A DNA stretch of 53,886 bases. It comes from Gammaproteobacteria bacterium. GTDB lineage: Bacteria; Pseudomonadota; Gammaproteobacteria; Xanthomonadales; Rhodanobacteraceae. Of the stretch, positions 1 to 53,886 are shown piece by piece. Made by a program: the position numbers and the translations under genes. How positions within the stretch are numbered: the first letter of the stretch is position 1; each line of letters starts with the position of its first letter. The stretch covers positions 1 to 53,886 of the forward strand of contig SHNG01000085.1 in NCBI GenBank assembly GCA_004295005.1, written 5' to 3'. The notes beneath the pieces were generated by a model. It ran no database searches. It was not told the DNA's origin and was given only the letters and a program-made list of their open reading frames with translations.

Positions 1-49
1 ATACCCGACCCTTGTCGTCCAGCGTTACAGCGGTTTCGCCCTGGAACAT
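1..49 (-). CDS. mraZ: MraZ, N-terminal fragment (runs off the window)
   Basis: The complement of 1-49 gives ATG and then 16 codons reading MFQGETAVTLDDKGRV, the characteristic start of MraZ, the DNA-binding autorepressor that heads the division and cell-wall (dcw) cluster. The rest lies outside the window. The start is fixed by this match and by the four-box MraZ operator that ends one base before the ATG. No separate Shine-Dalgarno is visible because the operator boxes occupy its place. The dcw genes (rsmH, ftsL, ftsI and so on) would be expected to follow beyond the left edge; that is inference. Confidence 0.88.
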   Translation of the reverse strand, partial: MFQGETAVTLDDKGRV

Positions 50-50
50 A

Positions 51-85
51 ACCACCAAACACCACAAAAACCCACCGAAACCCAC
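51..85 (-). promoter_or_regulatory. MraZ operator: four GTGG[GT] boxes with 10-bp period
   Basis: On the minus strand four pentamers, GTGGG, GTGGG, GTGGT and GTGGT, lie at 81-85, 71-75, 61-65 and 51-55, each separated by exactly 5 bases. MraZ is known to bind direct GTGG-type repeats with 5-base spacers upstream of its own gene. The last box ends one base before the mraZ ATG and the first overlaps the predicted -10, so bound MraZ should block both transcription and access to the start codon. Confidence 0.88.
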
Positions 86-112
86 CTTATTCCGCCCGTT
101 TCGGGCTGTCAA
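84..112 (-). promoter_or_regulatory. mraZ sigma70-type promoter
   Basis: On the minus strand a perfect TTGACA (-35, complement of 107-112) is followed after 17 bases by TAAGGT (-10, complement of 84-89, 3 of 6 consensus bases). The predicted start of transcription is near 77, giving a leader of about 28 nt that consists almost entirely of MraZ boxes. The good -35, optimal spacing and overlap with the operator support it. Confidence 0.65.
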
Positions 113-144
113 GGAAATTTCAGCAACGGGTTCGGGCAATTTCC
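113..144. other. Hairpin in the gspK-mraZ spacer
   Basis: Between gspK and the mraZ promoter (113-366) I see no credible gene. Codons on the minus strand are open only in short stretches with no recognisable GspL sequence, and there is no RNase P RNA signature, which I checked because rnpB can lie near mraZ in related bacteria. The only structure is an inverted repeat GGAAATT (113-119) / AATTTCC (138-144) with an 18-base loop just upstream of the mraZ -35. It lacks a T-tract, so a terminator role for the gsp operon is weak. Confidence 0.3.
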
Positions 145-366
145 GATGTCATCCCGGGCCGTTTGCCGGCACACGGAGTCGCGCGGGTGAGCACCACGCA
201 CCACCGCAAAGGTGTACGCGCCCGCAACCGGGGCAAAATGCGCGCAGGCTCCAAGGGCAATGCAAAAGCAGGCGAGAAGGCGCTCTTTGCGCGCTGCCTG
301 AACACCCTGACGGTGGTGCCGCTTTGTCAGCGTTGCCTTCACGCTGCGTCCAGCAAATCGGCACGC

Positions 367-1359
367 TCAGTGTGAGGTTGACGACCCTGGAATCACTGCG
401 CGCTGCTGGGGTGCGAGGTCATCTCCACCACGACTGCGCGCCAGCACATGGATTCCTCCATCCGGCCCCGAGCTGCGGCGCTCAAGCACCGACGCAAAGG
501 AAAACGGCACTTCGTCCAGCAGAATCTCGCCGCGCGCCAGAAAATAGCTGCTGGTGACGCCAAGCCCTGCCCGGTCGGGATCGCTGATGGCTACGCCCTG
601 CTGGCCGAGTTCGCGCAGCGCCGAGTCAACGTCCGCCCAGCGAGCCTGGCCATCCTGGCGAATGCGCTCCGCCAGTGCAGCCGTAATGCGTGAATCAAGG
701 CTCATCAGCAACACGCGCGATGCCGTGTTGAGGTTGATGGATGAACCCGCAGGCAAGACACAGACCTCTGCGGAAAGTCGCGCGTAACTGTCGCCGTCCA
801 TGCCACGCACCAGGCGCAACTCGGATACATGGACCATCGCGCGGTTGCCGGGACGATACGGTATTGCCTGCGCCAGATAGGTGGCATCTTCGGCGCCACC
901 TTCGGCATCGATCGCGGCATCGCCATCCAGCCAGTCCACGATGGCACCGCCCAGGGATGGGTCCAGTTGCAAGGCGGCCAGCAGGTTGCGCAGGCGCTTT
1001 CGCCACACGCCGCCCGTGTCATCGATCAGGTTGTTCAGATTGAAGCAGCCATTGAGATCGCGCATGTGCGCACTGATCTGCCCGCCTGCCACCGGTTGCG
1101 CCGGCAAGGGCAATGCCCACGGCTCACCCAGGGTATCGAGGTTGGGGTTGGCATCCCGGTCGCGCATCAGCACCTGCGCGGCAAACGATTCCAGTCCCTC
1201 GGCGTACGCAGCGGCCTGCTCGCCACGCACCACGTTGCGCGTGCGCGCAAAGGCCAGTTCGCCGCGATCAAGCAAGGAGGCAATCAGGACCAGGGCCAGC
1301 GCCACGGCAAGCAGCGCAATCACCAGGGCAACGCCGCGTTGTTCACCGGGAGCTTTCAT
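367..1359 (-). CDS. gspK: Type II secretion minor pseudopilin GspK
   Basis: 330 aa. GspK caps the pseudopilus tip of the type II secretion system. The N-terminus has a short basic leader ending RG, then a hydrophobic stretch (VALVIALLAVALALVLIASL) without the glutamate at mature position 5 found in the other pseudopilins; that absence is typical of GspK. The large periplasmic domain contains a DLNGCFNLNNL segment and a later INLNT motif, both typical of the family. Start: ATG at 1359, overlapping the gspJ stop as TGATG; a GTG one codon upstream is possible. It is last in gspG-H-I-J-K; no gspL, gspM or gspN follows. Confidence 0.9.
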   Translation of the reverse strand: MKAPGEQRGVALVIALLAVALALVLIASLLDRGELAFARTRNVVRGEQAAAYAEGLESFAAQVLMRDRDANPNLDTLGEPWALPLPAQPVAGGQISAHMRDLNGCFNLNNLIDDTGGVWRKRLRNLLAALQLDPSLGGAIVDWLDGDAAIDAEGGAEDATYLAQAIPYRPGNRAMVHVSELRLVRGMDGDSYARLSAEVCVLPAGSSINLNTASRVLLMSLDSRITAALAERIRQDGQARWADVDSALRELGQQGVAISDPDRAGLGVTSSYFLARGEILLDEVPFSFASVLERRSSGPDGGIHVLARSRGGDDLAPQQRAVIPGSSTSH

Positions 1360-2045
1360 CACAGTTGTGGCATGGGCAATGGGTTGGGTACAGGAGGCAA
1401 GGTTCCCTGCGCTGGCGTGCCGTTCGCACCGACGCCACGAGTCGGAATCGTGCCGGGCAGTGCGATCACCCGTCGCAGTTCACCGAGGTCGTCAAGCGCG
1501 ATGCTGAATTCGACGGCGCGCGGCAAAATCTCGACCGCCGTTTCGCGCGGCGGCCACTGTTCCTGCCAGATGCCTTGTGCGTCCAGGTAGCGCAGGCGGA
1601 ATCGTTCCACTTCGTCCACCTGCTCGCGCCATTGCGGCCGGCTGCCTGCGGCGCGGTCGAGCACCTCGTAACGCCCGCGCCGCAAGGCACGACTCTCGAC
1701 TTCATAGCGCACGCGCTCGATGTTGCTGCGTTGTTCCGCACGCGGGTTGGCATGGCCGAGTCGACTCAACTCGATGCGCTCGCCAGTACCCGCCAGCGCA
1801 GGCAACAACTCACCGAAGTTGCCGCGAACCGGGCGCGATATCGCCTGGCGCAAATCCCGCTCCAGGTCGGAAACCGCACGCACGACCTGGGCAAATCGCT
1901 GTTGCTGCTGATCGAGCGCAGCGCGCGTTCGCGCGATCTGGCTCAATGCACCCCAGGCAATCGCAGCCAATGCCGCAAATACCGCGAGCGCAACCAGAAT
2001 CTCGATGAGCGTGAATCCTGCCGGTTTGCGCACTGCCGGTGTCAT
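1359..2045 (-). CDS. gspJ: Type II secretion minor pseudopilin GspJ
   Basis: 228 aa. Minor pseudopilin that forms the tip complex with GspI and GspK. A short leader ends in G, followed by the prepilin peptidase motif FTLIEILVALAVFAALAAIA with Glu at mature position 5, then a globular periplasmic domain in which the segment VERFRLRYLDAQG, about residues 150-160, is typical of GspJ. The start overlaps the gspI stop by ATGA and its own stop overlaps gspK, so translation of the block is probably coupled. The C-terminus is glycine- and proline-rich and looks disordered. Confidence 0.9.
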   Translation of the reverse strand: MTPAVRKPAGFTLIEILVALAVFAALAAIAWGALSQIARTRAALDQQQQRFAQVVRAVSDLERDLRQAISRPVRGNFGELLPALAGTGERIELSRLGHANPRAEQRSNIERVRYEVESRALRRGRYEVLDRAAGSRPQWREQVDEVERFRLRYLDAQGIWQEQWPPRETAVEILPRAVEFSIALDDLGELRRVIALPGTIPTRGVGANGTPAQGTLPPVPNPLPMPQL

Positions 2046-2413
2046 GGCAGCGGTTGCCGACTGCCGAATCCGACCAGGCTGCCACTGGGCATCTGCGCAT
2101 CACCTGCGAACACCTGTATTTCCAGGCGACGCATGTCTGCATCATCGGTGGCGCGCACATCCATTTGCCAGCGCCAGTCGCGATTGCCAAGGCGCACGCG
2201 GCCATCGCGCGTTCCCACCGCGGGAAAGGGCGTGGCGATGCGCGTTTCCGCAAGGACATTGGCCGCCACCCAACTGGCGAGGGTGCGTTCGCGCAAACCG
2301 TCGAAGCTGCTCACCTGCCCGCCGGCGGTGCGGGTCAGGGCCAGCAGCGCAAGCGACACCACGACCAATGCAATGAGAACTTCCAGCAGGCTGAATCCTG
2401 CGCGACGTATCAT
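2042..2413 (-). CDS. gspI: Type II secretion minor pseudopilin GspI
   Basis: 123 aa, the usual size. Minor pseudopilin that nucleates pseudopilus assembly. Class III signal RRAG/FSLLEVLIALVVVSLALLAL with Glu5, followed by the family's conserved segment around SWVAANVLAETR (about residues 45-56). ATGA overlaps join it to gspH upstream and gspJ downstream. Confidence 0.9.
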   Translation of the reverse strand: MIRRAGFSLLEVLIALVVVSLALLALTRTAGGQVSSFDGLRERTLASWVAANVLAETRIATPFPAVGTRDGRVRLGNRDWRWQMDVRATDDADMRRLEIQVFAGDAQMPSGSLVGFGSRQPLP

Positions 2414-2907
2414 GGCCTGCGTTGCTCGCGATGCAGGCTGACCTTGCCGCTGGCGTCGCCACGCACTTCGTAGTTCACGGCGGCATCGCCCAGAGCCAGT
2501 TGCAACTCAAAGGGAGACAATTCTCCCGAGGAGAAGCACACGATCTGCGGCGGTTCGGCAGCGCTTTGTGCCAGGCGAACCTCGCGGCCATCCCGACGCA
2601 AGCGCACCAGCATGCCCTGAACCCAGGTTCGTGGCCGCAGCTCGTTGCCGAGCGCGCCATCGGTCCAGCCGGAGAAACCCAACTGGAAAAACGCGTAGCC
2701 TGCGTCATCGATACGCAATCCGATTTCCCTGCCGGTGAGCTCGGACTGCATACAGGCATGCTCGATCAATGCCTGCACGCGTTCGCTTTCACGCGTCAGT
2801 TGGCGCTCCGTGCTGGCACTGGCAACGCCAAGGGTCACGGCCAGGGCGAGAACACCGATGATGACGATCACCACCAGAATCTCGATCAGGGAAAACCCAC
2901 GGCTCAT
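2410..2907 (-). CDS. gspH: Type II secretion minor pseudopilin GspH
   Basis: 165 aa. Minor pseudopilin linking the tip complex to the GspG shaft. Very short leader MSRG, then FSLIEILVVIVIIGVLALAV with Glu5. A later stretch LTGREIGLRIDDAGYAFF is the typical GspH segment ('GxEIGLxxxxxGYxFL'). Start: ATG at 2907 chosen; a GTG codon directly before it is also possible. It lies 59 bases downstream of gspG and overlaps gspI. Confidence 0.9.
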   Translation of the reverse strand: MSRGFSLIEILVVIVIIGVLALAVTLGVASASTERQLTRESERVQALIEHACMQSELTGREIGLRIDDAGYAFFQLGFSGWTDGALGNELRPRTWVQGMLVRLRRDGREVRLAQSAAEPPQIVCFSSGELSPFELQLALGDAAVNYEVRGDASGKVSLHREQRRP

Positions 2908-2966
2908 CACGATGATTCATCCGCGGGCGGCAAAGCGGCAAGTCTTGTCCACCGAATGCCGTCCCA

Positions 2967-3524
2967 TCAGTCACCCCAGTTGCCGATGTCGGCGGCATCC
3001 CCTTCGCCACCGGGGCGCGCATCGGCGCCATGGCTGTACACATCCACTTCACCGTGCTGACCCGGGTATTGGTAGAGGTACGGCTGGTTCCAGGGATCCT
3101 TGGGCAAGCGGTCCAGATACGGACCCTTCCAGTTTGGCGCTTCCGGTTGTCCACTGGGCTTGGTTACCAGGGCCTCAAGCCCCTGCGAGCTGTCCGGATA
3201 ACGGAAATTGTCCAGCTTGTACATGTTCAAGGCGGTCATCACGCCTTGCAGATCCTGCTTGACCCGGGTGATGCGCGCCTCACCGGGTCGCTCCATCACC
3301 CGCGGCACCACGATGGCAGCGAGGATGCCGAGAATGACCACGACAACGAGGATCTCGATGAGGGTGAAGCCCTGCGCGCTTGTGCGCGCGGGATTCGGAT
3401 TTGGGAATTGGGGATTCGGGGCGCGGTATTCGGCAGCCTGTGCTTCCGGGCCATTGACGGAAGATCCGCGCGCCTTCCCAATGCCGGGTTGCACCTTCGA
3501 GAGCTGAAGCGATGGATTGAACAT
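2967..3524 (-). CDS. gspG: Type II secretion major pseudopilin GspG, with unusually long leader
   Basis: 185 aa from the ATG at 3524. Major pseudopilin; forms the pseudopilus shaft. The processing site G/FTLIEILVVVVILGILAAIV has Glu5, followed by typical GspG blocks: Lys-Gln-Asp-Leu in the helix, YKLDNFRYP, QGLEALV, DPWNQPYLYQYPG and a C-terminal GADARPGGEGDAADIGNW (calcium-site region). The leader before cleavage is about 52 residues instead of the usual 6-10. It contains a PNPQFPNPNP run encoded by a GATTCGG-type intergenic repeat. There is no ATG, GTG or TTG in frame between the repeat and the cleavage site; a GTG lies about 10 codons after the ATG, and another ATG at 3563 would lengthen the leader further. 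Confidence 0.85.
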   Translation of the reverse strand: MFNPSLQLSKVQPGIGKARGSSVNGPEAQAAEYRAPNPQFPNPNPARTSAQGFTLIEILVVVVILGILAAIVVPRVMERPGEARITRVKQDLQGVMTALNMYKLDNFRYPDSSQGLEALVTKPSGQPEAPNWKGPYLDRLPKDPWNQPYLYQYPGQHGEVDVYSHGADARPGGEGDAADIGNWGD

Positions 3525-3572
3525 GGCGATGGCTTGTGCCGGAGCGGAGATGGCGTGGATCATAGCAAAGCC

Positions 3573-4937
3573 ATGTCCATTGCTTCCCCGCCTTTCTCGT
3601 CCCCGCTGGCAACACGCGATCTCGCCGTGGTGTGGCATCCGTGCACGCAGATGCATGACCACGAAAGCGTGCCGATGCTGGCCATTGCGCAGGCGCAGGG
3701 AGCATGGCTCACCGACACCGCAGGCCGGCGCTACCTGGATGCGGTCAGCTCGTGGTGGACCTGTCTGTTTGGCCACCGCCATCCGCGCATCGTTGCTGCA
3801 CTCAAGGACCAGCTCGATCGCATCGATCACGTCATGCTGGCGGGAATGACCCATGAACCGGCGGTCGCGCTGGCCGAGCAACTGGTGAAGGCGACACCCG
3901 CGGATCTTGATCGGGTGTTCTACGCAGACAACGGCTCCGGCGCCGTCGAAGTCGCGCTGAAGATGAGCTTCCACTACTGGCGCAATCATGGCCAGCCCTT
4001 GCGTCAGCGTTTCGTCGCCCTGGGCGGCAGCTATCACGGCGAAACCATCGGTGCGCTCTCGGTCACCGACGTCGAGCTCTATCGGAGCACCTACTCGCCA
4101 CTGTTGTTTGAACCCTTGCTGGCACCCTCTCCCGATGCCTACCTGCGTGAACCTGGCGAAACCCCCGAGGCATTTGCCTTGCGTCGCCTTGGGGATTTGC
4201 GCGAACTGCTGGATCGTCATGCGAATGATGTTGCCGCTGTCATTGTTGAACCGCTGGTGCAGTGTGCTGGCGGCATGCGCATGTATCACCCGGCCTACCT
4301 GCGCGGTTTGCGCCAGCTCTGCGACGAGTTTGGCGTGCACTTGATTGCCGACGAGATTGCTGTCGGTTTTGGCCGCACCGGCACCCTGTTTGCCTGCGAG
4401 CAGGCGGCCATCAGTCCGGACTTCCTGTGCCTTTCCAAGGGACTTACCGGCGGTACGTTGCCCTTGTCGGCCGTGATGACGACTGCGGAAATTCATGCTG
4501 CGTTCTATGCCGAATACGCGAGCGGCAAGGCGTTCCTGCATTCGCACAGCTACACCGGCAATCCCATCGCCTGTCGAGCGGCACTGGAGACGATGGCCAT
4601 CTTCACTGACGAACCCGTACTCGAACGCAATCGCGCGCTTTCCGCGCACCTTGCCCAGCGGCTGGCTCCTTTGGCCGACCATCCGCATGTGGCGGACGTA
4701 CGCCAGAGCGGAATGATCGCGGCGGTCGAACTGGTCCGCGACAAGGCCACGCGCGCTGCGTATCCCAGCGATGAACGCAGGGGTTTGCGCGTCTACCTGC
4801 ACGGACTGGAGCGTGGCGCGATTCTCAGGCCGCTCGGCAATGTCATCTACTTCATGCCGCCCTACTGCATCACACCTGAGGAAATCGATTTCATGGTCGA
4901 GGTTGCCAGCGAGGGGATTGATCGCGCCTGCGCCTGA
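3573..4937 (+). CDS. bioA: Adenosylmethionine-8-amino-7-oxononanoate aminotransferase
   Basis: 454 aa, normal length. PLP-dependent class III aminotransferase that converts KAPA to DAPA in biotin synthesis with S-adenosylmethionine as amino donor. Motifs: substrate-site WHPCTQM near residue 20, SSWWTCLFGH, the ADNGSGAVEVALKM PLP-phosphate region, GSYHGETIGALSVTD, the Asp pair region LIADEIAVGFGRTG, and the PLP lysine in FLCLSKGLTGG. ATG at 3573 is chosen because it begins the conserved N-terminus; the frame is open much further upstream, but that part is antisense to gspG. Divergent from gspG with only 48 bases between the starts. No other bio genes are seen here. Confidence 0.93.
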   Translation: MSIASPPFSSPLATRDLAVVWHPCTQMHDHESVPMLAIAQAQGAWLTDTAGRRYLDAVSSWWTCLFGHRHPRIVAALKDQLDRIDHVMLAGMTHEPAVALAEQLVKATPADLDRVFYADNGSGAVEVALKMSFHYWRNHGQPLRQRFVALGGSYHGETIGALSVTDVELYRSTYSPLLFEPLLAPSPDAYLREPGETPEAFALRRLGDLRELLDRHANDVAAVIVEPLVQCAGGMRMYHPAYLRGLRQLCDEFGVHLIADEIAVGFGRTGTLFACEQAAISPDFLCLSKGLTGGTLPLSAVMTTAEIHAAFYAEYASGKAFLHSHSYTGNPIACRAALETMAIFTDEPVLERNRALSAHLAQRLAPLADHPHVADVRQSGMIAAVELVRDKATRAAYPSDERRGLRVYLHGLERGAILRPLGNVIYFMPPYCITPEEIDFMVEVASEGIDRACA

Positions 4938-5104
4938 GGGTGCTTGTTGGAGTCATGCAGAACCACAGCCATGGCTCCACGCATGTCGCAGATTGGATTG
5001 TGGACACTGCAAGTGCGCCCATCGGCCTGCATTGATCCGCCGCCGTGATGGCCACGAGTCATTGCAGCTGCGCCACCTCATCAGGCTTGCCTTATCATCA
5101 AGCC

Positions 5105-5842
5105 ATGCGTACTCCGCGAATCTGTGTTTTCGATCCCCTGGCTCCAGGCATGGAGGTGAAGCTTCCAGCACAAGCGGGCGAGCATCTCGTGCGCGTGCTG
5201 CGCCTGGAGCGGGGACAACCGCTGGTCCTCTTCAATGGCGACGGTCGCGAGTATCACGCAGAACTCATCCAGCTTGCCAAGCAGGCGGTGGTGGCGAGGG
5301 TCACCGCCGAAGGCAAGGCGGTGGATCGTGAAAGTCCGCTCGACCTGACCCTGGCACAAGGCATTGCCCGCGGCGAGAAGATGGACATGATCCTGCAGAA
5401 GGCGACCGAACTTGGAGTTCGCCACATCGTTCCACTGATCACCGCGCGCACCGAAGTCAAACTCGATGCAGAACGCTCAGGCCGTCGCATGGCACATTGG
5501 CGGGCGATCATTGCCGGCGCCTGCGAGCAATCCGGTCGCGCGCATCTGCCCAGCCTTGCCGAACCCCTGCGCCTGCCCGAGTGGGCTGCACAGCTGGATG
5601 AATCAGTCGGCTTGCGACTGGCGCTCGATCCGGACGGAAGGTTCTCGCCTCGTGATCTGCCAAGCCTGTCCGCCGCCGTGCTGGTGGTCGGCCCGGAGGG
5701 CGGACTATCCGACCAGGACATGAGCCAGCTTGGCCAGTCGGGGTTCCAGGGTTTGCGCCTGGGCCCGCGGATCCTGCGAACCGAAACGGCCGGGCTTGCC
5801 GCCATTGCCGCCATGCAGGTGATGCACGGCGACTTCAGGTAA
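5105..5842 (+). CDS. rsmE: 16S rRNA (uracil(1498)-N3)-methyltransferase RsmE
   Basis: 245 aa, the usual length. SAM-dependent SPOUT methyltransferase that modifies U1498 of 16S rRNA. N-terminal PUA-like part (HLVRVLRLERGQ... FNGDGREY), a central EKMDMILQKATELGV motif, and the C-terminal knot with VVGPEGGLSDQD and LGPRILRTETAGLAAIAA, the cofactor-binding signature. ATG at 5105 matches the family N-terminus; a start 20 codons earlier is open but unconserved. It follows bioA on the same strand after 167 bases with no recognisable gene, and converges on chpC. Confidence 0.94.
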   Translation: MRTPRICVFDPLAPGMEVKLPAQAGEHLVRVLRLERGQPLVLFNGDGREYHAELIQLAKQAVVARVTAEGKAVDRESPLDLTLAQGIARGEKMDMILQKATELGVRHIVPLITARTEVKLDAERSGRRMAHWRAIIAGACEQSGRAHLPSLAEPLRLPEWAAQLDESVGLRLALDPDGRFSPRDLPSLSAAVLVVGPEGGLSDQDMSQLGQSGFQGLRLGPRILRTETAGLAAIAAMQVMHGDFR

Positions 5843-5913
5843 TCGAGCCGCCGGTCGTGCCGGTGCCCGGGGCAACCCAGATGAGGGATTCCGCCGCGCG
5901 CAGAAAAACCAGC

Positions 5914-6378
5914 TCAGGCAGCCAGCACTTCCGCAATCAGCCTCTCGATGGTGCCGAGATCGGGGATGACGGCATGGTCATCGCGGACCAGCACTTCCGA
6001 TTGCACGCCCGGTCCAAGTTCGGACTCGTCTCCGGTGGTGATCAGCAACTCCGGCGTAATCGTCGTGAGGCGCGGGAAGCCCTGGGCCAGCATCGCGATG
6101 AAGGGCAACTTGGCAGCGCCACCCAGGGCCTTGAGCACGGTGACGCGGGCATTGCGTGAATCTTCCTCGCTGGCATGGCCGGCCAGCATGGGCAGCGAGA
6201 ACAAGGGCAGGCGCCAGCCGCGCCAGCCCAGGCGACCGAGCAACCATGCCGGAGCGCCCTCGATCTTTTCCGGTGCGGTGTAGGTGATCACCTCGGCCAC
6301 CGTCGCGTTCGGCAACAGCACGCGCCCTCCGGTTACCGGAATCATGACGCCTCGGATTTCGCGCGGTAGATCTGACAT
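5914..6378 (-). CDS. chpC: CheW-like protein ChpC of the Chp chemosensory system
   Basis: 154 aa. A single CheW-like domain: an N-terminal MIPVTGGRVLLPNATVAEV strand pair, then LGRLGWRGWRLPLFSL, matching the CheW core that docks receptors to the histidine kinase. In Pseudomonas, ChpC is a second CheW homologue at the end of the pil/chp cluster, and the position here (last, after chpB) is the same. ATG at 6378 is preferred: it has a GAGGAA ribosome site 6 bases upstream; a GTG lies directly before it. The intergenic gap to chpB is 10 bases. Confidence 0.82.
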   Translation of the reverse strand: MSDLPREIRGVMIPVTGGRVLLPNATVAEVITYTAPEKIEGAPAWLLGRLGWRGWRLPLFSLPMLAGHASEEDSRNARVTVLKALGGAAKLPFIAMLAQGFPRLTTITPELLITTGDESELGPGVQSEVLVRDDHAVIPDLGTIERLIAEVLAA

Positions 6379-6388
6379 CACCCGTTCC

Positions 6389-8368
6389 TCAGTTTCTTGC
6401 GGCCATTTTCAGGTCACTCATGACCTTGCCGGCCAGCGCCTTGGGCGAGCCGGCAAAGGTGACCACTCCGGTTTCGATCACGCCATCCACCATCGAGCTG
6501 ATCACGCAGGTATCCGGATCCTGGACATAGACGCGGCCACCGATTCCTGCCAGATAGACACTGCCTTCCGCGGCGTCTTCGGCCATTCCGGAAAACACGA
6601 TGACGCCGGCGTTGGCTCCAAAGGCATCCGCAACATCGTTGAGCACCTGGTCGATGGACGGCCGGTTGCCCTGGGTGTTCTCTGGCAGCAGTTCGAGAAG
6701 GATCACGCCCTGCTTGTTGACCCTCAGTCGATGGGTGGTGGGGACAATGACGATGTCGCCATGCGCCACACGCTCGCCATGTGTCGGCGTGCGCACGGTC
6801 AATTGGATGGCACGAGCCAGCTGTTGCGCCATGATGTCCACAAACTCAGGCCCCATGTGCTGGGCAAGCAGGAACAGGGCCGGGCAATCCTTCGGCAACT
6901 CGGCAAGAAATTCACGCACCGCCTCCGGACCACCAATGGATGCGCCCATCACCCAGACATTGCTGACGACTTGTTTCTTGGCGGCATCAGGATCCAACCA
7001 CACGCCGGGCCCATCGTTGTCGTGCATCGACTTGGCAGCGGCGGGTGCCATTGCTTCCTCGATAGGCACGAGCTCGAGCTCCACCAACGGTGTTTGTGGA
7101 ACCGGCGCTTGTGCTTCAGGCGCCAGGAAATCCGCAGCGCTGATGGTTTCAATGCCAAATTCGGCGGGTTGCGCAGTTGGGGACGCGGCATTCGGGGTGG
7201 ATTCGCCCTCATCAATTTCTTCAAGAGACCACGAGAATGCGGATCCGATTTCCACCGCAGGCACGGCCGCGACCTGATCATCCGGATTGGCCTCCCTGCT
7301 CGCCGGCGGAGTATCGGCAAAGTCCAGGTCCAGCAATTCCAGCTTGACGACACCGGCGCCATCGGCTGCCTCATCAGCGGCGGCAGCCTCTTGCACGGGG
7401 TCGGAAACTGCCGGGGCCGGACGAACCGGTTCCACCTCGAAGCTGAGATCCAGCAAGGGACCGTCCTCCGCGGCACCGTCGGCAAAATCATCCAGATCGC
7501 CAAAGCCGATTCCCCCATCCGCTGCCGCCAAAGGTTCCGGCTCGGCGTCGGCGTCGGCGTCGGCTTCCACTTCGAATTCGGATTCGGTCTCGTCGATGAC
7601 AATCGCCTCAAAGGCAACCGTGGACAGGTCGTCAATGTCGGCAGCCGGCGCATCGACAGGGGTCGGTACATTGACGGTACGGGGTTCATCGTCGAATGCG
7701 GAGAGATCGAGCACCGGCATGGGCACCGTGGCAAACATCATGTCGATGTCGGCGCTGGCGGCATTCCCGATGGGTGCGGAATCGGGTACCGGCTCGGGCT
7801 CGACTTCCTGCAGCAGACTGACGATATCCGCAAAGTCGTCCGCAACCTCGGGTGCCTCAGGCTTCAATTCAATGGCGGGTTCGGTCATCAACTCCGGCGC
7901 GGCCTGCGCAACCACGGGCGCGGGTGGTTCATCGAACGACTCATTCGATGCAATCACCTCTACCGCAGCCACAACCACGGGTGCAATCACCCGCTGTGGC
8001 ACCGCTTCGGCACCTTCCGGTCGCGGAGGATCGGCGTTTTCCGCACCGGTGATCTTGGCAACCAGATGGCGCGCCCAACGGGCCTGCTCCCAACCTGAAA
8101 GCTGGCTGGATACCTGCGCCTCGTTGAAGATGACGTTGTAACGCTCATCGTCGAGCAGCGCATAGACATCGTCGAGGTGGGATTCGACATCCGGATCCAG
8201 ATTGACCACCACCACACGGGCACCGGAACGCTCCAGCGCATCCCGATCCAGGTCGGATGCCGCTGCTTCATAGACGATCGGGGTTCCGACATGCATCAAC
8301 GCGTCGCGAAGATGCCGTCCGGTCTCTCCGGTCTGCGAGAGCAATGCAATTGAAATCGACTCATGCAT
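6389..8368 (-). CDS. chpB: CheB-type methylesterase ChpB with long acidic linker
   Basis: 659 aa, nearly twice the length of ordinary CheB. Demethylates the receptor (PilJ) in the twitching chemosensory pathway. Residues 1-110 are a degenerate receiver-like domain (IALLSQTGETGRHLRDAL start, no clear DD acid pocket). Residues about 115-460 are a low-complexity linker very rich in Glu, Asp, Ala and Pro. From about 465 on is the CheB domain: Ser near 474 (GASIGGPEA), His near 502 (AQHMGPEF) and Asp near 595 (FSGMAEDAAEGS) form the expected catalytic triad. The start overlaps the chpA stop by 8 bases. Confidence 0.85.
   Translation of the reverse strand: MHESISIALLSQTGETGRHLRDALMHVGTPIVYEAAASDLDRDALERSGARVVVVNLDPDVESHLDDVYALLDDERYNVIFNEAQVSSQLSGWEQARWARHLVAKITGAENADPPRPEGAEAVPQRVIAPVVVAAVEVIASNESFDEPPAPVVAQAAPELMTEPAIELKPEAPEVADDFADIVSLLQEVEPEPVPDSAPIGNAASADIDMMFATVPMPVLDLSAFDDEPRTVNVPTPVDAPAADIDDLSTVAFEAIVIDETESEFEVEADADADAEPEPLAAADGGIGFGDLDDFADGAAEDGPLLDLSFEVEPVRPAPAVSDPVQEAAAADEAADGAGVVKLELLDLDFADTPPASREANPDDQVAAVPAVEIGSAFSWSLEEIDEGESTPNAASPTAQPAEFGIETISAADFLAPEAQAPVPQTPLVELELVPIEEAMAPAAAKSMHDNDGPGVWLDPDAAKKQVVSNVWVMGASIGGPEAVREFLAELPKDCPALFLLAQHMGPEFVDIMAQQLARAIQLTVRTPTHGERVAHGDIVIVPTTHRLRVNKQGVILLELLPENTQGNRPSIDQVLNDVADAFGANAGVIVFSGMAEDAAEGSVYLAGIGGRVYVQDPDTCVISSMVDGVIETGVVTFAGSPKALAGKVMSDLKMAARN
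7541..7566. repeat. Hexanucleotide tandem repeat inside chpB
   Basis: About four copies of TCGGCG on the plus strand. They encode an alternating Ala-Asp stretch in the acidic linker of ChpB. The unit is a multiple of three, so copy-number change would alter linker length without a frameshift. Confidence 0.7.
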
Positions 8369-11300
8369 CGGAACGGCTGGTCCTCAAGGTTTCCTGAACC
8401 TGGCGCAGCAGGTCGGCTTCCTGATACGGCTTGCCCAGGTAGCGCTCAACACCGATTTCCAGGGCGCGCTGGCGATGCTTCTCGCCGGTACGCGAGGTAA
8501 CCATGATGATTGGCACACCCTTCAGCCTCGAATCGTTGCGCATGTAGGTGGCGAGTTCGTATCCGTCCATGCGCGGCATCTCGATGTCGAGCAACATCAG
8601 GTCGGGGATGCTGTCCTGCAGCTTCTCGACGGCATCGAGGCCATCCTTCGCCGTCACCACATCCATGTCCGCGCGCTCCAGCACGCGGGTGGTGACCTTG
8701 CGCATGGTGATCGAATCGTCCACGACCATGATCATGGTCTTGCGCCGCACTTCGGGCTGAACAGGCGCTGGCGTGATGGCTGCTGGCGCTGGTGCCTCGC
8801 CTGCGGCAACACTGGCACGCAGCGATGCAACGCGGCGGACCAGCGGAGCCAGATCGAGAATCATGACCACGGAGCCGTCACCCATGATGGTGGCGCCGAA
8901 GATTCCGGGTACCGAACTGATCTGCGGACCCACCGACTTGACCACGATTTCGCGCGATCCGACCACACTGTCGATGCGCACGGCTGCACGCTGATCGCCG
9001 GTGCGGGTCATCAACAGTGGCAACTGGGTCTCATCGACGATGCGTCCCTGCGCAACGCCGAGCAGTTGGGAAAGCTCATACATGGTGAAGTCTTCACCCG
9101 CGTAGGTGTAGATGGGCTCACCGCTACTGACGCGTTTGTTGTAGTCATCCAGCGCGATGCGCACCACGCCCTGCACGGAAGACATCGGCACCGCATAGGT
9201 TGAATCACCAAGCTTGACCAGAATCGCCTGGGTGACGGCAAGCGTGAATGGCAGGCGGATGGTGAACATGGTTCCAGAGCCGGGCACCGAGTCGATGACC
9301 AGCGAACCACCCAACTGCTTGATCTCGCTGTGCACGACGTCCATGCCTACGCCACGTCCGGAAAGCTGGGTGACTTTCTCTGCCGTGGAGAATCCGGTTT
9401 CCAGCACGAATCCGTACAGGTCGCGATCCGACAACTTCGCTTCCGGGCTGAGCAAGCCCAGGGCAATCGCCTTGCGCCGGATCGCATCGCGATCCATGCC
9501 CGCGCCATCATCGCTGATGCGCAGAACCACTTCGGTCGACTCACGGGAGACGCGAATGGTGACCGTACCGTCGAGCGGCTTGTTGGCCGCCAGACGTTCC
9601 TGCGGCGTTTCGATGCCATGTGCGAGTGCGTTGCGCAGCATGTGCTCGAACGGAGCCTTCATGCGCTCAAGCAGGTTGCGATCCATTTCACCCTGCGCAC
9701 CCTCAACCTTGAGTTGGGCGCGCTTGCCAAGTTCCTGGGCCGCCTGGCGCAGGGTCCGGCGCAATGAGGGCACCATCGAATCGAACGGCACCATGCGCGT
9801 GCGCATGAGACCTTCCTGCAGGTCCGAACTGACGCGCGACTGCTGCAAAAGCAGGGTTTCGGATTGGCGCGTCAGGTCATCCAGCAGGCCTTGGATCGAC
9901 ACAAGGTCGGAAACCGATTCGCCCAGTGCACGCGAGTACTGCTGAAGCTGCGAGAAACGATCCAGCTCGAGCGGATCGAACACGGTATCCGCACCTTCGT
10001 GATGCTCGCGCTGATAGCGCGCAATGATCTGGGCTTCGGTTTCGATTTCCAGCTTGCGCAGCTGTTCACGCAAACGACTGACCGTCTGCTCGAACTCGAT
10101 CAAGTTGAAGCGGAAGGTTGAAATCTGCTGTTCGAGGCGGGAACGATAGATCGAAACCTCGCCCGCGTAGTTGACCAGCGAGTCGAGCAGTTCGGAACGC
10201 ACGCGGATCATTTCCTGCGGCGCGCGCGGTTCCTCTTCGATCTCGCTGGCGGTGATCGTGCGGGGAGCCGGTGCCCGTACCGGCTCGGCAATCGGGGCGG
10301 CTTCCGCTTCGACGTCGGCAACGGGCTCGGCAGCGGCAGCCTGCACAGCAATTTCCTCGCCGCTGGCGAGGGCGGAAAGGCGCGCAATCATCGCTTCCGG
10401 CAAGGCGATCGCTTCGCGCCGCGCGATGCGCTGAACCAGCCCATGCAGACTGTCGTAGCTGCGCTCAAGCGCTTCCACGGCGGCGAGATCCATGCTGCGA
10501 TGCCCGTCATAAGTGGCGTCGAGCAGGGACTCCATGGCATGGGTCAAGTCACCGATTGGCCCGATGCCAGCCATGCGCGCACCACCCTTGAGGGTGTGCA
10601 GGTCGCGCTGCAGGGTTGCAACCAATTCGCGATCCTGTGGCGCCTCGCGCAGTTTGGCCATGACCGAATCGGAATGGTCAAGGATGTCATTGCCTTCCTG
10701 CACGAATATATCGAGCAGATCCTGGTCCATCTCCGGCAAATCAAGCGGACCTTCGGGTTGCACATCCACTGGCATCGTGAAGGCCGCGCGCACTGGCGGG
10801 CGGACTTCAGGCAACGGCTCGGGCTTGACCACCGCCGGCTCGTCGGGAATCGGCTGATCATGCAGTCCGGCTGCCTCGATCTCTTCCAGCAGATCCGCGC
10901 CGGGTGTTTTTTCCAGCGACAGATCGGCTTCGGCCGGCAACTGCGCGGGTTCAACTTCTCCGAACCGCACGGCCTCGTCATCGGCCGCTTGCAGGGTGTC
11001 GGATTGACTGTCCGCCGCAATCGCGTCGACCTCGATTTCGTCGAACTCGCCCGAGAAATCAAAATCCACCGCCTCGGTCTTGATCGGCTCTTGCGCGGGT
11101 GTCTCGGCCGCAGATGGCAATGGCCTTGCCTCATCCTCAAGATCAACCAGATCGAGCGTGTGGGTCAGCTCCGCGCTTGCAGGCGCATCCGCAGCGAGCG
11201 AGTCGATATCCCACTCCAGCGAGGTCTCCGCTTGCGCAGGGATGATCCCTTCGCTTTCGGCCAGCGCTACATTCGGGCTTGCGGTCCACTCGGCATGCGG

Positions 11301-14300
11301 GGCTTCTCCTTGCTGCGCCAATGCCTCGGGTGCGCTTTCAAGGTCGACGTCTTCTGCACCATACTCGTGGAACACGTCCAGTGCATGTTCCGGCTCATGC
11401 AGGGAATCGCGAAGCGCGCAAACCCGCGCGGTGATGGCATCGGTTGCCGGCAGCGACTGTGCGCCGCTGTCCAGGCGCCTCATCGTTTCGCGCACGATTT
11501 CCGCGGTTTCCGAAAGAACGGAAATGCCCTCTGCATCAACCGTCGATGAACCCGCACGCATGCGCTTGAGGTAGGTTTCCAACGGCCCGAGCAAGGCCGC
11601 CAGTTCACGCATCTCGACCATCGAAATGGCGCCGCTCAAGGTATGTGCTGCGCGCAGCAAGGGCTCCGACACCGGCATCGCGGAACTTCTGGCCTGGGCC
11701 AGGAAATCCTCGAAAACGCCGAGGTGCATTTCGGTTTCGCTCTTGAGGATGTCGAACAGGACAGGATCAAGATTCGGCAGCGGCCCGGCGACAATCTCTC
11801 CCGCGTGGGACGACTCGAGCTCAACAGCTGCGGGCAATTCGACTTCCCCGCTGATCGCGGCGGGGGAAGTGACCGGCGCAACGTAGGGAACGCGACGCTT
11901 CACGACGCGGCTGACAAGCTTGCGCACCATGGAAACCTGCGCGGCCTGTGGCTGTGGCACGTTGACCAACTCGCCTTCCGCGAGGCGGTCGGCGGTCTCC
12001 ATGATTGGACCGACGCTGGCATCGACGGAGCCTTCGCCACGCAATGCCGCAAGCTGGCTGGGCAATGCACTGATGGCCTGATCGACAAGGGCGATGGCCT
12101 GCGCGCTGGGACCTATCGAGCGGTCGAGCACGCGATTGAGCATGTTCTCGACTTTCCAACTGAATTCACCAAGCGCCAGTGCGCCCACCAATCGACCCGA
12201 ACCCTTGAGCGTGTGGAAGGAGCGCCGGATCGGCTTGACCAGTTCAAGATCCTGGCTGTTGGCCCGCCACAACGGAAACTGCGTGCGCAGGTTGTCGATC
12301 TCTTCCTGGACTTCCTCGATGAAGACGTCGCGGATTTCGTCGTCGATTTCGTTGGAAGCCGTGTTCTGGAAACTGCCGTCGCTTGCGGATTCAGCGGGGA
12401 CTTCGACTTCTTCCTCAATGGTTTCCTCGATCTCGATCCAGCGATTGCCGTCTTCATCGACGATGAATTCGTCAGCACCGGCCTGCGCGCTTTCGCGGTT
12501 GAGGTCGTCGTCGGTTTCGGCCAGGCGCAGGCCATCCAGATTCTGTGCGGCAACGCCTTCGGCATTGGCGGACCCGACAATCAATCCGCGCAGGTCGCTG
12601 CCCGCTGCCACCTCGACGATGCTGTCCAGTTCAACAGGGGCATCCACGGACACAGCCGGCGGCGCCACTTCATCATCAATCGTGAGCTCGAGACTGCTCA
12701 GGTCCAGTTCGCTGGAAATGCTCTCGTCGTCGCCGCGCGAGGCATGGCGCTGCTCAATGGGCAGGTGTTCGCCCCAGGCAGGAAACTCGGTCTCGCCCTG
12801 GGTTTCATCTTCCGCGATCGGCTTGATGTCGATCGTCGAGCCATAGTCCGTGGCGGGAGCAGGAGTCTCCTGGTAGGCGAGCCTGGCAGCGTCTGCGATT
12901 GCATCTTCGGGACTTGGCGCGACCGGCGCCGGTTCCTCGGGACGTTCGGCTTGCGGGATTGGCCAATAACCGAGCGCTTCCAGGCTGCCACGGGTGACAT
13001 CAAGGATCTTTTCGCGCCCACCGCGTTGTTCGCGGGTGGCTTCGAGGTAGTACTCGATGGACGCCAGCGCATCGGCCAGGCTGTCCATCTGCTCGGCGGT
13101 GGGAACGCGACGATGCCGCAGCAGCTCGACTTCAATGAAACGCACAATGCCGTTCATCAGTTCTGCGGCCACGCCGAGATCAAGCATGCGCAGCGCACCG
13201 GAGATTTCCTCCAGCAGGCGCGGAATCTGCTCTACCCGTTCGTGGTCCCAGGGTGATTCGATGAAGGCGATGACATCATGCTTGGCCTGCTGGATGTTGA
13301 TCGCCGCCTCGTGCATCAAGGCATCGAGAATCTTGCGCACTTCCGCCTTGGGCAGCTGCAAGGCATCGTCATCGGCCTCGCCTGCCGTGTCGCCGAGGCG
13401 TTCGATGTGGTCATCCAGGGATGCTTCCACGTAAAGCAAGGCGCCGGCGATATCCAGCAAGGTGCCTTCGTCCGCATCACGCCTGCCGCTGGCCACTTCC
13501 TCGATGGCACTGCGCTGCTCGGTCACCACGCGGCGCGGAACCCCAAGTCCCAACATGCCGAGGGTGTCGCGCACCCGGTCCAGCAATTCAACCTGGGCCA
13601 GCAGGTCTGCTGGATCACGGTGCTGTGCGCGCAGGTAGATGTCGAGCGACTCCTTGACCCGCATCAGGTCTTCGCGGATCGCGATCGACACCGTATCCAG
13701 CAGAGTCCGGTTGTGTCCGCTGAGCGAACTCTTCGCGTGGGCAACTTCCTGGTCCGACGGCAGCAGGCTGTCGAGCTCATAGGTATTGCGTATCTCGGCA
13801 ACCCGCGGGCTGTCCGCCCTGGAGTTGGCAATGTAATAGAGCAGGCCCTTCAGCAATTCGTCGGTCGAGCCGGCCCGCATGCCCTGCTCGCCGTGCTCGG
13901 CGAAGCGCCGGATCTCGCGATCCACTCCGCCGAACAGCAACTTGATCGATGCACCAGTCTCCAGCGCGCCCTCGCTGATCGCATCGGCAAGCCCACCGGC
14001 AACCCAGAACAAGCGCCTGGATTCGACCCCGGAGGCGACTGTTGCGCGCAAGCGGTCCAACACGTCGCGCATGCGTTGCGGATTTGCCGATTCGACGGGA
14101 TTCTTGAACCACTTCAGCAAGGCGGCCTGAAATGCCAGGCGCAGGCGCAGCGCGCGTGAGCGCAGGTCCTTGATCGAAAGCGCTTCGCCGACGCCGTTTG
14201 CGGATTCCGGAAGTGGTCGATCCAGGTCCGGGGCAAACAGCGCAGAATCACTCAACAACTTTTCGCCACGACTGGCGCGAAGATCATTGAGCAAGGGCAG

Positions 14301-14651
14301 CAGGACGATGGGAATGTCCTTGTGCCCGGTTTGCACGCGCTCCAGGTAGTCCGGCAATTGCACCATGCCGCGCATGAGTGCCGAGTAGCCCTCATCCCGC
14401 TGCGAGACGCTGCCATTGAGCAGGGCTTCGGCGAGACGTTCCATCTCCTCGACCACCATCGCCGCACCGTACAGCTCCACCATGCGCAGCGTGCCCTGGG
14501 CCTGGTGCAGATAGGTTGCACAGAAGCGCATCAGGCTGCTGTCGGCCGGATCCTCGACAAAAGCCTCCAGCGCCTGTCGGGCTTGCTTCAGGGTGTCGTC
14601 AAGCTCGCCCTTGACCCAGCTGAGGGTGGTGAAATCATCGTGCAGTTTCAT
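8361..14651 (-). CDS. chpA: ChpA: multi-Hpt CheA-type hybrid sensor kinase
   Basis: 2096 aa. Central kinase of the type IV pilus chemosensory system. Hpt-type modules by motif: an N-terminal helical domain with H47 (LHQAQG), HTLKGSGRL near 812, HTLSGAISM near 1002 and HTLKGGARM near 1352, separated by acidic Ala/Glu/Pro linkers. Then the dimerisation helices (IRVRSELLDSLVNYAGEVS), the ATPase domain with N box LRNALAHGIETP near 1674 and glycine boxes SDDGAGMD and GRGVGMDVV, a CheW-like domain from about 1790, and a C-terminal receiver (MVVDDSITM near 1970, phospho-Asp in LLDIEMPRMDG near 2020). Pseudomonas ChpA is longer with more Hpt modules. Translationally coupled to chpB; no pilK precedes it. 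Confidence 0.95.
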   Translation of the reverse strand: MKLHDDFTTLSWVKGELDDTLKQARQALEAFVEDPADSSLMRFCATYLHQAQGTLRMVELYGAAMVVEEMERLAEALLNGSVSQRDEGYSALMRGMVQLPDYLERVQTGHKDIPIVLLPLLNDLRASRGEKLLSDSALFAPDLDRPLPESANGVGEALSIKDLRSRALRLRLAFQAALLKWFKNPVESANPQRMRDVLDRLRATVASGVESRRLFWVAGGLADAISEGALETGASIKLLFGGVDREIRRFAEHGEQGMRAGSTDELLKGLLYYIANSRADSPRVAEIRNTYELDSLLPSDQEVAHAKSSLSGHNRTLLDTVSIAIREDLMRVKESLDIYLRAQHRDPADLLAQVELLDRVRDTLGMLGLGVPRRVVTEQRSAIEEVASGRRDADEGTLLDIAGALLYVEASLDDHIERLGDTAGEADDDALQLPKAEVRKILDALMHEAAINIQQAKHDVIAFIESPWDHERVEQIPRLLEEISGALRMLDLGVAAELMNGIVRFIEVELLRHRRVPTAEQMDSLADALASIEYYLEATREQRGGREKILDVTRGSLEALGYWPIPQAERPEEPAPVAPSPEDAIADAARLAYQETPAPATDYGSTIDIKPIAEDETQGETEFPAWGEHLPIEQRHASRGDDESISSELDLSSLELTIDDEVAPPAVSVDAPVELDSIVEVAAGSDLRGLIVGSANAEGVAAQNLDGLRLAETDDDLNRESAQAGADEFIVDEDGNRWIEIEETIEEEVEVPAESASDGSFQNTASNEIDDEIRDVFIEEVQEEIDNLRTQFPLWRANSQDLELVKPIRRSFHTLKGSGRLVGALALGEFSWKVENMLNRVLDRSIGPSAQAIALVDQAISALPSQLAALRGEGSVDASVGPIMETADRLAEGELVNVPQPQAAQVSMVRKLVSRVVKRRVPYVAPVTSPAAISGEVELPAAVELESSHAGEIVAGPLPNLDPVLFDILKSETEMHLGVFEDFLAQARSSAMPVSEPLLRAAHTLSGAISMVEMRELAALLGPLETYLKRMRAGSSTVDAEGISVLSETAEIVRETMRRLDSGAQSLPATDAITARVCALRDSLHEPEHALDVFHEYGAEDVDLESAPEALAQQGEAPHAEWTASPNVALAESEGIIPAQAETSLEWDIDSLAADAPASAELTHTLDLVDLEDEARPLPSAAETPAQEPIKTEAVDFDFSGEFDEIEVDAIAADSQSDTLQAADDEAVRFGEVEPAQLPAEADLSLEKTPGADLLEEIEAAGLHDQPIPDEPAVVKPEPLPEVRPPVRAAFTMPVDVQPEGPLDLPEMDQDLLDIFVQEGNDILDHSDSVMAKLREAPQDRELVATLQRDLHTLKGGARMAGIGPIGDLTHAMESLLDATYDGHRSMDLAAVEALERSYDSLHGLVQRIARREAIALPEAMIARLSALASGEEIAVQAAAAEPVADVEAEAAPIAEPVRAPAPRTITASEIEEEPRAPQEMIRVRSELLDSLVNYAGEVSIYRSRLEQQISTFRFNLIEFEQTVSRLREQLRKLEIETEAQIIARYQREHHEGADTVFDPLELDRFSQLQQYSRALGESVSDLVSIQGLLDDLTRQSETLLLQQSRVSSDLQEGLMRTRMVPFDSMVPSLRRTLRQAAQELGKRAQLKVEGAQGEMDRNLLERMKAPFEHMLRNALAHGIETPQERLAANKPLDGTVTIRVSRESTEVVLRISDDGAGMDRDAIRRKAIALGLLSPEAKLSDRDLYGFVLETGFSTAEKVTQLSGRGVGMDVVHSEIKQLGGSLVIDSVPGSGTMFTIRLPFTLAVTQAILVKLGDSTYAVPMSSVQGVVRIALDDYNKRVSSGEPIYTYAGEDFTMYELSQLLGVAQGRIVDETQLPLLMTRTGDQRAAVRIDSVVGSREIVVKSVGPQISSVPGIFGATIMGDGSVVMILDLAPLVRRVASLRASVAAGEAPAPAAITPAPVQPEVRRKTMIMVVDDSITMRKVTTRVLERADMDVVTAKDGLDAVEKLQDSIPDLMLLDIEMPRMDGYELATYMRNDSRLKGVPIIMVTSRTGEKHRQRALEIGVERYLGKPYQEADLLRQVQETLRTSRSDA

Positions 14652-14903
14652 GGTTTTCGTTCACCCTGGCAAAACCCGCCAACCATCAACCTAACCCAAT
14701 GCGTGACCGCGAAAACCAACGCTGCGCACAATCCCCGCAATCAGAAAACCAACGGGCCTTTTGTGCGGATGGATTGCTCCGCGAATCGCGAACCGCGACT
14801 TGCTGGCATTCCGTCCTTCAACGAGAAGATATGCAACGGTTACGCCGACAACAGGCTGTGGATGTGGGGTTCTCCTTGATCTGGAAAATGATGGATCCCG
14901 GAA

Positions 14904-16952
14904 TCAACCCGGCAGCTTGAAGTCGGCCACCGAGCGGCGCAGGTCGCCGGCCAGATGGGCGAGGTTTCCGATCGACTCCGCCGTCTGGCTCGCACCCACC
15001 GAGGTCTGGGTCGTGATTTCCTGAATCACGTTCATGGTGGCTGAAATGTTGGTTGCAGCGGCGGACTGCTGGCTTGCCGCGGCCGAGATGTTCTGGATGA
15101 GGTCGGCAAGGTCATGTGAGACCTTTTCAATCTCGCCCAGCGCAAGGCCGGCGTCCTCGGCCAGGCGGGCGCCCGCCACCACTTCGGCGGTGGTCTGTTC
15201 CATCGAGCTGACCGCTTCGTTGGTATCGGACTGAATCGTTTGCACCAGCGTTTCAATTCGCTTGGTTGCGTTCGATGCGCGCTCGGCGAGTCGTTGCACT
15301 TCGTCGGCAACCACCGCGAATCCGCGACCGGCTTCACCGGCAGAGGCCGCCTGGATGGCGGCGTTCAGCGCCAGAATGTTGGTCTGTTCGGCAATGTCGT
15401 TGATCAGTTCGACGATGGATCCGATTTCCTGCGAGGATTCGCCGAGTCGCTTGATTCGCTTCGAGGTTTCCTGGATCTGGTCACGAATCGAGTCCATGCC
15501 CTGGATCGTCTGGCGCACGATGGCGGCGCCCTTCGCGGCAATTTGCACCGAACGCTGCGCCACCTCGGCGCTTTCCGTGGAGTTTTTCGACACCTCGTCG
15601 ATGGACACCGCGATTTCGTTGATGGCCGCGGAAGCCGAAGTGATCTGCTGCGCCTGGTGTTCGGCAGCCTCGGCGAGGTGCATGGCAGTGGCCTGGGTCT
15701 CCTGGGCTGCCGCAGACACCTGCACGGCGGTCTCGTTGATGGTGGTAACCAGTGATCGCAGCGCCTCGACCGCGAAGTTGATCGAGTCCGCGATGGCGCC
15801 GGTGATGTCCTCGGTAACCGTTGCCTTTACGGTCAAGTCACCTTCAGCAAGCGAGCCCATCTCATCGAGCAGGCGCAAAATGGCTTCCTGGTTGCGCTGG
15901 TTCAGTTCCGCTGACATCTGGTAACGATGTTGCTGGTCGCGAACCAGGATGATTCCGAGCAGGATGACCAGGATGATGGCGGCAAGGGCCGCGATGCCAC
16001 CCCACAAGGGGTTGGGGAACAAACGCTTCTCCGGCAGCTCACCAAGACGGCTGGCTACATTGCGTGCCTTGAGCAGCACGCTCTGGCTGTCGGTGAAGAT
16101 CTCGTCGGATGCCAGCTTGATTTCGCGCAGCGAGCTCGAAGCACCAATGATCTTCTGCACGGTTTCGCCGAGTCCGGTCCATTGCGCGGACACGTCGGCA
16201 AGAATGTCGCGTGCACTCGCCTGGTCGATGGACTTGATGTTCATCGACGGGGCGCCTTCGATGAGGCCGTTCAAGACCGCCTGGTAGAGGGCGGCGTCAC
16301 GCGAAAATCCGTCAGCAGCCGATTGTGCGTTTTCGCCACCCTGGACGATTTCCTGAACGCGGCGGATCATGCGGTCGGCAAGAAGCATCTGGCGCGTTGC
16401 GATATAGACCTGGCCCGCACTGCCGTTGCGCTCGGTGAGGATGTTGACCACTTCGTTCATGCGCGAGTTGAGCACCGGCATTTTCGAGGTGAACTCGTTG
16501 GCGGTGGTTGCCGTATCGAGAACCTGGCTCTTGCCGTTGAGGATCTTGGTGGCATTGGTCAAGACCGGCTGCCAGGCCGTGTTGAGTTCGGCAAGCTCCT
16601 TGGACACGCCGGCTTCGGCAGCATACGAGGGCATGCCCTTGTAGTCGCCGGTCTTGGCGCCCTTGAGCAGGAAGCCGATGAAAGAGTCGATGGCGTTGTT
16701 GCGGTCAGACAGCTCACCGAACGCAAGCTCGTTGCCTCCCGCCGCGTTGGCTGCGAAAGTCGCCAAAGCCTGCGAGGACACCTGGATTTCGGTAGTCAGG
16801 GCGCTGGCTTGTCGGTCGTGGTTGCTCTTGATGTTCAGATAAATGAAGTCAGCGGCCGCGAACGCGATTGCCAGGACCAGCAACACGATCAAGATGGTGT
16901 TGAGACTGCCTGACCGCTCGGAACCCGAGAGTGCGCTGGAAGTAGTGCTCAT
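14904..16952 (-). CDS. pilJ: Type IV pilus methyl-accepting chemoreceptor PilJ
   Basis: 682 aa, the usual length. Inner-membrane receptor that signals through PilI/ChpA. TM1 at about 18-40, a periplasmic PilJ-type helical domain, TM2 near 315-340, HAMP at about 340-395, then the cytoplasmic coiled coil. The hairpin tip, near residue 530, contains [19 protein letters not shown] and [18 protein letters not shown], the receptor signature. The start is supported by GAGG-like sequence upstream. The 251 bases between pilJ and chpA (14652-14903), where pilK lies in Pseudomonas, hold no recognisable gene. Confidence 0.95.
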
Positions 16953-17016
16953 GGAATTACCTCACCCCTAATGTTTCACGATTCCGACCCTGGCTCGCCA
17001 GGCTGTCGGAGTACTG

Positions 17017-17571
17017 TTATGCCGATGCCTGCTGGAAATCCGTTGTGCGCACCAACGCGGCCATGCTGAACAATCCCCAGTAAATTCCGCCAAGCTGGAC
17101 CTTTTCACCCACGAAACGCCCGTAACGCTCGTCTTCCTCGCCGATGGCAACGGAACGCTGCTCGTCGGAAAAACTTCGCTGCCCCATCACTTCGTCGACC
17201 AGCAGCCCGACACTGCCGCCATGCTGGCGAACCAGCAGCACGCGCGTGGATTCGGTCATGAGCGTACGCACGCCCTCCAGGTACTGGCGCAGGTCAACCA
17301 GCGCCACCAGATTGCCGCGGACGTTGGCAACGCCCAGCATCCAGCTTTGGGTACCGGGAACCACGGTCAGGGATGGGAAGGTCAGGATTTCGTTGACTTC
17401 CGAAATGCTGCTGGCCAGATGATGGTCGCCAATGCGGAAGGCGATTCCGCGCCAGAGTCCGGGAGCCTCGATCTGTTCGGGCATGCCGGCAACGTGCGAA
17501 AGGCTGCGGCGCTCGTAGTCGGCGAGCGTTTCAAAAGGACCGAAGGGCAGTTGTTCGGGGCTGGTCGACAT
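17017..17571 (-). CDS. pilI: CheW-like coupling protein PilI
   Basis: 184 aa. Scaffold between PilJ and ChpA. CheW fold signs: GIAFRIGDHHLASSISEVNEIL, the VPGTQSWMLGVANVRGNLVALVDL block typical of CheW (usually 'RGxVVPVxDL'), and RVLLVRQHGGSVGLLVDEVMG. Placed between pilH (10 bases upstream) and pilJ (64 bases downstream), as in other Chp clusters. Confidence 0.93.
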   Translation of the reverse strand: MSTSPEQLPFGPFETLADYERRSLSHVAGMPEQIEAPGLWRGIAFRIGDHHLASSISEVNEILTFPSLTVVPGTQSWMLGVANVRGNLVALVDLRQYLEGVRTLMTESTRVLLVRQHGGSVGLLVDEVMGQRSFSDEQRSVAIGEEDERYGRFVGEKVQLGGIYWGLFSMAALVRTTDFQQASA

Positions 17572-17581
17572 GGTCTTCTGT

Positions 17582-17947
17582 TCAGCCTGGCAGCAGCGTT
17601 TCGATGCGTTGCAGCAGCGCTTTTGCGTCCACCGGCTTGGTCAGGAAATCCTTGGCGCCCTGGCGCATGCCCCAGACGCGGTCGGTTTCCATGCTCTTGG
17701 TGGTGACGATCAGGATCGGTATGTGCCCGGTCTGGCTATCCCGGCTCAGGTCGCGGGTTGCCTGGAAGCCGTTCATGCCCGGCATGATCACGTCCATGAT
17801 CACCAGGTCCGGCAACTCGCGCTTGACGCCGCTGATGCCCTCCTCGGCATTGACTGCGCTGCTGACACGGTGCCCCGCCTTTTCGAGCAGCGTGGTGAAC
17901 ACGCGCACGTCAGTCGGCGAGTCATCGATTATGAAAATGTGTGCCAT
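17582..17947 (-). CDS. pilH: Twitching motility response regulator PilH
   Basis: 121 aa, a stand-alone receiver domain. Acid pocket D8/D9, phosphoacceptor D52 in IMDVIMPGMNG, the Thr/Ser switch in LIVTTKS, and the conserved Lys in FLTKPVD near 102. PilH is thought to act on pilus retraction or as a phosphate sink alongside PilG. Lies 39 bases downstream of pilG. Confidence 0.93.
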   Translation of the reverse strand: MAHIFIIDDSPTDVRVFTTLLEKAGHRVSSAVNAEEGISGVKRELPDLVIMDVIMPGMNGFQATRDLSRDSQTGHIPILIVTTKSMETDRVWGMRQGAKDFLTKPVDAKALLQRIETLLPG

Positions 17948-17986
17948 CGCCTTGCCCCTGTGAGTCGAATGGCCACGCCAACGGAA

Positions 17987-18427
17987 TTACTTCCAGTCCA
18001 CATGGCGCCGTATCGCGCCGAGCAGTTCCTCGCGCGTGAACGGTTTGGTCAAATATTGTTCGGATCCGACAATTCGCCCGCGCGCCTTGTCGAACAATCC
18101 ATCCTTCGAAGACAGCATGATTACCGGGGTGGCTCTGAAAACCTGGTTGTTCTTGATCAACGCGCAGGTCTGATAGCCGTCCAGCCGGGGCATCATGATG
18201 TCCACGAAAATGATCTGCGGCTGCTGGTCGGAAATCTTGGCCAGCGCCTCGAAACCGTCAGTTGCGGTAACGACTTCGCAGCCTTCCTTGCGCAGCAGGG
18301 TCTCCGCCGTTCGGCGGATGGTCTTCGAATCGTCGATGACCATGACTTTGAGGCCGCTCAGGCTGCCTTGCTTGGTCTCATCCACCTGAATTGGACCCCC
18401 ACCGCTGAATGCTGAATGTTTTGGCAC
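17987..18427 (-). CDS. pilG: Twitching motility response regulator PilG
   Basis: 146 aa. Receiver domain with acid pocket D32/D33 (MVIDDSKTIRRTAETLL), phosphoacceptor D76 (FVDIMMPRLDGYQTC), the switch Ser in VIMLSSKDG, and Lys in YLTKPFTREELL. The core is almost identical to Pseudomonas PilG. The N-terminus has about 25 extra residues (rich in Gly, Ser and Gln) before the domain. First gene of the pilG-H-I-J-chpA-B-C operon and divergent from gshB. Confidence 0.95.
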   Translation of the reverse strand: MPKHSAFSGGGPIQVDETKQGSLSGLKVMVIDDSKTIRRTAETLLRKEGCEVVTATDGFEALAKISDQQPQIIFVDIMMPRLDGYQTCALIKNNQVFRATPVIMLSSKDGLFDKARGRIVGSEQYLTKPFTREELLGAIRRHVDWK

Positions 18428-18715
18428 GCAAGATCCGTGCCTACCTTGACCATGTGCGGAAGCTCCAAGGGACTTCGATGCGAACGTCGGAAGTTTCAGG
18501 GGCCAACGCGCAATGCTGCGCCAACAACGCGTCCATGCTTCTTAACCAACTCTTAGCTAATTTGTCAAGTTTGACAGCTAAGTGCTCAGAAAATCTTGGG
18601 AAGCAGGCCGCGTTTCTGCCTTCAGGTGAATCGTCGCCAGCGCTGCCAAGTGTAATATAGCTGGCAATGCGCGTGGCGACCGCCTGCGCATCCCCGCGCT
18701 TGCCGGAGAACCCGC
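18428..18715. promoter_or_regulatory. pilG-gshB divergent intergenic region with palindrome at 18552-18582
   Basis: 288 bases between the divergent starts. An interrupted palindrome lies at its middle: CTTAGC (18552-18557), 5 bases, TGTCAA (18563-18568), GT, TTGACA (18571-18576), GCTAAG (18577-18582). Each TTGACA arm could be a -35 for the gene it faces, but the matching -10 positions (TTAAGA for pilG, TCTTGG for gshB at 17 bases) are poor. A TAATAT hexamer at about 18652 is another possible -10 for gshB. I read it as a shared promoter or operator region. Confidence 0.45.
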
Positions 18716-19663
18716 ATGGTACGCAGCCTGGCCGTCCTGATGGACGCCATCGAATCCATCAAGGTTGCCAAGGACACCAGCTTCGCCTTGCTGCTCGAAG
18801 CCCAGCGACGCGGCTATCGAATCCATTACCTGACCCAGGGTGACCTCGCCATCCGCGATGGTACGCCGTGGGCGCGTCTGGCGCCGCTTGCGGTGCGGGA
18901 TGATGCCGAGGACTGGTTCACGCTCGGCGAGGCCGCCTGGACCGACTTGCGCGGCATGGACGTGATCCTTGCGCGCAAGGATCCCCCCGTCGATGCCCAA
19001 TTCATATATGACACCCAGGTGTTGCAGCTTGCCCATGATGGCGGCGCCCTTGTGGTGAACAATCCGCAGGGCCTGCGTGATGCCAATGAAAAACTGTTTG
19101 CACAACACTTCCCGCAGTGCTGCGCACCGACCGTGGTCGCACGCGGCGCAGCCGAATTGAAGGGTTTTGCCGAGCAACATGGCCGCATCGTGCTCAAGCC
19201 GCTCGACGGCATGGGCGGGCAAGGCATCTTCTCGTCCGCACACGGCGATCCGAACCTCAATGTGATCATTGAGACGCTGACCGTGAACGGCACACGCTTT
19301 GCCATGGCGCAGAAATTCATTCCGGAGATCAGTGCCGGAGACAAGCGCATCCTGATGATTGATGGAGAACCCGTCCCCTATGCGCTGGCCCGGATTCCGC
19401 AAGGCAGTGATTTCCGCGGCAACCTAGCCGCTGGCGGCCGGGGCGTCGGCATTCTCCTGTCCGAGCGCGACCGCTGGATTGCCGCACAGGTGGGCCCCGA
19501 GCTGAAACGCCGCGGCATGTTGTTCGTGGGCTTGGACGTGATCGGCGAATGGCTGACCGAGGTCAACGTCACCTCACCCACCTGCCTGCGTGAACTGGAT
19601 GCGCAATTCGGCTTGAATATCGCTGCCACCCTGTTTGACGTCATTGAATCCCGACTGTCGTGA
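18716..19663 (+). CDS. gshB: Glutathione synthetase
   Basis: 315 aa, normal length. ATP-grasp ligase that joins gamma-glutamylcysteine and glycine. Motifs: MDAIESIKVAKDTSFALL at the N-terminus, RKDPPVDAQFIYDTQ, NNPQGLRDANEKL, ATP-site KPLDGMGGQGIF, KRILMIDGEP and ARIPQGSDFRGNLAAGG, and metal-binding EVNVTSPT near the C-terminus. Its TGA overlaps the GTG of the tonB-like gene (GTGA). Immediately upstream of pilG but divergent, an arrangement common in Xanthomonadales. Confidence 0.96.
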   Translation: MVRSLAVLMDAIESIKVAKDTSFALLLEAQRRGYRIHYLTQGDLAIRDGTPWARLAPLAVRDDAEDWFTLGEAAWTDLRGMDVILARKDPPVDAQFIYDTQVLQLAHDGGALVVNNPQGLRDANEKLFAQHFPQCCAPTVVARGAAELKGFAEQHGRIVLKPLDGMGGQGIFSSAHGDPNLNVIIETLTVNGTRFAMAQKFIPEISAGDKRILMIDGEPVPYALARIPQGSDFRGNLAAGGRGVGILLSERDRWIAAQVGPELKRRGMLFVGLDVIGEWLTEVNVTSPTCLRELDAQFGLNIAATLFDVIESRLS

Positions 19664-20523
19664 GCACGTCCGCGTCCAGCCATTCTGCCGACCGCTTCGG
19701 CGTCACCTTCCTGTTTTCCGTGGTGGCCCATGCGGTGCTCGCGCTCGGCATCACTTTCAGCATCGAAAAAGCCGCGCCATCCTTGCCCGCGCTCGACGTG
19801 ATCCTGCTGCAGGCCGCCAGCGGCGAGGCGCCGGACAAGGCCGACTTCCTCGCCCAGGCCAACAACAGTGGCGGGGGCGAGTCGGAGAAAGCCAAGCGGC
19901 CGACCGATTCGCTGACCAGCAATGTACCCAAGCCCATCGCCGGCATTGCGCCGCGCCCCACCGAAAACGGCGCGCCGCGCCCATCGCCGCCGACGCAAAC
20001 GGAATTGCTGACCACGCGACAAGCCGAACGCCGCGTCGATTCCGCCCCGCAGACACCTGACACACCCGACCTGCGCGCACCCAGTGAGCGCGAAATCATC
20101 GAGCGCAAGCTGGAAATGGCCCGCCTTGCCCAGGAAATCCAGCGCGAATCCGAGCAGTACGCCAAGCGCCCCAAGCGCAAGTACATTTCCGCCAACACCA
20201 AGGAATACGCCTTTGCCAGTTACATGGCGGCCTGGGTGGCACGCATCGAGCGCATAGGCAATCTCAACTACCCCGATGAGGCGCGCCGGCGCGAGCTTCA
20301 CGGCCAGTTGGTCCTGACGGTTGGCCTCAACAAGGATGGCAGCGTCAAGAGCATCGACATCATCCAGCCCAGCGGCCACAAGGTGCTGGACGATGCCGCC
20401 ATCCGCATCGTGAATCTCGCCGCCCCGTTCAATCCGCTGCCAAAGAATTCCGAGGCCGTCGACGAACTGTTCATCACCCGAACCTGGCAGTTCCTCGAGG
20501 GCAATGTCTTGCGCAACCGCTGA
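19660..20523 (+). CDS. TonB-family energy transducer
   Basis: 287 aa from a GTG that overlaps gshB. One N-terminal TM segment (about residues 13-34), a periplasmic Pro/Gln/Thr-rich linker with a charged helix at about 145-175, and a C-terminal TonB-like domain from about 200 (YPDEARRRELHGQLVLTVGLNKDGSV... PSGHKVLDDAAIR). Role by family: transmit proton-motive energy to outer-membrane receptors. No exbB, exbD or receptor is nearby, so its partner is unknown. The gshB-tonB pairing is conserved in related genomes as far as I recall. Confidence 0.85.
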   Translation: MSTSASSHSADRFGVTFLFSVVAHAVLALGITFSIEKAAPSLPALDVILLQAASGEAPDKADFLAQANNSGGGESEKAKRPTDSLTSNVPKPIAGIAPRPTENGAPRPSPPTQTELLTTRQAERRVDSAPQTPDTPDLRAPSEREIIERKLEMARLAQEIQRESEQYAKRPKRKYISANTKEYAFASYMAAWVARIERIGNLNYPDEARRRELHGQLVLTVGLNKDGSVKSIDIIQPSGHKVLDDAAIRIVNLAAPFNPLPKNSEAVDELFITRTWQFLEGNVLRNR

Positions 20524-20559
20524 CGTCCCCGGCGACGCATCCGGCCGTACAATGGGCCC

Positions 20560-21123
20560 ATGCACGAGTCCTCCTCCCTGTCCAACCAGTTCCTGATCGC
20601 CATGCCCAGCCTGCGTGATCCGAATTTCGCCCGCAGCGTGGCCCTGGTCTGCCAGCATGGCGACGACGGTGCCATGGGCATCATGATCAACCGGCTTTCG
20701 GATTACCGGCTCGGCGATGTCCTGACACAAATGAATGTGCGCTCGGAGCTTGCCCAGGTGCTGGATGCACCGGTGCTGATCGGCGGCCCGGTGCAGCCGG
20801 AACGCGGTTTTGTCCTGCACACGCCGCACGGTGGCTGGGATTCCTCGTTCCGCATTTCCGACCAGATCAGCGTAACCACCTCGCGCGATATTCTCGAAGC
20901 CATTGCCAGCGGCAATGGTCCGTCGCACGCCATCGTGGCCCTGGGTTATTCGGGTTGGAGTCCCGGTCAGATCGAGCATGAATTGCGCGAGAACTCGTGG
21001 CTCACCGCACCGGCCGACAATGCCATCGTGTTCAGCACGCCGCTGGACGAGCGCTGGCAGGCTTCCGCTGCATTGGTGGGCGTCAACCTGACGCAGATTT
21101 CGCCCTATGCCGGCCACGCCTGA
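20560..21123 (+). CDS. yqgE: YqgE/AlgH family protein (UPF0301)
   Basis: 187 aa, normal length. Family signature LSNQFLIAMPSLRDPNFARSV at the N-terminus, GAMGIMINR, the VLIGGPVQPERGFVLH strand, and GYSGWSPGQIEHEL near the C-terminus. The molecular role of the family is unknown; it almost always sits next to ruvX, as here (3-base gap). ATG at 20560 begins the conserved region. Confidence 0.93.
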   Translation: MHESSSLSNQFLIAMPSLRDPNFARSVALVCQHGDDGAMGIMINRLSDYRLGDVLTQMNVRSELAQVLDAPVLIGGPVQPERGFVLHTPHGGWDSSFRISDQISVTTSRDILEAIASGNGPSHAIVALGYSGWSPGQIEHELRENSWLTAPADNAIVFSTPLDERWQASAALVGVNLTQISPYAGHA

Positions 21124-21126
21124 GGC

Positions 21127-21585
21127 ATGAACTCAACGCAGCCTGCCGGCTATGTCCTCGGATTCGATCTCGGCACGCGAACCATTGGCGTTGCCATCGG
21201 ACACCGCGAAACCGGCATGGCGCGCGCCTTGACCACCCTCGTCGCCCGTGCCGGTCATGCAGATTGGCCTGCCCTCGACAATCTGGTCAAGGAATGGCAA
21301 CCGGCGGCATTCGTGGTCGGACTGCCGTTGACCGGTGACGGTGGCGAGCAGGAAATGACCCGGATTGCGCGCGATTTTTCCGCAACGCTGGGTGCACGCC
21401 ACGCACGTCCGGTGCATCTGGTCGACGAACGCCACACCTCCAAGGAAGCGGCGCGCCGGTTCGCGAACCAGCGCGCGCAAGGCGCGGCAAGACGCAAGCA
21501 CGGTGCCGAGGTGGATGCGCTGGCCGCGCAAATCATCCTGGAAATCTGGTTTTCCCTTCCCGCAGACGAGCCGACGACACCATGA
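21127..21585 (+). CDS. ruvX: Putative pre-16S rRNA nuclease / Holliday-junction resolvase-like RuvX
   Basis: 152 aa. RNase H-fold YqgF family: first acidic motif LGFDLGTRTIGVAIG, VVGLPLTGDGGEQ, LVDERHTSKEA with the second acidic group, and the last Asp in HGAEVDALAAQIILE. In E. coli YqgF matures the 16S rRNA 5' end. The stop overlaps pyrB by ATGA. Confidence 0.93.
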   Translation: MNSTQPAGYVLGFDLGTRTIGVAIGHRETGMARALTTLVARAGHADWPALDNLVKEWQPAAFVVGLPLTGDGGEQEMTRIARDFSATLGARHARPVHLVDERHTSKEAARRFANQRAQGAARRKHGAEVDALAAQIILEIWFSLPADEPTTP

Positions 21586-22526
21586 GCGACCTGCAGATCG
21601 ATTCAACCGGCCGCCTGTGCCACCTGATCACCTTGCAGGGCCTTGCACGCCAGCACATCTCCGGCATGCTTGATCGGGCAGTCGAACTGCGCGAAGCCTT
21701 CAGCGCCTCCGGAAGCAGGCCGCAACTGCTTGCCGCACGAACCGTGGTCAACCTTTTTTTCGAGCCATCCACCCGCACCCGTTCCAGCTTCGAGCTGGCC
21801 GCGCGACGACTGGGTGCGAACGTGCTCAATTTCGATGTCAGCGGTTCCTCGACCAGCAAGGGCGAGACGCTGGAAGACACGCTTTCCACCCTGGAAGCCA
21901 TGCAAGCCGATGCCTTCATCGTCCGCCACAAGGATAACGGTACCCCGGAGCGACTCGCCCGCCATGCCCAGCGCGCAGCCATCCTCAATGCGGGTGATGG
22001 CAATCACGCGCATCCAACCCAGGGCCTGCTGGATGCCTTGACCATCCGTGATCGCCATCCGGACATGGGTTCCCTGAAAGTCGTGATCTGCGGCGACATC
22101 CGCCATTCACGCGTGGCGCGCTCCGACGTGCATGTGCTCATGGCCTTGGGCGTGGCCGATGTCCGCCTGTGTGGACCTGCGGCACTGATGCCGGATGCCT
22201 CGGAACTGCCGGGATGCCACCGCTTCGACAGCTTCGACGAAGCCATCGAAGGTTGCGATGTCGTCATCATGCTGCGCCTGCAGAAGGAGCGCATGGTTGC
22301 GGGACTGGCCGGAAGCGAGTCCGAATACTTCCAGCGCTTTGGCCTGAATGCCGCGCGCTTGCGGCGGGCAAACAGCGACGCCATGGTCATGCACCCGGGG
22401 CCCATGAACCGTGGCGTGGAAATCGCGCCCGAGGTGGCCGATGGCCCGCAGTCCTGCGTGCTGCGCCAGGTGGCCAATGGTGTCCCGGTGCGCATGGCCG
22501 TGCTGGCCACGCTGCTCGAAAACTGA
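21582..22526 (+). CDS. pyrB: Aspartate carbamoyltransferase catalytic subunit
   Basis: 314 aa. Transfers a carbamoyl group to aspartate in pyrimidine synthesis. Carbamoyl-phosphate motif FFEPSTRTRSSFE, then SSTSKGETLEDT, HPTQGLLDALTI, DIRHSRVARS, MLRLQKERM in the aspartate loop, and MHPGPMNRGVEI. The ruvX-pyrB order is known from other proteobacteria. No pyrC-like partner or pyrI follows; convergent with pilU, 70 bases between them. Confidence 0.96.
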   Translation: MSDLQIDSTGRLCHLITLQGLARQHISGMLDRAVELREAFSASGSRPQLLAARTVVNLFFEPSTRTRSSFELAARRLGANVLNFDVSGSSTSKGETLEDTLSTLEAMQADAFIVRHKDNGTPERLARHAQRAAILNAGDGNHAHPTQGLLDALTIRDRHPDMGSLKVVICGDIRHSRVARSDVHVLMALGVADVRLCGPAALMPDASELPGCHRFDSFDEAIEGCDVVIMLRLQKERMVAGLAGSESEYFQRFGLNAARLRRANSDAMVMHPGPMNRGVEIAPEVADGPQSCVLRQVANGVPVRMAVLATLLEN

Positions 22527-22596
22527 TCAGGCACCACCACCCATCACTGACTGTGCCATCGCGGCCCGCCTGGCCAATCCAGACGCCCGCGCGTTG

Positions 22597-23724
22597 TCAG
22601 GTTTCAATCAGCTCCACGCCATCCAGGCCCTGCGAAAGCGTGTGCGCATCACCGCCCTGGGCGAGCTTGATCTTCAGGCGCACCTCGTTGGCCGAGTCGG
22701 CATGGCGCAGTGCATCCTCGTAGGAGATTTCGCCCGCCTGGTAGAGCTCGAACAGGCTCTGGTCAAAGGTCTTCATGCCCAGGTTGGTCGACTCCTTCAT
22801 CACATCCTTGAGCTTGTGGATGTCACCCTGGCGGATGTAGTCCTGCACCAACGGGGTACCCAAAAGCACTTCGATGGCGACGCGGCGCGACTTTCCATCC
22901 GGCGTCGGAATCAGCTGCTGGGCGACCACGCCCTTCAGGTTCAGCGACAGGTCCATGAAAAGCTGTTCGCGCCTATCCTCGGCGAAGAAGTGGATGATGC
23001 GATCCATGGCCTGGTTCGCGTTGTTCGCATGCAGCGTGCACAGGCAAAGGTGGCCGGTTTCCGAGAAGTTGATCGCGTGTTCCATGGTTTCGCGGGTGCG
23101 CACCTCGCCGATCATGATCACGTCGGGCGCCTGGCGCAGGGTGTTCTTCAGCGCGTTCTCCCAGGAATCGGTATCGATGCCGAGTTCGCGCTGGGTGATG
23201 ATGCAACCCTCGTGCTTGTGCACGTATTCGATCGGATCCTCGATGGTGATGATGTGCCCGGTCGAGTTGAGGTTGCGGTAGCCCAGCATCGCCGCCAGCG
23301 AGGTCGATTTGCCGGTACCGGTGGCGCCGACGAAGATGATGATGCCGCGCTTGGTCATCGCCAGGGTCTTGATGATCGGCGGCAGGTTCAACTCATCGAC
23401 CGTGGGAATGCGGGTTTCGATGCGGCGCAACACCATGCCGACGCAGTTGCGCTGGTAGAAGCAGGAGACACGGAAGCGGCCGACCCCGGTCACGGCGATG
23501 GCGAACTGGCATTCGTGGGTCTTCTCGAACTCCTCGCGCTGCGAAGGCGTCATCACGTTGAGCACCATGTCGCGCGCCTGCTGGGGCGTGAGCGCGTTCT
23601 GGGTGATGGGCGAAATGCGACCGTGCACCTTCATCGACGGTGCCACGCCTGCGGTGATGAACAGGTCGGACGCCTTCTTGTGCACCATCAACTTGAGGAA
23701 CGAGGTGAAATCAACGCTGCTCAT
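22597..23724 (-). CDS. pilU: Type IV pilus retraction accessory ATPase PilU
   Basis: 375 aa. Secretion-type hexameric ATPase. N-terminal LMVHKKASDLFITAGVAPSMK, Walker A GATGTGKSTS, Asp box EDPIEYVHKHEGC, Walker B-region RQAPDVIMIGEVRTRETME, His box TGHLCLCTLHANNANQA. The CFYQRNCVGMVLRRIE and GRFRVS regions and the extended C-terminus match PilU rather than PilT. Strong ribosome site GGGAGAAGG 8 bases before the ATG. pilT, its usual upstream neighbour, is not here. Confidence 0.93.
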   Translation of the reverse strand: MSSVDFTSFLKLMVHKKASDLFITAGVAPSMKVHGRISPITQNALTPQQARDMVLNVMTPSQREEFEKTHECQFAIAVTGVGRFRVSCFYQRNCVGMVLRRIETRIPTVDELNLPPIIKTLAMTKRGIIIFVGATGTGKSTSLAAMLGYRNLNSTGHIITIEDPIEYVHKHEGCIITQRELGIDTDSWENALKNTLRQAPDVIMIGEVRTRETMEHAINFSETGHLCLCTLHANNANQAMDRIIHFFAEDRREQLFMDLSLNLKGVVAQQLIPTPDGKSRRVAIEVLLGTPLVQDYIRQGDIHKLKDVMKESTNLGMKTFDQSLFELYQAGEISYEDALRHADSANEVRLKIKLAQGGDAHTLSQGLDGVELIET

Positions 23725-23862
23725 GACCTTCTCCCAACGGCGGCTAGCCTGGATGCTGCCGCATCTTACACCGCAGTGCCGGCTTCGGTTGCGATCTGGC
23801 GCACGCCGCCCGCGGAGGGTGCATTTGCCGGCCGCATTGCGGCAGGACGACGCGACCGGGCC

Positions 23863-25179
23863 TCAGCGACCCCGGCCTTCGCTGTCGATCAGCGAGGTTT
23901 GCCGGGTCTCCGGCATGAACAGGTAAACCAGAAGCGAAACCGCGATGCAGGCCGTCACGTATCCAAAGTAGCCCTGCTCATGACCCATGTTCTTGAACCA
24001 GAGCGCCACGTACTCGGCGGTGCCGCCAAACAGCGACACCGTCAACGCATACGGCAGGCCGACGCCCAGCGCCCGGATCTCGACTGGGAACAGTTCGGCC
24101 TTGACCACTGCATTGATCGCCGTATAGCCGGACACGATGACCAGGGCGAGCATGATCAGCGCAAATGCCTCGAATGCGCTGCCCACCGAACCCAGGCGGC
24201 TCAGGATCGGCATGGTCAGCAGGCTGCCGAGCACACCGAAGGCGATCAGGATCGGCCGTCTGCCGACGCGGTCGGAAAGCGCACCGACCAGGGGTTGCAG
24301 GCCCATGTAGATCGTCAGTGAGGCGGCCGAAACCAGGGTGGCGGTGGCCTTGTCCATGCCGACGCTGTTGACCAGGAACTTCAGCATGTAGGTTGTATAG
24401 GTGTAGAACGCTACGGTACCGCCCAGGGTGAGTCCGACCACGGTCAGGATGGCGCGCGGATGGCGCATGAGGGCACGCAGGGAACTGGAACCTTTCTTGC
24501 GCTCGCGCGCGCGTTCGAAGGATTCGGTCTCGGCCATGTTGCGTCGAAGGTAGAGCGCGCTGATGGCACACAGGGCCCCGATGGCGAATGGAATGCGCCA
24601 GCCCCAGTCTTCCAGTTGGGCAGGCGTCAGCACCCATTGCTGAAGCACGATCAGTACCGCCAGCGCCAGCAACTGGCCAAGGATCAGGGTCACGTACTGG
24701 AAGCTCGACCAGAAGCCGCGATGCTCGCGACTGGCCATTTCGCTGAGGTAGGTGGCCGAAGTGCCGTACTCGCCGCCCACGCTCAGGCCCTGCAGCAGTC
24801 GCGCAAGCACCAGCAGGATCGGTGCCGCGACGCCAATCGTTGCGTATCCCGGAGTCACCGCGATCATCAGCGAGCCCGCGCACATCAGCGACACCGAGAG
24901 CACCAGCGCCGACTTGCGTCCGTGCCTATCGGCCCACAATCCCATCAGCCAACCGCCCAGCGGTCGCATCAGGAACCCAACGGCAAATACCGCCGCAGCG
25001 TTCAGCAACTGAGCGGTGCGATCACCTTGCGGGAAAAACGCCTTGGCGAAGTACAGTGAGAATGCGGCGTAGACGTACCAGTCGTACCACTCGACCAGAT
25101 TGCCCACGGATCCGCTGAATATGGAGCGCAGGCGCTGGCCCGGCGTGATGACTGGATTTCCTCTGGACACTTCCTGCAT
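23863..25179 (-). CDS. MFS transporter, KgtP-like (alpha-ketoglutarate/dicarboxylate:H+ symporter)
   Basis: 438 aa, about 12 membrane helices. Closely resembles E. coli KgtP along its length: SGNLVEWYDWYVYAAFSLYFA, FLMRPLGGWLMGLWADRHGRK (MFS motif A), LLQGLSVGGEYGTSATYLSE, QYVTLILGQLLAL, GALSDRVGRRP, and VKAELFPVEIRALGVGLPYA. Substrate by homology is 2-oxoglutarate or a similar acid; not proven by sequence alone. Last of a three-gene minus-strand group, 27 bases after the oxidoreductase gene. Confidence 0.85.
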   Translation of the reverse strand: MQEVSRGNPVITPGQRLRSIFSGSVGNLVEWYDWYVYAAFSLYFAKAFFPQGDRTAQLLNAAAVFAVGFLMRPLGGWLMGLWADRHGRKSALVLSVSLMCAGSLMIAVTPGYATIGVAAPILLVLARLLQGLSVGGEYGTSATYLSEMASREHRGFWSSFQYVTLILGQLLALAVLIVLQQWVLTPAQLEDWGWRIPFAIGALCAISALYLRRNMAETESFERARERKKGSSSLRALMRHPRAILTVVGLTLGGTVAFYTYTTYMLKFLVNSVGMDKATATLVSAASLTIYMGLQPLVGALSDRVGRRPILIAFGVLGSLLTMPILSRLGSVGSAFEAFALIMLALVIVSGYTAINAVVKAELFPVEIRALGVGLPYALTVSLFGGTAEYVALWFKNMGHEQGYFGYVTACIAVSLLVYLFMPETRQTSLIDSEGRGR

Positions 25180-25206
25180 GTCAGGACAACCCTCGCACGC
25201 GGGCCG

Positions 25207-26808
25207 TCAACGCAAGTCGCCCGCAATCACGCGTGCCGCGTTGTGTCCCGGGGCGCCGGTCACACCGCCACCCGGATGCGTGCCAGCACCGCACAGGTAC
25301 AGACCCGGCAACGCACCCCGATAGCCGGCCTGGCCGAGCATGGGTCGGGCGCTGAACAACTGGTTGAGGCTGAGCGCGCCATGGAAGATGTCACCACCGA
25401 TCAATCCGAAGTTGCGTTCAAGGTCCAGCGGTGTCAACGCCATGCGGCCCAGCACTGACGCCTTGAAGCCGGGGGCAAAGCGATCCACCGTGGCGATCAT
25501 CAGGTCCGCCACCTCGTCGCGGTGATCATCCCAATTCCTGCCGTCCGGCAAAGTGGGCGCGACATGCTGGCAAAACAGGCTGGCCACGTGCTGGCCGGGC
25601 GGCGCCAGAGAATCATCCAGGGTGGAAGGAATCAGCATCTCGATGATCGGTTCGCGCGACCAGCCGAAATCCACCGCATCGCGATAGGCACGATCCATGT
25701 AGGCGATGCCCGGCGCCATGATGATGCCGGCGGTCATATGATCGCCCGGTTCCGGCAATGCCGTGAACCGCGGCAACTCCGACAGCGCCACATTCATGCG
25801 GAATGTGCCCGAGCCGCAACGCCAGTTGGCCATGCGTTCGCGGGTTGCCGGTGGCACCTGCGCCGGCGCGAGCAGGCGCTCGTAGAGCAGCTTGGGATTC
25901 ACGTTGGCAACGATGGCACGCGCATGCAGCACATCGCTGCGCCCGGTCACAACGCCGACGGCCTTGCCGTTCTCGACGATGATTTCGCGCACCCCGCAAT
26001 CCGTCTCGATCTGCACGCCTGCCGCTCGCGCGGCCTTGGCCATGGCCTGACTGATTGCACCCATGCCGCCGATGGCGTGGCCCCAGGCGCCCTTGATGCC
26101 ATTCACTTCGCCAAAGACATGATGCAACAACACATACGCACTGCCCGGCGTGTGCGGGCTGGCGTAGTTGCCGACGATGCCATCGAAACCGAACAGGGCC
26201 TTGATCGGCTCACTCTCGAACCAGCGATCCAGATATTCGGCCGCCGAGATCGTGAACAGGTCGAGCAGCTCCTGACGCAAGGTCGTATCGAGTTTCAACA
26301 GGCGCTTGCCCAGCTTGCCGGCACGCACCAGCTCGGGGATGGCCTTCCACCAGCCTTCATCGGTGACATTGGGTGGCGGCTCCAGCACCAATTCACGCAA
26401 TACATCGGCGATGGCATCGAGGCGCTGTTGATAGGCCGGCAAACGTTCGGCATCGCGGACCGAGAACTTGGCCACCTCGGCTTGGGTGATGCCTTCACCC
26501 GCGCGCAGAAAGCGGCCATCCGGCAAGGGCAGGAAATTGCCGAGCTTGCGTTCGACGATCTTCAGTCCATGTGCGTGCAGGTCCAGATCGCGAATTACCT
26601 TGGGCTGTAACAAGGACACCGTGTAGGCCGCCACCGAGTTGCGAAAACCCGGATGGAATTCCTCGGTCACCGCCGCTCCGCCGACCACGCCGCGACGTTC
26701 CAGCACCTGCACCTTGAGCCCGGCCTTGGCCAGATAAGTCGCACAAACCAGGCCATTGTGGCCGGCACCGATGATGATGGCGTCGCAGGTGTTGTTCGGG
26801 TTTGTCAT
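25207..26808 (-). CDS. PYROXD2/phytoene-desaturase-like FAD-dependent oxidoreductase
   Basis: 533 aa. N-terminal Rossmann motif DAIIIGAGHNGLVCATYLAKAG with the following acidic residue in VLERRGVVGGAA, and the C-terminal FAD motif GLYLCGAGTHPGGGVTGAPGHNAA. The central segment SPHTPGSAYVLLHHVFGEVNG and the long helical lid match the PYROXD2-type branch of the phytoene-desaturase superfamily rather than a carotenoid enzyme. No crt genes are nearby. Substrate unknown. Sits between two MFS transporter genes on the same strand (27 and 24 bases), which suggests co-expression. Confidence 0.82.
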   Translation of the reverse strand: MTNPNNTCDAIIIGAGHNGLVCATYLAKAGLKVQVLERRGVVGGAAVTEEFHPGFRNSVAAYTVSLLQPKVIRDLDLHAHGLKIVERKLGNFLPLPDGRFLRAGEGITQAEVAKFSVRDAERLPAYQQRLDAIADVLRELVLEPPPNVTDEGWWKAIPELVRAGKLGKRLLKLDTTLRQELLDLFTISAAEYLDRWFESEPIKALFGFDGIVGNYASPHTPGSAYVLLHHVFGEVNGIKGAWGHAIGGMGAISQAMAKAARAAGVQIETDCGVREIIVENGKAVGVVTGRSDVLHARAIVANVNPKLLYERLLAPAQVPPATRERMANWRCGSGTFRMNVALSELPRFTALPEPGDHMTAGIIMAPGIAYMDRAYRDAVDFGWSREPIIEMLIPSTLDDSLAPPGQHVASLFCQHVAPTLPDGRNWDDHRDEVADLMIATVDRFAPGFKASVLGRMALTPLDLERNFGLIGGDIFHGALSLNQLFSARPMLGQAGYRGALPGLYLCGAGTHPGGGVTGAPGHNAARVIAGDLR

Positions 26809-26832
26809 TGGATGATGGTGCCCAGGCTGGAG

Positions 26833-28125
26833 CTATTCGGTTACCAGAATTCGAGACTGCATGGAACGCCCAAGCAGGATTGCAACCACCCCCGCAAGAC
26901 ACGCGGCCGCGACGTAGTAGACCGGCGCGTACGGCTCACCGGCGCGCAACCACAGGCTGACGGCCAGTGGAGTAAGCCCGCCGCAAATGGCATAGGCTAC
27001 ATTGTAGGCAAATGAAATTCCGGAGAAGCGGATGCGTGCCGGAAACAGGTTCACCATCAGGCTTGGAATCGCACCCGTCACACCAACCAGCAATCCACCC
27101 ACCGCAAACGCCAGGGTGAAGTGCTGGACCGCGTGCTGCAAAATCCAGTAAAGACCCCATGCTGCAATGGCCAATCCCATCGCCCCCGCAAGCAGCACGC
27201 GGCTGACACCAAAACGATCCACGGCCATGCCGTAAAGCACGCAGCCCAGAGTCAAGCTCAGGGTTGCCCAGGTGCTGGCCTGCGCCGCCTCGGCGGCGGG
27301 AATTCCATACTGGCTTTGCACCAGTGCCGGCGTCATCAGGATCACCACCACGATGCCCGCGGTCAGGGTCCAGGTAATCAGCATGACCCGGAACACCGCC
27401 AACCGATGTCCCTGCAGGACCAGTTTGAGCGGCAACCCCTGCACCAATTCGCGTCGCCTGCGCAACTCCTCGAACACCGGAGTTTCTTCAAGATAACGGC
27501 GCAGCCATACCGCAAGCATGCCGAACACACCGCCCATCAGGAACGGCAAACGCCAGGCCCAATCCAACACTTCAGGCGCAGACCATATCGAATTGACCCA
27601 ACTGGCAATGGCCGATCCCAGAACGATGCCGAAGGTGAGACCGGCGGTCAGCACGCCAATGGCAAACCCCGTGCGACCACGCGGCGCGTGCTCGGCCACG
27701 AACACCCAGGCTCCGGGCACTTCACCGCCAACGGCAGCGCCCTGCAGAATGCGCAAGAGCAAAAGCAGCAAGGGCGCAAGGATTCCCAGCGTTGCATAGG
27801 TTGGCAACACACCCATCAGCAAGGTGGGCACGGCCATCAGCAACACGCTCAGCATGAACATGCGCTTGCGTCCGACGCGGTCGCCGAAGTGGGCCATGAT
27901 GATTCCGCCCAAGGGACGCGCGAGGTACCCGGCGGCAAAGATGCCGAAGGTCTGCAACTGGCGCAGCCAGTCCGGCATGTCCGGCGGAAAGAACAACTGG
28001 GCGATTACCGTCGCGAAGAACACGAAGATGATGAAGTCGTAATACTCCAGCGCACCACCCAGGGCTGCCAGGGTCAGCGTGCGCAGGTCGCGTCGATTCA
28101 TGCCGGGAGCCGCAGTCTCGCTCAT
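26833..28125 (-). CDS. MFS transporter (metabolite:H+ symporter type)
   Basis: 430 aa, about 12 TM helices. MHS-family signs: GALEYYDFIIFVFFATVIAQLFF, the loop motif RPLGGIIMAHFGDRVGRK, LLRILQGAAVGGEVPGAWVFVAE, and WRLPFLMGGVFG with a following LRRYLEETPVF. Substrate cannot be assigned. Only distantly similar to the neighbouring KgtP-like protein, so not a recent duplicate. First gene of the minus-strand trio. Confidence 0.82.
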   Translation of the reverse strand: MSETAAPGMNRRDLRTLTLAALGGALEYYDFIIFVFFATVIAQLFFPPDMPDWLRQLQTFGIFAAGYLARPLGGIIMAHFGDRVGRKRMFMLSVLLMAVPTLLMGVLPTYATLGILAPLLLLLLRILQGAAVGGEVPGAWVFVAEHAPRGRTGFAIGVLTAGLTFGIVLGSAIASWVNSIWSAPEVLDWAWRLPFLMGGVFGMLAVWLRRYLEETPVFEELRRRRELVQGLPLKLVLQGHRLAVFRVMLITWTLTAGIVVVILMTPALVQSQYGIPAAEAAQASTWATLSLTLGCVLYGMAVDRFGVSRVLLAGAMGLAIAAWGLYWILQHAVQHFTLAFAVGGLLVGVTGAIPSLMVNLFPARIRFSGISFAYNVAYAICGGLTPLAVSLWLRAGEPYAPVYYVAAACLAGVVAILLGRSMQSRILVTE

Positions 28126-28235
28126 GGTTGCTCAAGGTCGAATGGGACCGGCGAGATATAGCACCGATCGGGCACTTTCGGCAGTCCCTTGGATGCACAT
28201 GGCCTGCCCTGACCAGGAAATCCGATTCCGCCCGT

Positions 28236-28270
28236 GATCCCGGAATCGCGAAGCGATATCCGGGATCCAG
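28236..28270. repeat. Dispersed palindromic repeat, GAATCGCGAAGCGATATCC type, copy 1
   Basis: Imperfect palindrome: ATCCCGGA, A, TCGC, loop GAA, GCGA, TA, TCCGGGAT, followed by CCAG. Other copies at 28325-28362 and, reversed, 52111-52154. The 340 bases from 28126 to 28467 hold three such elements and no credible gene. Confidence 0.75.
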
Positions 28271-28324
28271 CGCCTGCCCAATGAATGGATTGCGAGCAGG
28301 GCACAGACGAGCGCGAACCCTGCT

Positions 28325-28362
28325 CGTCCTCCCGGAATCGCGAAGCGATATCCAGGACCCAG
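28325..28362. repeat. Dispersed palindromic repeat, copy 2
   Basis: Same core TCGCGAAGCGATATCC as the copy at 28236, with a few changes in the right arm (CAGGACCCAGTGCC). The outer sequence, from GCTCGTC to CAGTGCC, matches the reversed copy at 52111-52154. Confidence 0.72.
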
Positions 28363-28400
28363 TGCCTTTTTGCTGCAATCAGAGGCCGCAAAATCGCTGG

Positions 28401-28420
28401 GCTCCTGCCTGCGCAGGAGC
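28401..28420. repeat. Dispersed palindrome, 8-bp stem, 4-base loop
   Basis: Perfect stem GCTCCTGC / GCAGGAGC with loop CTGC, followed by GACGAAAG. Same architecture (8-bp stem, 4-base loop, GACG/CGTC flank) as the elements at 42352-42371 and 52056-52075. It lies 47 bases before the yfeH-like start. Confidence 0.65.
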
Positions 28421-28467
28421 GACGAAAGATGCCGCACAATAGCGGGCTGACTTGCCACCGTGTTTCC

Positions 28468-29436
28468 ATGTCCCGATTCTCCATCGTCTACGACCGCTTC
28501 CTGATCGCCATGCTGGCCACCGTCGGCCTGGCGATGCTGTTGCCTGCCAGCGGCGCGGTGGCCGAATCCCTGCGCGCGGTTTCCACGCTGGCCATCGCCC
28601 TGCTGTTCTTCCTGCACGGTGCGCGCCTGCCTCGCGAGGCAATCGTTGCGGGCCTCACCCACTGGCGCCTGCACCTGCTGGTATTGGCCGTGACCTTTGT
28701 ATTTTTTCCGTTGCTTGGCATCGCAATCAAGCACGCGTTGCCGCCCGCGTGGATCGGATCCGAGCTGATGCTGGGCGTGCTGTTCCTGAGTGCCCTGCCC
28801 TCCACCGTGCAGTCATCCATTGCCTTCACCTCGATGGCCCATGGCAATGTCGCGGCCGCCGTGTGCAGCGCATCGCTTTCCAACCTGGCAGGCGTACTGC
28901 TGACGCCGCTGCTCGCCGCATGCCTGCTCGGAGGAAACGGGGAAACATCGCTGTCCGTGAATGCACTCACGCGCATCGTGCTGCAGTTGGCCCTGCCCTT
29001 TGTTGCCGGTCACCTGGCACGCCCCTGGCTCGCACGTTGGCTGGAGCGCCGTCGTAGCCTGCTTGCATGGACGGATCGCGGCACGGCGTTGCTGGTGGTC
29101 TATCTTGCGATCAGCGCATCGGTCATCGAAGGACTTTGGCGACAGTTGCCATTCACGTCATTGACAGCGCTGTTCCTCATCGTCGGTGCGATCCTGGCGA
29201 CCGCACTGCTTTTCACCCACTGCCTCAGCCTGCGCCTCGGATTCAAACGCGAGGACCGAATCGCCATCGTGTTCTGCGGCTCCAAGAAAAGCCTGGCCAG
29301 CGGCGTTCCCATTGCCAATGTGCTGTTTGCCGGCAACCCGGCACTCGGCATGATCGTGCTGCCGGTTTTGATCTACCACCAGATCCAGCTGATCGCCTGC
29401 GCGGTGATTGCGCAGCGTTACGCTCGGCAGCACTGA
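28468..29436 (+). CDS. YfeH-type bile acid:sodium symporter family protein
   Basis: 322 aa, about 9-10 membrane helices. Very similar in pattern to E. coli YfeH: ALLFFLHGARLPREAIVAGL, HWRLHLLVLAVTFVFFPLLG, LPSTVQSSIAFTSMAHGNVA and FCGSKKSLASGVPIANVLF. This SBF-like branch is usually annotated as a sodium symporter, substrate unknown. ATG at 28468 is chosen because it begins the conserved N-terminus; the upstream open frame runs through palindromic repeats. Confidence 0.87.
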   Translation: MSRFSIVYDRFLIAMLATVGLAMLLPASGAVAESLRAVSTLAIALLFFLHGARLPREAIVAGLTHWRLHLLVLAVTFVFFPLLGIAIKHALPPAWIGSELMLGVLFLSALPSTVQSSIAFTSMAHGNVAAAVCSASLSNLAGVLLTPLLAACLLGGNGETSLSVNALTRIVLQLALPFVAGHLARPWLARWLERRRSLLAWTDRGTALLVVYLAISASVIEGLWRQLPFTSLTALFLIVGAILATALLFTHCLSLRLGFKREDRIAIVFCGSKKSLASGVPIANVLFAGNPALGMIVLPVLIYHQIQLIACAVIAQRYARQH

Positions 29437-29503
29437 TGCCCTGAAATCCAAGGCGGTTCCAGCGCCCGTTCACATGCCGGCCACCCCAACCAACTCCGCA
29501 ATG

Positions 29504-29558
29504 GTATACAAGTCTTCACCCAGTATACGTTGACACGTGTATTTCTCCGTAGTAGCTT
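29504..29558 (+). promoter_or_regulatory. Candidate promoter and operator for the A/B gene run
   Basis: TTGACA (29530-29535), 17 bases, then TAGCTT (29553-29558, 3 of 6 -10 bases). Two GTATAC palindromes (29504-29509 and 29523-29528, 19 bp centre to centre) lie just upstream, and an ACACGTGT palindrome (29533-29540) overlaps the -35. The leader to the first start codon at 29705 would be about 140 nt. This is the only promoter-like site I see before the seven-gene run 29705-41263. Confidence 0.5.
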
Positions 29559-29704
29559 TTGGTTCACATGTGCGCCATGGAATCTGATCGGCGCGATGTC
29601 CGTCGAACGCTCGCTTTCTTTCGCGTCGCGATACGACGAACTCGGATTCATGCAATTCGCATTCGGTTCCGTGGCATTTGACGTGCAGACAAGGAAGCCA
29701 ACAC

Positions 29705-32700
29705 ATGAACCAAGCCACAAGCTGCTATTTCGGCGCTCGTCGCCACAGAGAATGGGCACCCATCGGCAGAATGTTCCTGCCTCTCATGCTTTGCTGTCTG
29801 CCCTTGGGAGCGCCATGTGCCGCACCGGTCATTACCGGCTTCTCACCTGCAAGCGGCGCCGATCAAACTGTCGTAACGATTGATGGCTCCGGATTCGGAT
29901 CTCTCGCAGAGCAAAACACGGTAACGCTTGGAGGTGAAGTTCATCTGGGGGGAAGGCTGCTTCGCGTTCTCAGCGCTTCTCCCACCCGCCTTACTGTTGA
30001 GATTCCGCCCTATGCGTGGACCAACAGGATAAGAGTCGAAGTTGCCGGAACCTGGGGGCAAAGCGTCAACAGTTTCGTTGTAGCCCCTGACATCCGCTTG
30101 TTTAGTCCCCTGCAAGGCGTGTCGGGGGCCCCGATCGAAATTCGCGGGATGAACTTTGATGCTGTGCCCTCCGGAAATCAGCTACAGATCAACGGGATTC
30201 CGATTCCAGTGACCTTCGCGAACACGAGCAATCTTCGCGCGACTATTCCGACTGGCGCAACAACGGGATTGTTCGAGGTTTCCAGGAATGAGCTCACCGG
30301 CAACAGCAAATGGCCTATCGAGATCGCCCCAACCAACCTGAACATCGATGGATTTCAGCCAGGAACCGGCGCTCCCGGAACAGCTGTAAAGATCAAGGGC
30401 CGCTCCTTTGCCACTGCGCAAAATGCCAATCAGGTCAGCTTCAACGGTTTGCCTGCCGAGGTCGTCTCTGCGTCCCCCGATCAGTTGAATGTTGTCGTGC
30501 CTGCTGGAGCGGAAACCGGGGCGATATCCATAATGGTCAATGGTGAAACCGCGGTTTCCGCATTTCCCTTTCACATTGCTCAATTGGGCGCGACCTTGCT
30601 TGCTGATGGTCCCGCGTTGCAGGCCAACATAGCTCAGCCCGGAGGATTCAAGGATTTTACGTTCGAAGCACTCACGGGCGAGAGCTTTGGAATTGGCGTC
30701 TCCTCGGTCCTGCAAACGCCCAGCAACATTTCCAGAAAACCGCAGGTGTCCGTGCGCAGACCGGACGGCTCCACCTTGAAGCTTGTCAATTGCGAATCCT
30801 CCTGCGTAATCGAAGCTACAGCCTTGCCGGTTTCCGGCACATACACGGTCAGGATAGCTGCCAACAGTCCAGCCTCGACACTCGCTGCGCTGGTCTCACT
30901 TACGCGGACCCTTGCAGCCACGCTGAGTCCGGATGAAGCGATGGACTTGGAAATGGACCGGGTCGGACAGGTCTGGAAATTGCAGTTTTCCGGAGCCGAA
31001 GGAGCAACTCACTCGCTGGAGCTTTGGACCTCCACGGAACGTATGGCGCTGATGGGGAATGATGTGTTGTTCCATGCTCCTGACGGAAGCCTGCTGATTT
31101 CGGAGTTTCAATCCGTGAGCTGTGTGGGGGGCTGCGGCTACCGCTATTTCCTGCACGATTTGCCGCAAACCGGCGTCTACACAATCACCATCAGGAAGGC
31201 TGACGAACTGACGGAAACCATGCGCGTCCGCTTGAGAAATCCTGTGCCGATTGAAATAGATGGGCCATCACACTATGGACAAGCCAGGTTCAGAAACGAG
31301 ATGGGTCTGTTGAGCTTTTTTGCACATGCCGGACAACGTCTCGATCTCGGAATCATCTTGCCGATCACGTGGAATCACCAGATCAATAGGTACTATTCAC
31401 ATCGCGCCAGAGTCACCCTGTTCGATCCAGACGGCACCAAACTTTCTGAAATAGCTTTGTGCCAATCATTTCTTGGACCGAGCGTTCCCAGCAATTATTC
31501 GGATGCAGGATGCGCCTTGCCGATCCTCAATGCACCACGCGATGGAAACTACACAGTCGCGGTGCGCGCGTTCCACACGGATCCAGGCGATGAGCCGACT
31601 CGATTCATTGCCACGGTGTCTACGCCCTACTTTGCACAAACATCTACTGGCGGAACAGAAATTGCGCTCAACCTGTCCCGTCCTGGTCAATCGGGCGTCA
31701 TCCGCTTCGAGGGAACCCAAGGCCAGAATCTCCAGCTCAATGGCAGCCCGCGCTACAACTCTGAAATTCAGGCGCCAATCACCCTGTATCAGCCGAACGG
31801 AAGCGTTCTGCTGACGCTTCCCAGTGCGAACAGTCAGGGAGCCATCGATCTACCGACCCTTCCCGCAAGCGGCACCTATATCCTGGAAGAAGGCACCGGC
31901 GGTCGATCCATCACCGAGAAGCACCTTCACTTGCCCATCTCGATCAGGCCGCTGAGTTCGTGCGATGCGCGCGCATCCGCAATTTTCACAGAGACATCCC
32001 TCAGTGCCGTGGTGCCCGCGGAAGTCGTTCTGGGCCAGACCTTCGATGTGAATGCGTTGGTCACGCCGCGAAACGGCGCATGCGGCCCTGCTGCGGGAAC
32101 CGTGCGCGTCACCATTGAAGGAACTACCACGACGTGCAGCTATGCGCTTCCTGAGCAGTCCGGCTGCACCCTGCAAGCCACCAAAACGGGGTATCTGAAC
32201 CTCAAACTCCAGTTCCTGCCCTCGAACCCGAACGTGTTCGCCCCAAGTTCGCGCAACGTCAGCCGTGTCGTCAATGTTCTACGTAAACCGGTTGAAGTAC
32301 GCATCGTCAGTATTTCGCCTGAGCCAGTTCAAGCAGGCCAAGCCCTTGCAGCGGTAGTTGAAGTGAATGCGATGCCTGGCGAACCCCTAACTCCGACCGG
32401 ACAAGTAGTCGTGAACAGTTCGAGCGGCGGAAGCTGCCAATTCATGTTGCCCGCAACAAGTTGCAGCGTGACGCCCAACCAAGCCGGCGCGCACCAGATC
32501 ACCGCTGCTTACATGGGCAACGCCACGTTTGCACAGACATCATCAAGTCCGATGGCTCACACGGTTGTACCAAGGCCACCGACGATCAGCTCATTTTCAC
32601 CGACTGCAGCTTTGCCCGGCGCAAACGTGACCATCAACGGGACCAGCTTCTTGTCGTCATTCGGCAGCACAATGGCCAGGTTTAACGGTGTTGAAGCCAA

Positions 32701-34612
32701 TATTGTTTCAGCCACTGCAACTCGTATCGTCGCTAAAGTCCCGGCAAGCGCAACATCCGGCCCCATTCAGGTGATTGTGGCAGACCAGTCGGTAACCAGC
32801 GCGAGCAGTTTCACGGTACTGGTTCCTCCGCCACCCGTAATCTCCAGCTTCTCGCCGACAAGCGGCCTGTATGGCAGTCACGTCACCATCAATGGAAGCA
32901 ACTTTGCGTCATCAAGCGCCGGAAATGTCGTCCAGTTCAACGGCATCCAGGCCAGCTTGGTTAGTGCTACTGCTACTCGCATCGTTGCGGAGGTTCCAGT
33001 CTGGTCCACAACCGGGCGAATCACGGTAGCCGTTGCCGGACGCACCGCCACAAGCAACACGGACTTCACGGTGACCTCGCCCTTCCCGCAACCCCAAATA
33101 TCCGGATTTGCACCCGGTAGCGGTGTGGTCGGTACGACAGTCACGATTTCGGGTCAGGGCTTCAGCGCAGAAGGCGCAAGCGGCAATGTCGTCACCTTCA
33201 ATGGGCAGTCGGCGTATGTCATGCAGTCCAGTGCTACTCAAATTGTCGCCTTGGTCCCCAGCGGTGCCAGCACCGGACCCATCACGGTAACGGTAGATCA
33301 AAGAACCGGAGTCAGCGCCAACCCGTTCACCGTAATCCCTACCGGCACCGAACTCGCAAACGTGTCCATTGCGCGAGTCGATCCGGAGCCATCCGTTGTC
33401 GGCCAGAGTTTCACCATCAACGTTGACGTAACACCGGCATCTCCAGATGGCCCGCCGCCCAGCGGCGTCGTCACCGTCAGCGACGGCGTGTACGGCTGTC
33501 AAATCGTACTGCCGGCTACAAGCTGCTCCGCCATGCAGTCCGAAATGGGAGAAACCATTCTGTACGCTTGGTACACCGGCGACGTGACCTATGCTGGCGC
33601 CTGGTCTGACAGCTTTCCGCACATCACCAATCCCGCAGTTCCTACCGAAATTTGCGGATTCGATCCAAACACCGTTCCAAATGACCCGCCTGGTTTTGTA
33701 CCCATTGAGCAGTTGAGCGGTGCCGTGTACAGCGCTGGTCAATCCCGCAACATTACCGGGGACGGCACGCTAAGCGTGACCTTCGATCCGTCACTGCAGA
33801 ACTCCACCACCCCTGAAGCCTACATTGACGTGACCGGCACGTTCCATGGGCCGATCAATACCGGCATCACCATCAATGGTGTCGTGGCGCAGACTGCCAA
33901 TGGACAATTCCTGGCGCCCAATGTACGCCTGACACCGGGCTTCAATACACTCGAGGCCATTGCCACAACCTTGCCCGGTCTCACCGCAACCGCCTCCATT
34001 GGCTTGAGCCGAAGCGGGCCGGAGCCTGCGCTTTCGCTAAGCGCCGTCCAATCCATTGGCATGGCACCAACGCTCATGCATTTCAATGTGGAATTGGGCA
34101 CAACCCTGATTGGACAGGCTTTTCAAAGCATTCGCATCGATGCCGACGGTGATGGAGCCTTTGATCACAGCGCGGGCTCGATTGATCAACTGAACCGGAC
34201 ATTCGCATTCGGCGACCCCGGGCTCTACAAGGCGCTGATTCAGGTCACCACCACAGGTGGTGATGTCCATACCGCTTCCGAATGGCTGCTGATCCGCAAT
34301 ATGGCTGCCGAGCGCGGCGCCTTTTGCGACATCTACGGCTATCTGAAAGCGCGCTTGCAAGAGTCCGACGCCGCAGCGGCCAGTCGCGCCTATGCATCAG
34401 GCGTTCGACCCGATTATCTTGACAGCTTCAGCGCGCTTGGCACGGATCTCCCGAATCTGGTTCCGGAACTGGGAACCATCGTGAGCGGATTTGCCGGCCC
34501 AAGCTACACGGAAATGCTGATCATGCGCGACAACGAGAATCAGACACGCAGTGGATTCCATGTGCATATGGTTCAAGACAGTGATGGTGTCTGGCGTATT
34601 GCCGGAATGTGA
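29705..34612 (+). CDS. Large secreted multidomain protein with IPT/TIG and other Ig-like repeats
   Basis: 1635 aa. Start at ATG 29705 with an AAGGAAG ribosome site; a signal-type hydrophobic stretch (FLPLMLCCLPLGAPCA) ends just before the first domain. In order: three IPT/TIG-like domains (about 43-300; FSPASGADQTVVTIDGSGFG), three pre-peptidase-C-like beta domains (about 300-750, each ending near GTYTV or NYTV), two Big_3-like domains, three more IPT/TIG domains in tandem (about 955-1215; ISSFSPTSGLYGSHVTINGS), another Big-like domain, a PKD-like segment with DADGDGAFD near 1480, and an unknown C-terminal 100 residues ending VWRIAGM. No cell-wall or membrane anchor seen. The stop is 5 bases before A1. 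Function unknown; probably surface-exposed or secreted. Confidence 0.82.
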   Translation: MNQATSCYFGARRHREWAPIGRMFLPLMLCCLPLGAPCAAPVITGFSPASGADQTVVTIDGSGFGSLAEQNTVTLGGEVHLGGRLLRVLSASPTRLTVEIPPYAWTNRIRVEVAGTWGQSVNSFVVAPDIRLFSPLQGVSGAPIEIRGMNFDAVPSGNQLQINGIPIPVTFANTSNLRATIPTGATTGLFEVSRNELTGNSKWPIEIAPTNLNIDGFQPGTGAPGTAVKIKGRSFATAQNANQVSFNGLPAEVVSASPDQLNVVVPAGAETGAISIMVNGETAVSAFPFHIAQLGATLLADGPALQANIAQPGGFKDFTFEALTGESFGIGVSSVLQTPSNISRKPQVSVRRPDGSTLKLVNCESSCVIEATALPVSGTYTVRIAANSPASTLAALVSLTRTLAATLSPDEAMDLEMDRVGQVWKLQFSGAEGATHSLELWTSTERMALMGNDVLFHAPDGSLLISEFQSVSCVGGCGYRYFLHDLPQTGVYTITIRKADELTETMRVRLRNPVPIEIDGPSHYGQARFRNEMGLLSFFAHAGQRLDLGIILPITWNHQINRYYSHRARVTLFDPDGTKLSEIALCQSFLGPSVPSNYSDAGCALPILNAPRDGNYTVAVRAFHTDPGDEPTRFIATVSTPYFAQTSTGGTEIALNLSRPGQSGVIRFEGTQGQNLQLNGSPRYNSEIQAPITLYQPNGSVLLTLPSANSQGAIDLPTLPASGTYILEEGTGGRSITEKHLHLPISIRPLSSCDARASAIFTETSLSAVVPAEVVLGQTFDVNALVTPRNGACGPAAGTVRVTIEGTTTTCSYALPEQSGCTLQATKTGYLNLKLQFLPSNPNVFAPSSRNVSRVVNVLRKPVEVRIVSISPEPVQAGQALAAVVEVNAMPGEPLTPTGQVVVNSSSGGSCQFMLPATSCSVTPNQAGAHQITAAYMGNATFAQTSSSPMAHTVVPRPPTISSFSPTAALPGANVTINGTSFLSSFGSTMARFNGVEANIVSATATRIVAKVPASATSGPIQVIVADQSVTSASSFTVLVPPPPVISSFSPTSGLYGSHVTINGSNFASSSAGNVVQFNGIQASLVSATATRIVAEVPVWSTTGRITVAVAGRTATSNTDFTVTSPFPQPQISGFAPGSGVVGTTVTISGQGFSAEGASGNVVTFNGQSAYVMQSSATQIVALVPSGASTGPITVTVDQRTGVSANPFTVIPTGTELANVSIARVDPEPSVVGQSFTINVDVTPASPDGPPPSGVVTVSDGVYGCQIVLPATSCSAMQSEMGETILYAWYTGDVTYAGAWSDSFPHITNPAVPTEICGFDPNTVPNDPPGFVPIEQLSGAVYSAGQSRNITGDGTLSVTFDPSLQNSTTPEAYIDVTGTFHGPINTGITINGVVAQTANGQFLAPNVRLTPGFNTLEAIATTLPGLTATASIGLSRSGPEPALSLSAVQSIGMAPTLMHFNVELGTTLIGQAFQSIRIDADGDGAFDHSAGSIDQLNRTFAFGDPGLYKALIQVTTTGGDVHTASEWLLIRNMAAERGAFCDIYGYLKARLQESDAAAASRAYASGVRPDYLDSFSALGTDLPNLVPELGTIVSGFAGPSYTEMLIMRDNENQTRSGFHVHMVQDSDGVWRIAGM

Positions 34613-34617
34613 TCGCG

Positions 34618-35436
34618 ATGAAACGCGCACTCATCATCCTGGCCGTATTGCTGATCGCCGCCATCACGCCATTCGTGCCGCAGTTCTTGGATTATGTCGT
34701 GGTGAGCATGCGCAAAACCGGCGTCGTGATCGACGACGAAACCGGAAAGCCGATGCCGAATGTGATCGTGATTGCTGCGGCCTCACACAGCAGTGCAGGC
34801 CTGCTGGTTGTACCTGGTGGAACGAACCCCTTGTATCGGGTGGTAACGCAGACCGATTCCCACGGACGATTCGAGATTCCTGCGTCCTGGAGCCGGTTCC
34901 ATTTGGCATTGCCACATCAAAACCCGAGATACGACTGGGTGATCACCGTGTTCCATGTCGGCTATGCCGTGGTCGGCGACCGGCCCGACCAGGAACTGCT
35001 CCATGCTGGATATTCCACTTACGAAAACCCTTCGCTCACAGACATGCCCGGGCACTCGTTTCGGTTTACGCATATCGAAGTCGATCCGATCCGCATGTAC
35101 AAGCCGACGCTGGGCTTGAAGGAAGCTGCGATCTACTACTCGAGAGTGCGCCGCACCGGGGGGCGTTCACCCAACTCGAAAGAACCGCTCGATGAAGCCA
35201 TGCGTCGGCAAGGTTACAACCTCTTCGCGCCTTGGGTTTGCGGACTGGATCCAAACATGGAAATAGGTTCTCCGCCGAGGGGCTCAATTCTCCAATTTGC
35301 GTTGGATGAGCTCAAGTCCATAGAAAAAATTGCGGAGCAGAGTGTGAAAGAGGGCTTTCCGCATAGCGAGTTTGCCCCCTCGACCAAAGCCGGGATGGTA
35401 TGTGCGATTCTCACCGACGGAAGAAATACACCATGA
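34618..35436 (+). CDS. A1: membrane-anchored carboxypeptidase-regulatory-like protein
   Basis: 272 aa from ATG 34618, aligned with the starts of A2 and A3; a GTG at 34609 overlapping the previous stop is the alternative. An N-terminal hydrophobic anchor (residues 4-25) is followed by MRKTGVVIDDETGKPMPNVI, a beta-sandwich opening typical of CarboxypepD_reg-like domains, with TQTDSHGRFEIPA and FHVGYAVV completing it. Then family-specific blocks IEVDPIRMYKPTLGLKEAA and GYNLFAPWVCGL, and a C-terminal VCAILTDGRNTP. Two cysteines (about 207 and 262) recur in all three A proteins and could form a disulfide. Its TGA overlaps the B1 ATG. Function unknown; located outside the inner membrane by topology. 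Confidence 0.8.
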   Translation: MKRALIILAVLLIAAITPFVPQFLDYVVVSMRKTGVVIDDETGKPMPNVIVIAAASHSSAGLLVVPGGTNPLYRVVTQTDSHGRFEIPASWSRFHLALPHQNPRYDWVITVFHVGYAVVGDRPDQELLHAGYSTYENPSLTDMPGHSFRFTHIEVDPIRMYKPTLGLKEAAIYYSRVRRTGGRSPNSKEPLDEAMRRQGYNLFAPWVCGLDPNMEIGSPPRGSILQFALDELKSIEKIAEQSVKEGFPHSEFAPSTKAGMVCAILTDGRNTP

Positions 35437-36107
35437 AAAGGAAGAAGAGTTTGTTCATCGTGTTAGCGCTTGTAGCTGGTTGTTGTCCTGCGTTGGCATA
35501 CGAAACGCAGACCCACGCGCTGATAACACGCGAAGCCTATGCCCGATCCTCGTTAGCGAGCGATGCTGGCAACTCGATCCGGCACCGAACGGGGCTGAAT
35601 CGATTGCATCCATATTCCGTCTTCAATGCTTACTGGTCAGGAGACACCGCGGCCTATTACCTTGACGGTGGCGACAACGGCCCGACCGCTTCCGTTGACT
35701 ACCCAGACAGGTTTGAAAAATGCCAGATGCGCGCGTTTCTTGGCCTTGCCAGCGATGAAACCAGAATTCAATACTACAGATTGTTCGCCAACACGGTCGA
35801 GTCGAGCGGCTACCCCGAAATCCTCCCCATCCAGAACTGGCTGATTCGCGGCGCTATTCGCGAAGATGATATGGGTGACGGGATTGGCTGGTTGAGTTTG
35901 AGTAAAGCGATCTGCGGCTCGAAATGGGGTGACACCATCGAAAATCAGCCTGGGCGGATCATGCGACCGTTTCGGCATTTCTTCGATCCCATTTACCGAC
36001 GGGGACTCAGCGTTGCGGGAATCGGCTACCCAAGGTCCGTGGATTGGGCATTGGGCTACCAGGACAGTTTCGCAAACCCGCGTTCACAACTGACGGGTGC
36101 CGCATGA
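35433..36107 (+). CDS. B1: secreted, truncated phospholipase C/P1-nuclease-like protein
   Basis: 224 aa. Signal peptide 1-22 (ends PALA), mature start YETQTHALITREAYARS. The His (H28), the acidic group of GAIREDDM (D145/D146) and H182 in RHFFDP correspond to the N-terminal zinc ligands of the phospholipase C/P1-nuclease fold. The protein ends with GYQDSFANPRSQLTGAA just before the region that carries the remaining ligands in B3, so it cannot hold the whole trinuclear site. Same length as B2. ATGA overlaps on both sides. Whether it is a decoy, a partner of B3 or a relic is unknown. Confidence 0.78.
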   Translation: MKRKKSLFIVLALVAGCCPALAYETQTHALITREAYARSSLASDAGNSIRHRTGLNRLHPYSVFNAYWSGDTAAYYLDGGDNGPTASVDYPDRFEKCQMRAFLGLASDETRIQYYRLFANTVESSGYPEILPIQNWLIRGAIREDDMGDGIGWLSLSKAICGSKWGDTIENQPGRIMRPFRHFFDPIYRRGLSVAGIGYPRSVDWALGYQDSFANPRSQLTGAA

Positions 36108-36925
36108 AACGCTTGCTGCTTGCACTTCTGATCATTTTCACACTTCTGGTTTTGCTGTTCCTGCCACAGTTGCCTGACCGTTTGGCAGTGCACATGGCCA
36201 AGACTGGCACAGTGGTGGACTCGAAAACCGGAAGACCCATGCCGAATGTGATCGTGATCTCGGCCGGATGGGCTTCCCATGGTCCGCTACTTGTGGGTCC
36301 GGGCGGATACGCGCACCTGTACCAGTTCGTTACTACTACCGACGCGCAAGGTCGCTACGAAATTCCCTCGACGTGGTCAACGTTTGGTCTTGCGCTTCCC
36401 GGAAGCGAACCACGTTCTGGCTGGATCGCAACTGCGTTCAAGCCGGGTTATGCGGTAGTCGGGGATGAGAAAAGTTGGAAGGTATTCCATTCAGATGGCA
36501 CCACGATGTTCAAACCGCGTTCGGTATTTGACACACCGGGGGCATCGTCTCGCGGCATCTACCTGGAAGTCGAGCCTATCAAGTTGTACCGGCCCACAAT
36601 GACCCTTAAGGAAGCGGCGGTCTACTACGGCGCGATCAAGGGCGCTGCACGACTTGGCTTGCTTCCGACAGACACGAACAAGATCGCTATCCGACAGCAA
36701 GGTTATGAACTTTTAGCACCGTGGGTCTGTGCCCTCGACGTGAATACAGAGTTGGACTATTCGACGATGGCGTTTATCGAAGGATTCGCTGAAAACGTGT
36801 TGGATGCGTCGGCGTTGCTCAAGGATTTGGAGCCGGAGCAATCTCGATTGGAACCATACGAAAATCCCAAGTTCAGGGCAGGTAACGTGTGCAAGGTCGT
36901 CACCAATGGAAGGGGAGTGCCATGA
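36104..36925 (+). CDS. A2: membrane-anchored carboxypeptidase-regulatory-like protein
   Basis: 273 aa, paralogue of A1 and A3. Hydrophobic anchor about 3-22, then MAKTGTVVDSKTGRPMPNVI, TTDAQGRYEIPSTW, FKPGYAVVGDEK, YLEVEPIKLYRPTMTLKEAA, GYELLAPWVCAL and the C-terminal VCKVVTNGRGVP. Its start codon overlaps the B1 stop. Upstream of it the only ribosome-like sequence is GACGGGTGC inside the B1 tail, which is also present before A3. Confidence 0.8.
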   Translation: MKRLLLALLIIFTLLVLLFLPQLPDRLAVHMAKTGTVVDSKTGRPMPNVIVISAGWASHGPLLVGPGGYAHLYQFVTTTDAQGRYEIPSTWSTFGLALPGSEPRSGWIATAFKPGYAVVGDEKSWKVFHSDGTTMFKPRSVFDTPGASSRGIYLEVEPIKLYRPTMTLKEAAVYYGAIKGAARLGLLPTDTNKIAIRQQGYELLAPWVCALDVNTELDYSTMAFIEGFAENVLDASALLKDLEPEQSRLEPYENPKFRAGNVCKVVTNGRGVP

Positions 36926-37596
36926 ATCGATTGACCGCAACAGTGGCGGCACTTTTCATCGCAGCCGGATCGGGGTTCGCTAGCGCCTATGAAACGCAGA
37001 CGCACGCGTTGATCACTCGAATGGCTTACGAACGATCAGTTCTTGCCAAGACCGACGGCAACTCGATTGCAAAGCGCTTGGGCTTTGATCGCTTGCACCC
37101 GAACGACCCGTTCAAACCTTACTGGCTGCCGGAGGCGGAAGCGCTCTACTACCCGATTGGGAGTGATTTCGCCGAGTTCATCTACTTGGCCGACGCACCG
37201 GCGAATTTTGAGCGGTGCCAGATGCGTCTGTTTCTTGAACTCGGACAACCGCGCGAGTTGTTCAGAAACTATTTTCGCAATACCGTTGAGTCTGCCGGTC
37301 AAACTCCACTGCTACCCATCCAAAACTGGCTGATTCGCGGCGCTATTCGCGAAGACGACATGGGCGATGGTCTCGGCCAGATTGGATTGATGGGAAGCGA
37401 CTGCGCTTGGGAATGGTGGAACACCATTGATGACCAGCCCGGAAGAATCACCCGCCCATTCAGGCATTTTTTCGATCCCATTTACCGACTGGGACTCAGC
37501 GTTGCGGGAATCGGCTACCCAAGGTCCGTGGATTGGGCATTGGGCTACCAGGACAGTTTCGCAAACCCGCGTTCAGCGCTGACGGGTGCAGCATGA
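36922..37596 (+). CDS. B2: secreted, truncated phospholipase C/P1-nuclease-like protein
   Basis: 224 aa. Signal peptide 1-22 (ends ASA), mature start YETQTHALITRMAYERS. Keeps H28, D145/D146 (GAIREDDMGDG) and H182 (RHFFDP), and stops at the same residue as B1 (SALTGAA). A strong ribosome site AAGGGGAG lies 6 bases before its ATG, which argues it is translated and not just a relic. Its last 126 bases match B1 at 121 positions, while the N-terminal part differs much more. Confidence 0.78.
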   Translation: MNRLTATVAALFIAAGSGFASAYETQTHALITRMAYERSVLAKTDGNSIAKRLGFDRLHPNDPFKPYWLPEAEALYYPIGSDFAEFIYLADAPANFERCQMRLFLELGQPRELFRNYFRNTVESAGQTPLLPIQNWLIRGAIREDDMGDGLGQIGLMGSDCAWEWWNTIDDQPGRITRPFRHFFDPIYRLGLSVAGIGYPRSVDWALGYQDSFANPRSALTGAA

Positions 37597-38426
37597 AACG
37601 CATCCTGCTCGCCATTGCGGTAATTCTGCTCCTGCTCATCACTTCCCTGCTTCCGCAGATCACCGGACTGCTTGCCACGCGCAGCGCCAAAACCGGCTTG
37701 GTCATCGACAGTACAACCGGCAAGCCCATGCCTCATGTCATCGTGATTGCGGCAGGGCGGGTTTCCGCAGAGCCAGGGTTTCCGGTCGGGCAAGGTGGTA
37801 CGAAACCTCTGTACCGGATTGTCACTTCCACCGATGCAGATGGGCGCTATTACATCCCTGCGGTGTGGACCAACCTCGACCCCTTCGTCGACATTCCCGT
37901 CCCCTTTCGTAACCAACAATGGACTTGGGTGATCACTGCATTCGAGATCGGCTACGCGGTAGTGGGCGATGAAAAGACCTGGCAGTTTGATGAACGCGGC
38001 ATAGGAAACTACCGACCGCGCTCAGGCCTGTATGTGCCGCCACACTCCTGGGCGGGTTCTGTCATCGAGGTCGATCCGATCAGGATGTACAAGCCTACGT
38101 TGAACCTCAAGGAGGCTGCCGTTTACTACAGCAGGATTCGAACAGTCGGTAATCCGTATAGGGCATCGACTGATCCCGGAGACTTGGCGATGCGCGCCGA
38201 GGGTTACGCATTGCTCGCGCCATGGGTATGTGCGCTGAACTCACAGCAAGTGATCGACGTGACGACAATTGCCTCTCTTTCGGGATTTTCGTCAGATAAG
38301 GACCGCGCATACGAACTTCTGGAAATGCTGGCCCCAGGCGTGGCTCGGTCAGATGCATCGCAGGGAAGGACGACATCCGCAGAGATTGCATGCAAGTTCA
38401 TCACCAACGGACGAGGTACGCCATGA
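37593..38426 (+). CDS. A3: membrane-anchored carboxypeptidase-regulatory-like protein
   Basis: 277 aa. Anchor about 4-22, then SAKTGLVIDSTTGKPMPHVI, STDADGRYYIPAVW, FEIGYAVVGDEKTW, IEVDPIRMYKPTLNLKEAA, GYALLAPWVCAL and the C-terminal ACKFITNGRGTP. It precedes the full-length B3 and is the closest of the three to a presumed ancestral A-B pair. The stop overlaps the B3 start by ATGA. Confidence 0.8.
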   Translation: MKRILLAIAVILLLLITSLLPQITGLLATRSAKTGLVIDSTTGKPMPHVIVIAAGRVSAEPGFPVGQGGTKPLYRIVTSTDADGRYYIPAVWTNLDPFVDIPVPFRNQQWTWVITAFEIGYAVVGDEKTWQFDERGIGNYRPRSGLYVPPHSWAGSVIEVDPIRMYKPTLNLKEAAVYYSRIRTVGNPYRASTDPGDLAMRAEGYALLAPWVCALNSQQVIDVTTIASLSGFSSDKDRAYELLEMLAPGVARSDASQGRTTSAEIACKFITNGRGTP

Positions 38427-41263
38427 ACTCGGTAGGGAAGGCATTACTGCTGTCAGGAATTGTTCTCGCAAATTCCGCATTCGGCTTTGAAACGCAAACG
38501 CACGCGCTGATGACGCGCGAAGCGTATGCAAGGTCGCAGTTGGCCACGGATGCGGGTGGGTTGTTGAAGCGCCTGGGCCTGGACCGTCTGTATCGTGATG
38601 ATCGATTCCAAATGTACTGGGATGCCGATGTGCGGTCCCGCTATTACAAGGATGGCGGCCAGTCGGGTGGTGACATTCAGGCGATCGACTACCCTGCTGG
38701 ATTTGAAGCTTGTCAGATGCGCGACTTCCTAGTACTCGATGAGGAGAGAGACCGGAAGTTTGGACACTCGTTCGTGAATACTGTCCACTCCGCCGGCAAT
38801 CCCAACCTCTACCCCATCCAGAACTGGCTGGTTCGTGGCGCGATCCGTGAAGACGATATGGGCCCCACCATCCTCGGCTGGTATCCGTTGCTTAACGTCT
38901 CACGATGTGCGTGGGAGTGGTTCTTGACCGTGCCCGATCAGCCGAACTACCTCCCGCGCTCCTTCCAGCACTTCTATGACCCGGAGTTTGATCGCGGCCT
39001 GTCTGTTCTGCAGATCCCCCAGGAAAAGTCCGTTGACTGGGCGCTCGGGTACGAGGACAGCTTTGTCAGCCCCGCAACCCCCGCGCAAGGAGTTGGAAGG
39101 AACACCTACAGTTACCTCGATGCCCGAAACGCCTACTGGTGGGCATTGACGCGCCGACGCAGCAAGGAGACTGGAAGCCCGGACAACCCGGCCAACCGCG
39201 CGTCCGATTCCAAAGACCGCATGATTCTATGGGCCACGATGTTTCGCTCATTGGGGAACGTGGTCCATTTGCTGCAAGATGCCGCCCAGCCTCAACACAC
39301 GCGGCTTGATCCGCACTCCGCCAAGGACGGCGACCAGCAACAGGCATTTGAAGGTTTCACCAATGCCCGCATCCTGGGCGGCGATGGTGTCGGCAGCTTC
39401 GTTCACGGATTCTATTCAAGTCTCGAACCCGAAGATTTGTCCATACCGCCGCTTGGCGCGTACGGCAGCACGGCTCCCGTCATGTTCTCGATTCCGCTCC
39501 GATTCTTCACCACACGAAGTAGTCTCGGCGGTGCACAAACTGGCTTCTTTGCCCGATCTGGCATGGCGGACTACTCCAGTCGCGGTTTCTTTACCGGCGG
39601 CACGCTGCCCGGCATGGAGGGCGACACCCCGCATCAGGCACCTCCCCAGGATTTTGACAACCCGGCCAATGGTTACTCCATCAGTTACTCATCGTGCGAA
39701 TCGGCCTTTGTCGTCGATGAGCGACTCCGCGCGGCAACCTGTCTGCATTTCCTGCACGCAGTGCCGGACACGGTGAACCCGGACTACGCCGGTTCCATGG
39801 ATGTATTGCCGCCCGGCTTTAGCCTTCCGAATGCACCGATTGCCGCGGACGGAATCTTTCGGGAATTCGCAATGTCTCATGGATCAGCATTTCCGAGGGA
39901 TATATCCAGGGTGACCTGGTCACCCCAGGTACTCGAAACCATCGGCAACCTCACCATCCCGCGTGCCATCGGTTATTCGGCGGGTTTGCTCGACTTCTTC
40001 TTCCGCGGCGAGATCGAGCTGTCTTCGCCGCCGGATGGCTTGTATGCGGTCATCGATCAGGGCACGCCGCACCATGTCGAGGATGGAATCCCCATGGATG
40101 AAGCCGGACGGGTGTTTGGCTTTCACGCCTTGCGCGTGCGGGTGCGCAATGTCACGAACCTCGTCGATGGCAACCACACCCTGCGCGATGCCGGAACCGG
40201 AGAGATTGTTCCGCAAACCATGCACTCAGGTGTCGATTCCAGCGGCAATCCAACCGGCCATCTGGTGGCCATCGCCCGCTATCACCGCAATCCCTGCTAT
40301 CAGCCGGATTTGTCCGGTGAATATGTGGTGATGCCCGATCCGCAAACCGGCATTCCCAACCCCAGTGACAAAAGGATTCCCAGTGGTTGCGCACTGCAAG
40401 ATTCCCGCAGCGCGTTCGTGGAGATCTCGGTGTCGGCTCCGCTGCAACTGGACGCAAGCGGAAATCTGCCAGGTCCACCTGCCGGATCCATCAACCCCTG
40501 CGTAAATGCAGGCAACATCAACTCGGGAGCCCACGGAATCGGCAGCGAGTGTGAGAACGACGCGGTATTGGCCCAGTTTGATTTCAGCAACGATCCCATT
40601 CCAATCAATGCCACCGACTTGTTTGTGCAGGTAGCCTATCGTGGGCCGCTTGGATTCGAAGATGACGGTATTGCCGTTGGCAGCAAGGATATCGACGAGA
40701 CCAACTACATCACGCTGTGGAACGGAACCGACAGGTTCTACCACAATGGCGAATGGGTAGCACCGGAAGATTTCGCGGATGTCCCGGACAACGTACCTTG
40801 GCAACCAACCCCCATAGACGAAGCCCTCTTCTGCTTCGCCGAGCAAACCATCGTTGATATGGCGCCGGGGGAAACGGTCCAACCTGCGCGCTTTCTTCGC
40901 ATTGGCGTGCTGAGTGACGCCCAACCGGTTCCGTTCGGAATCTATGCAGAAATGGGCCTGCGTGGTCAGTTCATGACGCTCTCGGCAAACAGAGCCCAGC
41001 GGCAAACCTGGATGGAGGACCCCGCCCTTGCATCCTACAATCCCGCGCCATTTCTCTGGTATGGGCGGGGAACCGTGGCGGGCGGCAACTTCCTCGCCCC
41101 CTTCTACGCCTACGGCGAAGGTTCGCAAGACAACACCATGCAATCCCTGATCCTGAACCCGCCCATTGGTGGCGGACTACCTGGCTTTGCCAGACCGGTG
41201 ACTGCGGGTTTCGACGTTGCTGCAGACAAGTGCAAGCGGGTTCCGCCTCCGCCAGCGGGCTGA
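38423..41263 (+). CDS. B3: full-length secreted zinc-dependent phospholipase C/P1-nuclease-like protein
   Basis: 946 aa. Signal peptide 1-21, mature start FETQTHALMTREAYARS. Putative zinc ligands: H27, D144/D145 (GAIREDDM), H183 (FQHFYDP), then H282, D286 and H292 in NVVHLLQDAAQPQHTR. The H-x3-D-x5-H spacing is that of His118/Asp122/His128 in Bacillus cereus phospholipase C; the Glu in AFEGFTN follows. After about residue 480 comes a roughly 460-residue C-terminal part, beta-rich in appearance with several cysteines, that I do not recognise; it may be a binding or secretion domain. Ribosome site GACGAGG before the ATG. Likely a phosphoesterase acting outside the cell or in the periplasm; the substrate is unknown. 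Confidence 0.8.
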   Translation: MNSVGKALLLSGIVLANSAFGFETQTHALMTREAYARSQLATDAGGLLKRLGLDRLYRDDRFQMYWDADVRSRYYKDGGQSGGDIQAIDYPAGFEACQMRDFLVLDEERDRKFGHSFVNTVHSAGNPNLYPIQNWLVRGAIREDDMGPTILGWYPLLNVSRCAWEWFLTVPDQPNYLPRSFQHFYDPEFDRGLSVLQIPQEKSVDWALGYEDSFVSPATPAQGVGRNTYSYLDARNAYWWALTRRRSKETGSPDNPANRASDSKDRMILWATMFRSLGNVVHLLQDAAQPQHTRLDPHSAKDGDQQQAFEGFTNARILGGDGVGSFVHGFYSSLEPEDLSIPPLGAYGSTAPVMFSIPLRFFTTRSSLGGAQTGFFARSGMADYSSRGFFTGGTLPGMEGDTPHQAPPQDFDNPANGYSISYSSCESAFVVDERLRAATCLHFLHAVPDTVNPDYAGSMDVLPPGFSLPNAPIAADGIFREFAMSHGSAFPRDISRVTWSPQVLETIGNLTIPRAIGYSAGLLDFFFRGEIELSSPPDGLYAVIDQGTPHHVEDGIPMDEAGRVFGFHALRVRVRNVTNLVDGNHTLRDAGTGEIVPQTMHSGVDSSGNPTGHLVAIARYHRNPCYQPDLSGEYVVMPDPQTGIPNPSDKRIPSGCALQDSRSAFVEISVSAPLQLDASGNLPGPPAGSINPCVNAGNINSGAHGIGSECENDAVLAQFDFSNDPIPINATDLFVQVAYRGPLGFEDDGIAVGSKDIDETNYITLWNGTDRFYHNGEWVAPEDFADVPDNVPWQPTPIDEALFCFAEQTIVDMAPGETVQPARFLRIGVLSDAQPVPFGIYAEMGLRGQFMTLSANRAQRQTWMEDPALASYNPAPFLWYGRGTVAGGNFLAPFYAYGEGSQDNTMQSLILNPPIGGGLPGFARPVTAGFDVAADKCKRVPPPPAG

Positions 41264-41283
41264 ACTGCACAATCGGCATCAAT

Positions 41284-42195
41284 CTACACGTCCGGCTTGA
41301 AGATCAATGCAGGCGCGGGCTGCATGGCCTGCGGCATCAGATAGTGGTCGATCAGCAGGAAGGCGAACAGGGCCATCAGGTAGATGATCGAGTAGTTGAA
41401 CACCTTCATCGCGAACAGCTCGTCGGGCGGGTTGAGCAGGCGCACCGCGTAGTAGAGGAATCCGGCGCCGAGCGCCAATGCGCCGCCGAGGTAGAACACG
41501 CCGCTCATGCCGGTGAGCCAGGGCAACACGGTGACGATCACCAGCAGGATGGTGTAGGCGAGCACGTGCCAGCGTGTGTAGGTGACGCCGTGGGTCACCG
41601 GCAACATCGGCACCTGGGCGCGCGAGTAATCCTCGACGCGGAAGATGGCCAACGCCCAGAAATGCGGCGGTGTCCACACGAAAATGATGAGGAACAAGAG
41701 CAGTGCGTACGGATGCACCTCGCCGGTGACTGCGGCCCAGCCCAGCAGGGGTGGTGCGGCACCGGCGGCACCGCCAATGACGATGTTCTGCGAGGTCGCG
41801 CGCTTGAGGAACGCGGTGTAGATGATGGCGTAGCCGATCAGCGAGGCAAAGGTGAGGATTGCGGTCAGCGGGTTGACCAGCGCAATCAGGATCGTCATCG
41901 ACAACGTGCCCAGGGTGATCGCAAACACCAGCACCTGGGTCGGCGTGAGCGATCCGGTGGGCAGCGGCCGATGCGCGGTACGCGCCATCACGCGGTCGAT
42001 GCGCTGGTCGATCAAATGATTGATCGCCGCCGCGGATGCCGCAGCCAGCCAGATGCCGATGAATCCCGCCAGCGACTGGCGCAGCGGCGGCCAACCGGGT
42101 ACGGCGAGGAACATGCCGATGATCGCGGTGAACACGATCAGGGCCACCACGCGCGGCTTGGTCAGCTCGAAATACTGGCGGGCAATGGAGGACAT
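41284..42195 (-). CDS. ctaB: Protoheme IX farnesyltransferase (heme O synthase)
   Basis: 303 aa from ATG 42195; the frame is open 40 codons further upstream but that part runs through palindromic repeats. UbiA-type prenyltransferase with about 8-9 TM helices that adds a farnesyl group to heme b. First Asp motif [21 protein letters not shown] and second motif [27 protein letters not shown], both diagnostic. Last gene of the oxidase locus; convergent with B3, 20 bases between them. The heme A synthase gene normally just before it is missing. Confidence 0.95.
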
Positions 42196-42292
42196 CTGGT
42201 CAAGCCTGGGCGTTGCGTTTGGCGTGGGCACGGTAGCGCGTGTGCCGACGCGAGTCACTCTGCGACCCTTGGCTACGCTGATCGATTCGTCT

Positions 42293-42371
42293 TCCTGGCG
42301 AAGGCCGGGATCCATCCTGATTCCAATGGCATGGTTTCAACTGCCGCATGGATTCCGGCTTGCGCCGGAAT
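42293..42371. repeat. Two dispersed palindromes in the ctaB upstream region
   Basis: Element one (42293-42310): TCCTGGC, loop GAAG, GCCGGGA, one mismatch. Element two (42352-42371): perfect ATTCCGGC, loop TTGC, GCCGGAAT, followed by GACGGC. Both belong to the family of 8-bp-stem, 4-base-loop palindromes seen at 28401 and 52056. They fill the 234-base gap (42196-42429) between ctaB and the small assembly-type gene. Confidence 0.7.
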
Positions 42372-42429
42372 GACGGCAAAGGCAATTCCTTCAGTGCCCC
42401 CGCAATTTCCAAGCTGCGCAAACCGTGCA

Positions 42430-42978
42430 TCACTTGGTCACCTTGGCCAGATCCTTGCGCACACCGGCGGCGTCGAATCCATCCGCATACCAGGTGAGCG
42501 CAGTGCCATCCGGCTTTACCAGCAGCACGGCCAGACCGTCTTCGCGTTTTGGAGTCCACTCGGTCAAGGCGTGGTTGGTGTCGCTGCCAACCTGCCAGAC
42601 CTTCATCAGCGTTTCGGTTTCCGCGCCCTGTGGCGGCTTGCCCACATAGACCAGCCTCACGCGCGAAGCATTCTGGTTCAAGGACACGCGTACCCTGTGC
42701 AACATGTCCAACTGGCGAATGCAGGCATCCGCGCAATGGCCGCCACCGAGTGCGACAACGCTCCAGCGCCAGTCGGGATCGATCCAGTTCAGTCGCGAGC
42801 CATCGGCAAGCATGACATCCACCTTCTCCATCGAACGCTCCGGAACGATGCCCTGGCCATAACTGCGCGCATCCGGCACCCAACCGCTGAACGTCAGCAC
42901 GCCAGCCAACAGCATGGGTACCAGGAAGAACGATGCAATCAGCACCAGTTGCATGCGTTTGCGATTTCTTGATGACAT
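42430..42978 (-). CDS. Small membrane-anchored protein of the cytochrome oxidase locus
   Basis: 182 aa from ATG 42978, coupled to the SURF1 stop as TGATG. One N-terminal TM helix (LVLIASFFLVPMLLAGVLTF) and a periplasmic domain with a thioredoxin-like or SCO-like look (WRWSVVALGGGHCADACIRQLDMLHRVRVSL) containing a Cys-x3-Cys pair (CADAC). This uncharacterised gene lies between SURF1 and heme A synthase in many proteobacteria; its part in copper delivery or assembly is inference from position and the cysteine pair. Confidence 0.8.
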   Translation of the reverse strand: MSSRNRKRMQLVLIASFFLVPMLLAGVLTFSGWVPDARSYGQGIVPERSMEKVDVMLADGSRLNWIDPDWRWSVVALGGGHCADACIRQLDMLHRVRVSLNQNASRVRLVYVGKPPQGAETETLMKVWQVGSDTNHALTEWTPKREDGLAVLLVKPDGTALTWYADGFDAAGVRKDLAKVTK

Positions 42979-43712
42979 CAATTCGACTCCGAACGCGGGC
43001 GCCGCCAATGCAGCACGATGAAAATGACCAGTGCAGCCAGGGCAAAACAGAACCACTGAAACGCATAGCCAAGGTGTCGTTCCGGCGGAATGATCTGCGG
43101 GGTCCATTCCCGCTCGAACCCGGAATCGACATCGGCATCCAGCAGCAGCACCCGGGAATCGAGGCGCCGTCCGAGATCCGCACCGATTTCAGTCAGATCG
43201 ATGTGCACGGTCAACTTGGGCCATTGCGTCTGTCGGGCAAGGGCGTTGCCCCCCATTCGCATGCCCACCCCCGGAGGTGGCGCAAACAACCCATGCAAAA
43301 CCTGCGCACCCGCCTCGACCGCCGGGATCGGCGCTCGGCTGCCATCGGTCGCGGTGGCCAGGAATCCACGATTGACCAGCAAGGGCAGTGATCCGTCCGC
43401 TGGTTCGAACACCGCAAAAACCAGCACGCCAATTCGACCGCCGCGAACCTGGTTGTCGAGCACATAGGTGTGGAGTGGGTCGAATTGGCCCGACACCTCA
43501 ACCTTTGGAAACACTTCCCCAATCACCTGTTGCCGCGCCGCCGCAAGCGGAATCGGTTGTGCCCCGGCATTGCCCGCGAAGGCAGCCAGCAGCAGTTCCT
43601 TTTCATGAGCCCGCTGCAATTGCCAGAAGCCCAGGTAGATGAATGTCGGCACGGCCATCAGCAACAGGGCCAAGGCCAGCCAGGAAGGTTTGTTCCAGCG
43701 TCTGCCCGGCAT
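42978..43712 (-). CDS. SURF1-family cytochrome oxidase assembly protein
   Basis: 244 aa from ATG 43712. Two TM helices: N-terminal (about 8-27) followed by the SURF1 motif YLGFWQLQRAHEKELL, and C-terminal (about 218-236). Also VSGQFDPLHTYVLDNQVRGGRIGV, VNRGFLA, and HLGYAFQWFCFALAALVIF. Helps insert heme a into subunit I. Divergent from the DUF2909-type gene with 57 bases between the starts. Confidence 0.92.
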   Translation of the reverse strand: MPGRRWNKPSWLALALLLMAVPTFIYLGFWQLQRAHEKELLLAAFAGNAGAQPIPLAAARQQVIGEVFPKVEVSGQFDPLHTYVLDNQVRGGRIGVLVFAVFEPADGSLPLLVNRGFLATATDGSRAPIPAVEAGAQVLHGLFAPPPGVGMRMGGNALARQTQWPKLTVHIDLTEIGADLGRRLDSRVLLLDADVDSGFEREWTPQIIPPERHLGYAFQWFCFALAALVIFIVLHWRRPRSESN

Positions 43713-43769
43713 GCCAGCGTCTATACTCGACGCCCGCGCAACGCACAGCGAGCACTTTGGATTGAACAC

Positions 43770-43979
43770 ATGAGCATGACCGGCAAGATCCTGATTATCG
43801 CGTTCCTGATCGCCATCGTCTGGAACCTCGGCGCCGGCTTCTATTACATGATGACCGACAAGGGCCGCAGCAACCGCACGGTCAGGGCGCTGTCATGGCG
43901 AATCGGCTTGTCGGTACTGCTGATCGTCCTGATCATCATCGGCATGGTGACTGGAATCATCCAGCCGCATGGCATTTGA
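43770..43979 (+). CDS. DUF2909-type twin-transmembrane protein
   Basis: 69 aa. Two hydrophobic helices (KILIIAFLIAIVWNLGAGFYY and GLSVLLIVLIIIGMVTGII) around a short basic loop. A small protein of this type is commonly found between coxC and SURF1 in proteobacteria. A TATACT hexamer at 43721-43726, without a good -35, is a possible -10. Role unknown; the position suggests oxidase assembly. Convergent with coxC across an inverted repeat. Confidence 0.8.
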   Translation: MSMTGKILIIAFLIAIVWNLGAGFYYMMTDKGRSNRTVRALSWRIGLSVLLIVLIIIGMVTGIIQPHGI

Positions 43980-43984
43980 GAACC

Positions 43985-44072
43985 GGGATTCGGAATTGGG
44001 GATTCGGGATTCGCAGAGCAGTTCCCCGAATCCTCAAACGCTTTACCCAATCCCTAATCCCGAATCCCGAAT
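43985..44072. terminator. GGATTCGG-type inverted repeat between convergent genes, possible two-way terminator
   Basis: The left side is built of GGGATTCGG/GGGGATTCGGGATTCG units and the right side of their complement (CCCAATCCCTAATCCCGAATCCCGAATC). The transcript from either strand could fold into a long hairpin. It fills the gap between the ends of the DUF2909-type gene (plus) and coxC (minus). The same repeat family appears inside the gspG leader (about 3390-3430). No T-tract is present on the left arm, so the terminator role is inference. Confidence 0.5.
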
Positions 44073-44073
44073 C

Positions 44074-44946
44074 TCACAGCACATATACAAACACGAACAG
44101 GCCGAGCCAGACCACGTCGACGAAATGCCAGTACCAGGCCACGGCTTCAAAACCGAAGTGGTTGTCGGCGCTGAAATGGCCCTTGGCGCAACGGAACCAG
44201 ATCACCGTGAGCATGATTGCGCCCAGGGTCACATGCATGCCGTGGAAGCCGGTCAGCATGAAGAAGGTTGATCCGTAGATGCCGCTGCCCAGGGTCAGGT
44301 TGAGGTGCTGGTAGGCTTCGATGTACTCGGTGGCCTGGAAATAAAGGAAGGCTGCGCCGAGGGCGATGGTCGCGGCCAACCACGCCAGCAGGGACTTGCG
44401 ATGGCCTGCACGCAAGGCATGGTGGGCAAACGTGATGGTCACGCCGGAGCTGAGCAGCAACAGGGTGTTGACCAGCGGCAGGTGCCAGGCCGGAATCGTC
44501 TCGAAGCTGCCGCCGATATCGCCAGGTCCGTTGGTCGGCCAGCTTGGGGTGAAGCCCTGCCACAGGTAGTAGTTGGTCAGGCCGCCATGTCCTTCGCCAC
44601 CCACCCACGGCACCGAAAACATGCGCGCATAGAACAGGGCGCCGAAGAACGCGGCAAAGAACATCACCTCGGAGAAGATGAACCACATCATGCCCATGCG
44701 GAACGAGGTATCGACCTGCTTGTTGTACATGCCGACAACCGATTCGCGGATGACCGTGCCAAACCAGCCGAACATCATGAACACGAGGATCGCCAAGCCC
44801 ATGAACATCAGCGGCTTCGCCGTCAGTCCACTGCCGTCGTTGAACCAGTTCGCGGCACCGATGACCGTGCTGAACAGACCGATGGAACCCACGATCGGCC
44901 AGTGGCTGCCGTGCGGAACGTAGTAAGCACCTTGTGTTTGCGCCAT
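44074..44946 (-). CDS. coxC: Cytochrome c oxidase subunit III
   Basis: 290 aa, seven TM helices. Motifs: YYVPHGSHWPIVGSIGLF, FRMGMMWFIFSEVMFFAAFFGALFYAR with the conserved Glu, GVTITFAHHAL, QATEYIEAYQHLNLTLGSGIYGSTFFMLTGFHG and the C-terminal AVAWYWHFVDVVWLGLFVFVY. Part of coxB-coxA-ctaG-coxC; 30 bases downstream of ctaG. Confidence 0.96.
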   Translation of the reverse strand: MAQTQGAYYVPHGSHWPIVGSIGLFSTVIGAANWFNDGSGLTAKPLMFMGLAILVFMMFGWFGTVIRESVVGMYNKQVDTSFRMGMMWFIFSEVMFFAAFFGALFYARMFSVPWVGGEGHGGLTNYYLWQGFTPSWPTNGPGDIGGSFETIPAWHLPLVNTLLLLSSGVTITFAHHALRAGHRKSLLAWLAATIALGAAFLYFQATEYIEAYQHLNLTLGSGIYGSTFFMLTGFHGMHVTLGAIMLTVIWFRCAKGHFSADNHFGFEAVAWYWHFVDVVWLGLFVFVYVL

Positions 44947-44976
44947 GATCTTGAAACCCCGGATACAAGGATAAGG

Positions 44977-45585
44977 TCAGTTCCTTGCAAGCCCGTCGAC
45001 AGACGGGGCCACGAGGGCCAGATTCCTGGTGGCCAGCTCGTTTGCATAGAACGTGTAGGACAACGTCAGCGTGTGTGTGCCTTGCGGCAGTTGTGGATCG
45101 ACGATGAACCGCACCGGCATGCGACGGGTCTCGCCGCCAGCCAGCACCTGCTCGGTGAAACAGAAGCATTCGGTCTTGTTGAAGAACGCGGAAGCCGCGC
45201 TCGGGGCAACGCTGGGAACCGCATTGCCGACAATCGCCTGTCCGGATTGATTGGTGGCATCGAACCAGACTTCGGTCAGCTCGCCAGGATGCACCTCGAC
45301 GCGCCTCTTTTCCGCCTTGAACGCCCACGGCAGTTTGCTGTTGACGTTGGTGACGAACTCGACCACCACCGTTCGCGACGGATCCACCTGCATCGAGGAC
45401 GCTTCGGCCGCGCTGACCGCGCCTTCCGAAAGCTTGATGCCCAGCACCTGTTCGCAGGCGATCCGGTACAGGGGCACCATGGCAAAGCCGAACAGGAACG
45501 AAGCCGCGACCACGCCCAGCGCCACGCGCGCAATGCCGCGTGCGTCGTGTTTCAGGGATTCATGCTGGCCAGTTTCGCTTTTCAC
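44977..45585 (-). CDS. ctaG: Cytochrome c oxidase assembly protein CtaG/Cox11
   Basis: 202 aa from a GTG start with GGAAA upstream. Copper chaperone that delivers CuB to subunit I. One TM helix (about 20-42) followed by MVPLYRIACEQVLGI, the periplasmic Ig-like domain, and the copper motif NKTECFCFTEQVLAGGE. Lies between coxA and coxC as in most alpha-, beta- and gammaproteobacteria. Confidence 0.95.
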   Translation of the reverse strand: MKSETGQHESLKHDARGIARVALGVVAASFLFGFAMVPLYRIACEQVLGIKLSEGAVSAAEASSMQVDPSRTVVVEFVTNVNSKLPWAFKAEKRRVEVHPGELTEVWFDATNQSGQAIVGNAVPSVAPSAASAFFNKTECFCFTEQVLAGGETRRMPVRFIVDPQLPQGTHTLTLSYTFYANELATRNLALVAPSVDGLARN

Positions 45586-45627
45586 TTTTCCGTAAGGGTC
45601 AATGGAACAGTTGCTCTTATGAGAATT

Positions 45628-45645
45628 GCGGCCAGGGATGGCCGC
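45628..45645. other. Perfect hairpin in the coxA-ctaG spacer
   Basis: GCGGCCA (45628-45634), loop GGGA, TGGCCGC (45639-45645). In the 138-base gap between coxA and ctaG. No T-tract; it may adjust expression of the distal genes by attenuation or mRNA protection. No small assembly gene was found in this gap. Confidence 0.4.
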
Positions 45646-45723
45646 GGTTGATTCCTGTTACGCGCGAAACAACACGCCTACCGCAATTTCAAACAACCCC
45701 GCGTTCACGGATGAACGCAAAAA

Positions 45724-47346
45724 TCAATGACTCACGTCGCCGTGCGCCAACTGCGAATTGTCGATCACCGGCGGTTCGCTGAAAGTGTGATGCGGCGCCG
45801 GCGAAGGCACCGTCCACTCGAGTCCACGCGCTCCCTCCCAGACGCGCGCTTGTGCACGGCTCTTCGAGAAGTACACGGCATGAATGACCACGCCGACAAA
45901 CAGCAATTGGCTGGCGCCGAACCAGAATCCGCCAATCGAGGAGATCATGTTGAAGTCGGCGAAGGCGACGTTGTAGTCGGGAATGCGACGCGGCATGCCG
46001 GCCAGACCGAGGAAGTGCTGCGGGAAGAACAGCACGTTCACCGAAATCACGCTCATCCAGAAATGGATCTTGCCCCAGCGCTCGGAGTACATGTTGCCGC
46101 ACCACTTCGGCAACCAGTAGTACACCGAGGCCATGATCGCGAAGATCGCGCCGGTAACCAGCACATAGTGGAAGTGGGCAACCACGAAATAGGTGTCGTG
46201 GTACTGGAAGTCCGCCGGCACGATGGCCAGCATCAGGCCGGAGAATCCGCCGATGGTGAACAGGATGACGAACGCGATGGCAAACAACATCGGCGTCTCG
46301 AAGGTCATCGATCCTTCCCACATGGTGGTGACCCAGTTGAACACCTTCACCCCGGTGGGAATGGCGATCAGCATGGTCGCGTACATGAAGTACAGCTCAC
46401 CACCGAGCGGCATGCCGACGGTGAACATATGGTGGGCCCAGACGATGAACGAAAGGAACGCGATCGAGGCGATGGCGTAGATCATCGCCTGGTAGCCGAA
46501 CAAGGGCTTGCGCGCAAAGGTCGGGATGATCTCGCTGACGATACCGAACGCCGGCAGGATCATGATGTACACCTCGGGGTGCCCGAAGAACCAGAAGATG
46601 TGCTGGTACATCACCGGGTCGCCGCCACCGGCCGCGTTGAAGAAGCTGGTGCCGAAGTACTTGTCGGTAAGCAGCATGGTCACTGCACCGGCCAGCACCG
46701 GCATCACCGCAATCAGCAGGAACGCGGTGATCAACCACGACCACACGAAGATCGGCATCTTCAAGAGGTCCATGCCCGGCGCGCGCATGTTGAGGATGGT
46801 GGCGATGATGTTGATCGCGCCCATGATCGAGCTGATACCCATCATGTGGATGGCGAAGATGACGAAGGCAACGCTGTTGCCACCTTGCAGCGACAGCGGC
46901 GGATACAGGGTCCAGCCGCCCTGCGGACCGGCGCCCGGCATGAACAGGCTGGACAGCAGCAGGGTGAATGCAAACGGCAGGATCCAGAACGACCAGTTGT
47001 TCATGCGCGGCAGGGCCATGTCCGGAGCGCCGATCTGCATCGGGATCATCCAGTTGCCGAGGCCGACGAATGCCGGCATCACCGCGCCGAAAATCATCAC
47101 CAGCGCGTGCACCGAAGTCATTTCATTGAAGAACTCCGGCCGCACCAGTTGCATGCCCGGCTCGAACAGTTCGGCGCGGATGATCATGGCCATGGAGCCG
47201 CCAACAAAGAACATCAGCATCGAGAACACCAGATACAGGGTGCCGATGTCCTTGTGGTTTGTGGTGAACAGCCAGCGATGCAGGAAGCCTTGCGGCTTGT
47301 GGTCGTGGGCGTCGTGATGGGTGTCGTGGACGGCAGCGTGGGCCAT
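45724..47346 (-). CDS. coxA: Cytochrome c oxidase subunit I (aa3-type)
   Basis: 540 aa from ATG 47346 (GAGG ribosome site 7 bases upstream). Twelve TM helices. Heme a ligand region [11 protein letters not shown], Glu of the D pathway and crosslinked Tyr region in [18 protein letters not shown], CuB histidines [12 protein letters not shown]-pathway residues, and the heme a/a3 ligands in [11 protein letters not shown]. The N-terminus before the first helix is histidine-rich ([14 protein letters not shown]), unusual but seen in some relatives. Confidence 0.97.
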
Positions 47347-47377
47347 GGCCTCTACCTCGGGAAAATCGATTTCGGAA

Positions 47378-48334
47378 TCAGCCTTGCGGGGCCGTCGTCG
47401 GAGCAATGGTGGTCGCAGTGGCGGGCGCAGGCTCTGCCGGAGCAGGCTCCGCGGGTGCCGGCTGCGCGGGTTCTGGTGCAGGTGCCTGCGCGGTCATCCA
47501 CTGTTCGAATTCGGCCTTGGGCACGGCCTTGACCACGATCGGCATGAAGCCGTGATCGCGTCCGCACAATTCCGCGCATTGGCCGCGGTAGGTGCCCGGC
47601 TCGCTGATTTCGGTCCAGGCGGAATTGATGATTCCGGGAATGGCGTCCTGCTTCCAGCCAAGCGACGGCACCCACCAGGCGTGGATCACGTCATCGGCCG
47701 TGAACACGAAGCGGATCTTGACGCCGGTTGGCAACACCAGCGGCTTGTCAACGTCGAGAAGATAGGTCGAGACGCCGTCCACCTGGATGGAGGCGGGATC
47801 GATGCCCGAACCCAACTGGCGCGCGCGGTTTGATTGCGATTCAAGGCTCGACACGAAATTGATGCCGGGATCCTTGCCGAAGAAATCAACGTATTCGTAG
47901 CGCCATTTCCACTGGTAGCCGGTGACCTTTACCGTCATTTCCGAGTCGGAGGTGTCGGCCATGCGCAGCAACAAGGTGGTGGCCGGCCAGGCGCTGCCGA
48001 TGAGGATCAGGATTGGGATGATGGTCCATATCGCTTCGAGCTTGGTGCTGTGGTCCCAAGTGGCCGCCACCGCGCCCTTCGACTTGCGGAAGCGGAACAT
48101 GGCCACAAACATCAGGCCGAACACGACCACGCCGATTGCCACGCAGATCCACAACACGATCATGTGGATGTCATGGACCTCGTTGGAGGTCACGGTCACG
48201 CCCTTGGGCATGTTGAGCTGCCACGGCTCCGGATTGGCCATCGCAGCCTGATGCGCGAACATGCCGAGAACCATCAAAGCTGGCGCGGCCAGCGCGCGGC
48301 GCATTCGCGAGATCCCACCTGACGTCATTCCCAT
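47378..48334 (-). CDS. coxB: Cytochrome c oxidase subunit II
   Basis: 318 aa. Signal-type N-terminus, two TM helices (about 58-80 and 102-124), then the CuA domain: [12 protein letters not shown] aromatic patch, [20 protein letters not shown], and the CuA ligands in [17 protein letters not shown]. No fused cytochrome c domain. A C-terminal tail of about 35 residues rich in Ala, Pro and Glu follows. Start: ATG 48334 with AAGG just upstream; GTG 48337 and a second ATG two codons later are alternatives. First gene of the oxidase operon. Confidence 0.95.
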
Positions 48335-48363
48335 CACCTTGGATACCTTGGATCACATGAACC

Positions 48364-48377
48364 GTTGGTCGACCAAC
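48364..48377. promoter_or_regulatory. 14-bp perfect palindrome in the coxB leader
   Basis: GTTGGTCGACCAAC, 30 bases before the coxB start and downstream of the predicted promoter. Candidate operator for an unidentified regulator. A pair of GCATGC palindromes at 48422-48427 and 48431-48436 lies in the same leader. Confidence 0.4.
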
Positions 48378-48472
48378 CCCGTGATCGACTCGGATTGCCT
48401 TGCCCGCAGTCCGCTGGAAACGCATGCAAGGCATGCAGGACCGACGGATTCGACAGGCTGGGGAGCCTCGGA

Positions 48473-48500
48473 ATGATAGTGGAGTGCGCGATGCAGCGGC
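48473..48500 (-). promoter_or_regulatory. coxB promoter
   Basis: On the minus strand: TTGCCG (complement of 48495-48500, 4 of 6) and, 16 bases on, TATCAT (complement of 48473-48478, 5 of 6). The transcript would carry a leader of about 130 nt. Confidence 0.5.
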
Positions 48501-48845
48501 AAGGACACACTGGCCTCGAATGCGCCAAGCCCTTGAATTGCGTCCATTCGTGGTTCCAGCAGGCGGGCTCCCGCCATGTCATGCCGCCGGAGGCATCGGT
48601 ACTCCCTGGCGCCTTCGCCGCTTGATCACCGTTGCCTTAGAATACGCAGGTTGCGCGATTTGTCGTTGCTTCCTGCGCTTGCCGACACGCTCCAGATTCC
48701 ATTCGGCGTTTCAATGCGCGGCCAATTGCCCGATTGCCGCGGATTCGGAATCATCCGAAGCTCTGCGCGGTTTGCTTCCGGCAACGGACTTTGACCGCCG
48801 CGACATCGATTTTCATCCTGCCCACAGCCCGAGAGCCCACACATC
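48501..48845. other. putA upstream region, no gene seen
   Basis: Codons are open on the plus strand in this stretch, but nothing resembles a known protein and no good ribosome site is present. A TAGAAT hexamer near 48640 is a possible putA -10 without a clear -35. No PutA operator could be recognised. Confidence 0.35.
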
Positions 48846-51800
48846 GTGAGCGATATCCTGAGTCCAGAATTGCCTGCGCAATCCGACCCTGCACGCGCAC
48901 GGGTCACTGCCGCCTGGTCGCGCGACGAGAACGAAGCCGTCAATGACCTGCTCGGTCAGGCCAGCCTCGGCCCGGCCGAGCGCGAACAGGTGCTCAGCCG
49001 TGCCGCGGATCTGGTGGGCAAGGTGCGCGCCAAGTCCGACAAGCAAAGCGCGGTCGAATCGTTCATGCGCGAATACGACCTGTCGAGCGAGGAAGGCGTG
49101 CTGCTGATGTGCGTGGCCGAAGCCCTGTTGCGCGTGCCGGACTCGGAAACCGCGGACAAGCTGATTCGCGACAAACTCGGCGACGCCAACTGGAAGAAGC
49201 ACGTCGGCGCCAGTGAATCCCTGTTCGTGAATGCCTCGACCTGGGGTTTGATGCTCACCGGCCGCCTGGTGCAACTGGCCGAGGAAACCCGAACCAATTT
49301 CACCGGAGCCTTGCGACGCCTGGTTGGGCGCGCCGGTGAGCCGGTGATTCGCCTGGCCGTGCGCCAGGCCATGCGCATCATGGGCCATCAGTTCGTGATG
49401 GGCCGCAGCATTGAGGAAGCCCAGGATCGCGCCACGCAGAAGGACAATGCGGCCTACCGCTATTCCTACGACATGCTTGGCGAGGCGGCGCTTACCGAAG
49501 CCGATGCCGCACGCTACATGCAGGCCTACCGCGATGCGATTCGCGCACTCGGCCAGCGTGGTCCGTGGAAGGATGTCCTCGACGCACCGTCCATCTCCGT
49601 CAAGCTGTCCGCCATCCATCCGCGCTACGACATCCCCAACCGCGCGCGCGTGCATGCCGAGCTGATCCCGCGCGTGCTGGAACTCGCGCAACTGGCCATG
49701 GCCCAGCGCGTCGGCATGACGGTCGACGCCGAGGAAGCGGATCGACTGGAACTTTCGCTGGATGTGATCGGTGCGGTATTCGCCCATCCGTCACTGGCCG
49801 GATGGAACGGTTTTGGCCTGGCGGTGCAGGCCTACCAGAAGCGCGCGCCGTTCGTGATCGATTGGCTGGCCGAAACCGCACGCAAGCACAAGCGGCGCTG
49901 GTGCGTGCGCCTGGTCAAGGGCGCCTATTGGGACTCTGAAATCAAGCGCGCCCAGGAACAGGGGCTTTGCGGCTACCCGGTGTTCACGCGCAAGCCGAAT
50001 ACGGATATTTCCTACCTCGCCTGCGCGCGACAGATGTTCGAAGTCGGAAGCGAGTTCATCTACCCGCAGTTTGCCACCCACAATGCGCACACGATTGCCG
50101 CCATCCACCACTACGCGCACGGCCGTCCCTACGAGTACCAGCGCCTGCATGGCATGGGCGCAGACCTGTATGCCGAGGTGATCGGCGAGAAAAATCTCAA
50201 TGTCCCGTGCCGGGTCTACGCACCGGTCGGCAGCCACGAAGACCTGTTGCCCTACCTGGTGCGCCGCCTGCTGGAAAACGGCGCCAACACCAGCTTCGTC
50301 AATCGCGTGGTCGATGAAGACGTGCCGATCCGTGACCTGGTCGCAGATCCTTGCGAACTGGTACGACCACTCGATTCCAAATCCCACCCCCGCATCCCCC
50401 AGCCGATCGCACTGTTCGGCGAGCAACGGAAGAATTCCATGGGCGTCAACCTTGCCAACGAAAACGAACTGAACGCGCTGGCGACCAGCGTCAATGCCGC
50501 GCGCGGCCCCTGGTCTGCCGCACCCCTGGTGCCGGGGAGCCAGACTGCGGAAGCAGCCCGCGATGTCACCGATCCGTCCGATCGCCGTCGCGTGGTTGGC
50601 CAGAGCCGCAGCGCCGATGCCGCGACGCTGCAACTGGCCCTGCGCAATGCCGTGGCCGCGCAGCCTGACTGGAACAACTTGCCGGCAGCCAGTCGCGCCA
50701 AGATCCTTGAACATGCCGCCGATCAGCTTGAAGCGCGCCGCGCCGAGTTCATCGCCCTGTGCGTGCGCGAAGCCGGCAAAACCATTCCCGCAGCCATTGC
50801 CGAGGTCCGCGAAGCCGCCGACTTCTGCCGCTACTACGCAGCCATGGCGCGCAAGCTGTTTGCCCAACCCGAAGCGCTGCCTGGCCCCACCGGCGAATCC
50901 AACGCCCTGCACCTGCACGGGCGCGGCGTGTTTGTCTGCATCAGCCCGTGGAACTTCCCGCTCGCCATCTTCATGGGCCAGGTCGTGGCAGCACTGGCTG
51001 CCGGCAACTCCGTGATTGCCAAGCCTGCCGACCAGACCACCCTGATCGGCCATGCGGCGGTCAAGCTGCTGCACGAAGCCGGCGTCCCCGAAGCGGTGCT
51101 GCAATTCGTGCCATGCAAGGGCTCGGTGCTGGGCAACACCCTGCTCACCCAGAACGATGTCGCTGGCGTGTGCTTCACCGGCTCCACCGAAACCGCATGG
51201 ACCATCAACCGCACCCTGGCGGCACGCAACTCCTCGATTGCCGCGCTGATCGCCGAGACCGGCGGACAGAACGCGCTGATTGCCGACTCATCCGCATTGC
51301 CGGAACAACTGGTCAAGGATGTCTGCGCGTCTGCATTTGACTCCGCCGGCCAGCGCTGCTCGGCCGCGCGCGTGCTGTACGTGCAGGAAGACATTGCCGA
51401 CAAGGTCATCACCATGCTCAAGGGAGCGATGGCCGAACTGAAAATGGGCGACCCCGGCCTGCTCTCCACCGATGTCGGCCCGGTCATCGACGAACCTTCG
51501 CACAAGGTCTTGAGCGAACATGCCGCGCGCATGGACAAGGAAGCGAAACTCATCGGCGAGGTTTCACGCACGGAAGGCACCGCCCATGGCACCTTCTTCG
51601 CCCCGCGCGCCTACGAGATCCCGCGCCTGGACATCCTGCACAAGGAAATTTTCGGACCGGTGCTGCATGTGCTGCGCTGGAAGGCCGATGAACTCGATCG
51701 GGTCATCGATTCCATCAACGCGACGGGATATGGCCTCACCCTGGGCATCCACAGCCGCATCAACGACACCGTCGACCACATCGTCAAGCGCGCCAAGGTC

Positions 51801-51995
51801 GGCAACTGCTACGTCAACCGCAACCAGATCGGTGCGGTGGTCGGCGTACAGCCCTTCGGCGGCGAGAACCTCTCCGGCACCGGCCCCAAGGCCGGCGGCC
51901 CGCACTATCTCTTGCGTTTTGCCACCGAACGCACGGTCACCATCAATACCACGGCGGCCGGCGGCAATGCCTCGCTGCTGACCCTGTCGGAGTAG
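48846..51995 (+). CDS. putA: Bifunctional proline dehydrogenase / L-glutamate gamma-semialdehyde dehydrogenase PutA
   Basis: 1049 aa from a GTG. Oxidises proline to glutamate with substrate channelling. Proline dehydrogenase barrel about 140-470: SVKLSAIHPRYD, RLVKGAYWDSEIKRAQ, FATHNAHT, YEYQRLHGMG, CRVYAPVGSHEDLLPYLVRRLLENGANTSF split across strands. Aldehyde dehydrogenase about 540-1020: ISPWNFPLAIFMGQVVAAL, catalytic Glu in AETGGQNA, catalytic Cys in DSAGQRCSAARV, EIFGPVLHV. There is no N-terminal ribbon-helix-helix domain and no extra C-terminal domain, so it is probably an enzyme only, not a transcriptional repressor. Confidence 0.96.
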   Translation: MSDILSPELPAQSDPARARVTAAWSRDENEAVNDLLGQASLGPAEREQVLSRAADLVGKVRAKSDKQSAVESFMREYDLSSEEGVLLMCVAEALLRVPDSETADKLIRDKLGDANWKKHVGASESLFVNASTWGLMLTGRLVQLAEETRTNFTGALRRLVGRAGEPVIRLAVRQAMRIMGHQFVMGRSIEEAQDRATQKDNAAYRYSYDMLGEAALTEADAARYMQAYRDAIRALGQRGPWKDVLDAPSISVKLSAIHPRYDIPNRARVHAELIPRVLELAQLAMAQRVGMTVDAEEADRLELSLDVIGAVFAHPSLAGWNGFGLAVQAYQKRAPFVIDWLAETARKHKRRWCVRLVKGAYWDSEIKRAQEQGLCGYPVFTRKPNTDISYLACARQMFEVGSEFIYPQFATHNAHTIAAIHHYAHGRPYEYQRLHGMGADLYAEVIGEKNLNVPCRVYAPVGSHEDLLPYLVRRLLENGANTSFVNRVVDEDVPIRDLVADPCELVRPLDSKSHPRIPQPIALFGEQRKNSMGVNLANENELNALATSVNAARGPWSAAPLVPGSQTAEAARDVTDPSDRRRVVGQSRSADAATLQLALRNAVAAQPDWNNLPAASRAKILEHAADQLEARRAEFIALCVREAGKTIPAAIAEVREAADFCRYYAAMARKLFAQPEALPGPTGESNALHLHGRGVFVCISPWNFPLAIFMGQVVAALAAGNSVIAKPADQTTLIGHAAVKLLHEAGVPEAVLQFVPCKGSVLGNTLLTQNDVAGVCFTGSTETAWTINRTLAARNSSIAALIAETGGQNALIADSSALPEQLVKDVCASAFDSAGQRCSAARVLYVQEDIADKVITMLKGAMAELKMGDPGLLSTDVGPVIDEPSHKVLSEHAARMDKEAKLIGEVSRTEGTAHGTFFAPRAYEIPRLDILHKEIFGPVLHVLRWKADELDRVIDSINATGYGLTLGIHSRINDTVDHIVKRAKVGNCYVNRNQIGAVVGVQPFGGENLSGTGPKAGGPHYLLRFATERTVTINTTAAGGNASLLTLSE

Positions 51996-52055
51996 CCAGG
52001 ACGCCAGTCGCCGTCAACCGCGTCTGGGAAACTCTGATTAATCCCAATCTTCGTC

Positions 52056-52075
52056 GTTCCCGCGAAGGCGGGAAC
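52056..52075. repeat. Dispersed palindrome, 8-bp stem, 4-base loop
   Basis: Perfect stem GTTCCCGC, loop GAAG, GCGGGAAC, flanked by CGTC and CCAGTGAC. It lies 60 bases after the putA stop and could also serve as a transcript end. Confidence 0.68.
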
Positions 52076-52110
52076 CCAGTGACTTTTTCGCAACTGGTTG
52101 AAATGCAAAG

Positions 52111-52154
52111 GCACTGGATCCCGGATATCGCTTCGCGATTCCGGGATGACGAGC
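52111..52154. repeat. Dispersed palindromic repeat, reversed copy 3
   Basis: Reverse complement of the 28325-28362 element including its flanks (GGCACTGG at one end, GACGAGC at the other). It sits directly before the distal attC site, at the chromosome/cassette-array boundary. Confidence 0.72.
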
Positions 52155-52167
52155 AAAATCAGAGTTT

Positions 52168-52232
52168 CCCTAAGGCTTGAGCCAAGCCGACCTGCGTAGC
52201 GAAGCGGGTTCGGCTTGAACGAATTGTTGGGC
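52168..52232 (-). other. attC recombination site 1 (distal end of the cassette array)
   Basis: On the minus strand: GCCCAAC box, then AATTCGTTCAAGCCGA, an unpaired middle, TCGGCTTGGCTCAAGC and the end box CTTAGGG. The layout and the AATTCGTTCAAGC segment closely resemble classical integron attC sites such as that of aadA cassettes. The end box has CTT where the exchange triplet GTT is expected, so the outer core site looks inactivated. It follows the VOC cassette gene. Confidence 0.82.
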
Positions 52233-52250
52233 GCCACCCAGGGAACTGAA

Positions 52251-52631
52251 TCACCGCTTCTCCTCCATCAGTCCGACCAGGTTGCCGTCTGGATCTCTGA
52301 GGAAGCCTGTCCATAATTCATGATCTGGCATCTTTGCAGTGAGGGCAGGCGCACGCTCTTCCGTTGCGCCACGCGCAACAAGGTCGGCCTGTGCATTGAC
52401 TATGTCGGAAACCGCGAAGTAGAGGATGGAGTTGTGACCGACGGAACCGGCACCTTGCGGGGTGCAGAGCATGAGACGCACGCCACCTGCATCAAGGAAC
52501 GCCAGTTCGGGGCCAGCGCTGAACAGAAAGGTGACGCCGAGAACGTCTCGATAGAACCGCAAGGCGGCGTCTACGTTGCTGACAGTTACGGCAATCTGAC
52601 GGATGGAAGAGAGCTTTTGGCCGTTACTCAC
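52251..52631 (-). CDS. VOC-family (glyoxalase/bleomycin-resistance-like) protein, gene cassette
   Basis: 126 aa. One vicinal-oxygen-chelate domain: RQIAVTVSNVDAALRFYRDVLG at the N-terminus, ELAFLDAGGVRLMLC, and the C-terminal FLRDPDGNLVGLMEE with the terminal metal-type Glu. Subgroup and substrate cannot be told; members include glyoxalases, fosfomycin- and bleomycin-resistance proteins. It is bounded by attC 1 downstream and attC 2 upstream, so it is a mobile cassette. Confidence 0.85.
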   Translation of the reverse strand: MSNGQKLSSIRQIAVTVSNVDAALRFYRDVLGVTFLFSAGPELAFLDAGGVRLMLCTPQGAGSVGHNSILYFAVSDIVNAQADLVARGATEERAPALTAKMPDHELWTGFLRDPDGNLVGLMEEKR

Positions 52632-52656
52632 AGTCTCGCTCCAAGTCTGTTGTGGC

Positions 52657-52727
52657 GCCTGACATTTGAGGTAACCGGCGCGAGCCCGCGCAGCGGGCTG
52701 AACGTCCAGTTGACCGGGATGTCAGGT
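52657..52727 (-). other. attC recombination site 2
   Basis: Minus-strand boxes ACCTGAC (complement of 52721-52727) and GTCAGGC (complement of 52657-52663), inner arms GGTCAACTGGACG and CGCCGGTTACCTC, and a GCCCGC/GCGGGC stem-loop in the middle. The exchange triplets are GAC/GTC in place of AAC/GTT; both ends changed together so that pairing is kept. The R'' box contains the stop codon of the next gene. Confidence 0.75.
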
Positions 52728-53021
52728 GCCTTTGTCCGACCGCTGCACCAATTGTGCTACATACTCCGCACGAGCCTCTCCGCTGATTGGCCGGTCATGG
52801 TCGCGACACCATGCGGCCAAGGCTGAAACATCTACCGCCACGCGCCTGACCTTGTAACCGTTTGACTCGATCATGCGGATGGCACGGTTGGCGGATTGCT
52901 GCCACTGGTCATATGTTTCATCCAGCTCGCCACGATCCGGCACAAGCGTGCAGAGTAGTTCCCACTGCGACTCGTCATACCAAGCAAAGCACAAGACCAC
53001 TCGGTTTTGCCTGGACTTCAT
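52722..53021 (-). CDS. Hypothetical protein, gene cassette
   Basis: 99 aa. Not recognised. Soluble, tryptophan-rich N-terminal half (CFAWYDESQWELLCTLVPD), a helix DETYDQWQQSANRAIRMIES, and a VRRVAVDVSALAAWCRDHDR segment. The stop codon lies inside the attC 2 box, which fits a compact integron cassette. No signal peptide or TM segment. Confidence 0.7.
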   Translation of the reverse strand: MKSRQNRVVLCFAWYDESQWELLCTLVPDRGELDETYDQWQQSANRAIRMIESNGYKVRRVAVDVSALAAWCRDHDRPISGEARAEYVAQLVQRSDKGT

Positions 53022-53055
53022 GGGAGCCTCAATCTCGCGAACCAGAACCGCTGGC

Positions 53056-53127
53056 GCCTAACGCTTGAGGGAACCGGCGCAAAACCCGCGTAGCGGGATT
53101 TGCGTCTGGTTGACCGAATAGCTGGGC
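53056..53127 (-). other. attC recombination site 3
   Basis: Minus-strand boxes GCCCAGC (complement of 53121-53127) and GTTAGGC (complement of 53056-53062), with inner arms CGGTCAACCAGACGC and GCGCCGGTTCCCTCAAGC and a central CCCGC/GCGGG stem. The GTTAGGC end box is canonical. It follows the toxin gene by one base. Confidence 0.83.
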
Positions 53128-53128
53128 G

Positions 53129-53467
53129 TCATAGCCCCAGTACCAAACGCAACCCTTCGTCAACGCGCGCGACGGCTTGGCTTGGCAACGCCTTGACCCG
53201 CAAACTCAGCAGCGCCCTGTCGATGGTGAGAAGTTGCGACACGTTGACTACCGATGCCCGGGGAAGGCCGGCCTCGGACTTGCCGAGACGCACGTTGCCT
53301 GGCGCATCCGCCAGCGCAACGTTGGATGTAATGACGGCGACTACTGCCGTGCCGATGCGGCTCTGGTTGAACGAGTTGGATTGCACGACGAGAACTGGGC
53401 GGCGAAAGCCTGGGCCAGAACCCGTGGGTCCTGGGAGCGACGCCCACCAAACCTCACCACGCCTCAT
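53129..53467 (-). CDS. MazF/PemK-family toxin, gene cassette
   Basis: 112 aa. Probable sequence-specific mRNA interferase. N-terminal RRGEVWWASLPGP, FRRPVLVVQSNSFNQS, IGTAVVAVITSN, then RASVVNVSQLLTIDR, the typical order in the family, with the Arg and Ser/Thr residues of the active surface present. Overlaps its antitoxin gene by 14 bases and sits between attC 3 and attC 4. Such pairs are common stabilisers of cassette arrays. Confidence 0.88.
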   Translation of the reverse strand: MRRGEVWWASLPGPTGSGPGFRRPVLVVQSNSFNQSRIGTAVVAVITSNVALADAPGNVRLGKSEAGLPRASVVNVSQLLTIDRALLSLRVKALPSQAVARVDEGLRLVLGL

Positions 53468-53690
53468 GGCTCAACGCTGCGTACTGTGCAGCCAATAGGG
53501 CCGGCTCAACTGCCGATACCTCGCGGTCGTAGACCGCATTGAGCTTGGCCGTAACTGCTGCTGCATCGTGCTTGGCTACATACTCTTCGAGTGCTTCAGA
53601 AAACACTTGGCTACGAGGGACGCGCCGCTCTTTTGCCAAACGTTCGGCAGCGTCAAAGATTGGGTCTGGTACTGACACGGCAACTTTCAT
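53454..53690 (-). CDS. Ribbon-helix-helix antitoxin, gene cassette
   Basis: 78 aa from ATG 53690. N-terminal MKVAVSVPDPIFDAAERLAK is a ribbon-helix-helix DNA-binding motif, followed by RRVPRSQVFSEALEEYV; the C-terminal half (KLNAVYDREVSAVEPALL) is the presumed toxin-binding tail. Upstream of and overlapping the MazF-like gene, in the usual antitoxin-first order. Probably represses the promoter at 53697-53725. Confidence 0.88.
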   Translation of the reverse strand: MKVAVSVPDPIFDAAERLAKERRVPRSQVFSEALEEYVAKHDAAAVTAKLNAVYDREVSAVEPALLAAQYAALSHEAW

Positions 53691-53696
53691 ACCCGA

Positions 53697-53725
53697 ATCG
53701 TACCACCAAAGTATGACTGCCGCAA
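53697..53725 (-). promoter_or_regulatory. Cassette-borne promoter of the toxin-antitoxin pair
   Basis: Minus strand: TTGCGG (complement of 53720-53725), 17 bases, TACGAT (complement of 53697-53702, 4 of 6 bases). It lies between the attC 4 box and the antitoxin start, so the pair can be expressed without an integron promoter. Confidence 0.5.
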
Positions 53726-53732
53726 TTCTGGC

Positions 53733-53759
53733 GCCCAACGCCTGAGCGAAGCGGGCTCT
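53733..53759 (-). other. attC site 4, half only
   Basis: The complement of 53733-53739 is GTTGGGC, a good R' box, preceded by CTCAGGC and a GCTTCG segment as in the other sites. The partner box GCCCAAC or similar, expected about 60 bases further right, is not found. The site is cut at about 53760 where the transposase-like frame continues. Confidence 0.6.
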
Positions 53760-53886
53760 GCATCACCATTGCGCTCGGTGCGTCTCAGGTACGCTCGGCG
53801 GTGTGCGCCGCGCTGGAAGACGGCGACAACGAACTACCGATGCCCTTGCGTCATGCGCTGGCGGGTGTACTGAAGGAAATCAAAGA
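53753..53886 (+). mobile_element. Probable IS110-family transposase fragment (runs off the window)
   Basis: An open plus-strand frame without a start codon reads GASQVRSAVCAALEDGDNEL and then PMPLRHALAGVLKEIK, which resembles the middle of IS110/IS1111-group transposases after their N-terminal DEDD domain. The frame is open back through the half attC, so the N-terminal part has been lost. Short, so the family call is tentative. IS1111-attC elements are known to insert into attC sites, which would fit the place. Confidence 0.42.

What the first reader, a model, noticed from the sequence alone, without database searches (positions are those of the whole stretch)
34618..41263. Alternating triplicated A-B gene system: membrane-anchored regulatory-like proteins and secreted phospholipase/nuclease-like proteins
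Six genes alternate A1-B1-A2-B2-A3-B3 with ATGA overlaps at every junction and a 1.49-kb period. A proteins share an anchor, a carboxypeptidase-regulatory-like domain and two conserved cysteines. B proteins share a signal peptide and a mature start of Y/F-ETQTHAL. The strict pairing and coupling suggest that each A works on its own B outside the inner membrane, for example as tether, chaperone or inhibitor. A toxin-immunity style set with multiplied protective genes is one reading; a chaperone-enzyme set is another. I know of no described system with this layout.
Basis: partly seen in the sequence, partly recalled or inferred. Interest (0 to 1): 0.88.

Follow-up and report, generated by a model that had tools for sequence, protein, structure and literature searches.

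The report
Swappable partner genes beside exported enzyme
A Dokdonella genome carries a three-gene set (a surface-type protein, a membrane-tethered partner and a large exported enzyme-like protein) in which the partner gene has been multiplied together with cut-off pieces of its neighbour, a pattern best known from bacterial toxin-and-antidote gene arrays but not tested here by experiment.

Summary
The six-gene A-B-A-B-A-B run is real, but the reading changes. B1 and B2 (224 aa) are only N-terminal heads of B3 (946 aa); they stop before its H-x3-D-x2-QP-x-H motif. The upstream gene X (1644 aa) belongs to the unit.

In 26 distinct loci (Lysobacterales and other Proteobacteria) with X and B sequence on one contig, the order is X, slot gene Y, B. 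Y is not one family: A-like in 17, small three-helix membrane proteins in 8, another lipoprotein in 1; a membrane or lipid anchor was predicted in 24. Y is multiplied in 7 of 26; in the five A-type cases the extra copies adjoin pieces of B's 5' end or X's 3' end. One array lacks a full B, and orphan Y genes behind an X tail exist. In L089, near-identical A cores (98%) and inner B segments (93%) flank a strongly diverged A-end/B-start block.

Best explanation: Y is a cognate, probably antidote-like partner of B, kept while modules are exchanged; B1 and B2 are displaced heads. B's enzyme class and toxicity are unproven, and family-wide tests of Y/B-head co-inheritance were weak. New variant of immunity-array logic, with the partner gene upstream and enzyme heads as debris.

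The parts
29678..34612 (+). Gene X: 1644 aa, repeated IPT/TIG and Ig-like domains; start codon uncertain
   Evidence: ORF; TIG and Big_3_5 matches; X C-domain upstream of B in related loci
33626..34609 (+). Conserved C-terminal domain of X, ending GVWRIAGM; its tail recurs next to extra or orphan Y genes elsewhere
   Evidence: profile; tails
34618..35436 (+). A1 (slot gene Y, copy 1), 272 aa, N-terminal anchor, CarboxypepD_reg-like region (sub-threshold)
35433..36107 (+). B1: 224-aa N-terminal head of a B protein, lacks HxxxD..QP.H motif
36104..36925 (+). A2 (slot gene Y, copy 2), 273 aa
36922..37596 (+). B2: 224-aa N-terminal head of a B protein
37593..38426 (+). A3 (slot gene Y, copy 3), 277 aa
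38423..41263 (+). B3: full-length exported enzyme-like protein, 946 aa, candidate metal ligands H27, D145, H183, H282, D286, H292, E310
   Evidence: alignment; motif-level resemblance to S1/P1 nucleases (not significant)
35959..36110 (+). End of B1 and junction to A2, 86-100% identical to the end of B2 and junction to A3 (about 37448-37599); points to one shared truncation event

Best explanation
The locus is one X-Y-B cassette whose Y slot (gene A) has been multiplied. Shown by sequence: X, Y and B occur in a fixed order; Y differs in family between cassettes; extra A-type Y genes adjoin pieces of B's 5' end or X's 3' end; some units are mosaics. Inferred: B is an exported metal-dependent hydrolase-like effector; Y sits in the envelope and recognises the N-terminal part of its own B, most likely restraining it (antidote). 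When a new Y-B module arrives the old Y is kept because it still protects against the old B, while the old B remains as a 3'-truncated head. B1 and B2 are such heads; they stay open perhaps because translation through them couples, by ATGA, to the next A gene.
For: Order X-Y-B in 26 of 26 loci with X and B sequence on one contig (three of these hold only broken or partial B: L041, L044, L149). Y predicted to be anchored in 23 by the scan and in L076 by eye; L085 fell below the threshold and L041 could not be assessed. Y is of at least two unrelated-looking kinds (17 A-like, 8 small three-helix, 1 other lipoprotein). Y multiplied in 7 of 26 (window, L063, L084, L089, L149, L038, L081). In the five A-type cases the neighbours' pieces differ: B heads (window, L084, L089, L149) or X tails (L063); L072 has a ~14-codon B head. 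An array of three A genes without full B (L149) and orphan A genes behind X tails (L151, L171). L089 mosaic. Chiayiivirga flava pair L036/L081: X 75%, B 331-end 76%, B 1-245 50% identical, Y of different kinds.
Against: No function tested. B's fold unproven. Distance correlation of A's C-part with B's start, given the next B segment, was weak (r 0.12, 132 of 2000 permutations as high), and A's C-part tracked B 129-235 better (partial r 0.42). Clustering of Y type on B's N-part versus its C-part, clear with unequal rows (0 against 46 of 200 shuffles), was weak on the same 20 rows (21 against 61 of 200); the X tree clusters Y type too (2 of 200). B has a Sec-type signal and no delivery route is known. 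B itself is not strongly polymorphic in kind.
Confidence: 0.5

Rival explanations
1. Y is a membrane-tethered foldase or export chaperone for B, as lipase-specific foldases are for lipases; extra copies are by-products of local duplication.
For: Anchored protein encoded beside an exported enzyme-like protein in every cassette; the window's contig also holds a type II secretion pseudopilin gene; membrane-anchored foldases act before type II export of lipases (search listing and abstract starts).
Against: Y is of several unrelated-looking kinds for homologous B; Y multiplied and kept without full B (L149, L151, L171).
Confidence: 0.18
2. The extra A genes and B heads are mere duplication and displacement debris with no selected function.
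For: Cut points of B heads vary (188, 224, 236-237, 246 aa, a 91-aa internally deleted fragment, ~14 codons); one cassette (L041) and one X tail (L171) are decayed.
Against: Multiplication in 7 of 26 loci and in two kinds of Y, with pieces of either neighbour; A1-A3 and B1/B2 have diverged (dN 0.34 to 0.61) yet stay open, with third-position excess.
Confidence: 0.14
3. The A-B-head units are a reservoir of alternative sequences that re-write the end of A3 and the start of B3 by gene conversion, as silent cassettes do in antigenic variation.
For: L089: near-identical arms around a diverged A-end/B-start block; B1 and B2 share 86-100% identical ends.
Against: In the window no 60-nt window of unit 2 against unit 3 exceeds 75% identity, so no recent exchange with B3 is visible; heads are translated units with own start codons rather than silent pieces.
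Confidence: 0.1

Closest known systems
Type VI effector-immunity arrays of Vibrio cholerae (Kirchberger et al. 2017, PMC5361080; passages seen)
   Same: Partner genes accumulate; displaced effector pieces remain; orphan partner genes; mosaics by recombination.
   Different: Here the partner lies upstream of the enzyme-like gene, the debris is its 5' head (or the 3' tail of X), the product has a Sec-type signal, and toxicity is not shown.
Polymorphic toxin and polyimmunity loci, including the Het-C domain (Zhang et al. 2012, PMC3482391; passages, Het-C section)
   Same: Homogeneous tandem paralogous partner genes; a phospholipase C / S1-P1-like active site proposed for a toxin domain; unrelated partner families for one toxin type.
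   Different: B is variable mainly at its N-terminus rather than carrying swapped C-terminal toxin domains; no Het-C or other Pfam match; passages describe polyimmunity loci as usually without toxin genes.
Tle/Tli phospholipase effector and immunity pairs (search listings; abstract PMC10294624)
   Same: Phospholipase-like effector idea and envelope-located partner; one Tli both activates and neutralises its toxin.
   Different: No type VI signature in the cassette; B has a Sec-type signal; relationship to Tle families not tested directly.
Lipase-specific foldase Lif/LipH (search listing and abstract starts)
   Same: Membrane-anchored periplasmic partner of an exported enzyme.
   Different: Y varies in kind and is multiplied; sequence relation not tested.

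Membership tests
Toxin-immunity (polymorphic toxin / polyimmunity) system | adjacent partner gene beside the toxin candidate | tested here: met
   Y between X and B in 26 of 26 loci
Toxin-immunity (polymorphic toxin / polyimmunity) system | tandem or orphan partner genes | tested here: met
   7 of 26 loci with more than one Y; L149, L151, L171 without full B
Toxin-immunity (polymorphic toxin / polyimmunity) system | toxicity neutralised by the cognate partner | not testable with these tools
   needs expression experiments
Toxin-immunity (polymorphic toxin / polyimmunity) system | toxin and partner specificity regions co-vary | tested here: inconclusive
   single-locus mosaics for; distance and matched-tree tests weak
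Zinc-dependent phospholipase C / S1-P1 nuclease superfamily (B3) | significant sequence or profile similarity | tested here: inconclusive
   no Pfam match; hhalign score 27.5, probability 4.7%, above 30 column shuffles (max 21.8); in the earlier run 26.7 against 24.4 for an unrelated X profile
Zinc-dependent phospholipase C / S1-P1 nuclease superfamily (B3) | set of conserved His/Asp/Glu ligands | tested here: inconclusive
   conserved H27, D145, H183, H282, D286, H292, H298, E310 in the alignment; ligand pattern of the superfamily recalled; no usable model
Zinc-dependent phospholipase C / S1-P1 nuclease superfamily (B3) | matching fold | tested here: inconclusive
   model pLDDT 49.9; no Foldseek match at E<=0.001; VIA rows cover only residues from about 525
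Lipase-specific foldase (Y) | one conserved foldase family | tested here: inconclusive
   Y of several kinds; no Pfam family above cut-off for the window A proteins
Lipase-specific foldase (Y) | required for enzyme activity | not testable with these tools
   needs assay

The most novel reading that the evidence does not exclude
X-Y-B is an undescribed three-gene exported conflict system in which a contiguous specificity block (the end of Y plus the start of B) is exchanged between flanking arms (X tail or Y core on one side, inner B on the other). The multiplied Y-B-head units are both an antidote array and a donor pool for re-specifying B, and the truncated B heads are kept as translated bridges that couple expression of successive Y genes.
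Probability: 0.25. Interest if true: 0.85.

Novelty: new variant of a known kind. Interest (0 to 1): 0.62.

Why it matters
If right, this is an envelope conflict system organised back to front compared with well-known effector-immunity arrays (partner first, enzyme head as debris). It offers directly testable pairs (A1, A2, A3 against B3), a natural partner swap inside one isolate genome (Chiayiivirga flava, L036/L081), and a signature (the X tail GVWRI.M just before a slot gene) for finding more members. If it proves to be a chaperone system instead, the slot would be filled by unrelated-looking chaperones for homologous clients, which would also be unusual.

Tried and rejected

Rows dropped from the 26: L072 and L083 (X, or the start of B, off the contig), L148 (X and A, then contig end), L150 (partial X), L064/L065 (X tails), L151, L170, L171 (orphans), L045 (weak match, no cassette seen), the G175 weak match (L020, not examined), L172 (long unrelated protein).

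Full report
What was checked. The window is the whole of contig C14 of a 3.47-Mb, 197-contig genome, 87% complete. Two genomes that the tool places in its genus, G400 and G374, have contigs of the same length as records titled Dokdonella sp.; NCBI places Dokdonella in Rhodanobacteraceae, Lysobacterales.

B1 and B2 are not whole copies of B3. They match only its first ~220 residues (46% and 50% identity) and stop before the conserved H282-x3-D286 / QP-x-H292 motif. The 1644-aa gene upstream, X, belongs to the unit: it ends 5 nt before A1, and its C-terminal domain, ending GVWRI.M, precedes B in related loci. An X C-domain profile was run on 299 order genomes: the strong matches (E<=1e-18) lie in loci with B or B pieces, apart from G033:C217 (X and A, then contig end, L148) and G152:C34 (partial X on a 3-kb contig, L150). 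Many weaker matches to Ig-like regions in the same search were not examined.

The cassette. I collected 26 distinct loci holding both X and B sequence on one contig, found by searches with B, X and A. They come from Lysobacterales and from records titled Candidatus Accumulibacter, Burkholderiales, Betaproteobacteria and Gammaproteobacteria. In all 26 a slot gene Y lies between X and B. In 17 it is A-like by profile; in 8 it is a small protein with three predicted helices (L076 judged by eye); in L035 it is another lipoprotein without an A match. An anchor (hydrophobic segment or lipobox) was predicted in 23 by my scan and in L076 by eye; L085 fell below the threshold and the broken L041 could not be judged. 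In three of the 26 (L041, L044, L149) B is broken or partial. B was matched in 15 of 398 sampled order genomes at E<=0.001, some weakly, so the system is sparse.

Multiplication. More than one Y occurs in 7 of 26 loci: window (3), L063 = Dokdonella sp. ACE_PRO72 (3), L149 (3), L084 (3, the first a 143-aa fragment), L089 (2), L038 (3 small membrane proteins) and L081 (2, perhaps 3). L072 has at least two (its X is off the contig). In the A-type cases the adjoining pieces differ: B heads of 224 aa in the window, 236-237 aa in L084, 188 aa in L089; in L149 a 246-aa head, a 91-aa internally deleted piece and a short head; about 14 codons in L072; X tails of 43 and 32-34 aa in L063. What the cases share is Y. 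L149 has three A genes and no full B. G003 carries an orphan A behind a 40-aa X tail (L151) and a second A-like gene behind a decayed X tail (L171), away from its cassette. One A-like gene (L170) has neither tail nor B. Of 14 A-profile matches at E<=1e-8 in 299 genomes, 12 adjoin B or a B piece; the profile was built mainly from such genes.

Mosaic structure. In L089, unit 1 and unit 2 are 98% identical over 342 nt of the A core and 93% over 218 nt of inner B, while 60-nt windows starting between 6699 and 7170, covering the end of A and the start of B, are 28-63% identical. A simple duplicate diverging in place would not give this; exchange or conversion of segments would. In the window, the ends of B1 and B2 and the junctions to the next A are 86-100% identical while the rest of units 1 and 2 is 28-80%, so the two heads appear to share one truncation event; units 2 and 3 show no window above 75%. 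In the isolate Chiayiivirga flava, cassettes L036 and L081 have X 75% and B residues 331-end 76% identical but B residues 1-245 only 50%, and Y of different kinds. L071 and L034 are 58-86% identical in the last part of B but 18-46% before it.

Tests that did not support the idea. The distance correlation of A's C-part with B's start, given the next B segment, was weak (r 0.12; 132 of 2000 permutations as high), and A's C-part followed B 129-235 better (partial r 0.42). Clustering of Y type on the B N-terminal tree against the C-terminal tree was clear with unequal row sets (0 of 200 against 46 of 200 shuffles), weak with the same 20 rows (21 of 200 against 61 of 200); the X tree also clusters Y type (2 of 200). 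The claim that Y and B's head travel together therefore rests on single loci.

What B is. B3 has a signal-like start and conserved His/Asp/Glu residues that resemble the ligands of zinc-dependent phospholipase C and S1/P1 nucleases (pattern recalled). No curated family or PDB sequence matched B3. hhalign set the HxxxD..QP.H motifs in register with S1/P1 nucleases; score 27.5, probability 4.7%, P 0.0084, above 30 column-shuffled controls (maximum 21.8) and the reversed one (16.4); but in the earlier run the score was 26.7 against 24.4 for an unrelated X profile. A borderline profile match to the same superfamily is reported for the Het-C toxin domain (PMC3482391, section read). I treat the enzyme class as likely but unproven.

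Mechanism. Best reading: exported B is held in check by its own envelope-tethered Y, and Y genes are kept and pile up as B modules are displaced. The analogous process is described for Vibrio type VI clusters (PMC5361080, passages). B1 and B2 are open (B1/B2 dN 0.34, dS 1.33; stop-free in 0 and 1 of 2000 base shuffles). Since the junctions are ATGA, translation through B1 and B2 could be needed for coupled translation of A2 and A3; this is inference.

Literature. Five searches of the held library showed, among the rows listed, no paper on an X-Y-B system of this kind or on such a Dokdonella locus. Papers outside that library, and rows beyond those listed, were not seen.

Noticed in passing
window 2976-3302 (-): A type II secretion pseudopilin (T2SSG) match at E 1.6e-40 lies on the same contig; neighbouring minus-strand frames at 367-1362 and 1359-2045 look like minor pseudopilins (recalled resemblance).
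   Followed up: partly
L149 (G152:C24:38000-54000, minus strand 6123-9740): Three A-like genes with B pieces but no full-length B after an X gene: an apparent orphan array.
   Followed up: yes
L151 8633-9699 and L171 about 4381-5368 (G003): Two orphan A-like genes directly behind X tails (one tail decayed by stops), far from the genome's own cassette.
   Followed up: partly
L170 (G150:C2:2082000-2092000, minus strand 5000-5788): A-like 262-aa gene with no X tail and no B nearby.
   Followed up: partly
L041 (G150:C1, 17-kb contig): A whole X-A-B cassette broken into many frames on a small contig; whether the contig is a plasmid was not tested.
   Followed up: no
L071 against L034, B from about alignment column 550: The C-terminal part of B is 58-86% identical between an Accumulibacter and a Lysobacterales genome while the rest is 18-46%, suggesting horizontal exchange of the C-part.
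   Followed up: partly
L084 9790-12765 and L085 6971-9634: B proteins outside Lysobacterales carry RCC1-type or BNR-type repeats in their C-part, so the C-part differs in kind.
   Followed up: no
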